Shown here piece by piece: positions 1 through 50,609 of a DNA stretch of 50,609 bases. How positions within the stretch are numbered: the first letter of the stretch is position 1; each line of letters begins with the position of its first letter. The stretch is from Legionella drancourtii LLAP12 (GTDB lineage Bacteria; Pseudomonadota; Gammaproteobacteria; Legionellales; Legionellaceae), in contig NZ_JH413832.1 of NCBI RefSeq assembly GCF_000162755.2, positions 20,633 through 71,241 of the forward strand, in the 5' to 3' direction. The position numbers and the translations under genes are program-made. The notes beneath the pieces are model-generated. The model saw nothing but the letters and a program-made list of their open reading frames with translations, made no database searches and was not told where the DNA came from.

Positions 1-2
1 AA

Positions 3-138
3 AATTATAGAACTCGTGTTAGGGTGCTCTGTTGTTAACTGGTGAGTGCCCCCGTAATTGGGAAAGACCCAATTATAGAACTCGTGTTAGGGTGCTCTGT
101 TGTTAACTGGTGAGTGCCCCCGTAATTGGGAAAGACCC
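3..138. repeat. 68-bp tandem direct duplication
   Basis: Two identical 68-bp units lie head to tail at 3-70 and 71-138. At the unit junction the arms aattggg and cccaatt, separated by aaaga (56-74), make a 7-bp stem; the second unit ends without completing it. No coding frame is evident. The element lies just beyond the 3' end of tRNA-Phe. It may be a terminator/processing region that was duplicated, or part of a longer array cut by the window edge; only two bases precede the first copy. Confidence 0.9.
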
Positions 139-191
139 ACATTTTGGCTCTATTGATTTTGGAGCGCCACCATATAATTCATTGATTTACA

Positions 192-267
192 TGGTGGCCA
201 GAGACGGAATCGAACCGCCGACACGAGGATTTTCAATCCTCTGCTCTACCGACTGAGCTATCTGGCC
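192..267 (-). tRNA. tRNA-Phe (GAA)
   Basis: Read on the minus strand this is a 76-nt cloverleaf beginning GGCCAGA and ending with its complement TCTGGCC, followed by A and an encoded CCA. The D arm carries AGCTCAGTCGG, the anticodon stem GAGGA/TCCTC encloses loop TTGAAAA with anticodon GAA, and the T arm contains GGTTCGATTCC. The CCA end is encoded in the DNA (192-194). Confidence 0.97.
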
Positions 268-280
268 CCAATGGGGTGGT

Positions 281-309
281 ATTAAACTCCTATATGCGTT
301 TTGAGTCAA
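281..309 (-). promoter_or_regulatory. sigma-70 promoter of tRNA-Phe
   Basis: On the minus strand TTGACT (304-309) and TTTAAT (281-286) are separated by 17 bp, each matching the consensus at 5 of 6 positions. A GC-rich discriminator (accacccc) follows, typical of stringently controlled stable-RNA promoters, and the tRNA begins about 14 bp downstream of the -10. Confidence 0.7.
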
Positions 310-380
310 GCATTGATTGCATTTTTTTTTAAAATACTTGAATTTACTTGATAAATTGGTTGCTTAATTGTCAAAACGGT

Positions 381-647
381 TTAATTTGGAGTATATCCAG
401 AGGGTTTTTCTGAGCCTTCGCCGAAAAAAAACTTTTGCATTTCTTCTTTTAAAAATTCTCGCGACTTGGGTTCGAGTAAATTTAGACGGTATTCATTAAT
501 CAGCATGGTCTGATGGGATAACCACATTTCCCAGGCTTGTTGAGATACTTCATTAAAAATGCGTTCACCTAAGGCTCCGGGGAAGGGTTGTCTTGCCATG
601 CCCTCGGCATCTTGTTTTAATTTACAACAATGTACTATTCTGCTCAT
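381..647 (-). CDS. yggX: Fe(2+)-trafficking / oxidative damage protection protein YggX
   Basis: An 88-residue protein of the YggX family, small cytoplasmic proteins linked to Fe(II) handling and protection of iron-sulfur clusters from oxidants. The family N-terminus is clear: [10 protein letters not shown], followed by [13 protein letters not shown] and the [20 protein letters not shown] helix. Length is normal for the family (about 90). The start has an AGAGG ribosome binding site 6-7 bp upstream. The family's partner MutY is not in this window; the gene stands alone between tRNA-Phe and the PilZ gene, transcribed in the same direction as both. Confidence 0.95.
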
Positions 648-728
648 CGATTACCTCTTTAGTGCGTGCATCAAAAATAGTACATAGTTTACGAGTTATT
701 TAGCAATTATGTAACCATGTCTCAGACA

Positions 729-1286
729 TTAGTCAGAGCGAGTTTTTACCTGGCCCAATAAAATATGCTGGGAAAGGATTTGTTCTTGTTCATCGGTCAA
801 ACCGTTAAAGGCAACTGCCGTACGGTAATGATGTTCGCTTTGATATTGGCTATAAACTACAGTCGCTTCCAAAATAATGGGGATCATTTTAGGTTTGGTA
901 TAAATGACCATTTTTAAATTGGTTTTTTCCTTAATAAGCTCCATTGTTTTAAATGCCATGCCGCCTAAACTAATATTTACCTTGCGCATTTGAATGGTAT
1001 TGGTCATGAGCATTTGTCGCGACAAATAGTCTATTTTGGTGTTGAGCAAATTTAAGTAATGCGCTAAAGCGGGATCTTTTAGAGCTATGGCTTGAGTTAG
1101 CTCGGCTAATTCATAGTCAATGTTTTGAAAATAGTGTGATGCTTCTAGATATCGTTGGCCATTTTTTCCCAGTAATTCATCCACTACTGCTCTATCAGAG
1201 CACATTTCTCCTGGTTCCATAACGCGATAATTAAAATATAAATAATCTTCGATACGAAAATGTTGGCGTCTTTCATGTATTGGCAT
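729..1286 (-). CDS. PilZ-domain protein with a helical insertion
   Basis: A 185-residue cytoplasmic protein. Near the N-terminus RRQHFR (residues 6-11) fits the RxxxR motif of PilZ c-di-GMP-binding domains, and NISLGG (about residues 104-109) fits their [D/N]xSxxG motif. The two are normally about 20-30 residues apart; here about 90 residues separate them, mostly predicted helix (roughly 30-98). This resembles the known atypical PilZ proteins that oligomerise through inserted helices. A CGGAG ribosome binding site precedes the ATG by 6 bp. The gene follows a small hypothetical after a 19-bp gap, so the two are probably cotranscribed. c-di-GMP binding is likely but not proven; the protein may act by oligomerising. 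Confidence 0.8.
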   Translation of the reverse strand: MPIHERRQHFRIEDYLYFNYRVMEPGEMCSDRAVVDELLGKNGQRYLEASHYFQNIDYELAELTQAIALKDPALAHYLNLLNTKIDYLSRQMLMTNTIQMRKVNISLGGMAFKTMELIKEKTNLKMVIYTKPKMIPIILEATVVYSQYQSEHHYRTAVAFNGLTDEQEQILSQHILLGQVKTRSD

Positions 1287-1305
1287 AATAACTCCGTTTA
1301 TCTAA

Positions 1306-1605
1306 TTATCTTCCCGTTGCACACCCGGGGTAGCTATTGGTTACAGTTATCCCTTCTTGTAGCGGCTCAAGTGCCATTACGGTGGTTGGGGGCGGTACAG
1401 TTCTAGTTACTTCTGCTTGATCTATCAGCGCATTATATTCCTCTGACCACTCATCTTCCAGCTCGGCTAATAGATTAATCAAACTTAATCTATCTTCTTG
1501 AGCGTGTAGTACACGTAATTGAACAGGTATGGGGGCAATTTTAAATTGACGCTGCGTTTCTTTTAGATAGCGTTTTATAATCGGCTTCTTTTGTGCTAGG
1601 TCCAT
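1306..1605 (-). CDS. Small hypothetical protein upstream of the PilZ gene
   Basis: A 99-residue protein of unknown function. I place the start at the ATG at 1605 (MDLAQKKPIIKRY), which has a GAGGA box about 8 bp upstream; a longer frame would need a TTG at 1629. The sequence is soluble, with a basic N-terminal helix, an acidic middle (ELEDEWSEEY) and a proline-rich stretch VPPPTT followed by a polar tail. No signal peptide, membrane segment or catalytic motif is visible. It is the first gene of a probable two-gene operon with the PilZ protein, which suggests, without proof, a link to c-di-GMP or surface regulation. Confidence 0.6.
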   Translation of the reverse strand: MDLAQKKPIIKRYLKETQRQFKIAPIPVQLRVLHAQEDRLSLINLLAELEDEWSEEYNALIDQAEVTRTVPPPTTVMALEPLQEGITVTNSYPGCATGR

Positions 1606-1757
1606 TAGCCATTCCTCAAAAAAAAACAACTAAACTTATGTTTAAATATAGACAAATTTTGTACTAGTGGGAAGAAAAATAAATGTGAAGAAGGCATATT
1701 TGAGAAATAATTGGCACATTTATTTAATGATAGAAGCCCATCCTTGAGCTTTTTCAT

Positions 1758-4289
1758 TTATTTCAAGGGACTCGGAGTCTTTGATGTTTTTTGTTGCTCT
1801 TGTTTCATTGATGGTGGGGTTGCAAAAAAACTTGCCCCATGTTCTCCCTTATTAATCAGGTCATGGAGAATGCCTACCTCTCCTATACGCCATGAACCAT
1901 ATCTTACGCCTTTTTTCATTGGCTTCTCTTCAGGGAATTGCGGACCATTCTTCTTGGCTTCTGCAAAGAATTTTTGTGCGCTTTGAGCAATTTTAGACGC
2001 CTTATTAATTTTCTTATTCTTGGCAAAAGTGGCTGGTGTTTTCGGAGTTTCATCGTCTTGCTCGGTAGTCTTATAAACTACAGTACCTGAGGGCGATTCT
2101 GAAACCTTATCTTTTTTAATTACTACAGTACCTGAGGGGGATTCCGAATCTTCATCTTTTTTGATATAAACTACGGAGCCAGTCGGTGACTCGGAATCTT
2201 TATCGGCTCCTGTATAAACTACAGAACCACTAGGTGATTCGGAATCGGTTTTAGTTTGAACACTTTTTGTTTCGTCTTTTGTCCTATCTTCCGGAGATTG
2301 TTGAAATTTCTCGGGGGTGATCTCTTCTAAATGAACGTTTAGAAATTCAGTTAAATGCTCTAATTTAACTGGGCCAAAGCTTTCCATTTCGAGCGGTGCC
2401 AAGAAATCAAGTTGGTGAAAATGAGATAAAAATTCTGGTTCTTTAAAATCTACAATTTTTAGTTCGGAAGCGTCAGTTACCTGAGCAACATTAAAAAAAC
2501 TAAAGGATAAATAATAAGCTAATTTTCTGTACCAGGGGGCTTTTGCCCAATTTTGATTTGCTAGCTCCTGTTCCATTTTGTCGGTAAATCGTGTCCAATA
2601 TTCCTTGGAGCATTCGTTATAACATTTGCTGGCTAGTTTTTCAGCAAACCAAGCCAACCGCGGTTCTTGCGGAACTCGAGTGGATATGGACATAAACATA
2701 GGATTTGCTTTAGCTAGAAAATCAGCACCTTTGAGTCCTTGTTCGTTCCTAATGAGGGCTTGGACTTGCTCTATTTCTGTATTAATTTCAGGCGATATGG
2801 GGTGAAGCTCCTGAAGTTTGGTGTAGAAATTAGGGGGCGATTGAATAATATACGGAATTAATTGTTGGAATTTTTCGATTGAAAGTCGTTTTCCTTCTTC
2901 TTCATGGGTCATTTCACGAATGATTAACGCAATATTGGTAACTTGAGCTGAAGGCTTTTTAGTAAAGGAGGAAATATTAGCATGAGGATGCCAATATTCT
3001 TCTTTCTTTTCATCAAATAGGCTTAGGAGCATGAATTCTTTTAGAGCCATACCAATTTCATAAGCCATGAATTGTTCCATGTCAAAGCGAACCTTCCCGG
3101 CTATTGGCAAATAGCCATCCTGCTCCTCGTTGAGGCAATCTTTATATTGTGGTGGCGCATAATGCGGCGTTGAACGGATTTTGCTGGCCAAAGGATTAGG
3201 ATCATGAAGAAAGGTTTTGCGATCGCAAACTAATATTTTTTCCTTATCAACTAAGAAATTACTTAATTTCATATCTGGATGGTAGGCCCCTGCTTTTTTT
3301 AATTTAATACAAAAATCATTAATTTGCTTAAAGTAATGTTTCAGAGCACCGACAATTTTATCTTCAGGGCTTCCTTTTAAGCTTCGGGCAACACTACGTA
3401 AATCACCTTGCCTTGCAAGTTGACCTAAAACAAGGGGTTTATAGACAACATCGCCATCTTTTTCTTCTTTGAATTCTATCATAAAGACAATGGCATCATC
3501 ACTAAAATAGTCATGCGCTACTTCATGGGCATGGAGTTTTTGTTCCTCACTTAAGTCACCGCGATCTTCGACGCGAACAACGAGTTTCTCTTCGAGTCCC
3601 TTCATTTTAAATGTAAAGTTAAAATTATTGATATGCTTTTTACCTAAACGTTCTGTTAAGTAGGCAGATGTTTTTTCATCAGTATAGCCCTTGAGCGCAT
3701 TAATTTTACGGCGTGCTAAATTTAAAATCTTTTCATGTCGTTCGATAATATCTTTATATCTCTTGTGTGTTGCTGCGATCTGGCTTATTTCATGAGATAT
3801 CGCAAGGTATTGTTTTTGAGCCAGAGCTAATTCTGTTTGCTCCTCTTTAAAACTAACTGTTTTTTCGAGTAGCTCATCACGCTGCTGCATTAACAGATAG
3901 ATGCGTTTCTCATCTTCTTGTGGTTCTTTTTCAGGAAGGAGCTCATCTTGCGATTTATCGGATTTCAGTTCATCTGCGGGTAGCGGCTTATCGTGTACAT
4001 GCTTTGCCACGGCCTTGGCAAATTGTACGCCTTTTAAAAAGAATGATGCATCAGGATTAATACCATAATAGGCTAAAAGTGATTGCCAGCTTCCTTTTTT
4101 GTCTGCTTTTGATTGGATCCAATTAAATAGGAATGTATCGTAGGTGGTTTGGTTTAACGCGTAATTGATTTTTTGCAGATAAAATAATCGGTTCGCGTGA
4201 TCCTCTTCAGCGCAGCTATTAAATCGATCAATAAGTGTTTTAAGCTTAGAGCGATTATATACCGGAAAAGGATTGTTAAGTAATGCCAT
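1758..4289 (-). CDS. Protein-kinase-like protein, candidate Dot/Icm effector
   Basis: An 843-residue protein. Residues about 110-195 form a long charged coiled coil. A kinase-like fold follows: HPDMKLSNFL (337-346) fits the HxDxKxxN catalytic loop, VCDRK (about 354-358) takes the place of the DFG metal-binding motif, and TPHYAPPQ fits the activation-segment APE region. The strand that should carry the VAIK lysine reads LVVRVED, with Arg. Residues about 683-742 hold four imperfect copies of SESP(S/T)GxVVxxxxD, followed by a lysine-rich tail. The ATG at 4289 has GGAG 6 bp upstream; a TTG four codons earlier is less likely. It is monocistronic with AT-rich flanks. From memory, L. pneumophila has the effector kinase LegK7 in this general area (lpg1924); whether this is its relative is a guess. 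Secretion is inferred from architecture only. Confidence 0.72.
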   Translation of the reverse strand: MALLNNPFPVYNRSKLKTLIDRFNSCAEEDHANRLFYLQKINYALNQTTYDTFLFNWIQSKADKKGSWQSLLAYYGINPDASFFLKGVQFAKAVAKHVHDKPLPADELKSDKSQDELLPEKEPQEDEKRIYLLMQQRDELLEKTVSFKEEQTELALAQKQYLAISHEISQIAATHKRYKDIIERHEKILNLARRKINALKGYTDEKTSAYLTERLGKKHINNFNFTFKMKGLEEKLVVRVEDRGDLSEEQKLHAHEVAHDYFSDDAIVFMIEFKEEKDGDVVYKPLVLGQLARQGDLRSVARSLKGSPEDKIVGALKHYFKQINDFCIKLKKAGAYHPDMKLSNFLVDKEKILVCDRKTFLHDPNPLASKIRSTPHYAPPQYKDCLNEEQDGYLPIAGKVRFDMEQFMAYEIGMALKEFMLLSLFDEKKEEYWHPHANISSFTKKPSAQVTNIALIIREMTHEEEGKRLSIEKFQQLIPYIIQSPPNFYTKLQELHPISPEINTEIEQVQALIRNEQGLKGADFLAKANPMFMSISTRVPQEPRLAWFAEKLASKCYNECSKEYWTRFTDKMEQELANQNWAKAPWYRKLAYYLSFSFFNVAQVTDASELKIVDFKEPEFLSHFHQLDFLAPLEMESFGPVKLEHLTEFLNVHLEEITPEKFQQSPEDRTKDETKSVQTKTDSESPSGSVVYTGADKDSESPTGSVVYIKKDEDSESPSGTVVIKKDKVSESPSGTVVYKTTEQDDETPKTPATFAKNKKINKASKIAQSAQKFFAEAKKNGPQFPEEKPMKKGVRYGSWRIGEVGILHDLINKGEHGASFFATPPSMKQEQQKTSKTPSPLK
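2064..2243 (-). repeat. Four tandem ~15-residue SESPSG-VVY coding repeats
   Basis: Within the kinase-like gene, four imperfect in-frame units of SESP(S/T)GxVVY plus a short charged linker follow each other, visible in the DNA as recurring (cctga/ccact)gg...gattc(g/t)gaa blocks. Each unit has a Ser-Pro site in an acidic setting. These could be phosphoacceptor or short binding motifs; unit number may vary between strains. Confidence 0.8.
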
Positions 4290-4556
4290 GGGGTGCTCCA
4301 ATACAAACTGAAAGGATATTAAAATTAGTTACAAAATGTTTTTAAATTGAACCAATGAAAAAATTGGGTAAAAATAACACATGGTGGTTTATTTTTCAAG
4401 CTATTTACCCTGTCTTTGGGTTGATTAATCGCACATAATGTTAAATTATTCACTATTGAGTTAATTTAGATAATAACGAACCAAATACTATCTTCATTGG
4501 TCTGTTTTATGCTTTAATACCCTACATCTTCCTTGTCTAAAATTGAAAGGTTTATC

Positions 4557-4886
4557 ATGACTTTTGTAGTAACAGAAAGTTGTATTCGTTGTAAATACAC
4601 AGATTGCGTTGAAGTATGTCCCGTAGATTGTTTTTATGAAGGACCTAATTTTTTAGTTATTCATCCTGACGAGTGCATTGATTGCGCTTTATGCGAACCG
4701 GAGTGCCCGGTAAATGCAATTGTCTCTGAAGATGATTTAACCGACGAGCAGCAGCAATTTAAGGAATTAAATGCTGAACTTGCTCAAAAATGGTCTAATA
4801 TCACGGCTAAAAAAGATGCGCCACCTGATGCGAAAGATTGGGAAGACGTGAAGGACAAACTCCAATATTTGCAGAAAGAGTGGTAG
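4557..4886 (+). CDS. fdxA: 7Fe ferredoxin FdxA
   Basis: A 109-residue [3Fe-4S][4Fe-4S] ferredoxin. The N-terminal [14 protein letters not shown] holds one cluster set and [12 protein letters not shown] the other, with the usual [14 protein letters not shown] linker; the acidic C-terminal extension matches the Azotobacter FdI-like family of about 107 residues. I use the ATG at 4557 (MTFVVTESC), preceded by GAAAGG, rather than an upstream TTG at 4533. The 3' end overlaps the start of the helicase gene, so the two are probably translationally coupled. It carries electrons to unidentified cytosolic partners; the next gene encodes an Fe-S helicase. Confidence 0.96.
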
Positions 4887-6838
4887 AAATCACCGCACTA
4901 GCAGAATCATGTCGACGTATTCTTAGTGAAAAAGGCCGGCTCTCTACTGCTATTCCTGGATTTGCTCCACGTGCGCCCCAATCAGATTTAGCTGAAGCAA
5001 TTGCTACAGCAATTGAGGAAAAATCAACCTTAGTTGCGGAAGCAGGGACTGGCACCGGTAAGACTTTTGCTTATTTGTTGCCTTGCCTTTTAAGCGGAAA
5101 GAAGGCACTGATTTCCACCGCCACAAAAACATTGCAAGATCAACTTTATCAAAAAGATTTACCTACCTTAGTACGTGCTTTAGGTTTGTCGGCGCGTATA
5201 CAAAATTTAAAAGGCCGGGCTAATTATATTTGCCAGCATCGCGTGGAATTACATGCTGAAGAAGGTCAATTTCAAAGTCCTCAATGTGCCCATGAAGTGG
5301 CGCATGTCCGTAGCAAATTATCACAAATGAAATCAGGTGATCGCTCCGAATTACCGGAACTTAGTGAAGACTCTCAGGTTTGGCCTTATGTGACCTCAAC
5401 AGTTGATAATTGCCTGGGAGCTGAGTGTCCAAGTTACGAAACCTGCTTTTTAGTTAAAGCACGTAAGCGCGCGATGGAGGCGGATGTGGTGGTGATTAAC
5501 CATCATTTGTTCTTTGCTGATTCACGCTTGAAAGAAGAAGGGTTTGGCGAGTTATTGCCGGGTGTGGATGTGGTTATTTTTGATGAGGCACACCAACTTG
5601 CGGAAATAGCGACTCATTTTAATGGCGATCGGGTGAGCACGCGCCAATTTCGTGATTTGGTTGATGACATCATTAATGAATGGCCTAGTCTGGATTTGGC
5701 CAATCAGCCTTTAAAAGCCTTAAGTCATAAAGCGGATAAGCTTATGGATGAATTATTGAATAGTTTATCTCTCTTTGATGAGCGAATTAGCTGGGATGAG
5801 GTGCGTCGTAATAAAACGTTCATGAAAATTTGGGATGATTGGCTGAATTTACACGATGAACTTGTACAATGTTTTGCTGAAGAACATCTTGCTGAAGTTC
5901 CTGGTCTTTTACGTTGTAAGGAGCGTTTGGATGAATTTGCTAAAAACCTCTTATTTTTCACTCAAGATAATAATGAAACTATTCGTTGGTTAGAACGCTT
6001 TAAACATACTTTGATTTTTCACGCGACGCCTTATGTTGTTGCTGAATCGTTTAGTGAGCTGCTAAAACGACAAGCCAGCGCTTATGTCTTTACGTCAGCA
6101 ACCTTGACCATGGCTGATTCGTTTGATTGTTTTTGTAAACCTTTAGGACTTAATGAGGCCAAGACTTTGCTGTTGCCTAGTCCTTTCGATTACCAACAAC
6201 AAGCTTTACTTTATTTGCCGCGTGGCTTACCCGACCCCAAGGATCAGGCTTATTATGAATTATTGCTAAAGCGAGTCGTGCCAATAATCGAAGCGTTTGG
6301 TGGACGTTGCTTCTTTCTTTTTACCAGTCATAAAGCGTTGAAACAGGTTGCCCAAATGATGGGGGCTATTTTAAACTACCCCTTATTAATTCAAGGAAGT
6401 GAAGCCAAACCCATCCTGCTGGAGCGTTTCCGGCAATTAGGTAATGCGGTTTTATTAGGTACGGCGACCTTTTGGGAAGGGGTGGATGTTAAAGGGGAGG
6501 CACTTTCTTGCGTTATTATTGATAAATTGCCTTTTTCCAGTCCAGCTGATCCGGTAACACGTGGTAAAATGGCTTATTTAAAGGAAAAAGGTTTATCAGG
6601 TTTTGATGAATTATCTTTACCTAATGCCGTAATTGCCTTAAAACAAGGGGTAGGGCGCTTAATTCGTGATAATACGGATAAAGGCGTATTGATTATCGCA
6701 GATCCTCGTCTTACCAGTAGAGAATATGGCCAACGTATATTGGCCAGTTTACCGAAATTACCAAAAACCCGTGATGAAGGGACTGTTTTAAAATTTATTA
6801 GAGAGTTGGCACTGGATTATGAACCTGTTAGCGATTGA
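4880..6838 (+). CDS. yoaA: DinG/YoaA-family Fe-S ATP-dependent DNA helicase
   Basis: About 652 residues, XPD-like superfamily 2 helicase. Visible motifs: Walker A GTGTGKT (about 56-62), four cluster cysteines arranged as in DinG (one near residue 118, then C-x4-C-x5-C in [13 protein letters not shown]), NHHLFF, Walker [18 protein letters not shown] and QGVGRLIR (motif VI). The length fits YoaA (636) better than DinG (716), so YoaA is the better name; YoaA works with the polymerase clamp-loader subunit chi in damage tolerance. The likely start is GTG 4880, inside the fdxA end; a TTG at 4838 is also open. The 3' end overlaps tsaB by 20 bp. Confidence 0.9.
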
Positions 6839-7484
6839 TACATCTACTGAACTAGCCAGTGTGGCTTTATTGCGTGGCGAAGAACTGTTTTGTAAAGAAC
6901 AGGGAAGCCAAAGAACGCACGCACAATTTTTGTTGCCAATGATTGATGCGTTAATGCTAGAAGCAAGCATGCCGATGAATCAACTTGATGCGGTTGTTTT
7001 TGGTTGTGGTCCAGGAAGCTTTACCGGATTACGTATTGCCTGCAGTGTTGCCAAAGGTTTGGCTTATGCTCATGATTTAGATTTGATTCCTGTAAGTAGC
7101 CTGTCTGCCATCGCTTGGGCCGCTCGAAAGCAGGCAGCGAGTGCTGATTTACCATTATTGGCTGTATTGGATGCGCGCATGCATGAAATGTATTGGGCTT
7201 ATTATCCACCGGGGCAATTTAGTGCTGAAGAACGCGTTAATGCGGTAGCCGATATTTCTTTAGCGAATACTCAACCGATAATACTTGCTGGCGCTGGTAT
7301 CGAGGAGTATTGGGCTGATTTTCCTGAGGCAATAAAATCACAAATAAGTATTCAGTTACCTATCTATCCCAGCGCAGTGGCAATGATTGAACTCGCGAGA
7401 GTCACCGGAATACAACCCGTTTCAGTTGCAGACGCACAGCCGGTATATGTGCGTAATCAAGTAACATATGATAAAAAGTTATAA
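6819..7484 (+). CDS. tsaB: tRNA threonylcarbamoyladenosine biosynthesis protein TsaB
   Basis: A 221-residue protein of the ASKHA fold, the scaffold partner of TsaD in making t6A at position 37 of ANN-decoding tRNAs. The N-terminus [17 protein letters not shown] and the segment [20 protein letters not shown] are family signatures. Length is close to E. coli TsaB (231). The ATG lies inside the 3' end of the helicase gene (20-bp overlap), so translation is coupled; no separate promoter is expected. It is followed 20 bp later by a Trm112-like gene. Confidence 0.95.
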
Positions 7485-7504
7485 TTGAGCTTCAGGAGAT
7501 TTTT

Positions 7505-7684
7505 GTGGATAAACGATTATTGGAACTATTGGTGTGTCCTTTATGTAAAGGAAAATTAATCATTAAAAAGCAAGAGCTTATCTGTAAATTTGATCGCTTG
7601 GCTTTTCCGATACATGATGGTATTCCGGTGATGCTAGAGCATGAAGCTCGGGTTATTTCTTTGGAAGAAAAGGATAAATTGTAG
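7505..7684 (+). CDS. ycaR: Trm112-like UPF0434 small zinc-ribbon-type protein (YcaR)
   Basis: A 59-residue protein starting at GTG 7505, with AGGAG 8 bp upstream. It begins [18 protein letters not shown], with the CPxCK pair, and contains a third Cys ([11 protein letters not shown]) and the DGIPVML segment typical of YcaR/Trm112-like proteins. In other organisms Trm112 proteins activate methyltransferases; the bacterial role is not settled. It closes the fdxA-yoaA-tsaB string, 20 bp after tsaB. Confidence 0.9.
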
Positions 7685-7923
7685 TTTTAAGGGATCTTTA
7701 GTTTGAGTCTATGTTGAGAATGAAATGAAGTAGGGGAGCTGTGCAGGAAGGTACGAAATTTCCCATGCCCCCTTACAGACTCGATTGCAGCTTCTAAATT
7801 TATACTGCTAGTCGTGTAATCATCGTAATATTTTCACCCCAGCTTTTCTTTAAAGCATAATGTTAGCGATCTAAATTTTGGTCATCTATGGAACTGATCT
7901 TGCCTCGAAATTCCGGATACCAA

Positions 7924-8094
7924 TCACTCAAATTCATCTGCTGTCTCATATCCCAGAGCTGAATGTAGCCGCTGACGATTATAAAACACGTCAATGTAAT
8001 CGAATACAAGCACTTGAGTTTCTGCTCTGGTGGGCTTTAAAGGGGGGCGATAATGCGCGAATTCTTTGTTTCTTGCCCTGCTTTCTTGTGTTTT
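7924..8094 (-). pseudogene. IS3-family transposase (OrfB) C-terminal remnant
   Basis: The minus strand encodes KPTRAETQVLVFDYIDVF followed directly by YNRQRLHSALGYETADEFE and a stop at 7924-7926. This is the C-terminal end of the rve/DDE integrase domain of IS3-group OrfB proteins. Upstream of the first Lys the frame reads only poorly like the family and stops at 8095, so the rest of the transposase is gone. I see no intact terminal repeats. The remainder of 7685-8239 shows no other gene. Confidence 0.85.
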
Positions 8095-8239
8095 TCATTC
8101 TTAAGTGATTTAATTGCCGCCTTATTTTTTGAGTGTTCTTTGGGCATAATTAAAGATTTATTTTAGATTATACCCTGTGATTTCAACAGGAAATTATAAA
8201 GAGGCATCAGATTCAATTGCAGTACAAGGAATTTTGTAT

Positions 8240-9454
8240 ATGGGAAAAGAAGTGCTACGAAGCACAGTGTTAATGGTTGCCTCAATTACAACAGCACATG
8301 CTCTTGAAGGAGATTTTAAAGGATTTAAATACGCATTCCATGGTTTTATAAGTGCAACGGGATATACACAAACGACACCGGGATTTGTACTTAATGGTCA
8401 GGGCCCTCTGATCCTTTTGTTTACCCCAAGTACAAGTAGCACTACTACCGGTTTTGATGTTCGACAAACACGTTTAACTTTTTCCGCCAGTGGGCCATCA
8501 GTCATGGGAGGAGCAACTCCCAAGGGCTTAATTGAAATTGATTTTTTTGGTTTGAATTCGCCTGGAGGATATGGAGAGGTTTCAGTTTATCCCCGTTTAC
8601 GTCTTGCTTATACTGAATTAGATTGGTATGGCAGAAACAAAATTAGAGCAGGCCAAGATTGGGAACTGCTAATGGTTGACTTACCTACTTCTCTTTCTCA
8701 TCTAGCCTATCCTGTCACCTATTTTGCGGGTCTAGTCGGTTGGCGAGAGCCTGGAGTTAGTTTTTTTCATACCGATACTATGGAAAACTCCAATCTTGAA
8801 TTTGCTTTACAAGTATTAAAATCTGATTGGCAAAATCCTCTGGATTTTGGGCAATCAACAGTGCAGAATCTGAATGTTGATGCAGGACAACTTTCAGGTC
8901 TTCCTGGAATTGAAATGCGTACGAAATGGACATCTGCAAATCAAGATTATGCGGTATATGTGGTTGGACATGTAAGTAAAGTCGATGGTACTCGGGTTCG
9001 CAATTTACCCATCTCGGGAGGAATATTTGTAACAACGCCAACAAGAAATTGGACCGTAGCAGTTGCAAAGATTGGGGGTAAAGCTAAAGTATCAGCATTT
9101 ACTCTCAAAGGTGAAGTATATACAGGAAAAAACACAGGGCCACTGATAGGTGAGCAACTACAATTTATCACAGCAAATGATGTTCATGAGTCTGGTGGAT
9201 GGATTCAACTTGGATATGATCTTCCTAATAATTTTAGTATTTATGGCACTTATGGAATAGCAGCTGATAATAAATCAGACGTCGTTTCAGGAGGTGGTGT
9301 TCGGTACCAAAACCAAGTTTATGGCGGAATGATTCAGTATCGCTCTAAGACCTTTGCTGTAGGTCCAGAAATATATCATGTAACAACAAGCACTGTTTCA
9401 GGTTCTCCTTTACAAGGGATTACTTATCTTTTAAGTGCGAATTATGGCTTTTAA
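8240..9454 (+). CDS. DcaP-like outer membrane porin
   Basis: A 404-residue secreted beta-barrel. I choose ATG 8240 because AAGGA lies about 10 bp upstream and the protein then begins with a signal peptide (MGKEVLRSTVLMVASITTAHA); the GTG at 8177 would put 21 residues before it. FDVRQTRLTFSASG, GLIEIDFFG, PRLRLAYTELDW and the KIRAGQDW block resemble the DcaP trimeric porin family, and the protein ends in the aromatic YGF expected of barrels. It probably takes up small organic anions; the substrate is unknown. Transposase remnants lie on both sides, so the gene may have been acquired. Confidence 0.75.
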   Translation: MGKEVLRSTVLMVASITTAHALEGDFKGFKYAFHGFISATGYTQTTPGFVLNGQGPLILLFTPSTSSTTTGFDVRQTRLTFSASGPSVMGGATPKGLIEIDFFGLNSPGGYGEVSVYPRLRLAYTELDWYGRNKIRAGQDWELLMVDLPTSLSHLAYPVTYFAGLVGWREPGVSFFHTDTMENSNLEFALQVLKSDWQNPLDFGQSTVQNLNVDAGQLSGLPGIEMRTKWTSANQDYAVYVVGHVSKVDGTRVRNLPISGGIFVTTPTRNWTVAVAKIGGKAKVSAFTLKGEVYTGKNTGPLIGEQLQFITANDVHESGGWIQLGYDLPNNFSIYGTYGIAADNKSDVVSGGGVRYQNQVYGGMIQYRSKTFAVGPEIYHVTTSTVSGSPLQGITYLLSANYGF

Positions 9455-9597
9455 CTAGGCAATATTCTTCGACTAAATGGTTATATGATGAGCATGATGT
9501 GGTCAAGAAAGTAGTTAAGGTCCCGTTGCAAAACGAGCGATAGTTTATACTTTAATCTAAAACTATTAAATAACGAATAACAGCATGTGTTCAACGG

Positions 9598-9764
9598 TTT
9601 AAATGGCATCATTTTTATGGCGAAGTGATGTGCGTTGGTATTGTAAATACAGCATTGGTTATAGATGTTTGGAGTAAATGATGATTGAGTGTGGGCTAAA
9701 AATAGAGCATACCACTCTGTATCGCTGGGTTCTGCAGTACGTACCAGAATTAAAAAAACGATGA
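9598..9764 (+). pseudogene. IS6-family transposase N-terminal remnant
   Basis: Read with one frameshift, this region gives FKWHHFYGEV, then VRWYCKYSIGYRCLE, a stop, then MMIECGLKIEHTTLYRWV and QYVPELKKR before TGA. This is the N-terminal region of IS6/IS26-like transposases (FKWRHF, VRWYLRY, HTTxYRWV, PELEKR). The catalytic DDE part is absent. The rest of 9455-9845 holds no further gene that I can see. Confidence 0.85.
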
Positions 9765-9801
9765 TTAGGAAACATCAAGGCCGGATTTTGAACAGACGCA
9801 A

Positions 9802-9828
9802 CTGTCTTAAATTTTTAACTTAAGACAG
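9802..9828. terminator. Hairpin downstream of the APC permease gene
   Basis: A perfect 9-bp inverted repeat, ctgtcttaa and ttaagacag, around a 9-nt loop, 18 bp past the permease stop on the minus strand. There is no clear T-run in that direction, so intrinsic termination is only possible. Confidence 0.45.
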
Positions 9829-9845
9829 CGGCTATGTTGGTACTA

Positions 9846-11246
9846 CTACTGGTTTGTAATTCGTCGTTTACGCCAATACAGTAAGATCGCGGGGAGTAGC
9901 ATCAAGAATATTCCTAAGGAAAATACCAGCCGAAAATGTGATGCACTACCAAAATTCATGAATTCAACGGGCGGGATAAAACCGACAATTAAGGTCATAG
10001 TACAGCCACATAAACCCAAGAAACAGGTGAAGTAATAACCTATTTTACCGCCCGGTATGGCAAAAGGCCGTTTTAAGTGTGCAAATTTTCCTTTTAGATT
10101 CCATGCGGCAATAAACATCAATACATACATCATGATGTACAGTTCAGTACTTAAATCAGTAAATAACCAATAAATGGCATTAACACTGGGAAATAAAAGA
10201 AAGCCACTGCACAACACAGTAACGAGAAGCGCTTGGGTAATGAGAATTCGTGAAGCAACACCATGTTTGTTTAGTCGACACATGGATTGAGGCAGAAAAT
10301 TATGATTAGCTGCCATCAGCAGGCCTTTAGCAGGAGAAATAATCCAGTTAATCATACTTCCCAAGCTGCCTAATAGTAATAAGACAATCAATACGGGCAT
10401 TAACCAGGTGAGATGGTAGGCTTGGAAAAAGTTACTAAAGGCTTGCATCACGCCATCGACCAGACTAATTTGCTCTTTAGGCAAGACAAAGGCAATGGCT
10501 AAAGAACCCAGGATCATGGTCGTTAGGATCAATAATACTGAGAAAAACATTGCCCGCGGAAAATTAGTTTGTGGATTTTTTACATTACGCACATGCACTG
10601 CTGCCAGTTCCATGCCCAGAAATGAAGTCATAATTGCGGTTAATGATACCCAGGATTGACTGTCTTTCCAATGCGGCAATAGTTGGGAAGGGCTTAAATC
10701 AATAGCAATAGGATTGCCTTTTATTACCCAGATAATCGCTAGGAAAATAATGAACCCCATCGGAATGATCATGCCGAAGATGGCGCAAAGACCAGCAAAT
10801 TTAGCCGATGTGCGCAATCCTGAGAGGCCAACTAGCGTTAATGACCAGAAAATCGTAAGAATTACCGTAATTAAATAATATTTATTTTGTGCTAGTTCAG
10901 GGTTTACCAGATAGGCTAAGGCCCCAGCAATAAATGATAAAATGGTTGGATACCAAACTAAGGTATTAATCCATTGCAGCCAAATGGTAAAAAAGGCGAC
11001 ATTCTCGCCATAGGCATGGTTAACCCAACTGTATATGCCCCCTTCTTCTTCGGACCAGGTTGAGGACAATTCGGCTGAAACCAGGGCTACAGGGATTAAG
11101 AAAACAATCGCTGAAAAAATAAAAAAGAATATTAATGACGAGCCGAATAAGGCGGTGCCGGGCAAATTTCTAATACTGTCAATTGCTCCCGTAATAAGCA
11201 AAATTAAAGCAAAGACAGATATTTTTTCGGAAGACCAATGGTTCAT
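9846..11246 (-). CDS. APC-superfamily amino acid permease/antiporter (GadC-like)
   Basis: A 466-residue inner membrane transporter with about 12 membrane segments. The helix-1 region is ALILLITGAIDSIRNLP, and LQWINTLVWYPTILSFIAG resembles the glutamate/GABA antiporter branch (GadC and relatives). I place the start at ATG 11246 (MNHWSSEKISVFAL), where family members begin; the open frame continues 44 codons further upstream. It probably exchanges an amino acid in the nutrition of this amino-acid-dependent genus; the substrate cannot be read from sequence. bolA lies 140 bp upstream in the same direction. Confidence 0.85.
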   Translation of the reverse strand: MNHWSSEKISVFALILLITGAIDSIRNLPGTALFGSSLIFFFIFSAIVFLIPVALVSAELSSTWSEEEGGIYSWVNHAYGENVAFFTIWLQWINTLVWYPTILSFIAGALAYLVNPELAQNKYYLITVILTIFWSLTLVGLSGLRTSAKFAGLCAIFGMIIPMGFIIFLAIIWVIKGNPIAIDLSPSQLLPHWKDSQSWVSLTAIMTSFLGMELAAVHVRNVKNPQTNFPRAMFFSVLLILTTMILGSLAIAFVLPKEQISLVDGVMQAFSNFFQAYHLTWLMPVLIVLLLLGSLGSMINWIISPAKGLLMAANHNFLPQSMCRLNKHGVASRILITQALLVTVLCSGFLLFPSVNAIYWLFTDLSTELYIMMYVLMFIAAWNLKGKFAHLKRPFAIPGGKIGYYFTCFLGLCGCTMTLIVGFIPPVEFMNFGSASHFRLVFSLGIFLMLLPAILLYWRKRRITNQ

Positions 11247-11386
11247 TAATTCATTCGATTTGTTAAAAGGATAAGCATTATATAGGAAGTTGCCGTTCAG
11301 CGTTAATATTTTATTTATCAAGAGCAGATACAGGGGCCGATACTGGTATGAATTTAGGTTGCGCCTCATGGGCGTCAACCTACTTA

Positions 11387-11701
11387 TTACCTGTTTTTAT
11401 AGCCATCGCGACAAGAAGGGGACTGTAAAACTGTTTTATTTTTTTCCCACTCATCGGGTGTATATAAATGCATGCTTAAGGCATGTAAGCTAAGTTCAAA
11501 TTCTTTACTGAGGAAATGATTTAATAATCGGTGGCGGGCTATGCGGGTTAAATCAATAAATCGTGAAGACACGGCGGTAATTTTAAAGTGTGTTTCTGCT
11601 CCTTGCGGAACATGATGATTCCCTGATTCATCTTCAATATTTAAATAAACAGGAGCTAATTCTTGATTTAGTAGTTGTGCTATACGTTCTTTACGGGACA
11701 T
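11387..11701 (-). CDS. bolA: BolA-family protein
   Basis: A 104-residue cytoplasmic BolA-like protein. Visible family features are the N-terminal RKERIAQLLNQELAPVYLNI helix/strand, HFKITAVSSRFIDLTRIARH and the HRLLNHFL segment before the second helix, ending ELSLHALSMHLYTPDEW. BolA proteins pair with monothiol glutaredoxins to bind [2Fe-2S] and also influence envelope and morphology genes. The length equals the E. coli BolA class (105). A strong hairpin lies between it and the pilin gene upstream, so it probably has its own promoter. Confidence 0.93.
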   Translation of the reverse strand: MSRKERIAQLLNQELAPVYLNIEDESGNHHVPQGAETHFKITAVSSRFIDLTRIARHRLLNHFLSKEFELSLHALSMHLYTPDEWEKNKTVLQSPSCRDGYKNR

Positions 11702-11750
11702 ATTGTTGTTCTCTTCAATTAGGGTCTGTTAAGTCTGGATTTAAAACAAA

Positions 11751-11775
11751 AAAAGCCGCTAAAAAAGCGGCTTTT
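11751..11775. terminator. Bidirectional Rho-independent terminator after the pilin gene
   Basis: aaaagccgct and agcggctttt form a 10-bp stem around five A residues. Read on the minus strand it lies 12 bp past the pilin stop and continues into a T-rich tract, so it ends the pilin transcript; the A/T-flanked stem would also work on the plus strand. Confidence 0.85.
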
Positions 11776-11787
11776 AAAAGGATAGCA

Positions 11788-12219
11788 TTATATTCTGCAG
11801 TTTGCAGGGACGTAGCGGTCATTGTTGGCATCACTTACGGCACAAGTCCAGGTAATCGGCTCGGTTGGTGGTGTACCTGCAACAAGTGCCTTTTGACTTG
11901 ATTGAGGCGTCATCGTGAGCACAATGCCTTGCGCAAGCGCGGTGTACGTAATGGTTATTACGCCGCTACCGGCAGCAACGGCAACACTTTGTACAATGGA
12001 TGTTGATGCTGGCGGTGTCCAGCCCAAGCTCAAGTCAGCATTTCCTGTCATGGCATTTTCAGAAATAGTGGTTTGTGCTGAAGAAGCAAGACTTAAACCT
12101 TCGGTAACGCGTGCTCTAATAATGTAATCCTGATAAGCAGGGATAGCAATTGCAGCAAGAACGCCAATAATTGCGACAACAATCATTAATTCGATTAATG
12201 TAAAGCCCTTCTGTTTCAT
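11788..12219 (-). CDS. pilE: Type IV major pilin (PilA/PilE)
   Basis: A 143-residue type IVa pilin. The leader MKQKG is followed by [20 protein letters not shown], with the prepilin peptidase site after Gly5 and Glu5 of the mature chain; the rest of the N-terminal helix reads [16 protein letters not shown]. The C-terminal disulfide loop is visible as [18 protein letters not shown]. The mature pilin polymerises into type IV pili for adhesion, twitching and DNA uptake. AGGAG lies 7 bp before the ATG. A sigma-54-type promoter lies about 40-55 bp upstream, as in PilR-controlled pilins. Confidence 0.95.
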
Positions 12220-12257
12220 GCTTTGCTCCTAATATTTTTAAGTTACCCTGAAATTTA

Positions 12258-12273
12258 TGCAAGTAAAATGCCA
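12258..12273 (-). promoter_or_regulatory. Sigma-54 (RpoN) promoter of the pilin gene
   Basis: On the minus strand TGGCATTTTACTTGCA matches the -24/-12 consensus TGGCAC-N5-TTGCA at all positions but one, with the invariant GG and GC correctly spaced. Transcription would begin near 12247, about 28 nt before the ATG. No activator site was identified. Confidence 0.8.
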
Positions 12274-12290
12274 AATTATCAATGGGGTTA

Positions 12291-12318
12291 GGTAGAGCGA
12301 TAGCGATATCTCTCTACC
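12291..12318. other. Short inverted repeat between pfp and pilin
   Basis: ggtagag and ctctacc flank 14 nt. It lies 18 bp upstream of the pilin promoter and past the pfp stop on the minus strand. It may be a weak pfp terminator or an activator site; no T-run is visible. Confidence 0.4.
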
Positions 12319-12373
12319 AAAATGCCAATAAATTCTGAGTATTAAACCACTTTTTGCCGGCAATTTTTGTCAA

Positions 12374-13609
12374 TTAAAGTTTTTTATCCACTAATTGATT
12401 TTTTAAGCGAACATAATCAGGTAAACCATTCACATATTCAGGATAAGCTTCACCTTGAATTAAGGGGGCTAAATAGCGTTTGCAGGCATCTGTAATTCCC
12501 ATGCCGTCTGCCGCAATATATTCTGCAGGCATTGGTTTTTCTTGATTCGCTACATCAGCTAAAGGCACATGGCTTATAGACCATTGATAAGGTTCATCTT
12601 GTTCACGTACAATAATAGGCATAATGGCATTATGACCTTTTACAGCATATTCTACAGCTGCTTTACCTAAGGCATAGGCTTGTTCTACGTCAACTTTTGA
12701 AGCAATGTGGCGTGCCGCACGTTGGAGGTAATCGGCTACTGCCCAGTGGTATTTATAGCCTAGCTCAGATTTAACTAATTGTGCAATAACGGGGGCAACA
12801 CCACCTAATTGCGCATGGCCAAAGGCATCGCGTAATCCAGCATCACTTAAAAATTTGCCTTCACTAGTGCGAATACCTTCTGAAACAACCACAACACAAT
12901 AACCATGTGTTTTAACACACGAGTCTACTTTGCTGATAAATTTAGCCTGTTCAAATGCTACTTCAGGCAATAAAATAATGTGCGGTGGTTCGCTTTCATT
13001 TTGACTCGCTAATCCGCTGGCTGCAGCAATCCAGCCCGCATGACGTCCCATGACTTCAAGAATAAATACTTTCGTTGACGAGGCGGCCATGGAGGCAACA
13101 TCAAATCCTGCTTCTTTTGTAGAAACAGCGACATATTTGGCAACTGAACCAAATCCAGGACAAGCATCAGTAAAGGGTAGATCATTATCAACGGTTTTGG
13201 GGATGCCTATACAGGTAATGGGATAACCCATAGTCGCGCCTAATTGAGATACTTTATGGGCTGTATCTTGGGAATCACCACCGCCATTATAGAAAAAATA
13301 ACCAATGTTGTGGGCTTTAAATACTTCAATTAAGCGTTTGTATTCATCACCATCGCTTTTTAATTTATAGCGGCAAGAACCAAATGCACCAGAAGGCGTT
13401 TGCATTAATTTGGCAATGTCGGCATCGCTTTCAAGGGATGTATCAATTAATTCTTCATTCAGTGCCCCTATAATTCCATTTTTAGCGGCATAGACTTTTC
13501 CTATGTGTTCTGGAAATAACTTAGCAGTTTGGATTACTGCACAAGCTGAAGCGTTAATTACGGCAGTTACTCCACCTGATTGGGCATATATTGCATTTTT
13601 TACGGTCAT
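12374..13609 (-). CDS. pfp: Pyrophosphate-dependent 6-phosphofructokinase
   Basis: A 411-residue cytosolic enzyme interconverting fructose 6-phosphate and fructose 1,6-bisphosphate. It shows YAQSGGVTAVINAS, YNGGGDSQDTAHKV, the PKTVDNDL segment around the catalytic Asp, and MGRHAGW. The GGGDS motif and PKT(V/I)DND fit the PPi-type PFKs, which unlike the ATP enzymes are reversible and save ATP. Length fits the short bacterial PPi-PFK branch. A strong AGGAG precedes the ATG. letS ends 38 bp upstream in the same direction, so the two are likely cotranscribed. Confidence 0.92.
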   Translation of the reverse strand: MTVKNAIYAQSGGVTAVINASACAVIQTAKLFPEHIGKVYAAKNGIIGALNEELIDTSLESDADIAKLMQTPSGAFGSCRYKLKSDGDEYKRLIEVFKAHNIGYFFYNGGGDSQDTAHKVSQLGATMGYPITCIGIPKTVDNDLPFTDACPGFGSVAKYVAVSTKEAGFDVASMAASSTKVFILEVMGRHAGWIAAASGLASQNESEPPHIILLPEVAFEQAKFISKVDSCVKTHGYCVVVVSEGIRTSEGKFLSDAGLRDAFGHAQLGGVAPVIAQLVKSELGYKYHWAVADYLQRAARHIASKVDVEQAYALGKAAVEYAVKGHNAIMPIIVREQDEPYQWSISHVPLADVANQEKPMPAEYIAADGMGITDACKRYLAPLIQGEAYPEYVNGLPDYVRLKNQLVDKKL

Positions 13610-13630
13610 TTTTACTCCTGCTCTTTTTTT

Positions 13631-13648
13631 GGAGCTGTTAACAGCTCC
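13631..13648. other. 18-bp perfect palindrome between letS and pfp
   Basis: ggagctgttaacagctcc is its own reverse complement and starts within the letS stop codon. In the direction of transcription A residues follow, not T, so it is not a canonical terminator; plus-strand reading gives a T-rich flank. It could be a protein-binding site or attenuating hairpin just ahead of the pfp ribosome binding site. Confidence 0.55.
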
Positions 13649-16386
13649 TAATTATTTTTTTCAAGTTGATTTTCATACTCGCTAATTACTGCATCAATGC
13701 TTTGAATTAACTCGGCAAACGGAATTGTCAACTCCTCTGCTGAGGCAGAACGAGCAGCCATTTTTTCCACTTGGATTACATTCTTCTGTAAGGTGGGCAC
13801 GCCAGTAAAACAACAGGCGCCATGTAGTCTATGCGCTGATTCACCTAGTTTTTGTATATCTTTTTGATGCATTAAGTGGATGAATTCTTCACGATTTTTA
13901 TGTAGCTCCTCCACGAATTGCCTCAAAAAATCCTCTGCAAGTTCTTGATTTCCCGAAACTTTCTGGACACATAATTGCCAGTCGATTGCCGCATGTTTTG
14001 CCTTATTTGCAATGCGTAGTATGTGCATCAGCAATTGTTTTTCATCGATTGGCTTTTGCAGACAAAAATCAACACCTGAATTTTTGAGATCAATGTTGTT
14101 TACATCACCACTATTTGCACTGATTAAAACAATGGGGGTATGTCTATTTAGTTGCGATTTTTGGCGAATCATACGTGCAGCTTCCAGGCCGTTTAATTTG
14201 GGCATTTGCAGATCAAGCAGAATAATATCATATTTACGCTCATTGCATGCAGATACGGCCATCTCGCCATCATCTACGGCACTAATTGTCGCATGTGTAC
14301 CAAGCAGTGAATCTAAGAGCATTTTATTGACAGGATTGTCTTCGGCAATCAGTAGATCCGGATGCATAAAACGTAATTGCTCGCGTAACCCATCCAGCTC
14401 ATGATTGTCATATTTTTCGCTGTTCTGTTCATTACTGAGTAATTCAATGATGTCTTGGAGTTTTTGGATACTGATTGGCTTGAATAAAAATCCACGTGCT
14501 CCAAGAGCTGCATAATCGTTAATATGCCATTTAGAAATAAGTACGTATGGAAAATAATTATGCGCGGATATGATTTTTGCAATCTGTTGTTCACAGCCTT
14601 GGTTGACATTAATAAATGCCATTTTGCAATCCTGATTCTCTTCTAGGATTTGCGGTAACTGATGAAAAGAATTAACCGCAACACATTTTATTCCCCAATA
14701 GCCTAAGCCATTGCACAAGGCTTCCAAATGCAATGGGTTATCGTCAAAACACAGCATTTTTAAATGAGCAAAACGGTGTGTTTGATTTTTTTCTATTTCA
14801 TAGGCTGCTAATTTTTCAACTTTTACATGGGCGGTAAATGCCGAGCCTTTATTTAATTCACTCGTCATGCTCAGGCGACCACTCATGGCTTCACATAGTT
14901 TTTTACAAATAACCAAGCCTAAGCCTGACCCGCCATAACGACGGGTAATGCTAGTGTCTGCCTGATTAAAGGCAGTAAACAATTTGTTTTGATCTTCAGG
15001 TGAAATGCCAAGACCGGTGTCTGAAATGGTGATGCATAAGGTGTAATCTTTATCTGTTTCCTGTTCAACTTTAGTCCGTACCAAAACATAGCCATGATCC
15101 GTAAATTTGATGGCATTTGTTACCAAGTTACTAATAAATTGTTTAATGCGAAATGAATCACCTAAAACAGTCTTCGGAACATTAATGTCTGTAATAGGAA
15201 TTAAATCGATGCCTTTTTTATGTGCATTAGGTGCGGCAAGGGTCAATACTTCATCAATGCAATTACGAATATTGAGTGGAATGCAATCCAGATGTAGTTT
15301 TCCGGCATCAATTTTGGAGAAATCAAGAATATCATTAATGATACCTAATAAATCTTGAGCGGACGTTTTAATGGTTTTTACATAATCTAACTGTAGAGGA
15401 TCCAGCTTGCTTTCTAACAATACGTTAGTAAAACCAATCACTCCGTTCATTGGTGTGCGGATTTCATGACTCATGTTGGCAATAAATTCAGATTTTTGCC
15501 TGCTTTTTTCTTCAGTTTTTTTCTTGTCTAAAGACAGCTCAATATTTTTTTCTTCTAAAAGCTCCAGGCTTTGCTGTAAGTCAGCCGTGGCAACTTCTAT
15601 ATGTTGATTGAGTTCTTTGATGGTATCTAAGTAGCGCTTTTGTAAATGGTTACATCCTTTTTCGATGATGCCTAATTCGCCTTTACTGGTCATTTTTATT
15701 TCTGTTTCAAATTCATTTCGTAAAATTTGTTTCATGCTGCGGCGTAAACGAGAAATAGGTAAATAAATACGCTTGGAGAGAAAATAATGACAACTTAATC
15801 CAACAAGTAAACCAAATAAGGTGATGAAAATAGTCACAATCAACATTTGATAGCGCTTAATCAACATTGAACGTGTATCGATGTCAATCGAAAGCCAACC
15901 AAGGATATCATCGGCTTGGTATAGGGTAGGATTTGTTATATTGCTGCTGAATGTTGTATTGGAATAAAGATTAAATTTAGGAATAGTAACTGGGGCTATG
16001 AAGTTAATAGTGAAGGGATTAATTTGTTTGCTTTCAATGTAATCACCAGTGAAATCAGGGGGGGTAAATGGTTTATGAATCGAATGTTTCCCACCGCGAT
16101 AAGCAATCAGTTGTCCTTCACTATTATAAAATGCCAAGGCTTTTACTTCTGGGTTAATAGTTGAAGCATTGATTAAGCCTTGTAATGTACGGTTATCACG
16201 ACGGAGCATCGCATATTGTGCCGCAGGTATTAATTGACGAATATAGGCTTCTCCAAGGCGCGACATATGTTGTTTCAAGTCATTACCAAAGAGGCCATTA
16301 TAAAAAACCGCAAATAGTAGCGCGACGAGAAAGGCAGGAATAAGGGTCGTAATTCTTAGTTGATATTTAATACCAATACTTTTCAA
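13648..16386 (-). CDS. letS: Hybrid sensor histidine kinase LetS (BarA/GacS family)
   Basis: A 912-residue tripartite sensor kinase. A membrane helix at about 11-29, a periplasmic sensor to about 178, a second helix (MLIVTIFITLFGLLVGLSC), then a HAMP-like linker and coiled coil. HisKA carries NMSHEIRTPMNG with His307; the ATPase shows the N, G1 and G2 boxes (TNAIKF, DTGLGI, GSGLGL). A degenerate receiver-like segment precedes a true receiver (DIILLDLQMPKLNGL), and a C-terminal HPt domain contains SAHRLHGACCF. With LetA it would drive RsmY/RsmZ and relieve CsrA repression, controlling the replicative-to-transmissive switch in Legionella. LetA is not in the window. Confidence 0.93.
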   Translation of the reverse strand: MKSIGIKYQLRITTLIPAFLVALLFAVFYNGLFGNDLKQHMSRLGEAYIRQLIPAAQYAMLRRDNRTLQGLINASTINPEVKALAFYNSEGQLIAYRGGKHSIHKPFTPPDFTGDYIESKQINPFTINFIAPVTIPKFNLYSNTTFSSNITNPTLYQADDILGWLSIDIDTRSMLIKRYQMLIVTIFITLFGLLVGLSCHYFLSKRIYLPISRLRRSMKQILRNEFETEIKMTSKGELGIIEKGCNHLQKRYLDTIKELNQHIEVATADLQQSLELLEEKNIELSLDKKKTEEKSRQKSEFIANMSHEIRTPMNGVIGFTNVLLESKLDPLQLDYVKTIKTSAQDLLGIINDILDFSKIDAGKLHLDCIPLNIRNCIDEVLTLAAPNAHKKGIDLIPITDINVPKTVLGDSFRIKQFISNLVTNAIKFTDHGYVLVRTKVEQETDKDYTLCITISDTGLGISPEDQNKLFTAFNQADTSITRRYGGSGLGLVICKKLCEAMSGRLSMTSELNKGSAFTAHVKVEKLAAYEIEKNQTHRFAHLKMLCFDDNPLHLEALCNGLGYWGIKCVAVNSFHQLPQILEENQDCKMAFINVNQGCEQQIAKIISAHNYFPYVLISKWHINDYAALGARGFLFKPISIQKLQDIIELLSNEQNSEKYDNHELDGLREQLRFMHPDLLIAEDNPVNKMLLDSLLGTHATISAVDDGEMAVSACNERKYDIILLDLQMPKLNGLEAARMIRQKSQLNRHTPIVLISANSGDVNNIDLKNSGVDFCLQKPIDEKQLLMHILRIANKAKHAAIDWQLCVQKVSGNQELAEDFLRQFVEELHKNREEFIHLMHQKDIQKLGESAHRLHGACCFTGVPTLQKNVIQVEKMAARSASAEELTIPFAELIQSIDAVISEYENQLEKNN

Positions 16387-16498
16387 GATGACTCCGGGAG
16401 TAGACTAAGTAGCGTTATAAACAAAGTCTTATCTTTGCGTTGTAGCTAAAGTCGGCTATTATAGCCCGATTATTTTATTCCTTACAACGGAAGAGATT

Positions 16499-17917
16499 AT
16501 GACTGTTAGAACACGATTTGCACCCAGTCCAACTGGGTTTTTACATGTGGGTGGTGTGCGCACTGCTTTATTTTCATGGCTTTATGCAAAACGGCATCAA
16601 GGCCAGTTTATTTTAAGAATCGAAGATACTGATAGGGAGCGCTCTACTCAAGAATCAGTGCAAGCTATATTAGATGGCATGGCTTGGCTCGGATTAGATT
16701 ATAATGAAGGACCATTTTATCAAACAGACCGTTATGAACGTTACAAACAAGTTGCACAGCAATTTTTAGATGAAGACAAAGCATACCGTTGCGAATGCAG
16801 TAAAGAGCGTTTAGAAGCTTTGCGTGAGGCGCAACTAGCCGCTAAAGAAAAACCTCGCTACGATGGGCATTGTCGTAATAAAAACTTAGCATTAACGGAT
16901 AAGCCTTATGTTATTCGCTTTAAAAATCCTGAACAGGGCACGGTCTCTTTTACTGATGAGGTTTATGGCGAAATCCATGTTGATAATGGTGAATTGGATG
17001 ATTTGATTCTCGTACGTTCAGATGGTCATCCTACATATAATTTTGCTGTAGTTATTGATGATTTGGATATGAAGATTACCCATGTGATTCGTGGTGATGA
17101 TCATATCAATAATACGCCAAGACAAATTAATTTGTTTAAGGCCTTAAATGCACCAATTCCTGTTTTTGCTCATTTACCTATGATTTTAGGTGAGGATGGT
17201 AAGCGCTTATCAAAAAGGCATGGCGCAGTGAGTGTGTTGCAATTTAAAGAACTTGGCGTTTTACCGCACGCCTTATTGAATTATTTAGTACGTTTAGGTT
17301 GGTCACATGGCGATCAGGAAATCTTTAGTGTGGATGAGATGATTGCTTGTTTTGATTTAAAGCATGTAAGCCGTGGGGTTTCAAGTTTTAACTATGATAA
17401 ATTGTATTGGTTAAACCAGCACTATCAAAAATGTGATTCGGCTGATGAGGTTGCTAAAGCCCTCCGCTGGCATTTTGAATCTGCAGGTGTTGATTTGACC
17501 CAAGGTCCTGATTTAAAAGACTTAGTTGCTACTCAGGCGGAGCGTTGTAAGACGCTTGCTGAAATGTGTCAGATGAGCATGTATTTCTTTACCGATGCTC
17601 TGGAATACGATCAAGATGCCGTGAAAAAACATTTGCGCCCAGTAGTTTTAGAGCCACTCCTGGACCTTTATGAGCGTTTTAAATCAGTTGCTGATTGGCA
17701 AAAAGATGTATTACAAGAGTGTATCAATGATGTATGTGCACAATTTGATATTAATATGGGAAAAATAGCGCAACCTTTACGTGTTGCAGTGACAGGTTCT
17801 AGTATGTCGCCTTCTATTGATATGACGCTGGTTTTATTAGGTAAAAAGAGGGTGCTGAAACGTCTTGAAGATGCATTGGAGCAGCTGAAAATTCGCGCTA
17901 ATTCACAAAGTCAGTGA
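16499..17917 (+). CDS. gltX: Glutamyl-tRNA synthetase
   Basis: A 472-residue class I aminoacyl-tRNA synthetase charging tRNA-Glu. It starts MTVRTRFAPSPTGFLHVGG, with HVGG as the HIGH motif, and has KRLSKRHG as the KMSKS motif. Cysteines in YRCECSKER and DGHCR fit the zinc site of E. coli-type GluRS. Length is normal (about 470). A GGAAGAG box lies 8 bp before the ATG. It is transcribed divergently from letS, from a 112-bp shared intergenic region, and ends before a hairpin. Confidence 0.98.
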   Translation: MTVRTRFAPSPTGFLHVGGVRTALFSWLYAKRHQGQFILRIEDTDRERSTQESVQAILDGMAWLGLDYNEGPFYQTDRYERYKQVAQQFLDEDKAYRCECSKERLEALREAQLAAKEKPRYDGHCRNKNLALTDKPYVIRFKNPEQGTVSFTDEVYGEIHVDNGELDDLILVRSDGHPTYNFAVVIDDLDMKITHVIRGDDHINNTPRQINLFKALNAPIPVFAHLPMILGEDGKRLSKRHGAVSVLQFKELGVLPHALLNYLVRLGWSHGDQEIFSVDEMIACFDLKHVSRGVSSFNYDKLYWLNQHYQKCDSADEVAKALRWHFESAGVDLTQGPDLKDLVATQAERCKTLAEMCQMSMYFFTDALEYDQDAVKKHLRPVVLEPLLDLYERFKSVADWQKDVLQECINDVCAQFDINMGKIAQPLRVAVTGSSMSPSIDMTLVLLGKKRVLKRLEDALEQLKIRANSQSQ

Positions 17918-17941
17918 TTGTGGGATGAGGTATTTGTGTGT

Positions 17942-17968
17942 GTAGATTGGGTTTTACCGCCAATCTAC
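17942..17968 (+). terminator. Hairpin downstream of gltX
   Basis: gtagattgg and ccaatctac form a 9-bp stem with a 9-nt loop, 25 bp after the gltX stop. There is no downstream T-run, so it may slow or end transcription only partly. Confidence 0.5.
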
Positions 17969-18003
17969 AGGTGCACGAACTAATTGCATAGGGATAATGT
18001 ATT

Positions 18004-19266
18004 ATGAAAATAAAATCAAATTTATTTGCTTTAACGGTAACTGCTTTTTTAATTTCCCCTCTCATTCAAGCTAATCCCACTACTTCACCTGAATTCACTA
18101 CATTCCTGCAAAAAGCGGCGAATGATTATTACCAAAAATACAGTAAAAAAGAAAAATTTACCGCAATGCAAGTGACGGTGTTGATTCCCCAGCATCGAAT
18201 GACTGATCAAAAAGAAATCAAAACAGTGGTTGTGGGTACTGTAGGAGAATCTCCTTTTTTGCAGCCAATTACAGCGAATAGCTTGTTTGAAATCGGCAGT
18301 ATCACTAAATCCTTCACGGCGTTGCTGTTGTTGCAATTACAAACAGAAGGAAAATTATCGTTGGACGATAAGTTAGGAAAATGGCTTCCTCAATATTCAC
18401 AGTGGAAAGATGTCACGTTAAGGCAGCTGTTGAATATGACTAGTGGTATTCCAAATTATTCTGAAGATAAAGAATTTAATAAAAAAATGGAGTCTAATTT
18501 AAGTCGGGTATGGACTGATGAAGAGTTATTAACCTATGCTCATCCAGACAAGCCGCTCCCTAAAGAGCGGGAGAATCTTTATGAATATTGTAATTCTAAT
18601 TATATTCTTGCTGCAATGGTGATTGAAAAGGCGACCAAGGATACTTATGCAAATCAATTAAAAAAACGTTTTATTAATACAAAAACCGGCTTAAATAATA
18701 CATATTATCCTGCAGGGCCTGACGGCAAAGCCGTGCAAAAAGCGATTTCTGCACGCAAGGTGCATGGTTATTCTTATAATGAAAAAAAACATAAGCTCGA
18801 TGATATGGTTCATAGTGATTTGTCTTGGGCTGGTGCAGCAGGCGCCATCGTCGCTACTTCTGAAGATGTAGCGCGTTGGGTGCAATTACTTTATCACGGT
18901 TTACTTTTTACTCCCCCTAATCGAGAACATGCTTTAGCTGAGTTAGAGTCAGTAGTGTCAATGAAAACAGGTCGATCTATTCTCACGGTTTCCGAAGCAG
19001 AACCGTCAGGATTTGGATTGGGTGTGGGGTATTACTATGATAAAGAATTAAAACAAAAATTTTGGGTTTATAAGGGCAGTACTTTAGGTTTCAGAGTCAT
19101 GTATTTTTGGCAACCTTGTAATAATGTAACTACGGTTGTGGCCTTAAATAGCAAGGGGGGCGAAGGCAATCCTCACTCAGAATTAGGCGATGAGATAATG
19201 AGCGCTAATCTTAATTTATATAAGCTGATTTTGGCGCATTACCCAGAGTTAAACTGTGTGATTTAA
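18004..19266 (+). CDS. Secreted serine beta-lactamase-like hydrolase / DD-carboxypeptidase
   Basis: A 420-residue protein with an N-terminal signal peptide (cleavage near LIQA-NP). It belongs to the class C beta-lactamase/serine peptidase clan: GSITK (Ser99-x-x-Lys102) is the nucleophile motif, YCN (195-197) the second motif, and YKGSTLG near 357 may replace KTG. The protein acts in the periplasm or outside the cell; candidates are a D-Ala-D-Ala carboxypeptidase, an esterase or an Estb-like hydrolase. Resistance activity should not be assumed. It has no close operon partner. Confidence 0.85.
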   Translation: MKIKSNLFALTVTAFLISPLIQANPTTSPEFTTFLQKAANDYYQKYSKKEKFTAMQVTVLIPQHRMTDQKEIKTVVVGTVGESPFLQPITANSLFEIGSITKSFTALLLLQLQTEGKLSLDDKLGKWLPQYSQWKDVTLRQLLNMTSGIPNYSEDKEFNKKMESNLSRVWTDEELLTYAHPDKPLPKERENLYEYCNSNYILAAMVIEKATKDTYANQLKKRFINTKTGLNNTYYPAGPDGKAVQKAISARKVHGYSYNEKKHKLDDMVHSDLSWAGAAGAIVATSEDVARWVQLLYHGLLFTPPNREHALAELESVVSMKTGRSILTVSEAEPSGFGLGVGYYYDKELKQKFWVYKGSTLGFRVMYFWQPCNNVTTVVALNSKGGEGNPHSELGDEIMSANLNLYKLILAHYPELNCVI

Positions 19267-19738
19267 TTGTACTAAATAATACTTTATTGTGTAATAATTT
19301 ATTCTTTGCGGTTTTTTAGTGAGCAGAAATGGCACTTGACTCTATAAATATCAATAAAAAAAGGATAAATATTTTATTGATATTTATAAAAGTGGCGCGC
19401 GCTTATTTATTATGCTGGTACCCAGTATTTTTTTTTCAGAGTTTGCCTTAAAGCATTATACAATCAAATAACAGGACCACAACAGAAATTGTTTCTTGAG
19501 GCGTTATTGCAAGTATCCGACAGTAGAAATAAGAAAATCAATCCATATTAGCGGTTTTAAGAAAAACTTATCTTTGGGATTTCTTTTGTACCCTGTAATT
19601 CGCTACTATGAAAACAGTACAGCAAATTGAAGAGTATCTTCAGCATAGCCCCTAGGACTTGCTGACATTTATTCTATTTTGGCTAAAATGCAGTCCAAGG
19701 ATAAGGACTGTTCTTTTTTGATTAATAAGGAGTTTATT
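19267..19738. other. Gene-poor 470-bp interval with an AT-rich hairpin
   Basis: No complete gene is evident. A perfect 17-bp inverted repeat lies at 19343-19359 and 19372-19388 (tataaatatcaataaaa and its complement), 12-nt loop. A short frame from ATG 19608 (MKTVQQIEEYLQHSP, stop) is too short to call. Confidence 0.6.
19343..19388. repeat. 17-bp perfect AT-rich inverted repeat
   Basis: Arms tataaatatcaataaaa and ttttattgatatttata are perfect complements around a 12-nt loop, 77 bp after the hydrolase stop. It might be a transcription terminator or a binding site; a run of A and T but no GC stem makes termination uncertain. Confidence 0.6.
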
Positions 19739-21439
19739 GTGTTTGAGAAAATTTCTTTTACAGCAGAGTTAGAGTTAAAATTTTTTGCACAAGAAGAATT
19801 TGAGCCAGTTTCAGGGCTTTGCATTTCAGAACAAGCTCCTATTCTTACACGCAATTTGTTACGTGTTTTAATGATGGGCTGGACGGAATCCTGGAAGGAA
19901 TTATTAACCTTTGATGTTATTCATGCTGTTTTTATTGCACGCAACCCACTGTTCTTAAAAGAAATGCGCCGTGCTTTTCAAGATGGTTTTGAAGAAATTT
20001 TCAAGCAATTAGATGGTCACTATTTAAATGAAGAACAAAGTGAACAAGTACAACTTTACTTAAGTAACTGCTTGAGTTTATTGCCTTACAGCGATTTAAC
20101 TGCCTATGAATCCATTAAAGTGCCGCAATGTATTGATGGAGTATGGGAGTTAGTAGAATACCAGGTGAAACCAATTGAATTAACTAAAGGCGATGAGCGG
20201 GATGTTGATCGTGTTTTTGCCTATGGTCTTGAACCCTTATTTCAAAGAAAGGCTGAATCTCATTTTATCTTTATGGGGACTACATATCCTGCAGGTCAAG
20301 GTTTTTTAACGCAGATAAATGCGAATACCAAAGGCTTTGAATCGGTGGGTGAATCATTATATCGAACTGGACGTGCACGCATTCAAGCATGGTTGGAGCA
20401 GCAAGAAAATAAAATTCATGTTTGTGGAACAAGCCTTGGTGGCTCTTTAAGTTTGTTGCTCGCTATAGATAAGGGCAATTATCAATTATCGCGCGTTGAT
20501 GCTTTAAATCCACCAGGACTTCATAACGCCCATTTCAAAAGTCAATTTGATCATTGGGATGAATTACTCAATAAACCTAAGGTTGTCGTGCAGAAACAAG
20601 GCGACGATCCGGTGTCCTTTTTTGGTGTATGGGCTAGTGATTGGCAGATTTTGCAGGTAAATCCACCTGCCGCAAAACGAGGTCCCAATGGTGTTTTGGA
20701 TCATGGTTTAAATTATGCGGGTTTAAAAGGCACCTGTTTTACCTATGTTGATGCAAAAGAAGATAATAACAAACGAGATACGCGTAATTTTTGGGTTTTT
20801 TCTTTAGGTCGAAGTCTTATTTATTATGGGCTGATCGCTCCCTATACTTATATTGTACGTCCTGTAGGGTACTTCTTGGCGAAAAATTGGCCACTGTTAG
20901 TGCCTCTGATCCCTACTATTGGGTTGGCTATTTATCTTGCAGGAATGGGCGCGTTAACAGGCTTTCCTGCAGTCGCGTTATTTGTAACTTTAGGACTGAT
21001 AACGAGCTTGCTTTTATATAAGTCTTTTCAGACTAACCCAACAACAGCTTATGTAGAAATGCATAATCCTAGACTTCCTAGAAATCAGCATATGGATATT
21101 TATGACCACGCTCATGCGGTGAAAATTGAGTTAACCTATCAACAGATAAACACTTATTATCGTGTCATGCGTTGCTTGGTAAAAGGCAAAGCGTTTTTGC
21201 CTTCTGAGCAATGCCCATCAAAATGTACGACGGGAATCACTAAAAAAGAATTACTAATCGCCAGTGAAAATGCGGAAAATGCAGATGAAGTAATTCCTTT
21301 GCAGATTACGAAAGCTAAAGTAGGCTTGATACGACATACCCTACTTTTGACTCATAAGATAATAGGGGATAATCAAGAAGAGTTAAAACAGGCGTTGGAG
21401 GATAACTATAGAGAATACTGTCTCGGTAAACTGAAATAA
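19739..21439 (+). CDS. Membrane-anchored alpha/beta-hydrolase, candidate effector
   Basis: About 566 residues. The start is probably GTG 19739, with AAGGAG 7 bp upstream; TTG 19679 and ATG 19688 in the same frame have weaker signals. A FIFMGTTYPAGQG strand and oxyanion segment precede VCGTSLGG (Ser232), a lipase-type GxSxG nucleophile elbow; QKQGDDPVSF and VLDHGLNY supply a plausible acid and His, completing a triad. Two or three hydrophobic segments (about 363-427) suggest membrane insertion after the hydrolase domain. No signal peptide. The hydrolase-plus-membrane-hairpin architecture resembles secreted Legionella effectors, but this is inference, as is a lipid substrate. Confidence 0.68.
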   Translation: MFEKISFTAELELKFFAQEEFEPVSGLCISEQAPILTRNLLRVLMMGWTESWKELLTFDVIHAVFIARNPLFLKEMRRAFQDGFEEIFKQLDGHYLNEEQSEQVQLYLSNCLSLLPYSDLTAYESIKVPQCIDGVWELVEYQVKPIELTKGDERDVDRVFAYGLEPLFQRKAESHFIFMGTTYPAGQGFLTQINANTKGFESVGESLYRTGRARIQAWLEQQENKIHVCGTSLGGSLSLLLAIDKGNYQLSRVDALNPPGLHNAHFKSQFDHWDELLNKPKVVVQKQGDDPVSFFGVWASDWQILQVNPPAAKRGPNGVLDHGLNYAGLKGTCFTYVDAKEDNNKRDTRNFWVFSLGRSLIYYGLIAPYTYIVRPVGYFLAKNWPLLVPLIPTIGLAIYLAGMGALTGFPAVALFVTLGLITSLLLYKSFQTNPTTAYVEMHNPRLPRNQHMDIYDHAHAVKIELTYQQINTYYRVMRCLVKGKAFLPSEQCPSKCTTGITKKELLIASENAENADEVIPLQITKAKVGLIRHTLLLTHKIIGDNQEELKQALEDNYREYCLGKLK

Positions 21440-21528
21440 CAAGGTCCACCTCATCCATCGAACGGCCGTATTTGCACTTAAATCCGCCCGTTCGCCAAGA
21501 TTATGATATTTCTCAGGCCTAAGACCCG

Positions 21529-22467
21529 TTACCTTTTATTTTTCAATGAAGAACATCCCTTTTTAGTTTCTTCACCAACGAAATCTATAAAATGACGTAC
21601 TGCAGGGGTTAGCCCACGCCTTGATGGATAGATTAGGTATAAGCTTGCGGTAGATAAAGACCACTCTGGGAGAATACGAACTAATGTCCCTGCATTAATT
21701 TCTTGTTGGCAGTATTCTATTGGTAGTAGTGTAATTCCTAAATCAGCAAGAGCTGCTTGCTTTAAGATAGTCCATTCAGTGCTTTCAAGACGTGGCGCCA
21801 ATGGAATAGTTATCTTCTGGCCATTGGCATTGCTCAATTGGAGCTGATTTGTTCCATCGCTTCTTGTCTTGCCTAACCAAGAAAAACCAGTTAATTCGGT
21901 AGGAGATTTTAATGGAAAATGACCTTGTAAATAGCTTGGCGTTCCCACCAGGCAATGGGCGCTTTCGCCTAATTTTCTTACTACTAAAGTAGAGTCGTCT
22001 AATTCATTCGTTTGAAAACGTAATGCCAGATCAAATCCTTCCTCAATTAAATCTACTTTGCGATCGCTGGCATAAAGATTAATGCGGACATCAGGATATT
22101 GGCGCATAAAATCAATAATAATGTGATTAAAATCTGATTGGGCAAATAGAGTGGGACAGGTTACATAAATACGGCCCTTAGGCTTAGATTGGGCTTGAAT
22201 CGCAACTTCTTGAGCAAAAATTGCTTGATTCACCATGGTCTTGCTGTATTCATATACTAAATGCCCTACATCCGTTAAGCTGAGTTTGCGAGTGGAACGA
22301 TTCAGTAGACGTACACCTAAATGATTTTCTAATTCAGCAATACGACGACTTAATTTTGATTTGGTCATTTCTAGCTTTAGGCTTGCTTGAGTAAAGCTAC
22401 CTTCATCAACAACACGGCAAAAAAAGTATAAATCATTTAAGTCAGGTAATAGATTGTGTCGAGGCAT
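21529..22467 (-). CDS. LysR-family transcriptional regulator
   Basis: A 312-residue LysR-type regulator. The N-terminal helix-turn-helix reads LNDLYFFCRVVDEGSFTQAS, LKLEMTKSKLSRRIAELE, followed by HLGVRLLNRSTRKLSLT; a C-terminal effector-binding domain follows. Residues such as GRIYVTCPTLF and LIEEGFDLALRF resemble the AaeR/YafC group. It is divergent from azoR with 118 bp between the starts, the usual arrangement for a regulator and its target. The inducer may be a quinone or redox-active compound. Confidence 0.9.
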   Translation of the reverse strand: MPRHNLLPDLNDLYFFCRVVDEGSFTQASLKLEMTKSKLSRRIAELENHLGVRLLNRSTRKLSLTDVGHLVYEYSKTMVNQAIFAQEVAIQAQSKPKGRIYVTCPTLFAQSDFNHIIIDFMRQYPDVRINLYASDRKVDLIEEGFDLALRFQTNELDDSTLVVRKLGESAHCLVGTPSYLQGHFPLKSPTELTGFSWLGKTRSDGTNQLQLSNANGQKITIPLAPRLESTEWTILKQAALADLGITLLPIEYCQQEINAGTLVRILPEWSLSTASLYLIYPSRRGLTPAVRHFIDFVGEETKKGCSSLKNKR

Positions 22468-22490
22468 AATAAATACAGAAAAAATTATTG

Positions 22491-22508
22491 TTGTTAATTA
22501 TAGGACAA
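22491..22508. promoter_or_regulatory. Possible LysR-type operator in the azoR/LysR intergenic region
   Basis: TTGT-N10-ACAA is an interrupted inverted repeat of the T-N11-A class, 24 bp upstream of the regulator start and 78 bp upstream of azoR. The AT-rich background makes a chance match easy. Confidence 0.3.
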
Positions 22509-22585
22509 TCTTTCATGAAATAGCTATCTTGTTAATTATTGTTTTAATTGTATGCTTAATAAAAGACATATTATTGGAGATCATT

Positions 22586-23206
22586 ATGAAGTTGTTAGCT
22601 ATTGATAGCAGTATTTTGGAAGATTATTCTGTTTCACGCCAACTGATGGGGCAATTTCTTGATCATTGGCAGCATGTCTATCCTGAGTCAGAAATAATTT
22701 ATCGGGATTTAAATGTGCAAATGGTGAATCATTTATCAAGTGAATTAATTAAGGCGAAGCAAAAGTCAGTAGAGGAGCTGTCTCCTGCGTTAAAAAGTGA
22801 ATTGGAATTATCAGAGCAACTCGTGGTTGAATTTTTAAGCGCTGATGAAATTATTATTGCCGCCCCTATGTATAATTTCACTATTCCCACCCAGTTAAAA
22901 TCCTGGATTGATCGAATTTTAGTTGCTGGTCGTACATTTAAGTATACTGAACAAGGAGCCATTGGCTTGGCTGGTGATAAAAAGATAACGATTATTTCTA
23001 CTCGTGGAAATCATTATTCCAATGATGAGGTGTTGAAAGCCTATGATTTTCAGGAAAACTATCTAAAAACCATATTTAACTTTATTGGCTTGACGCAAAT
23101 AAACATTATTCGTGCAGAAGGTTTACACCTTAGCGAATCAATGAAAATAAAGGCAATTGCAGGGGCTGAACAAGAAATCAATGCGTTGTTTCTTAAAGCC
23201 GCTTAA
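22586..23206 (+). CDS. azoR: FMN-dependent NADH:quinone reductase / azoreductase AzoR
   Basis: A 206-residue flavodoxin-like enzyme. I use ATG 22586 (MKLLAIDSSI, TTGGAG 6 bp upstream); the open frame extends 44 hydrophobic, non-family codons upstream. MKLLAIDSSI is the phosphate-binding strand-loop and APMYNFTIPTQLKSWIDRI the flavin-binding signature, followed by ISTRGNHY. AzoR reduces quinones and azo compounds using NADH and protects against thiol stress. It is divergent from the LysR regulator, its likely controller. Confidence 0.93.
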   Translation: MKLLAIDSSILEDYSVSRQLMGQFLDHWQHVYPESEIIYRDLNVQMVNHLSSELIKAKQKSVEELSPALKSELELSEQLVVEFLSADEIIIAAPMYNFTIPTQLKSWIDRILVAGRTFKYTEQGAIGLAGDKKITIISTRGNHYSNDEVLKAYDFQENYLKTIFNFIGLTQINIIRAEGLHLSESMKIKAIAGAEQEINALFLKAA

Positions 23207-23215
23207 TTAAATCAG

Positions 23216-23270
23216 ACAGGTAAGTTGGGGATAAAGCGTTTAGGTTGAGTCTTCGCTCCAACTTGCCTGT
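23216..23270. terminator. Hairpin between azoR and the outer membrane protein gene
   Basis: acaggtaagttgg and ccaacttgcctgt pair over 13 bp with one G-U wobble around a 29-nt loop. Convergent genes end on both sides, so it probably serves both. Confidence 0.6.
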
Positions 23271-23281
23271 AATATAAATTA

Positions 23282-23938
23282 TTAAAAACGATAAGCTATT
23301 CGCGCTGTAATAGAATAAAGGAACGGAAAATAAGAGTCTGCCGGGCTTAATTGTGACTCACCAAAGCCAGCCGTATAATTTCCTGCAATTTCACCCATTA
23401 AATGTTCTGTGAAGTTATAATTTACGCCAACGCCGAAAGTAGGGCTCACGCGCCAATCATCAACGAGCATATCTCTACGATAAAGAGTAGTTGCTCCAGC
23501 ACTAGAATACACTTTAAAATTGCTGTGCGGTATTAATAGCATAATTTTACCGATTAAACTGATTCCGTCAGTTTTAGTCGTTAACTGAAGTTCACCATCA
23601 TGCTCGAAAGTGAAAATGCTCGTCCCATCAAAATAAACAGTGGAGTCAGCATAGCGCATGTAGTTTGCTTCAACAGCAAAATAAGGAGAAAACTCATATC
23701 CTGCGAACACTCCCCAAGTTGCTCCTCCCTCTTCAACATCAATGGGGGTAGACATACTTAAAGCCATGTTTTGATTTTTTGTCTGCGGTACTAAACCTTG
23801 CCATGTAGTAGAACCATAACCACCTATAAGTCCAACGTAGAGCGGATGTTGCACTTGGTTCGTTATTTCTGCCTGACATAAGGTAGTAGAAAGAAATAAA
23901 AATGAAAATAAATATAATTTTGATTTTTGATGAATCAC
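23282..23938 (-). CDS. OmpA-like outer membrane beta-barrel protein
   Basis: A 218-residue protein with a signal peptide (about 1-23, ending LCQA) and alternating beta-strands. GLIGGYGSTTW, GVFAGYEFSPYFAVEANYM and SPTFGVGVNYNFTEHL have the pattern of eight-stranded OmpA/OmpW-like barrels, and the chain ends in the barrel signature IAYRF. No periplasmic OmpA peptidoglycan-binding domain is present. Function unknown; such proteins act in adhesion, envelope integrity or small-molecule passage. Confidence 0.8.
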   Translation of the reverse strand: MIHQKSKLYLFSFLFLSTTLCQAEITNQVQHPLYVGLIGGYGSTTWQGLVPQTKNQNMALSMSTPIDVEEGGATWGVFAGYEFSPYFAVEANYMRYADSTVYFDGTSIFTFEHDGELQLTTKTDGISLIGKIMLLIPHSNFKVYSSAGATTLYRRDMLVDDWRVSPTFGVGVNYNFTEHLMGEIAGNYTAGFGESQLSPADSYFPFLYSITARIAYRF

Positions 23939-23978
23939 AATAAAATACTCTTTGCTAAATCTGACTCGAGTTAAAAAT

Positions 23979-24002
23979 AGTTGGGCAATTAATTGCCCAA
24001 CT
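23979..24002 (-). terminator. Rho-independent terminator of the cysteine-rich protein gene
   Basis: agttgggcaattaattgcccaact is a 24-bp perfect palindrome 13 bp after the stop of the minus-strand gene; ATTTTT follows on the minus strand, giving stem plus T-run. Confidence 0.8.
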
Positions 24003-24015
24003 TGCTCAAGTATAC

Positions 24016-24357
24016 CTATTGGCAGGCTAGTCGAGTAGAACTACATATTCTTCCACGCGAGTCTACCCCACCTAGACGGTAACAATTCCAGTTATCCATA
24101 CAGTCTTGTGGGCTGGTATATCTTTGATATTCACAGGCTTTTTGTAATGAACCAAAGACACTGATTAAGCGTGCATAAAGCATATTCATGTCTTGACACA
24201 TCATGGGAGGCAGGCCAGAAACGGCACAGTAACATGTCGCTGCGGTTTTAAATGAAGCGCAAAAAGCTGGATTATCTGTAGGAACAGCATTGGTACATGC
24301 TGCAAAGGCTGACAAACTAAAAAAACACATCAGAACTGCAAAAATTCTTCGTATCAT
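24016..24357 (-). CDS. Small secreted cysteine-rich protein
   Basis: A 113-residue protein starting at ATG 24357 (MIRRIFAVLMCFF), with AAGGTG about 7 bp upstream; the longer frame is a weaker choice. A signal peptide ends at about SAFA-AC. The mature chain has ten cysteines, an even number suited to five disulfides, some in pairs such as TCYCAV and MDNWNCYR. No membrane segment or known domain is recognised. It is probably exported by Sec and folded by Dsb in the periplasm. An own terminator follows. Function unknown. Confidence 0.72.
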   Translation of the reverse strand: MIRRIFAVLMCFFSLSAFAACTNAVPTDNPAFCASFKTAATCYCAVSGLPPMMCQDMNMLYARLISVFGSLQKACEYQRYTSPQDCMDNWNCYRLGGVDSRGRICSSTRLACQ

Positions 24358-24642
24358 TTTTAACACCTTAATTAGACTGAACATTACTTAAGTAATGTAC
24401 CAGAAAATAAATCAAGCTGCAAAACGGATAAATGCAATTTACGATAAATAAAAAATTAGAGAGAAAATTATTGTGCGCGCCTGAGTATTGCTGATTCATA
24501 GCTGCCAAATTAAGGGATGATAGCTTAAAAAAAATCACCCCGGATTTTTCTCTAAATGGAAAAAGGGTAGGATCACGGTCAATAAATTAAAAATTTATTT
24601 TTCTCTTTAGGGCGATGGATGTGCCTGTTGGCGAAAAAAGAG

Positions 24643-25074
24643 TTAAATAGTTAATTGACAATCTTGATGGCTCAATTTCATCCTGTCTTTTTCAACTAAG
24701 GCCGCATCCATAATTTTAATTACTTCATGCGCAATCCGTTCTCTAAACTCAGGTTGCAAATTCGCCGAAATTACTAAATAACGTGTTTTTTGATTGTCAT
24801 CATAGATAAAACACACTTCAAAAACATAATCTATAGCTAATAATTCTTCTTGATGATGCTTAATTGATTTTCTTTTTAAGCCAAATAGATTCGTGTTCTT
24901 ATGGGATCCAGAAATAAAATTACTTCGGACATTTAGATTAATAATAAAATGAGTATCACGTTTAAAGAACATTAGGCGAGCAATGCTGCGTTGCAAAATT
25001 TTGCGATAAACAGGGGTTATGCAAAGTATTTTAGTGCAAAGAGGTATCAGTAAGTCAATAAAAAAGTTTCTCAC
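24643..25074 (-). CDS. C-terminal part of the NRPS condensation domain in a shifted frame
   Basis: A 143-residue frame beginning GTG at 25074, overlapping the stop of the NRPS gene by GTGA. It contains HFIINLNVRSNF and a run of strands and helix ending FRERIAHEVIKIMDAAL, which resembles the C-terminal lobe of condensation domains, exactly the part missing from the upstream gene. The frame is open upstream to about 25115 without a good start. Adding one C to the C6 run at 25082-25087 joins the two frames. It could be a separate coupled subunit, but a frameshifted domain is more likely. No other function is visible. Confidence 0.6.
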   Translation of the reverse strand: MRNFFIDLLIPLCTKILCITPVYRKILQRSIARLMFFKRDTHFIINLNVRSNFISGSHKNTNLFGLKRKSIKHHQEELLAIDYVFEVCFIYDDNQKTRYLVISANLQPEFRERIAHEVIKIMDAALVEKDRMKLSHQDCQLTI

Positions 25075-27932
25075 TTTTCTTGGGGGGCGTTTAATGTACT
25101 GCTGGCGCTGAATTTAATTAGTGTAGGGCAGTGTTGATAGTCACTGGTATCTGTGGTTGATTGCCATATTTGTTTGGATAGTGCTGTTAAAGTAGAGTTA
25201 TTATTCAAGTCAACTTTAATTGACTCTACGTTGAGAAAACAGCCAAGCGAATGATCATAAATCGGCTTGTCACGTGTTGACTTGATAATATTCATTACGG
25301 TGAAGGGTGTGTCACTTTGGTAGCCGTCACAGCAATTGCGTAAAGCCAGCGCCAATATAGCGCATAGACCGTTATTGATGCTGATGTGATTTTGTCCACA
25401 AAAATGTTTTAGCCTATTTAGTGCGTGTTTGGGAATTTCTGTGTAGGTAGAGTAGGGCAGTTTTGCTGTCTTCATATCGTCTACAACATAGCTTTTTGGA
25501 AATGAAAAGAAAGAAGCATCTTTTAAATAGTCTTCCCAAAATAGAATATTTTTATCTAAAGATTGTTCAATAAGCTGGTGTTCTGCAAAAACATATTTCT
25601 TATAGTGCGTATCGGTTTCTATGATCAGTTTTTCATTGTAGTGCAAATAAAATTGAGATAAATCATCAAATAAAATATCAATTGATGCATCATCAGAAAT
25701 TAGATGTGGCATGCAAATTTGTATTTCTACCGAATCTTCTCTTAGGTAAAATAATTTGCTGATAATGAGTGGAGAATCTTTAGCCCATGCATGAAAATTA
25801 CTTAATTCAGTCAAGGAATGTTCTAGAGTTTGTTCACTTTCTTGCTTAGATAACGATTCAATATTTTTTTCAATCAGCCGCCAAGACAGTTTTTTTTGCA
25901 CTTGCTGCGCGGGTTTTAACTTTAAAATACGATAAATTAACACCTGATGTTTTTTTAGAACCGCTTGAAATGCGCGTTCTAAAATAGCTTTATCCAAATG
26001 ACCTTGGAATCGTTTTCTAGCAACAATATTTAATCTTTTGGCTTTGGGTTCAAATGTATCTGCCATCCAGAGTACGAATTGGAAATCGCTTAGTGGTGTA
26101 TCGGTGATTTCATTATATTGAATTTCATTGGCCAAGTCTTTTTTGGCTTTTGCAGTGCGGTGAATCACCGGAATTAAATTGGCGATGCATGCTGCTTGAT
26201 AGAAGTCATTCAAGGTAATGCTTTTTTCCAATAGATGGTTTATTTTTGAAACCAGACGCGCTGCGGATAAAGAATGTCCGCCAAGCTCAAAAAAATTATC
26301 ATTGAGTCCAATGAGGCGAATCCCCAACTCTTCTGACCAGAGTTGCGATAGTTTTATTTCTAAGTCAGTAGTAGGTCCTATATAATGCTGGCTGGCTTCT
26401 AATCGTGGTTGAGGCAATGCTAATTTATCTAATTTACCATTGGCGGTAAGTGGCAAGAAATCAACTTTAATAAAGGCAGTTGGCATCATATATTCGGGAA
26501 TTTGAGCCTGCAAAAACTCACGTATATCATTTGCTGTGGGTGTGGAGTGAAAATTTTTTATCATGTAATAGGCAACCAATCGATGTTCTTGCAACGAATT
26601 TTTTTGCGTTACTACCGCTACTGTTTTAATTAGCGGATGTGCTGCTAAGCGTTTTTCTATTTCTCCAGGCTCAATCCGAAAACCGCGTATTTTTACCTGA
26701 TCATCCATTCGGCCCAGATATTCAAGCATACCATCAGTACGTTTACGGCATAAATCGCCCGTTTTATACAAACGGGCGTTTTTATCGGTACTAAATGGGT
26801 TTTTAATAAATTGTCGCTGCGTTAATTCGGGTTGATTTAGGTAACCGCGAGCCAAACACCTTCCTCCAATAAGTAATTCACCCTCTTCGCCATCAAGAAC
26901 AGGCATATTTTGTTGATCGACAACATGATAATGCATGTGCGCGCCGGTCTTACCAATAGGAACATTCGCTGCAAAATCAGAAAAACTAGTATTGCTTACT
27001 TTGTATGTAGAAATGGCAACAGTGGTTTCTGTTGGGCCATATTCGTTAAATAATACATGAGTCGGATAAAGCTCAAGCCATGCCTTGCACTCTACAGCGG
27101 ATAAATTTTCGCCACCTAAGATAATTGATTTTAAGGAGGGGAGGGCAATAAAGTTATTTTGTGTCTCCTGTAAAAGAATTTTAAAATAACTCGGAGTAAG
27201 CTTAATGGTGTCGATGGAGTTATTGGCAATATGGTGCAGGTAATTTCTTGTATCTTTTTTGATCTTGTCGGTGCAAATCACAACCGTTAGACCCAACATT
27301 AATGGCGCAAGCGTAACAGATACTGCCATATCAAAAATAGGATTAGATGAAAAATCAATACGTTGCTGTGCTTGGCAACCCGTATATTCTGCAAACCAGT
27401 GACAGTAATTAATTACTGAATGATGTTCAATTAATACACCTTTAGGGTTTCCTGTAGAGCCGGAAGTGTAAATAATATAAGCTAGATGTTCCGGAGAAAT
27501 GGCTGGCTGTGGATTTTCAGTGGCTTGCTTGGTAATATTTTTCTCATCACTATCAAGGAGGATTATTTCTCCTTGATAGTGATTTAATTTATCTTTTAAA
27601 ACCGATTCAGTGATTAAAATAGGTGCATTGCTGTCATTTAACAGAAATAATAAACGCTCTACTGGTTGCGATGAATCAATGGGCAAATAGGCTCCACCGG
27701 CTTTTAAAATAGCAATAATTGCAATTAGAAAATCAAATGAACGCGGTAAACATAGGGCAATTGGCATATCTGGTTTAATGGCCCTTTCTTGCAAATAATG
27801 TGCAAGTTGATTTGCTTTTCTATTTAACTCGCTATAGGTTAACGATTGTTTCTCATTGAGCACAGCAATATGATCAGGAAACTGACGCACATGTTGTTCA
27901 AATAACCCCGATATTGTATTTTTATTATCCAT
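25071..27932 (-). CDS. Single-module NRPS: adenylation, carrier and (split) condensation domain
   Basis: About 953 residues from ATG 27932 (MDNKNTISGLFEQH), 8 nt after the exporter stop; an ATG at 27971 inside that gene is possible, and neither has a clear ribosome site. Adenylation domain about 5-510: LTYSELN, YTSGSTGNPKG (A3), NEYGPTE (A5), YKTGDL (A7), NGKLDK (A10 Lys). Carrier: DNFFELGGHSLSA, the Ser for phosphopantetheine near 554. Condensation domain from about 612: the core reads PHLISDD where HHxxxDG is usual, keeping the second, catalytic His. The C domain stops mid-fold and continues in another frame. The order A-T-C, with no thioesterase, suggests conjugation of one amino acid to another acyl acceptor. 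Substrate pocket residues point to Asn or a similar amino acid (see finding). Confidence 0.85.
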   Translation of the reverse strand: MDNKNTISGLFEQHVRQFPDHIAVLNEKQSLTYSELNRKANQLAHYLQERAIKPDMPIALCLPRSFDFLIAIIAILKAGGAYLPIDSSQPVERLLFLLNDSNAPILITESVLKDKLNHYQGEIILLDSDEKNITKQATENPQPAISPEHLAYIIYTSGSTGNPKGVLIEHHSVINYCHWFAEYTGCQAQQRIDFSSNPIFDMAVSVTLAPLMLGLTVVICTDKIKKDTRNYLHHIANNSIDTIKLTPSYFKILLQETQNNFIALPSLKSIILGGENLSAVECKAWLELYPTHVLFNEYGPTETTVAISTYKVSNTSFSDFAANVPIGKTGAHMHYHVVDQQNMPVLDGEEGELLIGGRCLARGYLNQPELTQRQFIKNPFSTDKNARLYKTGDLCRKRTDGMLEYLGRMDDQVKIRGFRIEPGEIEKRLAAHPLIKTVAVVTQKNSLQEHRLVAYYMIKNFHSTPTANDIREFLQAQIPEYMMPTAFIKVDFLPLTANGKLDKLALPQPRLEASQHYIGPTTDLEIKLSQLWSEELGIRLIGLNDNFFELGGHSLSAARLVSKINHLLEKSITLNDFYQAACIANLIPVIHRTAKAKKDLANEIQYNEITDTPLSDFQFVLWMADTFEPKAKRLNIVARKRFQGHLDKAILERAFQAVLKKHQVLIYRILKLKPAQQVQKKLSWRLIEKNIESLSKQESEQTLEHSLTELSNFHAWAKDSPLIISKLFYLREDSVEIQICMPHLISDDASIDILFDDLSQFYLHYNEKLIIETDTHYKKYVFAEHQLIEQSLDKNILFWEDYLKDASFFSFPKSYVVDDMKTAKLPYSTYTEIPKHALNRLKHFCGQNHISINNGLCAILALALRNCCDGYQSDTPFTVMNIIKSTRDKPIYDHSLGCFLNVESIKVDLNNNSTLTALSKQIWQSTTDTSDYQHCPTLIKFSASSTLNAPQEK

Positions 27933-27940
27933 TTTATTGT

Positions 27941-30154
27941 TTACAATTTTGGTAAAAGGCGATCTAGCCATTTAGGGAGATACCAATTCCATGTTTTAAA
28001 AAGCGCCATAGTAGCTGGAACTAAGAAGCTTCGAATGAAAAAGGCATCCATAAAAATTGCAACAGCAATGCCGAGTCCAAACGCCTTAACCATCAATACA
28101 TCGGCGACCAAAAACGAACCGCAAATAACAATTACGATAAGCGCAGCACTGGTAATAATGCGACTGCTTTTTTCAATTCCAAAAATAATACTTTGATTAT
28201 TATCTTTGCTGTGTTGATGTGCCTCTTTGATTCGGGAAAGTAAAAAGACTTCATAGTCCATCGAGAAGCCAAATAACGCACAGAAAATAATGACTAATAA
28301 ACTTATATCCAACATCCCTTGGGGTTCAAAATTAAGCAGCTTAGATAAATACCCCTCCTGGAATACAAACACTAAGGCACCGTATGAAGCACAAAGGCTC
28401 AATAAATTCATTAAAATTGCTTTTAAAGGTAAGAAAATCGATCTAAGCAATATTAGTAGTATAAGATAGGAAAAGGCCATTATCCATAAAACAGCATAAG
28501 GAAGCATGTGGTAGATCGTATGTAAGACATCAATATTCGCAACGGCTGTACCCGTTAATTGCAAATCTAATCCATGAATAGGTTGCAGATTACGTAGTTC
28601 AGCAATGAGTTTTTTAGTCTCAGGTGAATTCATCGGATACTTGCTGACAATATTCAGGACTGTCAAATGCTTGAGCGTCGTGATCGTTAACAATTGTTTG
28701 ACGTGTGTATCTGCTAAGCTTTTATCGGTATGATACAGCATATAGTATTGTTTTTTGGTCAGATCGGAATCACTGCTGATAATGCCGTTAATTTTTTTAA
28801 TGCGTGGATTGTCTTTGAGTTTATCCACTAAATCATAGATCTTATTCAGATTGCTACGCGATAAAATTGGCGAGGAAGGCGAGTGAATCACCAGTTGAAT
28901 AGGATTTAATTCTTGAATATTAAACTTTTCGGCATAGGTATCATAAAAACTTCGGCTGGGCGAATTTTCCGGGAAAATGCGATAATCCGAGATGCTAAAT
29001 TTTGCCGATAAAAATGGATAACCCAGTACTAACAATAAAACAAGAATCGTGGTGAAAAACAAATAAGGTCTATGAACAACGCGTTCGGCCAGCCAACGCC
29101 AGCAACTGAAACCATTTTGATGATCTCGTTTAATAATGTGAACGGACAGGAAATTAATTTTTGTTTTTATGACCGCAAGAATTGCCGGCAGTAGAATGGT
29201 GGAAATCAGAACCGCAAAAAATACGGCCGCAAGCCCACCTACGGCGACAGAAAACAGGATATTAATTGGAAATAAAAACAGGGCGCTAAGACTAACAAAA
29301 ACAGCTAAACCACTAAAGAAAATCGCTTTCCCAGCATTGCCTTGGGTCACGGCAATAGCTTCTTCGCTGCTTAATCCATTTTGTAATTCATCGCGAAAAC
29401 GACTAATAAAAAACAGTGAATAATCAAGACACAGGCAAAGGCCTAATAATAAAGCAATATTGATCGTAAATACGGAAAGCGTAAAGTAATGACCAATGAA
29501 ATATAATGTGGTGAGAATAATTAAGGCACATCCCCCACCTAAAATAATCGGCAATGTTGCCGCAACTACGGAACCAAAAACAAAGAGCAAGGTGATAATG
29601 GCAACTGGCGTTGCAATAAAGTCAGCTTTATAAAGGTCAACTTGAGTTTGGTGAGTGACATTATCCACAAATTGTGGCTCACCACCAATCTCTATGGTCA
29701 TATTTGCAGGTTTTTTTATTGAATCTTTAAATTGCCGTAATAATTTATCGCTAATTGGTTTTGGGGTTTTGACGATTACCACAACATAAGCGGTGTGTTT
29801 ATCCTTGGATATTTGTTGCTTTTTATAGGGCAAAAGAATATCGTGCTTAATCGGAAAATCATCTAAATCCGCCAAGGATTTCTTTATTTTCGCTATATAT
29901 TCCGGATTTGTCGCCTTTAGTTTGGAACTGTGGTACATAATAAGAAATTTGTTATTACTGTTATAACCAAATTTTTTATTTAAGTATTGGGTTACGGCTG
30001 TACTGGAAGAACGATCATCCACAAAGCCGGTGGTTTTAAATGGTTCCATAATGTGAGGCAAAAATGGAATACATCCTAAAATAATCAGCATCCACAGGAT
30101 AATGATCGGCCAACGAAATCTATTGATAACTTTTCCTACTTGGTAAAAAACCAT
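27941..30154 (-). CDS. MMPL/RND-family inner membrane exporter
   Basis: A 737-residue protein starting at ATG 30154 (MVFYQVGKVINRFRW). It has the RND-like doubled layout: TM1, a periplasmic loop, a group of TM segments around LLLGLCLCLDYSLFFISRFRDEL, a second periplasmic region, and a C-terminal group with FCALFGFSMDYEVFLLSRIKEA. The GxxxDY(S/E)xFxxxR motifs mark MMPL proteins, exporters of lipids, hopanoids and lipid-linked metabolites. It precedes the NRPS, whose start lies 8 nt after the stop (or overlaps it), so they are cotranscribed. The natural reading is export of the NRPS product. Divergent from epmC. Confidence 0.88.
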   Translation of the reverse strand: MVFYQVGKVINRFRWPIIILWMLIILGCIPFLPHIMEPFKTTGFVDDRSSSTAVTQYLNKKFGYNSNNKFLIMYHSSKLKATNPEYIAKIKKSLADLDDFPIKHDILLPYKKQQISKDKHTAYVVVIVKTPKPISDKLLRQFKDSIKKPANMTIEIGGEPQFVDNVTHQTQVDLYKADFIATPVAIITLLFVFGSVVAATLPIILGGGCALIILTTLYFIGHYFTLSVFTINIALLLGLCLCLDYSLFFISRFRDELQNGLSSEEAIAVTQGNAGKAIFFSGLAVFVSLSALFLFPINILFSVAVGGLAAVFFAVLISTILLPAILAVIKTKINFLSVHIIKRDHQNGFSCWRWLAERVVHRPYLFFTTILVLLLVLGYPFLSAKFSISDYRIFPENSPSRSFYDTYAEKFNIQELNPIQLVIHSPSSPILSRSNLNKIYDLVDKLKDNPRIKKINGIISSDSDLTKKQYYMLYHTDKSLADTHVKQLLTITTLKHLTVLNIVSKYPMNSPETKKLIAELRNLQPIHGLDLQLTGTAVANIDVLHTIYHMLPYAVLWIMAFSYLILLILLRSIFLPLKAILMNLLSLCASYGALVFVFQEGYLSKLLNFEPQGMLDISLLVIIFCALFGFSMDYEVFLLSRIKEAHQHSKDNNQSIIFGIEKSSRIITSAALIVIVICGSFLVADVLMVKAFGLGIAVAIFMDAFFIRSFLVPATMALFKTWNWYLPKWLDRLLPKL

Positions 30155-30277
30155 ATTCTTCTCATTCTTTTTAGTAGAAACGCATAAATTAAAACAATAC
30201 AAAAAATGATGACTCATTAAACATATTAGTATAAATTAGACATTATTGTTTGGATTTAGCTACTGAAAAGGTATTTT

Positions 30278-30811
30278 GTGCATCACTACGAGGATTTGAT
30301 AACCATTTTTCACGCTTGTTTCGGCACGGATTATAACGCCAGATTGGTAAAAGGCGATAATGAGCCGATTTATTTGCCTGCAAATAATCAGCAAAATTAC
30401 CATGCTATATGCTTTGCCCACGGTTTTTTCAGTAGTGCTTTACATGAGTGTGCGCATTGGCTGATTGCTGGAGAGGAACGGAGAAAGCTGGTTGACTTTG
30501 GTTATTGGTATGCGCCTGATGGGCGTACGGCAGAACAACAGGCACTATTTCAGCGTGTAGAAGTCAAGCCACAAGCTTTGGAATGGATACTTTCTAAAGC
30601 GGCAGGGCATAAATTTCGCGTCAGTATTGATAATTTAAATGGTGAAGAATCGGATACTGAAACCTTTAAACAGGCTGTTTATGAGCAAGTAAAGCATTAT
30701 TGCTCGGTAGGTTTACCTGCGCGTGCCCAGACATTTCGTGATGCTTTAAGTGTTTTTTATGGCCAGGCGGCGCTTTTATGTGTGGACGATTTTTCGTTAG
30801 CTGAGTTGTAA
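30278..30811 (+). CDS. epmC: Elongation factor P hydroxylase EpmC
   Basis: A 177-residue protein of the YfcM/EpmC family, which hydroxylates the (R)-beta-lysyl-lysine of EF-P. The family signature FFSSALHECAHWLIAGEE carries the HExxH-type metal ligands; GYWYAPDGRTAEQQALFQRVEVKPQALEW follows. Length equals E. coli EpmC (182). The start is GTG 30278. EpmA, EpmB and EF-P are not in the window, so the pathway must be completed elsewhere. It is divergent from the exporter operon. Confidence 0.95.
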   Translation: MHHYEDLITIFHACFGTDYNARLVKGDNEPIYLPANNQQNYHAICFAHGFFSSALHECAHWLIAGEERRKLVDFGYWYAPDGRTAEQQALFQRVEVKPQALEWILSKAAGHKFRVSIDNLNGEESDTETFKQAVYEQVKHYCSVGLPARAQTFRDALSVFYGQAALLCVDDFSLAEL

Positions 30812-30843
30812 TTATTTAAAAGGAAAATCTTCGATTTTGATAC

Positions 30844-30919
30844 GCTTCGAAGCCTTGCGCCAAAACTAGCTAGGCTTCGAGACAGTGCCAACGTGCTCCT
30901 CAGTCCGAATGGAGCGAGA
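30844..30919. repeat. Dispersed palindromic repeat, copy 1
   Basis: This 76-bp stretch aligns to the reverse complement of 38208-38283 over its full length at about 80% identity by eye. It contains the hairpin tcgaagcct (30847-30855) / aggcttcga (30872-30880) and a downstream tcctcagtccgaa block. It lies between epmC and the convergent NTPDase gene. Confidence 0.8.
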
Positions 30920-30982
30920 GTAGACAATGTTAAATTTCTTAACCTGGCAGCCTATTCTCCAGTGGGATAAGGGAATTCCAGG

Positions 30983-32125
30983 TTAATGATGTAACACGAC
31001 TCCCATTGTCCAGTCTAAATTCTCTGCAGAAGGCACATAATTGACTTTCTGGTTAGGAGAAAATCCATAGCCATTTACCATTAGCGCGTAGTAAAAAGCA
31101 GGTAAGAGGCAGTAGGCATCCAGATATTCATTGTTAGGATATTGATGACTTAATTCATCCCATTGTTGATGGCAAGCCAGATTATTGGCCTGTTGCAGGA
31201 AATCTTGGGTTGTCAATTGGCTCTTGGGGAATTGAAAGGGTTTGCTTTCTGCAAGGTTGGCAATTCCACCAATTGCATACCAAGATGTTACTGGATTATT
31301 AGCCAGAATAGGTTGGACAACGTTGTTCGCCTTGTGCACCCCATTAATTAATGCCGCGATTTCATCTGCGCAGTCAGGGGCATTGCCTTGTCCTGCTTCA
31401 CCATTAGGAAGAGGGTAATTATTCGAAAAACAGGAAGTAGAATCAAGGAGTTGGTGGGTCATTTCATTTTGTCCAAGGCCAAGAAAACTATAGACAAACA
31501 GGTTGATTTGCTGGCCATAAAGAGTTAATTCAATCAGGGTGCTTTTACTCAGATTAGGTGTGGCATTATTTTGGAGGGGAAACGCAATTTGTGTCGAGGC
31601 CCCGCCAATATCCAATACGCCTATGGGTTGTTGTGACGCAGATTTAAGTGTGCCTAAATGGTAATTTACAGAAAGCCAGTCATAGAGCGCTTCATCATCG
31701 CCGGTGATGGTTTTGGCATCCCTAAGTTGCCATTGTGATTGTTGGTCGAACCAATTTTTCAGGTTTTGATAATAAATTTTTTGTTTGGCTTGCGGAACTA
31801 AACGCATGCCTGCAGTTGCATAAAAATAGACTGGCATTTTCTGTGCGGGTGCACCAGAGAATAGAATAGCCATGTATGCATCTAGAGTATTTTGGTTGGT
31901 TTCAAGACTGGCAAAGGCTGGCTGGATTTTTTTTAACCATATTTCATCGATGTTAATGGGGGTATTGGTTTCATCCATATCGTAGGAAAAAACATGTAAT
32001 CTTGAGCCGGTGCTGCCTGCATCAATTACCGCAATACATTGATGTTCAGTACAGGACGTTGTTTTAACATAACCTGTGCCAGTAATTAAAAATAAGCAAG
32101 AGATAAAAATCAACAAACGCACCAT
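30983..32125 (-). CDS. Secreted CD39-type ecto-NTPDase (apyrase)
   Basis: A 380-residue GDA1/CD39 nucleoside triphosphate diphosphohydrolase with a signal peptide (about 1-19). All apyrase conserved regions are visible: VIDAGSTGSRLHVF (ACR1), YFYATAGMR (ACR2), TGDDEALYDWLSVNY (ACR3), GVLDIGGASTQIAF (ACR4) and SWYAIGGIA (ACR5). In the family these bind the phosphates and the Glu/Asp activate water. It hydrolyses extracellular or vacuolar NTP and NDP. L. pneumophila Lpg1905 is a well-studied virulence-linked relative, and this is very probably its orthologue. Single gene, minus strand, convergent with epmC and divergent from the EamA gene. Confidence 0.95.
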   Translation of the reverse strand: MVRLLIFISCLFLITGTGYVKTTSCTEHQCIAVIDAGSTGSRLHVFSYDMDETNTPINIDEIWLKKIQPAFASLETNQNTLDAYMAILFSGAPAQKMPVYFYATAGMRLVPQAKQKIYYQNLKNWFDQQSQWQLRDAKTITGDDEALYDWLSVNYHLGTLKSASQQPIGVLDIGGASTQIAFPLQNNATPNLSKSTLIELTLYGQQINLFVYSFLGLGQNEMTHQLLDSTSCFSNNYPLPNGEAGQGNAPDCADEIAALINGVHKANNVVQPILANNPVTSWYAIGGIANLAESKPFQFPKSQLTTQDFLQQANNLACHQQWDELSHQYPNNEYLDAYCLLPAFYYALMVNGYGFSPNQKVNYVPSAENLDWTMGVVLHH

Positions 32126-32307
32126 TGCACAGATCCCGTATAAGTTTAGTTCTCAAATAATACACTATGTATTTTTTATTTTCAACATGTTATCATCGTA
32201 AAAAAATGTTAGACTGCTTCTTCAGTAAGCTTTAGGGGTAATCCGCATTTTTTAAGCAACAAAATATAGTTTATTACCCTTTGTCCGACTTTTTTGGCGA
32301 TTACATT

Positions 32308-33225
32308 ATGATGACTAAAGAACATCGCGGTTCGATTTATGCCATTCTATCAGGTTTTTTATACGGTTTTATAGGTTATTTTGGTATTAGTGCCATGAAT
32401 GGCCATATGTCTGCAAGTACTATGTTATTTTGGCGGTTTTTTATCTCCAGCAGCGTTATTTTAGTCGTATTATTCCCACAATTAAAAAAGCCGACTGATA
32501 CTTACAAACAAATGCGCAACGCTTTTTTAACTGGTGTTGTCTATTATGGTTTGTCGACCTTGCTTTATTTTTTAGCCTGCCAATACATCAGTTCTGGCTT
32601 ATCTATGGTGATTTTTTTTACCTACCCCGTATTAATTATGTTAATTAATTTTGTTGTTTATAAACAACAAATCCCAAAAATCTATTATTTGGCAATAACT
32701 GTAATTTTGTTGGGAATGACCTTTTTAGTAGATATGAATGCGTTTTCAGTTAACTTATGGGGTATCTTCTTTGGTATTATCTCTGCATTTTTCTATGCCG
32801 GTTATATTATCGCCAGTAAAAGGAATAGTCTTTCACCCAATATGTCTACGTTGATGGTGTGTTTGGGATGTATGGTGACGAGCTTGATCGTTTCACTTAT
32901 TAATCACACGTTTGTTTTTCCTTCATCCTCCACGGTTTGGTTGCATTTATTTGGCATTGCGATTGTGGCAACTGTGATTCCCATTTTATTGATGTTATAC
33001 AGTTTGAAGTATATTAGCTCTGAGAAAGCGTCTATTTTATCGGTTTTAGAACCGGTTTTTGTGGTTATTTTTGGTATCTTGCTTTTAGGAGAGTCGTTGC
33101 GATTTTTAAGTGCAATTGGCATTGTTTTAATATTAACTGGAGCGCTGATTACGTTATTTAGCCATAAGATTCGTTTGGATTTATTGCGGTTTAATTGGTT
33201 GCGGTCACGTGCTGAAGAATTGTAA
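32308..33225 (+). CDS. EamA/DMT-family drug-metabolite transporter
   Basis: About 305 residues from ATG 32308 (or 32311), with ten hydrophobic segments in two five-helix EamA halves. Family-like segments include GFLYGFIGYFGI, FTYPVLIMLINF and ASILSVLEPVFVVIFGILLLGESL, the last a characteristic EamA repeat element. An open frame extends nine codons upstream to a TTG. Probable efflux or uptake of a small metabolite; the substrate is unknown. A strong terminator follows. Confidence 0.88.
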   Translation: MMTKEHRGSIYAILSGFLYGFIGYFGISAMNGHMSASTMLFWRFFISSSVILVVLFPQLKKPTDTYKQMRNAFLTGVVYYGLSTLLYFLACQYISSGLSMVIFFTYPVLIMLINFVVYKQQIPKIYYLAITVILLGMTFLVDMNAFSVNLWGIFFGIISAFFYAGYIIASKRNSLSPNMSTLMVCLGCMVTSLIVSLINHTFVFPSSSTVWLHLFGIAIVATVIPILLMLYSLKYISSEKASILSVLEPVFVVIFGILLLGESLRFLSAIGIVLILTGALITLFSHKIRLDLLRFNWLRSRAEEL

Positions 33226-33248
33226 TAAGCCAAGAGATTTAAGTTAGC

Positions 33249-33279
33249 GTGTCCCCTGTGCTTGCCAACCAGGGGACAC
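33249..33279. terminator. Hairpin terminator between EamA and the small lipoprotein gene
   Basis: gtgtcccctg and caggggacac make a perfect 10-bp GC-rich stem with an 11-nt loop, then TTGATTTTT on the plus strand. It sits between convergent genes and likely works in both directions. Confidence 0.75.
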
Positions 33280-33317
33280 TTGATTTTTAGTCATACAGGA
33301 GGGCGTTGATGAATATC

Positions 33318-33458
33318 TTAGTACCAATTTCCAGTATAACTATTTGTGCCAGAGCAATCGCTAGGTACAGAAATCCCTGAACATGGGTTACAGTTAGAGC
33401 AGTTACTTAACATTGCAGTGGCAGTAACCATGGCGATTAGTAGTATCATCTTTTTCAT
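33318..33458 (-). CDS. Small lipoprotein-like or secreted protein (46 aa)
   Basis: The minus strand encodes a 46-residue protein from ATG 33458, with AAGGA 7 bp upstream. It starts MKKMILLIAMVTATAMLSNC, a hydrophobic export signal ending in an LSNC lipobox-like motif, and continues with SNCNPC and a short Cys/Ser/Tyr-rich tail ending NWY. The Asn at -1 of the lipobox is unusual, so a plain secreted peptide is also possible. It is too short for most gene finders. Function unknown. Confidence 0.65.
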   Translation of the reverse strand: MKKMILLIAMVTATAMLSNCSNCNPCSGISVPSDCSGTNSYTGNWY

Positions 33459-33539
33459 GACTTATCCTTGTAATGACTTGTATCTTAAAACTATACTCTA
33501 AGATTATGAATTTAACCAATTAAAACAACCTGGGTCTAT

Positions 33540-34724
33540 TTACATTTCTGCAATTTGCAACCATTGTAGTTTCCATAGATCAAAGAGAAATGATTGATTT
33601 CGTTCTTTACTTAAATAAGGGCTAAAACGCTCATTTGCTAAGAATCGATTATTGGCTATTTCACTTAATAAGGCGGGAGAAACCCCATCTATTTCCCATT
33701 CACAACCATTGATGTAAAACTGGTATTCAGACTCTATATCCTCATTCTGATAAGCAAAGCGACATGAGGCATCGCGAACAAGATTTAGGCCTGTTTTTAA
33801 TTCTTTGATAAAGGTTGCAACATCAGTTAATTCATCTTCTTCTAACGGCATTGGTAACTGTTGTTCTGCCTGTTGATCCAGGCGTGTAGCAAAACAGCCG
33901 AACCAAGATTTCATAATGTGTTCATCATTGATTAATTGCTGTAATAATTTTTGTGCATTTTGCCAGGCTGGAGCACTAATTTCTGAGGTATTTTTTAAAT
34001 GAGACCAGTCCGGATCTTGGTATAAATCTTTGAATGCGTCCTTTTCAGATAAATAATCGCCTAGACTATCCCATAGTTCTTGCCCTTGATAACTACGATA
34101 ACCAAAAGAATAAGTCATGCAATTTTCTGAGCGGGATATGCCATAGTGACCAATATGTGCTGGTAGATAAAGCATATCGCCTTCTTCGAGGATGATTTTT
34201 TCCTCAACATCAAAGCGCCTCATAATGCGTAATTCAAGATCTTGGATGTAATTGTTATTATGACATTCTTTTGTTGTGAGCGACCATTCACGGCGGCCCT
34301 GGGCTTGATATAAGAATACATCATAATTATCATAATGAGGGCCGACACCGCCATTTAGGGCGGCAAAACTTATCATAATATCATCCACACGCCATTGTGG
34401 AATGAAATCAAAATGATCAAGTAACTCGCCAACCTCTGGCACTAAGCGATCTACGCCTTGAACGAGCAAGGTCCAATGCGTTTGCGGTAGCGTGTTAAAA
34501 TCATTTTCAGCAAATGGCCCGCGCTGTAAGTGCCAGTAGGGTGCTTCGTTAGGCGTTTCTCGGACGATACGGCTTTCTACCTCTTCTTCAAGTGCGAGTC
34601 CTGCCAATTCATCAGCCGATAATGGATTTATAAAATCAGGTAAGGCATTGCGGATGACCAACGGTTTTTTTTGCCAATATTCGCTAAGAAAGGTTTTTAA
34701 AGAAATTTCCTGGAAATTTATCAT
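33540..34724 (-). CDS. roxA: Cupin/JmjC ribosomal protein uL16 arginine hydroxylase RoxA (YcfD)
   Basis: About 394 residues from ATG 34724 (MINFQEISLKTFL; GGGAG upstream), slightly shorter than a start at 34742. KKPLVIRNALPDF opens the JmjC/cupin fold; PHYDNYDVFLYQAQGRREW contains the HxD iron ligands (HYD), and GDMLYLPAHIGHYGIS the distal His. This matches YcfD/RoxA, a 2-oxoglutarate Fe(II) oxygenase that hydroxylates an arginine of ribosomal protein uL16 (L16). A C-terminal winged-helix region completes the length (E. coli 373). Single gene followed closely by the Kef antiporter upstream. Confidence 0.93.
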   Translation of the reverse strand: MINFQEISLKTFLSEYWQKKPLVIRNALPDFINPLSADELAGLALEEEVESRIVRETPNEAPYWHLQRGPFAENDFNTLPQTHWTLLVQGVDRLVPEVGELLDHFDFIPQWRVDDIMISFAALNGGVGPHYDNYDVFLYQAQGRREWSLTTKECHNNNYIQDLELRIMRRFDVEEKIILEEGDMLYLPAHIGHYGISRSENCMTYSFGYRSYQGQELWDSLGDYLSEKDAFKDLYQDPDWSHLKNTSEISAPAWQNAQKLLQQLINDEHIMKSWFGCFATRLDQQAEQQLPMPLEEDELTDVATFIKELKTGLNLVRDASCRFAYQNEDIESEYQFYINGCEWEIDGVSPALLSEIANNRFLANERFSPYLSKERNQSFLFDLWKLQWLQIAEM

Positions 34725-34797
34725 TTTTACTGGTGCTCCCATAAGGATTAGAAGGTTACGAGGGAGCTGGTTGCTCTCCCACGTTTGCCCTGACGGA

Positions 34798-36594
34798 TTA
34801 ATTTGAATGAAGGATGCGTTCTAATTCACCTTTTGCCTGACGTGAAAAATTGATTAAATCACTTTCTTTTTCAAAGAACTCAAAAGATTGCAGCAACGTT
34901 GCCTCATCATGCTTTCTAAATGCGAGCGCCTTTTTTTCAATATCTTCATGCTTATAACCTAAAAATTTCATCACTTTTTTGGTCATCGTTAATGAGGAAT
35001 CAAATACTTCTCTAATAAAATAATCAACACCTAATTTATGTAACTCATAAGCGTGGCGGCGATTACGGGCTCGTGCATATATTTTTAAATGCGGGAACTC
35101 TTGTTTGACTAACTCAACAATTCTTAAATTGACATCCGGATTACCAACAGTAACTATGATGAGTTTTGCATATTGAGCTCCTGCACTTTTTAACACATCT
35201 AAGCGACTGGCATCGCCAAAATAACCGATGTAGCCAAATTTGCGGATTAACTCTATTTGTTCTGCATTATTTTCTAATACGGTAATTTTTATTTTTTCAC
35301 CATTAAGTAAACGTCCGATAATTTGGCCAAAACGTCCGTAGCCTGCAAGAATAATGTCATTTTTTTCATTAATTGAATCGTATTCTTTTTCAGGCAGCAG
35401 ACTGAGAAAACGTGGTAGGATGAAACGATAATACAGCAACATTAAGAATGGGGTTGCCAGCATGGAAAGTGCGACTACTAAGGTAAAGAACCCCATAATG
35501 GTTTCATTGATTACTTTTGTGCTGAAGGCATATTGGAAGAGTACGAAGGCAAACTCACTGCCTTGTGATAAGGCAAAAGCAAAGCCTACGGTTTGAAAGT
35601 TCGTTAAGTCAAAGAAACGGCCCAATACAATCAGAATTGTTGCTTTAATAGCAATTAACGCTACTACTGCAGCAAGAATCATCAGGGTGTGTTCTGAAAA
35701 GAGTGAGAAATCCATGCCCATACCAACGGAGATAAAAAATAAGCCAAGCAATAATCCTTTAAATGGTTGAATATCTGCTTCAACAGCATGTTTATATTGA
35801 GAATTTGCTAAAACCACCCCCGAAATAAAAGCACCTAAAGCAGGTGATACACCAATGAATTCCATTAATAAGGTGATTCCTACGACTAAGGCTAACGAAA
35901 AAGCCGTAAACACTTCGCGTAAATTGGTGCGGGCTATGATGAAAAATAAATAGCGGGATAAGTAATGGCCAACGAAAATAATTGAGCCTATGGCCCCTGC
36001 AACTAAAAGGGCGTGTGCCCATTTTGGAAGTTGGATAATAAATGCGCTCTCATGGTGCATATTAATTTGAATGTTTCCATTTAATTGCAGTAATGGGATA
36101 ATAATTAAAATAGGGATTACGGCAATATCTTGAAATAATAAGACCGCAAAAGAAGCTTCACCCTCAGCGGTTTTAAGCAGGTTTTTTTCTTGCAGCATTT
36201 GTAATACTAAGGCGGTGGATGAAAGAGCCAGAGCCATACTCACCGCCACTGTGGAGCGCCATTCATAACCGAGCGTGAGCCCGATTGCGATCAGAATACT
36301 GGTCGTTATAATCACTTGTAAGCTACCTAATCCTACAATAAGTTTTCTAAGTTTCCAGAGCATGGCTGGTTCAAGTTCCAGACCGATGAGAAACAACATC
36401 ATGATGACGCCAAATTCTGCAAAATGCATGATTTGTTGGGAATTACCAATGAGTTTTAAGCCAAAAGGCCCGATGAGTATACCTACAGTAAGGTAGCCTA
36501 ATACAGAACCTAATTTAAAACGGCTGGCAATCGGCACCATGATGCTGGCTGCAGCAAGAAAAGTAAATATATTGAGTAAAAGGTTATCAGTCAT
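34798..36594 (-). CDS. CPA2 monovalent cation/proton antiporter with TrkA-N domain (Kef-type)
   Basis: A 598-residue inner membrane protein. About twelve membrane segments form the Na+/H+ exchanger-type CPA2 core (GYLTVGILIGPFGLKLI, FGVIMMLFLIGLELEP), and the C-terminal half is a RCK/TrkA-N domain with the nucleotide-binding motif ILAGYGRFGQIIGRLL. This is the layout of KefB/KefC and YbaL. It probably mediates K+/H+ exchange in response to stress or nucleotide. KefF/KefG partners are not here, so glutathione gating is unproved. 26 bp separate it from ychJ, same strand. Confidence 0.9.
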   Translation of the reverse strand: MTDNLLLNIFTFLAAASIMVPIASRFKLGSVLGYLTVGILIGPFGLKLIGNSQQIMHFAEFGVIMMLFLIGLELEPAMLWKLRKLIVGLGSLQVIITTSILIAIGLTLGYEWRSTVAVSMALALSSTALVLQMLQEKNLLKTAEGEASFAVLLFQDIAVIPILIIIPLLQLNGNIQINMHHESAFIIQLPKWAHALLVAGAIGSIIFVGHYLSRYLFFIIARTNLREVFTAFSLALVVGITLLMEFIGVSPALGAFISGVVLANSQYKHAVEADIQPFKGLLLGLFFISVGMGMDFSLFSEHTLMILAAVVALIAIKATILIVLGRFFDLTNFQTVGFAFALSQGSEFAFVLFQYAFSTKVINETIMGFFTLVVALSMLATPFLMLLYYRFILPRFLSLLPEKEYDSINEKNDIILAGYGRFGQIIGRLLNGEKIKITVLENNAEQIELIRKFGYIGYFGDASRLDVLKSAGAQYAKLIIVTVGNPDVNLRIVELVKQEFPHLKIYARARNRRHAYELHKLGVDYFIREVFDSSLTMTKKVMKFLGYKHEDIEKKALAFRKHDEATLLQSFEFFEKESDLINFSRQAKGELERILHSN

Positions 36595-36620
36595 AATATT
36601 ACGCCTAGAGTAATCTATTA

Positions 36621-37100
36621 TTAAGGGGCATGGCAGTTTTTAAATTTCTTACCACTGCCGCAAGGGCAGAGAGCATTGCGTGCAACTTGCGGGTTTTTGA
36701 TTTTAAGAGGTTGCAGTTTATTTACTCCACTAACGTAGAACCAAAAATCATGCTCTCTATGGAATTCACTGAGTTCATGAATGGTTTTTACTTGGCCGTG
36801 TTCAAGAAAGCGCGCAATAAATTCTACAAAACCAACATGAGTAGTGGTGGGCTCGGCTTGTAGGATTTCTAATCCCAGCCAGGTAACTTGTTTAGCCCAT
36901 TGTTCTGCTGCCATAACATTAAAACCAATTAATGCATCGCCTTTCATCGTGTGTTTAATGTGATCAATTTTACCTAAGCTATAGGCAGTGTATCTTGAGC
37001 GCATCAATTGTTCTGGTGTTTGCGGTTGTTGCTGTTGTTTTATGTATGGGCCGCAGCAATTTTCATAAGTATTTGCTGATCTACAAGGACAAAGTGACAT
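36621..37100 (-). CDS. ychJ: YchJ-family SEC-C motif protein
   Basis: A 159-residue UPF0225/YchJ protein. An N-terminal zinc-binding CPCRSANTYENCCGP motif and a C-terminal SEC-C motif NALCPCGSGKKFKNCH flank a middle domain beginning PEQLMRSRYTAYSLG. SEC-C motifs are zinc-binding and occur in SecA; YchJ's function is not established. Length is typical. Probably cotranscribed with the downstream Kef antiporter, 26 bp apart. Confidence 0.93.
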   Translation of the reverse strand: MSLCPCRSANTYENCCGPYIKQQQQPQTPEQLMRSRYTAYSLGKIDHIKHTMKGDALIGFNVMAAEQWAKQVTWLGLEILQAEPTTTHVGFVEFIARFLEHGQVKTIHELSEFHREHDFWFYVSGVNKLQPLKIKNPQVARNALCPCGSGKKFKNCHAP

Positions 37101-37315
37101 AGGATGATCTCGAGCAAATAAAAATAAGAAGTTTTCCGATTATATGCGATCTGGCCTTAAATTTTTAGGGTTTAACGCTATTTACACTATTAATTAATTC
37201 ATGTCTATTTGTAATACCCTATGATTTGTAAAAAAATGCTGGCAGAATTTTATCAATCCATGCACAATTCATTTTTAATAAAACCACTTAATTCGAATCG
37301 ATTGGTAAAGAAAAA

Positions 37316-38182
37316 ATGAATACTTATTTATTGACGCAAAATATAGATCAAATCAATCAACAAGACAGTGTTAACCTTCTTGAAGAAGGTTCGGTCTTAT
37401 TTTTTCCCGAATATTATTTTTCTGATGTAGATTCGGCTTTGATGTCTGAAACCATTTTAGATGGTAGTCGTAAAAATATTAGTTATGATTCGCAACGCAA
37501 GACCTTGAGCGCTTATAGAAAAGGTATTGATGGCTTGGACAGTAAACTGGCGCAAATGATGGCAGGTTATGCTGATTTTGCCTATCAATTAATTCGGGCT
37601 ACTTTACCGTCTTATATACCGCACTTACAATGGGGGCGTACCAGTTTTAGACCAGCGCAGGTTAGTGGCCGCGCTAGTTCAAAACGTAAAGACGATACGC
37701 GTTTGCATGTTGATTCATTTTCAGCAAGCCCTGTGCATGGATTAAGAATTTTACGTGTTTTTTGTAATATCAATCCGTACAATGAGCCACGTGTATGGAA
37801 TCTTGGCGAACCATTCCCCCATGTTCTTGAGCGTTTTGCGCCGCACATTGCGCCCTATAGTAAATTCAAGGCAAGAGTATTGAAATTAGTTAAAACTACG
37901 AAAACATTACGTTCGGCTTATGATCATTATATGTTGCATTTGCATGATACGATGAAATTGGATGATGTCTACCAATCGCAAGTTAAAAAAATACAAGTTG
38001 ATTTTCCTGCACAAAGCAGCTGGATTGTTTTTACTGATCATGTGTCGCATGCAGCACTTAGTGGTCAGCATTTGCTGGAACAGACTTTTTATCTTCCCGT
38101 TGATAAAATGACAAATCCAGAGTGTTCTCCGTTAAGGCAATGGCAAAAAATTAGACCAGAAGTCCATGCAAAATTAGCCTGA
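37316..38182 (+). CDS. Kdo hydroxylase-family Fe(II)/2-oxoglutarate oxygenase
   Basis: A 288-residue protein resembling the Kdo 3-hydroxylase (KdoO) family, which hydroxylates Kdo of the lipid A core. TRLHVDSFSASPVHGLRILRVF has the HxD metal-binding motif, and WIVFTDHVSHAAL gives the distal His. SFRPAQVSGRASSKRKDD is another family-like stretch. The enzyme would act on Kdo-lipid A at the inner membrane face. It is divergent from ychJ. Family assignment is from motif and general similarity; the substrate is inferred. Confidence 0.82.
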   Translation: MNTYLLTQNIDQINQQDSVNLLEEGSVLFFPEYYFSDVDSALMSETILDGSRKNISYDSQRKTLSAYRKGIDGLDSKLAQMMAGYADFAYQLIRATLPSYIPHLQWGRTSFRPAQVSGRASSKRKDDTRLHVDSFSASPVHGLRILRVFCNINPYNEPRVWNLGEPFPHVLERFAPHIAPYSKFKARVLKLVKTTKTLRSAYDHYMLHLHDTMKLDDVYQSQVKKIQVDFPAQSSWIVFTDHVSHAALSGQHLLEQTFYLPVDKMTNPECSPLRQWQKIRPEVHAKLA

Positions 38183-38207
38183 TTTAAATTAAGTGCAAAA
38201 TTCTCTT

Positions 38208-38283
38208 CCTCGATCCGTTCGGGCTGAGGAAGTGCGTTAGCATTATCTCGAAGCCTTGCCAGTCTTGGCGCAAGACTTCGAGA
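38208..38283. repeat. Dispersed palindromic repeat, copy 2
   Basis: Inverted relative to copy 1 (30844-30919). It holds the hairpin tctcgaag (38246-38253) / cttcgaga (38276-38283) with inner CTTGC/GCAAG, plus a second hairpin cttcctc/gaggaag at 38205-38232. A further cgggctgag (38220-38228) / ctcagcccg (38301-38309) pair encloses the main hairpin. The remaining 38183-38493 region holds no gene that I can see. Confidence 0.8.
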
Positions 38284-38493
38284 TGGTATAAATGCCTTCT
38301 CTCAGCCCGGACAGTTTTGGAGTATACAAAAGCCCTTTTTCTTTTAGCTTTACAGCTTTGCCTCGGTTGTGTAATCGAATAATACTGAAAAAACCAAGTC
38401 CAGTCAGCACTTAGCTCATAAAAATCCTTTACGAATGAATTAAATGCACGTTATTATGAATCCCATTAATTTTGGGCAAGGATTGTCGTATTT

Positions 38494-39756
38494 ATGCAAG
38501 GAGCTACATCACCTAAAGAAAATAAAAAAAAATTGGTGATTCCTCATCATTGGAAAAAACATTTTCCCTCAGAGAATTTTTGGGGATTGTCCATTCTTAT
38601 TGTGGTATTAATTGGTTTGCTGTGGTTTTATTTTGCCAACAAAAAACCAAAAATTAATGGTGTAAAAGCTCTTCCTGTTGTCACGGCAATTTCTACCGCA
38701 CGTGATGTTCCTGTTTATCTTCCTGCTTTAGGGACTGTTACTCCTGTTTATACGGTTACGATTCAATCGCAAATTAATGGCCTCTTAATGAAGGTCTTGT
38801 TTAAAGAGGGCGAGTTGGTTAAAAAAGGTCAGTTATTGGCGCAAATCGATGAGCGTCCTTATCAGGCTTTGTTAATTCAGTATGAGGGGGATTTAAAGCG
38901 TGATACCGCTCTTTTAGAAAATGCTAGAATTGACCTTAAGCGTTATCAAAAATTATGGAAAGAAGATTCTGTTTCACAACAAGTTCTAGCAACGCAACAA
39001 GCATTAGTAAAACAGTATGAGGGTAATGTCGAAACAGATTTAGGTTTAATTCAGAGTACCAAAGTCAATCTGATTTATTGTAATATCATCTCACCTATTG
39101 ATGGACGCATAGGCTTGCGCTTAGTTGATCCAGGCAACTTCGTACAAACTACGAATACTGGGGGTATCGCGGTTGTTACAACCAATGATCCGATGACGGT
39201 AATTTTTCCCATTGCAGAAGATTATGTTCCGCAAATTATTCCTCAAGCATATGCCAATAAAGCATTGGTAGTAAAAGCTTATGATCGTCAGCAAACAAAA
39301 TTACTGGCAACAGGGAAACTGCTGGCATCGGGTAATCAAATTGATCCAACCACTGGTACTGTAAAACTAAGGGCTGTATTTGATAATAAAGAAAATAAAT
39401 TATTTCCTAACCAGTTCGTGAATATAAAAATTCTGGTAAATACGTTGCACAATGCCACTCTAGTTCCTTCTTCAGCAGTGCAACATACCACAACGGAGGA
39501 TTTTGTTTATGTCTTCAATGCGGATAATACCGTAACCGCCAAAAAAATTATCATGGGACCTGCCAGTGGAGATGATACCGTGATTACAAGTGGTTTAGCG
39601 CCCGGCCAACACGTAATTGTTGATGGTGCTGATAAATTAATGAATGGCTCAAGGGTTGTGGTACAAGCTTCATATACTATTAAAAAAGCCCACGTTTCCC
39701 AGTATGCTCTTCGCAGCACAATGAATCATGATGGCAAGGTGCATAGTGTCACATGA
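38494..39756 (+). CDS. mdtA: RND efflux periplasmic adaptor (MdtA-like membrane fusion protein)
   Basis: A 420-residue membrane fusion protein. An inner membrane anchor (WGLSILIVVLIGLLWFYF, about 29-47) is followed by a lipoyl/barrel-sandwich domain with coiled-coil hairpin and beta-barrel. Signatures: PVYTVTIQSQINGLLMKVLF, LLAQIDERPYQALL, SPIDGRIGLRLVDPGNFV and the SGLAPGQHVIVDGADKL end. This matches MdtA, the adaptor that links the MdtBC pump to the outer membrane channel. It overlaps mdtB by ATGA, so translation is coupled. First gene of the efflux operon. Confidence 0.93.
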   Translation: MQGATSPKENKKKLVIPHHWKKHFPSENFWGLSILIVVLIGLLWFYFANKKPKINGVKALPVVTAISTARDVPVYLPALGTVTPVYTVTIQSQINGLLMKVLFKEGELVKKGQLLAQIDERPYQALLIQYEGDLKRDTALLENARIDLKRYQKLWKEDSVSQQVLATQQALVKQYEGNVETDLGLIQSTKVNLIYCNIISPIDGRIGLRLVDPGNFVQTTNTGGIAVVTTNDPMTVIFPIAEDYVPQIIPQAYANKALVVKAYDRQQTKLLATGKLLASGNQIDPTTGTVKLRAVFDNKENKLFPNQFVNIKILVNTLHNATLVPSSAVQHTTTEDFVYVFNADNTVTAKKIIMGPASGDDTVITSGLAPGQHVIVDGADKLMNGSRVVVQASYTIKKAHVSQYALRSTMNHDGKVHSVT

Positions 39757-42700
39757 GTATTTCCGGCCCATTTATAGCAAGAGCAATTGCAACTTCATTA
39801 TTAATGTTTGCCATTTTCCTCAGTGGAGTGCTTTCTTATAAATTATTACCTGTTTCTGCTTTACCCGATGTAGAATACCCTACAATCCAGGTTTCAACTT
39901 TTTATCCAGGCGCCAGTCCCGATGTAATGAGTACTACGGTAACTGCGCCACTGGAACGGCAATTTGGACAAATGCCAGGCTTGGAGCAAATGACTTCAAA
40001 TAGTTCTAACGGTTCCTCTATTATTACGTTGCAATTTAATCTGGAGGTGGGGTTAGATGTTGCTGAACAAGAAGTACAACAATCCATTAATGCAGGCAGT
40101 AGTTATCTGCCTAAAGATCTGCCTAATCCTCCTGTTTACAGTAAAGTAAATCCAGCAGATACCCCCATTATTACTTTGGCTTTAACATCAAAAAACATGC
40201 CTTTGACCAAAGTAGAAGACTATGCAGAAACGCGCTTGGTACCTAAAATCTCCCAGTTAACCGGCGTTGGTTTGGTTAGTATTGGTGGCGGACAGCGCCC
40301 GGCTGTTCGTATTCAAGCCAATCCAAACGCATTATCTTCTTATGGTTTAACAATGGAGGATGTGCGCACTCTGGTTGTTGCTTCCAACGTGAATGCGGCT
40401 AAAGGAAATTTTGATGGTCCACGCTTAGCCTACACGATTAATGCAAATGACCAGCTTTTATCTGCATCCGCTTATCGTCCCTTAATTGTGGCCTATCAAA
40501 ATAGTGCTCCGGTGCGTTTATCTGATGTCGCTCAAGTGATTGATGGGGCAGAAAATACCATGCAAGCTGCATGGATGGATAAAGAGCCGGCAATTATTCT
40601 TAATATTCAACGTCAGCCTGGTGCCAATGTTATTGAAGTTGCCGAGCGTGTTAAACGTTTATTGGCGCAAATGAGGGCAGCTATTCCTGCTCAAATAAAT
40701 GTGGAAGTGCTTACCGACCGTACCACCAGTATTCGTGCCTCAGTAGAAAATGTGCAACTTGAATTGCTCCTTTCTGTAGCCTTGGTCGTTATGGTGATTT
40801 TTCTGTTTTTACGAAAATTACCGGCAACAATTATTCCCAGCATATCGGTTCCGTTGGCGCTCGTGGGCACTTTAGGTTTAATGTACTTGCTTGGATTTAG
40901 TCTGAATAACCTGACGCTAATGGGTTTAACCATTGCTGCCGGCTTTGTGGTTGATGATGCGATTGTTATGATTGAAAACATCATGCGTTATATCGAACTG
41001 GGTGAAGCACCATTAGACGCTGCACATAAAGGAGCTGCCCAAATTGGCTTTACCATTATTTCCTTGTCGATTTCATTGGTTGCGGTATTAATTCCTTTAT
41101 TGTTTATGGGGGATGTCGTTGGGCGATTATTTCGTGAGTTTGCATTGACCTTAACTATAACTATTGCAATCTCAGCTTTTGTCTCTCTAACCTTAACTCC
41201 CATGTTGTGTTCACGAATATTAAAACCTGAAAGCGAACGGAAAACGAATAAGTTTGAACAGTTTCTAGAGAATAATTTAAATTATGTGATTGAACGTTAT
41301 AAAGGTTCCTTAGGCTGGGTACTTGCACGTCAACCGTTTATTTTATTGGTTTTTTTCATTACGGTATTGATCACGGCAATTTTGTTGTACCTCATTCCTA
41401 AAGGATTTTTTCCCATCCAGGATACCGGCGTAATTCAAGGAATTTCTGTTGCGGCAGATTCTCTTTCTTTTCCCGCTATGGCTGAGCGTCAGCAAGCTTT
41501 GGCTGATGTTGTGCTTACCGATCCTGCCGTTGAAAATCTTTCATCATTTATTGGTATAGATGGTACCAATGCAACATTAAACAGCGGGCGTATCCTTATT
41601 AATTTAAAACCATTAGATGAGCGTCTTGATGCCAGTGAAGTGATTAATCGTTTGCAATCCAAACTTAAAAAAGTTGTTGGTGCAACGCTGTATATGCAGC
41701 CAGTACAGGATTTAACGATTGATACGTTAACTAGTCGTACACAATTCCAATACAGCGTGAGTGCTCCAGATAGTGCTGATGTAACAAAATGGTCGCAGTT
41801 AATGTTAGAGAAAATGCGGAAAATTCCTATTTTGAAGGACGTGAATAGTGATCAACAAAATAAGGGTTTAGTGACCACCATTAATATCGATCGCGATACA
41901 GCTTCCAGGCTGGGTATTACCATGCAAATGATTGACGATACCTTATATGATTCCTTTGGTCAGCGGCAAATATCGATTATGTTTACTCAACGTAATCAGT
42001 ATCGAGTAGTACTTGAAGTCGTACCTTTATTGCAAAAAGCAGCAGTTGCCTTTGAAAATTTATATATTAATTCAACAGTTACTAATTCACAAAGCCCCGG
42101 TTCCGCAACTCTGGTTACTAGCAGTGGCTCCGTGCCTTTCAAAACTTTTGCCAATCTTTCGCAAACCTTAGGGCCGTTAGTGATTGCACATAAGGATCAG
42201 TTTCCAGCGGCAACCCTTTCTTTTAATCTTGCCGCAAATGCTTCTTTAGGGGATGCCATCACTGAAGTTAATGCAGCAAAAAAAAGCCTTAACATGCCGA
42301 TTAATGTCGAGGCGGGATTTCAAGGGACCGCAAAAAGTTTTGAAAACGCACTGGCGAATGAAGGTTGGTTAGTTGTTGCGGCAATTGTGGTGGTTTATAT
42401 TATTTTAGGGTGCTCTATGAAAGTTATATTCATCCGTTAACTATTCTCTCTACTTTGCCTTCTGCTTCTATGGGGGCATTATTGGCTTTATATTTGACGA
42501 ATAATGAACTCAGTATTATTGCCTTGATTGCGATTATTTTGTTGATTGGTATTGTGTTGAAAAATGCCATTATGATGATCGACTTTGCTTTGGAACAGGA
42601 GCGCGAATATAAAAAAAATCCTTTCGATGCAATTTATGAGGCGGCCTTACTGCGTTTTCGTCCAATTCTCATGACGACTATGGCTTCGATGTTAGGCGCT

Positions 42701-42898
42701 ATACCCTTGGCTTTAAGTAGCGGCATGGGTGGGGAATTGCGGCGCCCATTGGGTATTGCCATTATTGGTGGTTTGATTGTTAGTCAATTAGTGACGCTCT
42801 ATACCACGCCCGTTATTTACCTGACTTTTGATCGTATTTCACGACGGGTGATGGAGTATGGTCGGAAGAATCACGGCTCGCAAGAGGTTGAAACGTGA
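39753..42898 (+). pseudogene. mdtB: RND efflux permease MdtB, single-base frameshift
   Basis: An RND pump subunit broken into two frames: 39753-42440 (895 aa) and a second frame that carries on to 42898. At 42408-42410 the sequence GGGTGCTCTATGAAAG should read GGGGTGCTCTATGAAAG; adding one G converts ILGCSMKV to [16 protein letters not shown], the normal sequence, as the paralogous mdtC shows. The whole region is 3146 nt, one short of a multiple of three, consistent with one missing base. Twelve TM segments, RND motif GFVVDDAIVMIENI and the two periplasmic porter repeats are present. Truncation removes the last four TM helices, so a pump would be non-functional unless the base is really there. 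Confidence 0.9.
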
Positions 42899-45800
42899 AT
42901 CTATCTGCATTGTTTATTCGCAAACCAATAGCAACAATTTTATTGGCTTTAGGTCTAAGCTTTGCTGGTATTCTCGCTTTTAATTTATTACCTGTGGCAC
43001 CATTGCCACAAATTGATTTCCCAACCATTACCGTTCAAGCTTCTTTGCCTGGTGGCAGTCCCGAGGTTATGGCAACTTCTGTAGCAACTCCTTTGGAACG
43101 CCAGTTAGGTCGTATTGCTGGCATTACGCAAATTACCTCATCCAGTACGTTGGGGCAATCAAGTATTACGATTCAATTTGATTTATCACGTGATATTGAT
43201 GGTGCTGCTCGGGATGTACAGGCAGCCATCAATGCGGCGTTGAGCCAATTACCCACGAATTTGACGAATAATCCTACTTATCGCAAAGTTAATCCAGCCG
43301 ATGCACCAATCATGATTATTGGCCTGACTTCTGATAAGTATACCCCCGGGAAAATGTACGATGTCGCATCGACAATACTCCAGCAAAAAATCCTACGTAT
43401 TGAAGGAGTTGGGCAAGTAAACGTAGGCGGTGGTTCATTGCCGGCTGTGCGCGTGGAAATTAATCCAACAACACTCAATAAATATGGAATAGGACTAAAT
43501 CAGCTGGCAACAACCATTGCCGCAGCAAATGTGAATCAAGCCAAGGGACAAGTTGTTAATAACGATGGCACGTTGTCAACAATTAAAAGTAATGATCAAA
43601 TGCTCAAAGCCGCGCACTATGCGCCGCTTATTATTTCTTATAATAATAATAATCCGGTGCGGCTTTCTGATATAGCCAATGTAATCGACTCGGTGGCCGA
43701 TGTACATAATGCGGGACTCGCAAATGGAAAACCGGCTGTTCTGCTGGTTTTATTCAAGCAACCTGGGGCAAACGTAATTAAGACGGTGGATTATGTGAAA
43801 AAAATATTGCCGCAATTGGAAGCTTCGATTCCTAGTGAGATTAACTTAAATATTTTAATGGATCGCACCACCACAATTCGGACCTCCTTGCATGATGTGG
43901 AGTTAACCTTATTAATCGCCATGTTCTTGGTAATTTTTGTAACCTATCTTTTTCTCGGCAGTGTGCGTGCTATGTTGATTCCTGGGATTGCCGTCCCCTT
44001 ATCGTTGTTAGGTACCTTTGCGGTAATGAAATTATTAAATTACAGTTTGGATAATTTATCATTGATGGCTTTAACTATTTCAACTGGCTTTGTAGTTGAT
44101 GATGCTGTAGTGGTTTTGGAAAATATTTCACGTCATATTGCTCTGGGTAAAAAGCCACTGCAAGCGGCTTATGATGGTTCTAAAGAAATTGGCTTTACCG
44201 TATTATCTATGAGTATATCTTTAATTGCCGTTTTTATTCCTATTTTGCTGATGACGGGTATTGTCGGGCGCTTATTTCGTGAATTTGTGGTCACGCTTTC
44301 AGTCGCTATTCTTATTTCATTAGTGATTTCTTTAACCTTAACACCCATGATGTGCTCGCGATTATTGCGTGGAAATGAAGGGGAACAAACGAATCATTTT
44401 ATGAATTTTATGGAGCGTGTTAAATTGCGCTATAGCAAAGGTTTGCGTTGGGCTTTAGTGCATCCAACAATGATGTTAGTGCTTACTGTTGGTGCTATTT
44501 TTCTTACCATTTATCTATTTGTCGCGATCCCTAAAGGATTTTTCCCCCAACAAAAAACAGACCGTATTGCTGGCTCTTTACGGGCGGATCAAAATATTTC
44601 ATTCCAAGCGATGAAGGAAAAATTGATCCAATGTGTTTCCATTATTAAACAAGATCCTGCCGTAGCGAATATTGCCGCTTTTATTGGTACTGGTCCAGGT
44701 GGTAATACCTCGAATACAGGGTCTGTATTTATTATGCTCAAAGTTCCTAAGCATCAAAATATTCCTACGGAGCAGGTCTTAGCACGTTTACGCAGTAAAT
44801 TAACGGCAATCAAGGGGGCTACTTTGTACATGCAATCCGCGCAGGATTTAACCATTGGGGGTAGAATAAGCGCGGCACAATTTCAGTACACCATGTCCTC
44901 TGACAGTTTGCAAGATCTTGCAAACTGGACCCCACGTATTATGGAACAATTGGCTAAGATTCCGGGTATTTCTGATTTGAATAATGACCAGCTCAATCAC
45001 GGTTTGCAGCTTTTTGTGAATGTGGATCATGACACTGCTTCGCGTTTTGGTATTACCCCAGCGCAAATCGATCAAGTACTCTATCATGCTTTTGGGCAAA
45101 GTCAGATTTCAGTGATGTATATGCCGATGAACCAATATTTTGTGGTGATGAATGTGGCGCAAAAATATTGGCAATATCCTAAGGTATTGGATGAGATTTA
45201 TGTGTTGTCGGCAGCAGGAAATGAGGTTCCACTATCTGCATTTGCCAGCTTTAAACCCGGTTCTACCTTATTGTCGGTCAATCATCAAAGCCAAACACCG
45301 GCAGCTACTTTTTCATTTAATTTAGCTCCAGGAACCTCGCTTGGAGGAGTGGTAAATACGATTACCGATATGATCAGTAACATGGGATTGCCACCCACCA
45401 TGCGTGGGGCATTTCAAGGCACCGCGCAAGCATTTCAAGAATCTTTTGCTAATGAAAAATATTTGATTATGGCAGCATTATTGGCAGTATATATTGTGTT
45501 GGGTATGCTGTATGAAAGCTTGATTCATCCCCTTACTATTTTATCTACGTTGCCATCGGCCGGCGTTGGTGCTTTATTGGCTTTAATATTATGTCGTACG
45601 GATCTGAGTATTATTGCGTTTATTGGCATTATTTTGTTGATTGGTATTGTGAAAAAGAATGCAATTATGATGATTGATTTTGCCTTGGATGCTGAACGCC
45701 AAGAAAATAAATCGCCGCGAGAGGCAATTTATGAAGCTGCCTTATTACGTTTTCGTCCAATTATGATGACGACTATGGCTGCTTTGTTAGGTGCTTTGCC

Positions 45801-46002
45801 CTTAGTGATTGGTTTTGGGGTCGGCTCTGAATTAAGACGTCCATTGGGTATTGCTATTGTTGGTGGTTTAATCCTTAGTCAATTACTTACTCTGTATACC
45901 ACGCCCGTGATTTATTTAGCATTGGATACAGCAAGCATACGTTTACGCCGATTCATGGCGCAAATTAAATCTACACGAGGTGCCTATGGTCACTCATCCT
46001 AA
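42895..46002 (+). CDS. mdtC: RND efflux permease MdtC
   Basis: A 1035-residue RND pump subunit, full length for the family. It begins at GTG 42895, overlapping the mdtB end by GTGA. Visible: the first TM and porter domain ([14 protein letters not shown]), TM4 proton-relay acids in [15 protein letters not shown], and the C-terminal half with [20 protein letters not shown] and [18 protein letters not shown]. MdtB and MdtC form a B2C heterotrimer in E. coli exporting bile salts, novobiocin and other compounds. With mdtB frameshifted, MdtC may work alone or be idle. Strong paralogy to mdtB. Confidence 0.95.
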
Positions 46003-47497
46003 TCGATTACTTAGATGGTCAATAGTACCTCTAATAACCTGTTTGCTTTCATCCTGTCTGGTCGGCCCTAATTATGTACGCCCAAAGGTAGTCGGTTCGC
46101 CTGAATTTAAAGAGGCTAAGGGCAAAATGGTGGCAGGACCTAAAAATAAAAACTGGAAGCCTATAAAGCCCCAAGATGACCTGGATCGTGGTGAGTGGTG
46201 GAAAATATTTAAGGATCCGGTTTTAAATGATTTAGAGGAGCAGTTGAATCATTACAATCAAAACATCGCTAACGCACAAGCAACTTATCATCAATCCCTT
46301 GCCATCGTTGATGAAGCTCGTGCCAGTTTTTTTCCGACAATAAGTAGTACATTTAGTCTTCTTCGTCAGCGTCAGGGTGGTGGTGCAACATCCTTTATCA
46401 GCTCATCCGGGGGCTCAACTTCAGTTGGTACCGCAGCAACGGGTTCGCAATCAACAGCAAGGACATCAACCAGTTATACCGGGATCCTAAATGCAAGTTG
46501 GGAACCTGATATTTGGGGTTTGGTTCGTCGCACGGTGGAGGCAGATCGTTCTTTAGCCGAATCCAACGCCGCTTTAATTGGCGTAACGCGATTGTCAGCC
46601 CAAGGCTCTTTAGCGCAATATTATTTTGAATTACGCACTTTGGATAAGAATCAACGATTTTTAGATAATACGGTCAAGTCATATAAAGGCATATTACAAT
46701 TAACTATTAATCAATATAAATCAGGGGTTGCTTCGCAAGCGGATGTAGTGCAAGCACGAAGTCAATTGGAAACAGCACAAGCGTCGGCATTGAATAATGG
46801 TATTTTACGTGGTCAGTATGAGCATGCAATTGCGGTGTTAATTGGTCGTCCACCAGCGTATTTATCCTTAAAGTTTATGCCATTGCAAACAAAGCCACCA
46901 ACCATCCCGTTAACAGTACCTTCAGTGTGGTTGGAGCGCAGACCAGACATTGCACAGTCGGAACGTTTATTGCAACAATACAGCGCCTTAATAGGTGTTG
47001 CGGTGGCAGCTTATTTTCCATCACTAAGTTTAACAGGTTCCGCCACCGCTTCAGGTAATAGTTTTCATAAACTGATTCATACACCTTCCGTAGGTTGGTC
47101 TGCTGGTTTGCAATTGGCGGAAACTATTTTTGATGGTGGTTTGCGTGCCGCGACAGTACGCGCCGCAAAAAATGCTTATGTTGCGCAACTTGCAGCATAC
47201 CGCCAAGTAGTTCTTACTGCCTTTCAGGATGTCGAGGATAATTTGATTTCCTTACGTATTTTACGTGAGCAAAGTGTAGTACAAAATAAAGCTGCCGCCA
47301 GTGCTCGCTTAGCACTTAAATTAGTGCTTAATCAATACAAAGCGGGAACGGTGAATTATAGCAGTGTGCTTACGGCGCAAATTACTGCTTTTGCCGCAGA
47401 GCAGGCTGCTAATAATGTGGATGGTTTACTCATGACCTCTGCGGTGGGTTTGATAAAAGCTTTAGGCGGTGGTTGGGTGAGCGAGGTTAGCAAGTAG
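45986..47497 (+). CDS. Outer membrane efflux lipoprotein (NodT/OprM family)
   Basis: A 503-residue OprM/TolC-type channel. I start at ATG 45986 ([15 protein letters not shown] 6 bp before it) rather than GTG 45980. A lipoprotein signal with LLSSC lipobox lies near residue 25, followed by the family N-terminus VGPNYVRPKV, then two OEP repeats with NYNQNIANA-like helices and motifs such as ASWEPDIWGLVRRTV and VPSVWLERRPDIAQSE. It completes a tripartite pump with MdtA and MdtBC, overlapping the mdtC end. No resistance phenotype can be assigned. Confidence 0.93.
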   Translation: MVTHPNRLLRWSIVPLITCLLSSCLVGPNYVRPKVVGSPEFKEAKGKMVAGPKNKNWKPIKPQDDLDRGEWWKIFKDPVLNDLEEQLNHYNQNIANAQATYHQSLAIVDEARASFFPTISSTFSLLRQRQGGGATSFISSSGGSTSVGTAATGSQSTARTSTSYTGILNASWEPDIWGLVRRTVEADRSLAESNAALIGVTRLSAQGSLAQYYFELRTLDKNQRFLDNTVKSYKGILQLTINQYKSGVASQADVVQARSQLETAQASALNNGILRGQYEHAIAVLIGRPPAYLSLKFMPLQTKPPTIPLTVPSVWLERRPDIAQSERLLQQYSALIGVAVAAYFPSLSLTGSATASGNSFHKLIHTPSVGWSAGLQLAETIFDGGLRAATVRAAKNAYVAQLAAYRQVVLTAFQDVEDNLISLRILREQSVVQNKAAASARLALKLVLNQYKAGTVNYSSVLTAQITAFAAEQAANNVDGLLMTSAVGLIKALGGGWVSEVSK

Positions 47498-47527
47498 CGA
47501 TTACTGCTTTTTATCTGGTATTGCCCC

Positions 47528-47570
47528 CAAACTCTGCATCCCGCGAACAGGTCCCTGGATGCAGAGTTTG
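47528..47570. terminator. 14-bp perfect hairpin after the efflux operon
   Basis: caaactctgcatcc (47528-47541) and ggatgcagagtttg (47557-47570) are perfect complements with a 15-nt loop, 31 bp past the channel gene. T-run absent on the plus strand, but the stem is strong; it probably ends or stabilises the operon mRNA. Confidence 0.6.
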
Positions 47571-47680
47571 GAAGGGCAGGCGTAAAAGATATAATAAAGT
47601 GTCATTCGCAACAGTCCTTTGAGAACGTCTAAATTTTGTGAAATAAAAATGCGTTGATGCTTAAGTGAGAACAGCTCAAA

Positions 47681-49165
47681 TTAATAATCAAAATTCGCAA
47701 AATCACCTAAAGCTTCATTTGGTGTTGTTGGCGTATTTTTGTAGGTGCTCGTAGCAAATAACCCAACTCCAGCAAGAACAGAAGCTACTCCTAAACCGGC
47801 GACTACTAATCCTACTGTGCCCAAAGTTGCAGCATTAAGCACCGTAAATGCAATGGCTATGGCGGTAATCCCTAGGGCTGCAATAAAACCACCTAAAACC
47901 TGCGTGCTAATATTCATGGGCGCAGAAGAGTTATTTAATGGGCCGTTATTATTATCTAATGATGCATGTTGATCTGTAGTCATTGCTTTATACTCTTTCT
48001 CGCTCAAATAAACGGTTTGCATACTAGGAGGAAAGATGTTCAGTTGGTTTGATTTTCTGAAAAAATTTGGAACGAAATTGTCGCTCAAATTAAGTGAAGT
48101 TACGCTAGGTGGTAGTGCGGCGAATGCCTGGGCTAACTCAGCTTCGGTTTTACCGCCAAGGTAATTGTAGTTTAAATGAAGTGAAGTCACATTGGGTGGT
48201 ATTGCGGCGAATGCCTGGGCTAACTCAGCTCCGGTTTTGCTGCCAAGGTAATTGCCGCTTAAATCAAGTGAGGTCACGCCAGTTGGTATTGCGGCGAATG
48301 TCTGGGCTAACTCAGCTCCGGTTTTTTGGCTAAGGTTATTGTTGCTTAAATTAAGTGAGGTCAGGTTGGGTGGTAGTGCGGCGAATGCTTGGGCTAACTC
48401 AGCTCCGGTTTTGCTGCCAAGGTCATTGCTACTTAAATTAAGTGAGGTCACGCTGCGCGGTATTGCGGCGAACGCCTGGGCTAACTCAGCTCCGGTTTTG
48501 TCGCCAAGACGATTGTGGCTTAAATCAAGTGAGGTCACGCTGGCCGGTATTGCGGCAAATGCCTGAGCTAACTCAGCTCCGGGGTGGATACTAAGAAACT
48601 CATTGCTCACAAGGTGATTGCGGCTTAAATTAAGTGAGGTCACGCTGGTTGGTATTGCGGCGAATGCCTTGGCTAACTCAGCTCCAGTTTTTCTATCAAG
48701 GTCATTGCGGCTTAAATCAAGTGAGGTCACGCTGCGCGGTATTGCGGCGAATGCCTGGGTTAATTCAGTTTCGGTTTGGAGGCCGAGGTGATTGTTGCTT
48801 AAATCAAGTGAGCTCACACTGGGCGGTATTGCGGCGAATACTTGGGCTACTTTAACTCCTTTTTTTTCATCAAGGCTATTGCGGCTTAAATTAAGTGAGG
48901 TTACGTTGGCTGGTATTGCGGTGAATGCCTGGATTAACTCAGCTTCTGTTTTTCTGTAAAGGTCATTGCTACTTAAATTAAGTGAGGTCACGTTGGCTGG
49001 TATTGCGGCGAATATCTGGGCTAACTTAGTTCTGGTTTTTCTGCCAAGTTGCTTGAAGCTCAAATCAAGAGAGGTCACACTAGTCGGTCTTACTGTGAAT
49101 ATTTGGACTAATTCAGCTCCTCTTTTTTGGTAACGGTCATTTTGCGTGCCCAATTGTTGCTGCAT
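47681..49165 (-). CDS. Leucine-rich repeat protein with C-terminal membrane hairpin, candidate effector
   Basis: A 494-residue protein with about twelve 29-residue leucine-rich repeats of ribonuclease-inhibitor type, consensus GAELAQAFAAIPxxVTSL(D/N)L followed by SxNxLxxKT. Repeats span about residues 15-365; one carries a short insertion (VSNEFLSIHP). After a low-complexity Asn-rich linker come two hydrophobic segments (about 412-465), a probable membrane hairpin. An AAAGG box precedes the ATG. No signal peptide. LRR folds bind proteins, and this layout is frequent among Legionella effectors, but secretion is not shown. Near-identical repeats suggest recent expansion. Confidence 0.85.
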   Translation of the reverse strand: MQQQLGTQNDRYQKRGAELVQIFTVRPTSVTSLDLSFKQLGRKTRTKLAQIFAAIPANVTSLNLSSNDLYRKTEAELIQAFTAIPANVTSLNLSRNSLDEKKGVKVAQVFAAIPPSVSSLDLSNNHLGLQTETELTQAFAAIPRSVTSLDLSRNDLDRKTGAELAKAFAAIPTSVTSLNLSRNHLVSNEFLSIHPGAELAQAFAAIPASVTSLDLSHNRLGDKTGAELAQAFAAIPRSVTSLNLSSNDLGSKTGAELAQAFAALPPNLTSLNLSNNNLSQKTGAELAQTFAAIPTGVTSLDLSGNYLGSKTGAELAQAFAAIPPNVTSLHLNYNYLGGKTEAELAQAFAALPPSVTSLNLSDNFVPNFFRKSNQLNIFPPSMQTVYLSEKEYKAMTTDQHASLDNNNGPLNNSSAPMNISTQVLGGFIAALGITAIAIAFTVLNAATLGTVGLVVAGLGVASVLAGVGLFATSTYKNTPTTPNEALGDFANFDY

Positions 49166-49519
49166 AGAAAACCTTTGTACTCGTCATTAATATAATGTCA
49201 TTCATTTTACAAATAGAGTTTTATTATGTCAATTTAAAAGGTTTTTAACATAGATTTAATTCCGTTTTAAGGGCTTGTGATTTCATTAATTGTTCTGCTG
49301 ATTGGAGAGATAAAGCTTGAAAAGCATTTTTCAGGGTAAGGGGAATGGCATTTACTTAAGGAACTATTATCTTTTACACCTGAAAATACCCAGCCCCTAC
49401 TTCCCGCAGACAAGCCGCGGGAAGTAGGTAGCGGATTTTTCCTTAACTTGACGCTTATGGCCATCACAGGGAGAAGGGCGTTTTGAGCTGGGAGCGGTAA
49501 CAAACAACAATTGTTTTTG
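49166..49519. other. Intergenic region with a strong hairpin
   Basis: No gene is convincing. A perfect 12-bp stem, cctacttcccgc (49396-49407) and gcgggaagtagg (49417-49428), stands in a short GC-rich block. A 36-codon minus-strand stretch (49246-49355) is open but has no usual start codon. A 95-codon frame covering 49267-49554 is probably spurious. Confidence 0.6.
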
Positions 49520-50609
49520 TTAATGAAACTGTGTTGTACCTTGCATATCTTCAATAATAAACGCTAATTTTTCACTGGCAGGCACTTTAGTATTTTTCAA
49601 GGCGTTAACTAAATGCTCTTTTGCTTTCAGCGGATTTTTATGATTAAAGTAAATTGATTCGGCAATTTCAGCAAGGAAACAATCTGAATTTAAGTCTTTA
49701 GATTTTTGTATTAACCGCTCCGCGTTTAAGAAGTCTTCATTTAATGCCGCGACTAAAGCCAAACCACCCCAAGAATCAGCTAATTCAGGAACAATTCCTG
49801 CAGCAGCTTGATAAATAATTAACGCATCATCTACATTATCGAGCAGTAATAGGCACCATCCCAGGGCAATATAGGCATCATAGAATTCAGGGTAAATTTC
49901 AATTGCTTTTCTTAAACTGTGCTCTGCTAAATCAAGAGCGCCCTGACTCATGTGAACATTGCCTAAAGCAAACCAAAGGCGGCAATCATCAGGATTGAGC
50001 TGCAGTAATTTTTCTAGTTCTTCTACACTTGTTTCTTGCGTAGTTAAGCGTGACAGCGCATCAATTAATTGTGCATCATAATTATCAGGATTTAATGCCA
50101 AAGCACGAGCAGATGCTTGGGCGGCGCGCTCTATTTCATCCAGGTCAAAATACACTAAGGCCAGTAATCCTAATGCTTCTGAATCATCTGCATCATGGGC
50201 TAATACATCATTGATTAAATCACGCGCTTGTTCTAAATCTCCTTGTCCATGCAGTATGCGTGCCATGAGCAGCTTGGCCTCTGGATGATGTTCTCCCTTA
50301 ATTAGGGGCGACAATACTTGGGCGGCATTTTCTAAATCAGAAGCAATAAAATGGGTGAACCCTAAATTGTAACGCAGAGCAGGTGTTTCTTCATGATTTA
50401 ATGCTTCAATAAAATACTCTTTCGCTTGCGCAAATTGTCCTTGATTTAAATGAAGCAAACCTTGATGACCAAGACATGCTATACGATCAAGGGCACTGGC
50501 TTTATTTAGATATTCTTGAGCTGAATCTAAATCATCCAATTCAAGATAAAGATCGCTGATTTTCACTAATAGTGTGAGATTATTTTCATCTTGTGCTAAA
50601 AAAGAGAGA
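49520..50609 (-). CDS. TPR repeat protein (N-terminus beyond the window)
   Basis: The frame is open to the window end, so the true start lies outside; a GTG at 50566 is an internal Val codon in the TPR consensus. The visible part (about 360 residues) is built of about nine tetratricopeptide repeats, for example LARDLINDVLAHDADDSEAL-type helix pairs and LWFALGNVHMSQGALDLAEHSL. TPR superhelices bind proteins. It might act in envelope or pilus biogenesis, in secretion or as an effector. Its 3' end has a non-repeat helical cap. Confidence 0.8.
   Translation of the reverse strand, partial: LSFLAQDENNLTLLVKISDLYLELDDLDSAQEYLNKASALDRIACLGHQGLLHLNQGQFAQAKEYFIEALNHEETPALRYNLGFTHFIASDLENAAQVLSPLIKGEHHPEAKLLMARILHGQGDLEQARDLINDVLAHDADDSEALGLLALVYFDLDEIERAAQASARALALNPDNYDAQLIDALSRLTTQETSVEELEKLLQLNPDDCRLWFALGNVHMSQGALDLAEHSLRKAIEIYPEFYDAYIALGWCLLLLDNVDDALIIYQAAAGIVPELADSWGGLALVAALNEDFLNAERLIQKSKDLNSDCFLAEIAESIYFNHKNPLKAKEHLVNALKNTKVPASEKLAFIIEDMQGTTQFH

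What the first reader, a model, noticed from the sequence alone, without database searches (positions are those of the whole stretch)
24643..30154. Compact NRPS-plus-MMPL-exporter locus that may make and export an unusual conjugate
Seen: an MMPL exporter directly followed by a one-module A-T-C NRPS and a continuing C-domain fragment, with no thioesterase, no second module, no tailoring gene nearby. Known: condensation domains join the carrier-bound acyl group to an acceptor, and MMPL proteins export lipids and lipid-linked metabolites. Inferred: the system attaches one activated amino acid to a fatty acyl, amine or other acceptor and exports the product. I do not recognise a described Legionella metabolite from this layout.
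Basis: partly seen in the sequence, partly recalled or inferred. Interest (0 to 1): 0.8.

Follow-up and report, generated by a model that had tools for sequence, protein, structure and literature searches.

The report
Legionella amino-acid-loading enzyme with exporter
A gene set conserved in the Legionella family seems to activate one amino acid, usually asparagine, attach it to a still unknown partner molecule and send the product out through a lipid-type exporter; in this particular sequence the synthesising enzyme is interrupted.

Summary
The layout is real: an MMPL exporter, a one-module A-T-C NRPS, and a 143-aa piece carrying the end of its C domain, on the minus strand. Intact relatives encode the NRPS as one frame, so the window copy is interrupted. 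[quoted passage not shown] New here: (1) a four-gene set, MMPL > NRPS > a small ten-cysteine secreted protein (C122) > an outer-membrane barrel; (2) MMPL and C122 co-occur (102 of 143 Legionellaceae genomes have both, 33 neither) and 82 of 86 NRPS-bearing genomes have MMPL, though 37 of 86 carry the NRPS elsewhere; (3) the terminal C domain keeps the catalytic His and Asp (76 of 76) but has lost the first His of HHxxxDG, and was not seen outside Legionellaceae; (4) the A domain is exchangeable (Asn-like, Gly-like, one Ser-like) while the C domain and exporter stay. Best reading: an exchangeable amino acid is transferred to a fixed acceptor, probably a lipid or amine, for export. Acceptor and transport are inferred. 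MMPL-C122 also persists without the NRPS, so the NRPS is an optional member. Ordinary parts, unusual combination; a new variant of a known kind.

The parts
27941..30154 (-). MMPL (RND superfamily) exporter, 737 aa; both Asp-Tyr pairs of the transmembrane core present
   Evidence: Pfam MMPL 3.1e-73; nearest solved chains MmpL3, 1.9e-79; Asp and Tyr at both sites in 46 of 46 aligned relatives
25071..27971 (-). NRPS ORF, 966 aa, A-T-C with the C domain cut short; relatives' starts suggest the real start is the ATG near 27932
26433..27902 (-). adenylation (A) domain, 10-residue code DMSKIGEVAK, Asn-like
   Evidence: Pfam; code by alignment; code table recalled
26172..26351 (-). thiolation (T, PCP) domain, LGGHSLS with the attachment Ser
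   Evidence: Pfam PP-binding 1.1e-12; Ser in 76 of 76
25074..26102 (-). first part of the terminal condensation (C) domain; motif MPHLISDDAS near 25683-25712 in place of HHxxxDG
   Evidence: Pfam Condensation; motif
24643..25074 (-). 143-aa ORF in another frame: the remaining end of the C domain, separated from the rest by a frame change
   Evidence: 50-60% identity to the end of four relatives' NRPSs; those are one frame
24016..24384 (-). C122: small secreted helical protein with ten conserved cysteines, no known family
   Evidence: 9 Cys in 38 of 38 and one in 36 of 38 aligned rows; no Pfam match; signal peptide by eye; co-occurs with MMPL
23282..23938 (-). OmpA-like outer-membrane beta-barrel protein
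   Evidence: Pfam OMP_b-brl 1.1e-12, OmpA_membrane 6.7e-11; same place next to C122 in most mapped loci

Best explanation
A Legionellaceae envelope-linked aminoacyl-conjugate cassette. The A domain activates an amino acid (asparagine in this lineage) and loads it on the T domain; the terminal C domain, which directly follows T and so takes the aminoacyl thioester as donor, transfers it to a fixed acceptor that is not carried by a second module, most likely a membrane lipid or a small amine; the MMPL pump moves the product (or the acceptor) out of the inner membrane, with C122 and the barrel as periplasmic and outer-membrane partners. The amino acid can be swapped between species, the acceptor side and the export side stay. 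Shown: domain order, conserved catalytic residues, A-domain exchange, linkage and co-occurrence. Inferred: Asn, the kind of acceptor, the transport step, the roles of C122 and barrel. In the window the NRPS is interrupted in the C domain, so this copy may be inactive unless the break is a sequencing fault.
Against: 37 of 86 genomes have the NRPS near neither MMPL nor C122, and 14 genomes keep MMPL and C122 together with no A-T-C NRPS listed: the exporter has work without the synthase. In the MMPL tree the NRPS slot changes state 7 times. One 4.2-Mb genome has an A-T-C NRPS without MMPL or C122 (G057). No acceptor gene is linked throughout. In L. longbeachae and three kin the NRPS sits by a TauD dioxygenase and a PvcA-type isonitrile synthase, which hints at other chemistry there. 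A terminator-like site lies between C122 and the barrel, so one transcript is not shown. Co-occurrence tests are not corrected for kinship.
Confidence: 0.45

Rival explanations
1. Neighbours only: MMPL, C122 and the barrel are a self-standing envelope system for another cargo, and the A-T-C NRPS is a mobile passenger that settled in the slot between MMPL and C122 and is often lost or moved.
For: 35 genomes have C122 near MMPL without NRPS beside it, 14 of them with no listed A-T-C NRPS; 9 of 20 loci L116-L135 show MMPL>C122>OMP without the NRPS; slot changes 7 times; broken NRPS in the window and in L078 (408+671 aa), pieces also in G066, G077 and G139.
Against: 82 of 86 NRPS genomes have MMPL and 85 of 86 C122, also when unlinked; the link is kept in two arrangements, co-directional (Asn-like) and divergent (Gly-like, L006-L009).
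Confidence: 0.27
2. Trans-acting starter: the A-T-C protein hands its aminoacyl group to a carrier-bound acceptor on another NRPS or PKS, so it is one module of a split, longer assembly line.
For: T-C order is the ordinary donor arrangement; many of these genomes hold other, multi-module NRPSs (open frames of 1,300-8,200 aa); best structural matches are C domains from ordinary assembly lines.
Against: No partner module is linked in the 69 loci mapped; the first His and mostly the Gly of HHxxxDG are changed, as in C domains that take free acceptors (PMC13142362 passages), though that motif differs.
Confidence: 0.15
3. Terminal C domain releases by hydrolysis or cyclisation (fungal CT or IvoA-like), giving a modified amino acid or a dimer such as a diketopiperazine.
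Against: No epimerisation or tailoring domain that would make hydrolysis useful; exchange of Asn for Gly would leave a hydrolase releasing plain glycine; MMPL exporters of known cargo carry lipids or siderophores (PDB names).
Confidence: 0.08

Closest known systems
Cluster F, single-module A-T-C NRPS of Legionella (PMC5126622)
   Same: Domain order A, T, C in one module; most prevalent cluster in 15 Legionella genomes, among them L. longbeachae, where such a gene was found here (L002); no product known.
   Different: Identity is inferred: no sequences of Cluster F were available and figures and supplements were not read. In the parts read (1-3 of 7) and by word search of the main text there is no MMPL and no export.
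MmpL3 and other mycobacterial MmpL lipid exporters
   Same: Two MMPL halves, both Asp-Tyr pairs, nearest solved relatives; MmpL exporters work beside acyl-transferring enzymes (PMC1238737, start of abstract).
   Different: Scores 313 bits against the MmpL3 cut-off of 1400; about 740 aa without the long C-terminal tail; Gram-negative host; linked to an A-T-C NRPS.
Free-amine condensation domains (OaaC, fatty acid amides) and terminating C domains
   Same: Amide formation on an acceptor without acceptor carrier protein; altered HHxxxDG motif (PMC13142362 passages).
   Different: There the donor is a fatty acid on a separate carrier and the motif is DHxxxDS; here the donor is an amino acid on a fused T domain and the motif is [PS]HxxxD.
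PapA-type acyltransferases with MmpL partners (recalled)
   Same: C-domain-like transferase paired with an MmpL exporter.
   Different: No A and T domains are fused; only weak sequence similarity of this C domain to a PapA5-type chain (1.1e-4).

Membership tests
Legionella Cluster F (A-T-C NRPS) | single module with A, T and C, no TE | tested here: met
   in the window (C domain split over two frames); one frame in 8 of 9 first relatives
Legionella Cluster F (A-T-C NRPS) | same gene as the published cluster | not testable with these tools
   no sequence of Cluster F in the text seen; supplements not available
NRPS adenylation domain, Asn-specific | 10-residue code near DLTKIGEVGK (recalled) | tested here: met
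   DMSKIGEVAK in the window; Asn-like 58 of 76; substrate itself not tested
Canonical NRPS condensation domain | HHxxxDG | tested here: not met
   window PHLISDD; second His and Asp 76 of 76, first His 0 of 76, Gly 4 of 76
Canonical NRPS condensation domain | two-lobe C-domain fold | tested here: met
Fungal-type terminal CT domain | SHxxxDxx(S/T) | tested here: inconclusive
   Ser-His in 18 of 76, Pro-His in 58 of 76 including the window
Free-amine (fatty acid amide) C domain | DHxxxDS motif and stand-alone domain | tested here: not met
   window PHLISDDAS and fused to A-T
MMPL / RND superfamily | MMPL domain twice, Asp-Tyr pairs | tested here: met
   Pfam MMPL 3.1e-73, 2 stretches; 46 of 46
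MmpL3 (equivalog) | NCBIfam cut-off 1400 bits | tested here: not met
   313 bits

The most novel reading that the evidence does not exclude
A nonribosomal counterpart of lipid aminoacylation plus flipping: the terminal C domain puts an interchangeable amino acid (Asn, Gly, perhaps Ser) on one fixed membrane lipid, and an MmpL3-like pump with a private cysteine-rich periplasmic partner and a barrel brings it to the Legionellaceae cell surface.
Probability: 0.25. Interest if true: 0.78.

Novelty: new variant of a known kind. Interest (0 to 1): 0.5.

Why it matters
The commonest Legionella NRPS has had no product or partner for a decade. Tying it to an exporter, a secreted cysteine-rich protein and a barrel, and showing that its amino acid is exchangeable while the C domain is constant, turns 'unknown metabolite' into a narrow question: what is the constant acceptor? 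If it is a lipid, this would be a surface modification made by NRPS chemistry in a family of amoeba-dwelling bacteria.

Full report
What is there. On the minus strand, 24643-30154 holds an MMPL exporter, an A-T-C NRPS and a 143-aa ORF. Pfam gives MMPL 3.1e-73, AMP-binding 5.3e-78, PP-binding 1.1e-12 and Condensation 9.1e-30, the last over model positions 4-330 of 456 only. The 143-aa ORF, in another frame, aligns with the end of four relatives' NRPSs at 50-60% identity. Eight of the nine relatives first fetched have a single frame of 1,065-1,116 aa; the ninth is cut by its contig. So the window's NRPS is one gene interrupted by a frame change in its C domain. Whether that is real or a sequencing fault cannot be told; the piece behind it is not more diverged than expected.

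Where it occurs. The nearest relatives are Legionella species and Legionellaceae metagenome bins. In 143 genomes of the family, MMPL is found in 105, the secreted protein C122 in 107 and a single-module A-T-C NRPS in 86 (from the capped list after leaving out multi-module rows). In 369 genomes sampled evenly from the class, the C-domain profile hits 3 at 1e-50, MMPL 4 at 1e-90 and C122 4 at 1e-6; all of these are genomes of the Legionellaceae set. More distant homologues below those thresholds are not excluded.

A four-gene set. ORF maps of 69 loci and the window show the order MMPL > NRPS > C122 > barrel in 20 of the 29 loci L001-L009 and L076-L095 (the latter chosen because linked) and in the window. 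Four deep-branching bins (L006-L009) have C122 and barrel, then MMPL and NRPS divergent. In 9 of the 20 loci L116-L135 (chosen for an MMPL without NRPS beside it) MMPL > C122 > barrel is contiguous without the NRPS. Over all genomes NRPS lies within 2 kb of MMPL in 44 of 82 with both, 37 on the same strand; C122 lies within 6 kb of MMPL in 76 of 102. MMPL and C122 agree in presence in 135 of 143 genomes (102 both, 33 neither), and in 73 of 73 genomes of 3.0 Mb or more. Of 86 NRPS genomes 82 have MMPL and 85 have C122. These tests are not corrected for kinship. Against a tight unit: 37 of 86 NRPS genomes have it near neither partner, 14 genomes keep MMPL near C122 with no listed A-T-C NRPS, and the NRPS slot changes state 7 times on a quick MMPL tree of 46 rows.

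The exchange. At matched C-domain identity (0.30-0.45) mean A-domain identity is 0.473 within Asn-like (1,215 pairs), 0.522 within Gly-like (66) and 0.293 between them (797), lower than the C identity in 775 of 797. The Ser-like row shows 0.341 against 0.379 in C (57 pairs); the remaining odd row shows no such sign against Asn-like (0.357 against 0.330). Two NRPSs of one genome (G034; L145 Gly-like, L158 Asn-like) share 56% in C and 31% in A, with the change near residue 520, and are sisters on the C-domain tree (98 SH-aLRT, quick tree). So the A domain has been swapped while the C domain stayed. Since the donor changes and the C domain does not, the acceptor is probably the constant part.

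The exporter. The nearest solved chains are mycobacterial MmpL3 (1.9e-79); it is not an MmpL3 equivalog (313 of 1400 bits). Both Asp-Tyr pairs are kept in 46 of 46. C122 has ten cysteines, nine kept in 38 of 38, a helical low-to-medium confidence model (mean pLDDT 81.3, but 59.5-81.3 among the five models) and no known relative in the libraries searched.

Mechanism. Most likely: Asn is adenylated, loaded on T and transferred by the terminal C domain to a fixed non-carrier acceptor, and MMPL with C122 and the barrel exports the conjugate. Shown are parts, order, residues, exchange, linkage and co-occurrence; inferred are substrate, acceptor and transport. The strongest rival is that MMPL-C122-barrel is a separate envelope system and the NRPS an optional passenger.

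What is known. Tobias et al. 2016 (PMC5126622; [quoted passage not shown] The words MMPL and export do not occur in the main text. The searches showed no paper on the pairing in their listings; subscription journals are mostly not held. So the NRPS is known, the set and the exchange look new, and the chemistry is open.

Noticed in passing
L001, L002, L096, L097 (NRPS at L002:6135-9476): In L. longbeachae, L. santicrucis and two further genomes the A-T-C NRPS lies away from MMPL, beside a TauD-type dioxygenase and near a PvcA/DIT1 isonitrile synthase; the TauD gene is also beside the NRPS in L005 and close to the set in L093.
   Followed up: partly
L110-L115, L159-L161: A second clade of A-T-C NRPSs (code mostly DFAKVGEVAK, LGGNS in the T domain, SHxxxD in the C domain), not next to MMPL in the loci mapped; four of them lie beside a 281-283-aa gene.
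   Followed up: partly
L153: Two A-T-C genes in tandem in one genome (G032) with similar C domains (49%) and unlike A domains (31%).
   Followed up: partly
window 38494-47497: A tripartite efflux set with an HlyD-type adaptor, two adjacent AcrB-family pumps and an outer-membrane channel.
   Followed up: no
window 30983-32125 and 47681-49165: Eukaryote-like proteins: a GDA1/CD39 nucleoside phosphatase and a leucine-rich-repeat/FNIP protein.
   Followed up: no
window 37316-38182: A Kdo hydroxylase homologue (1e-94), a lipopolysaccharide-core modifying enzyme.
   Followed up: no
window 1758-4301 and 8177-9454: Two large ORFs (847 and 425 aa) without a Pfam match at 0.001.
   Followed up: no
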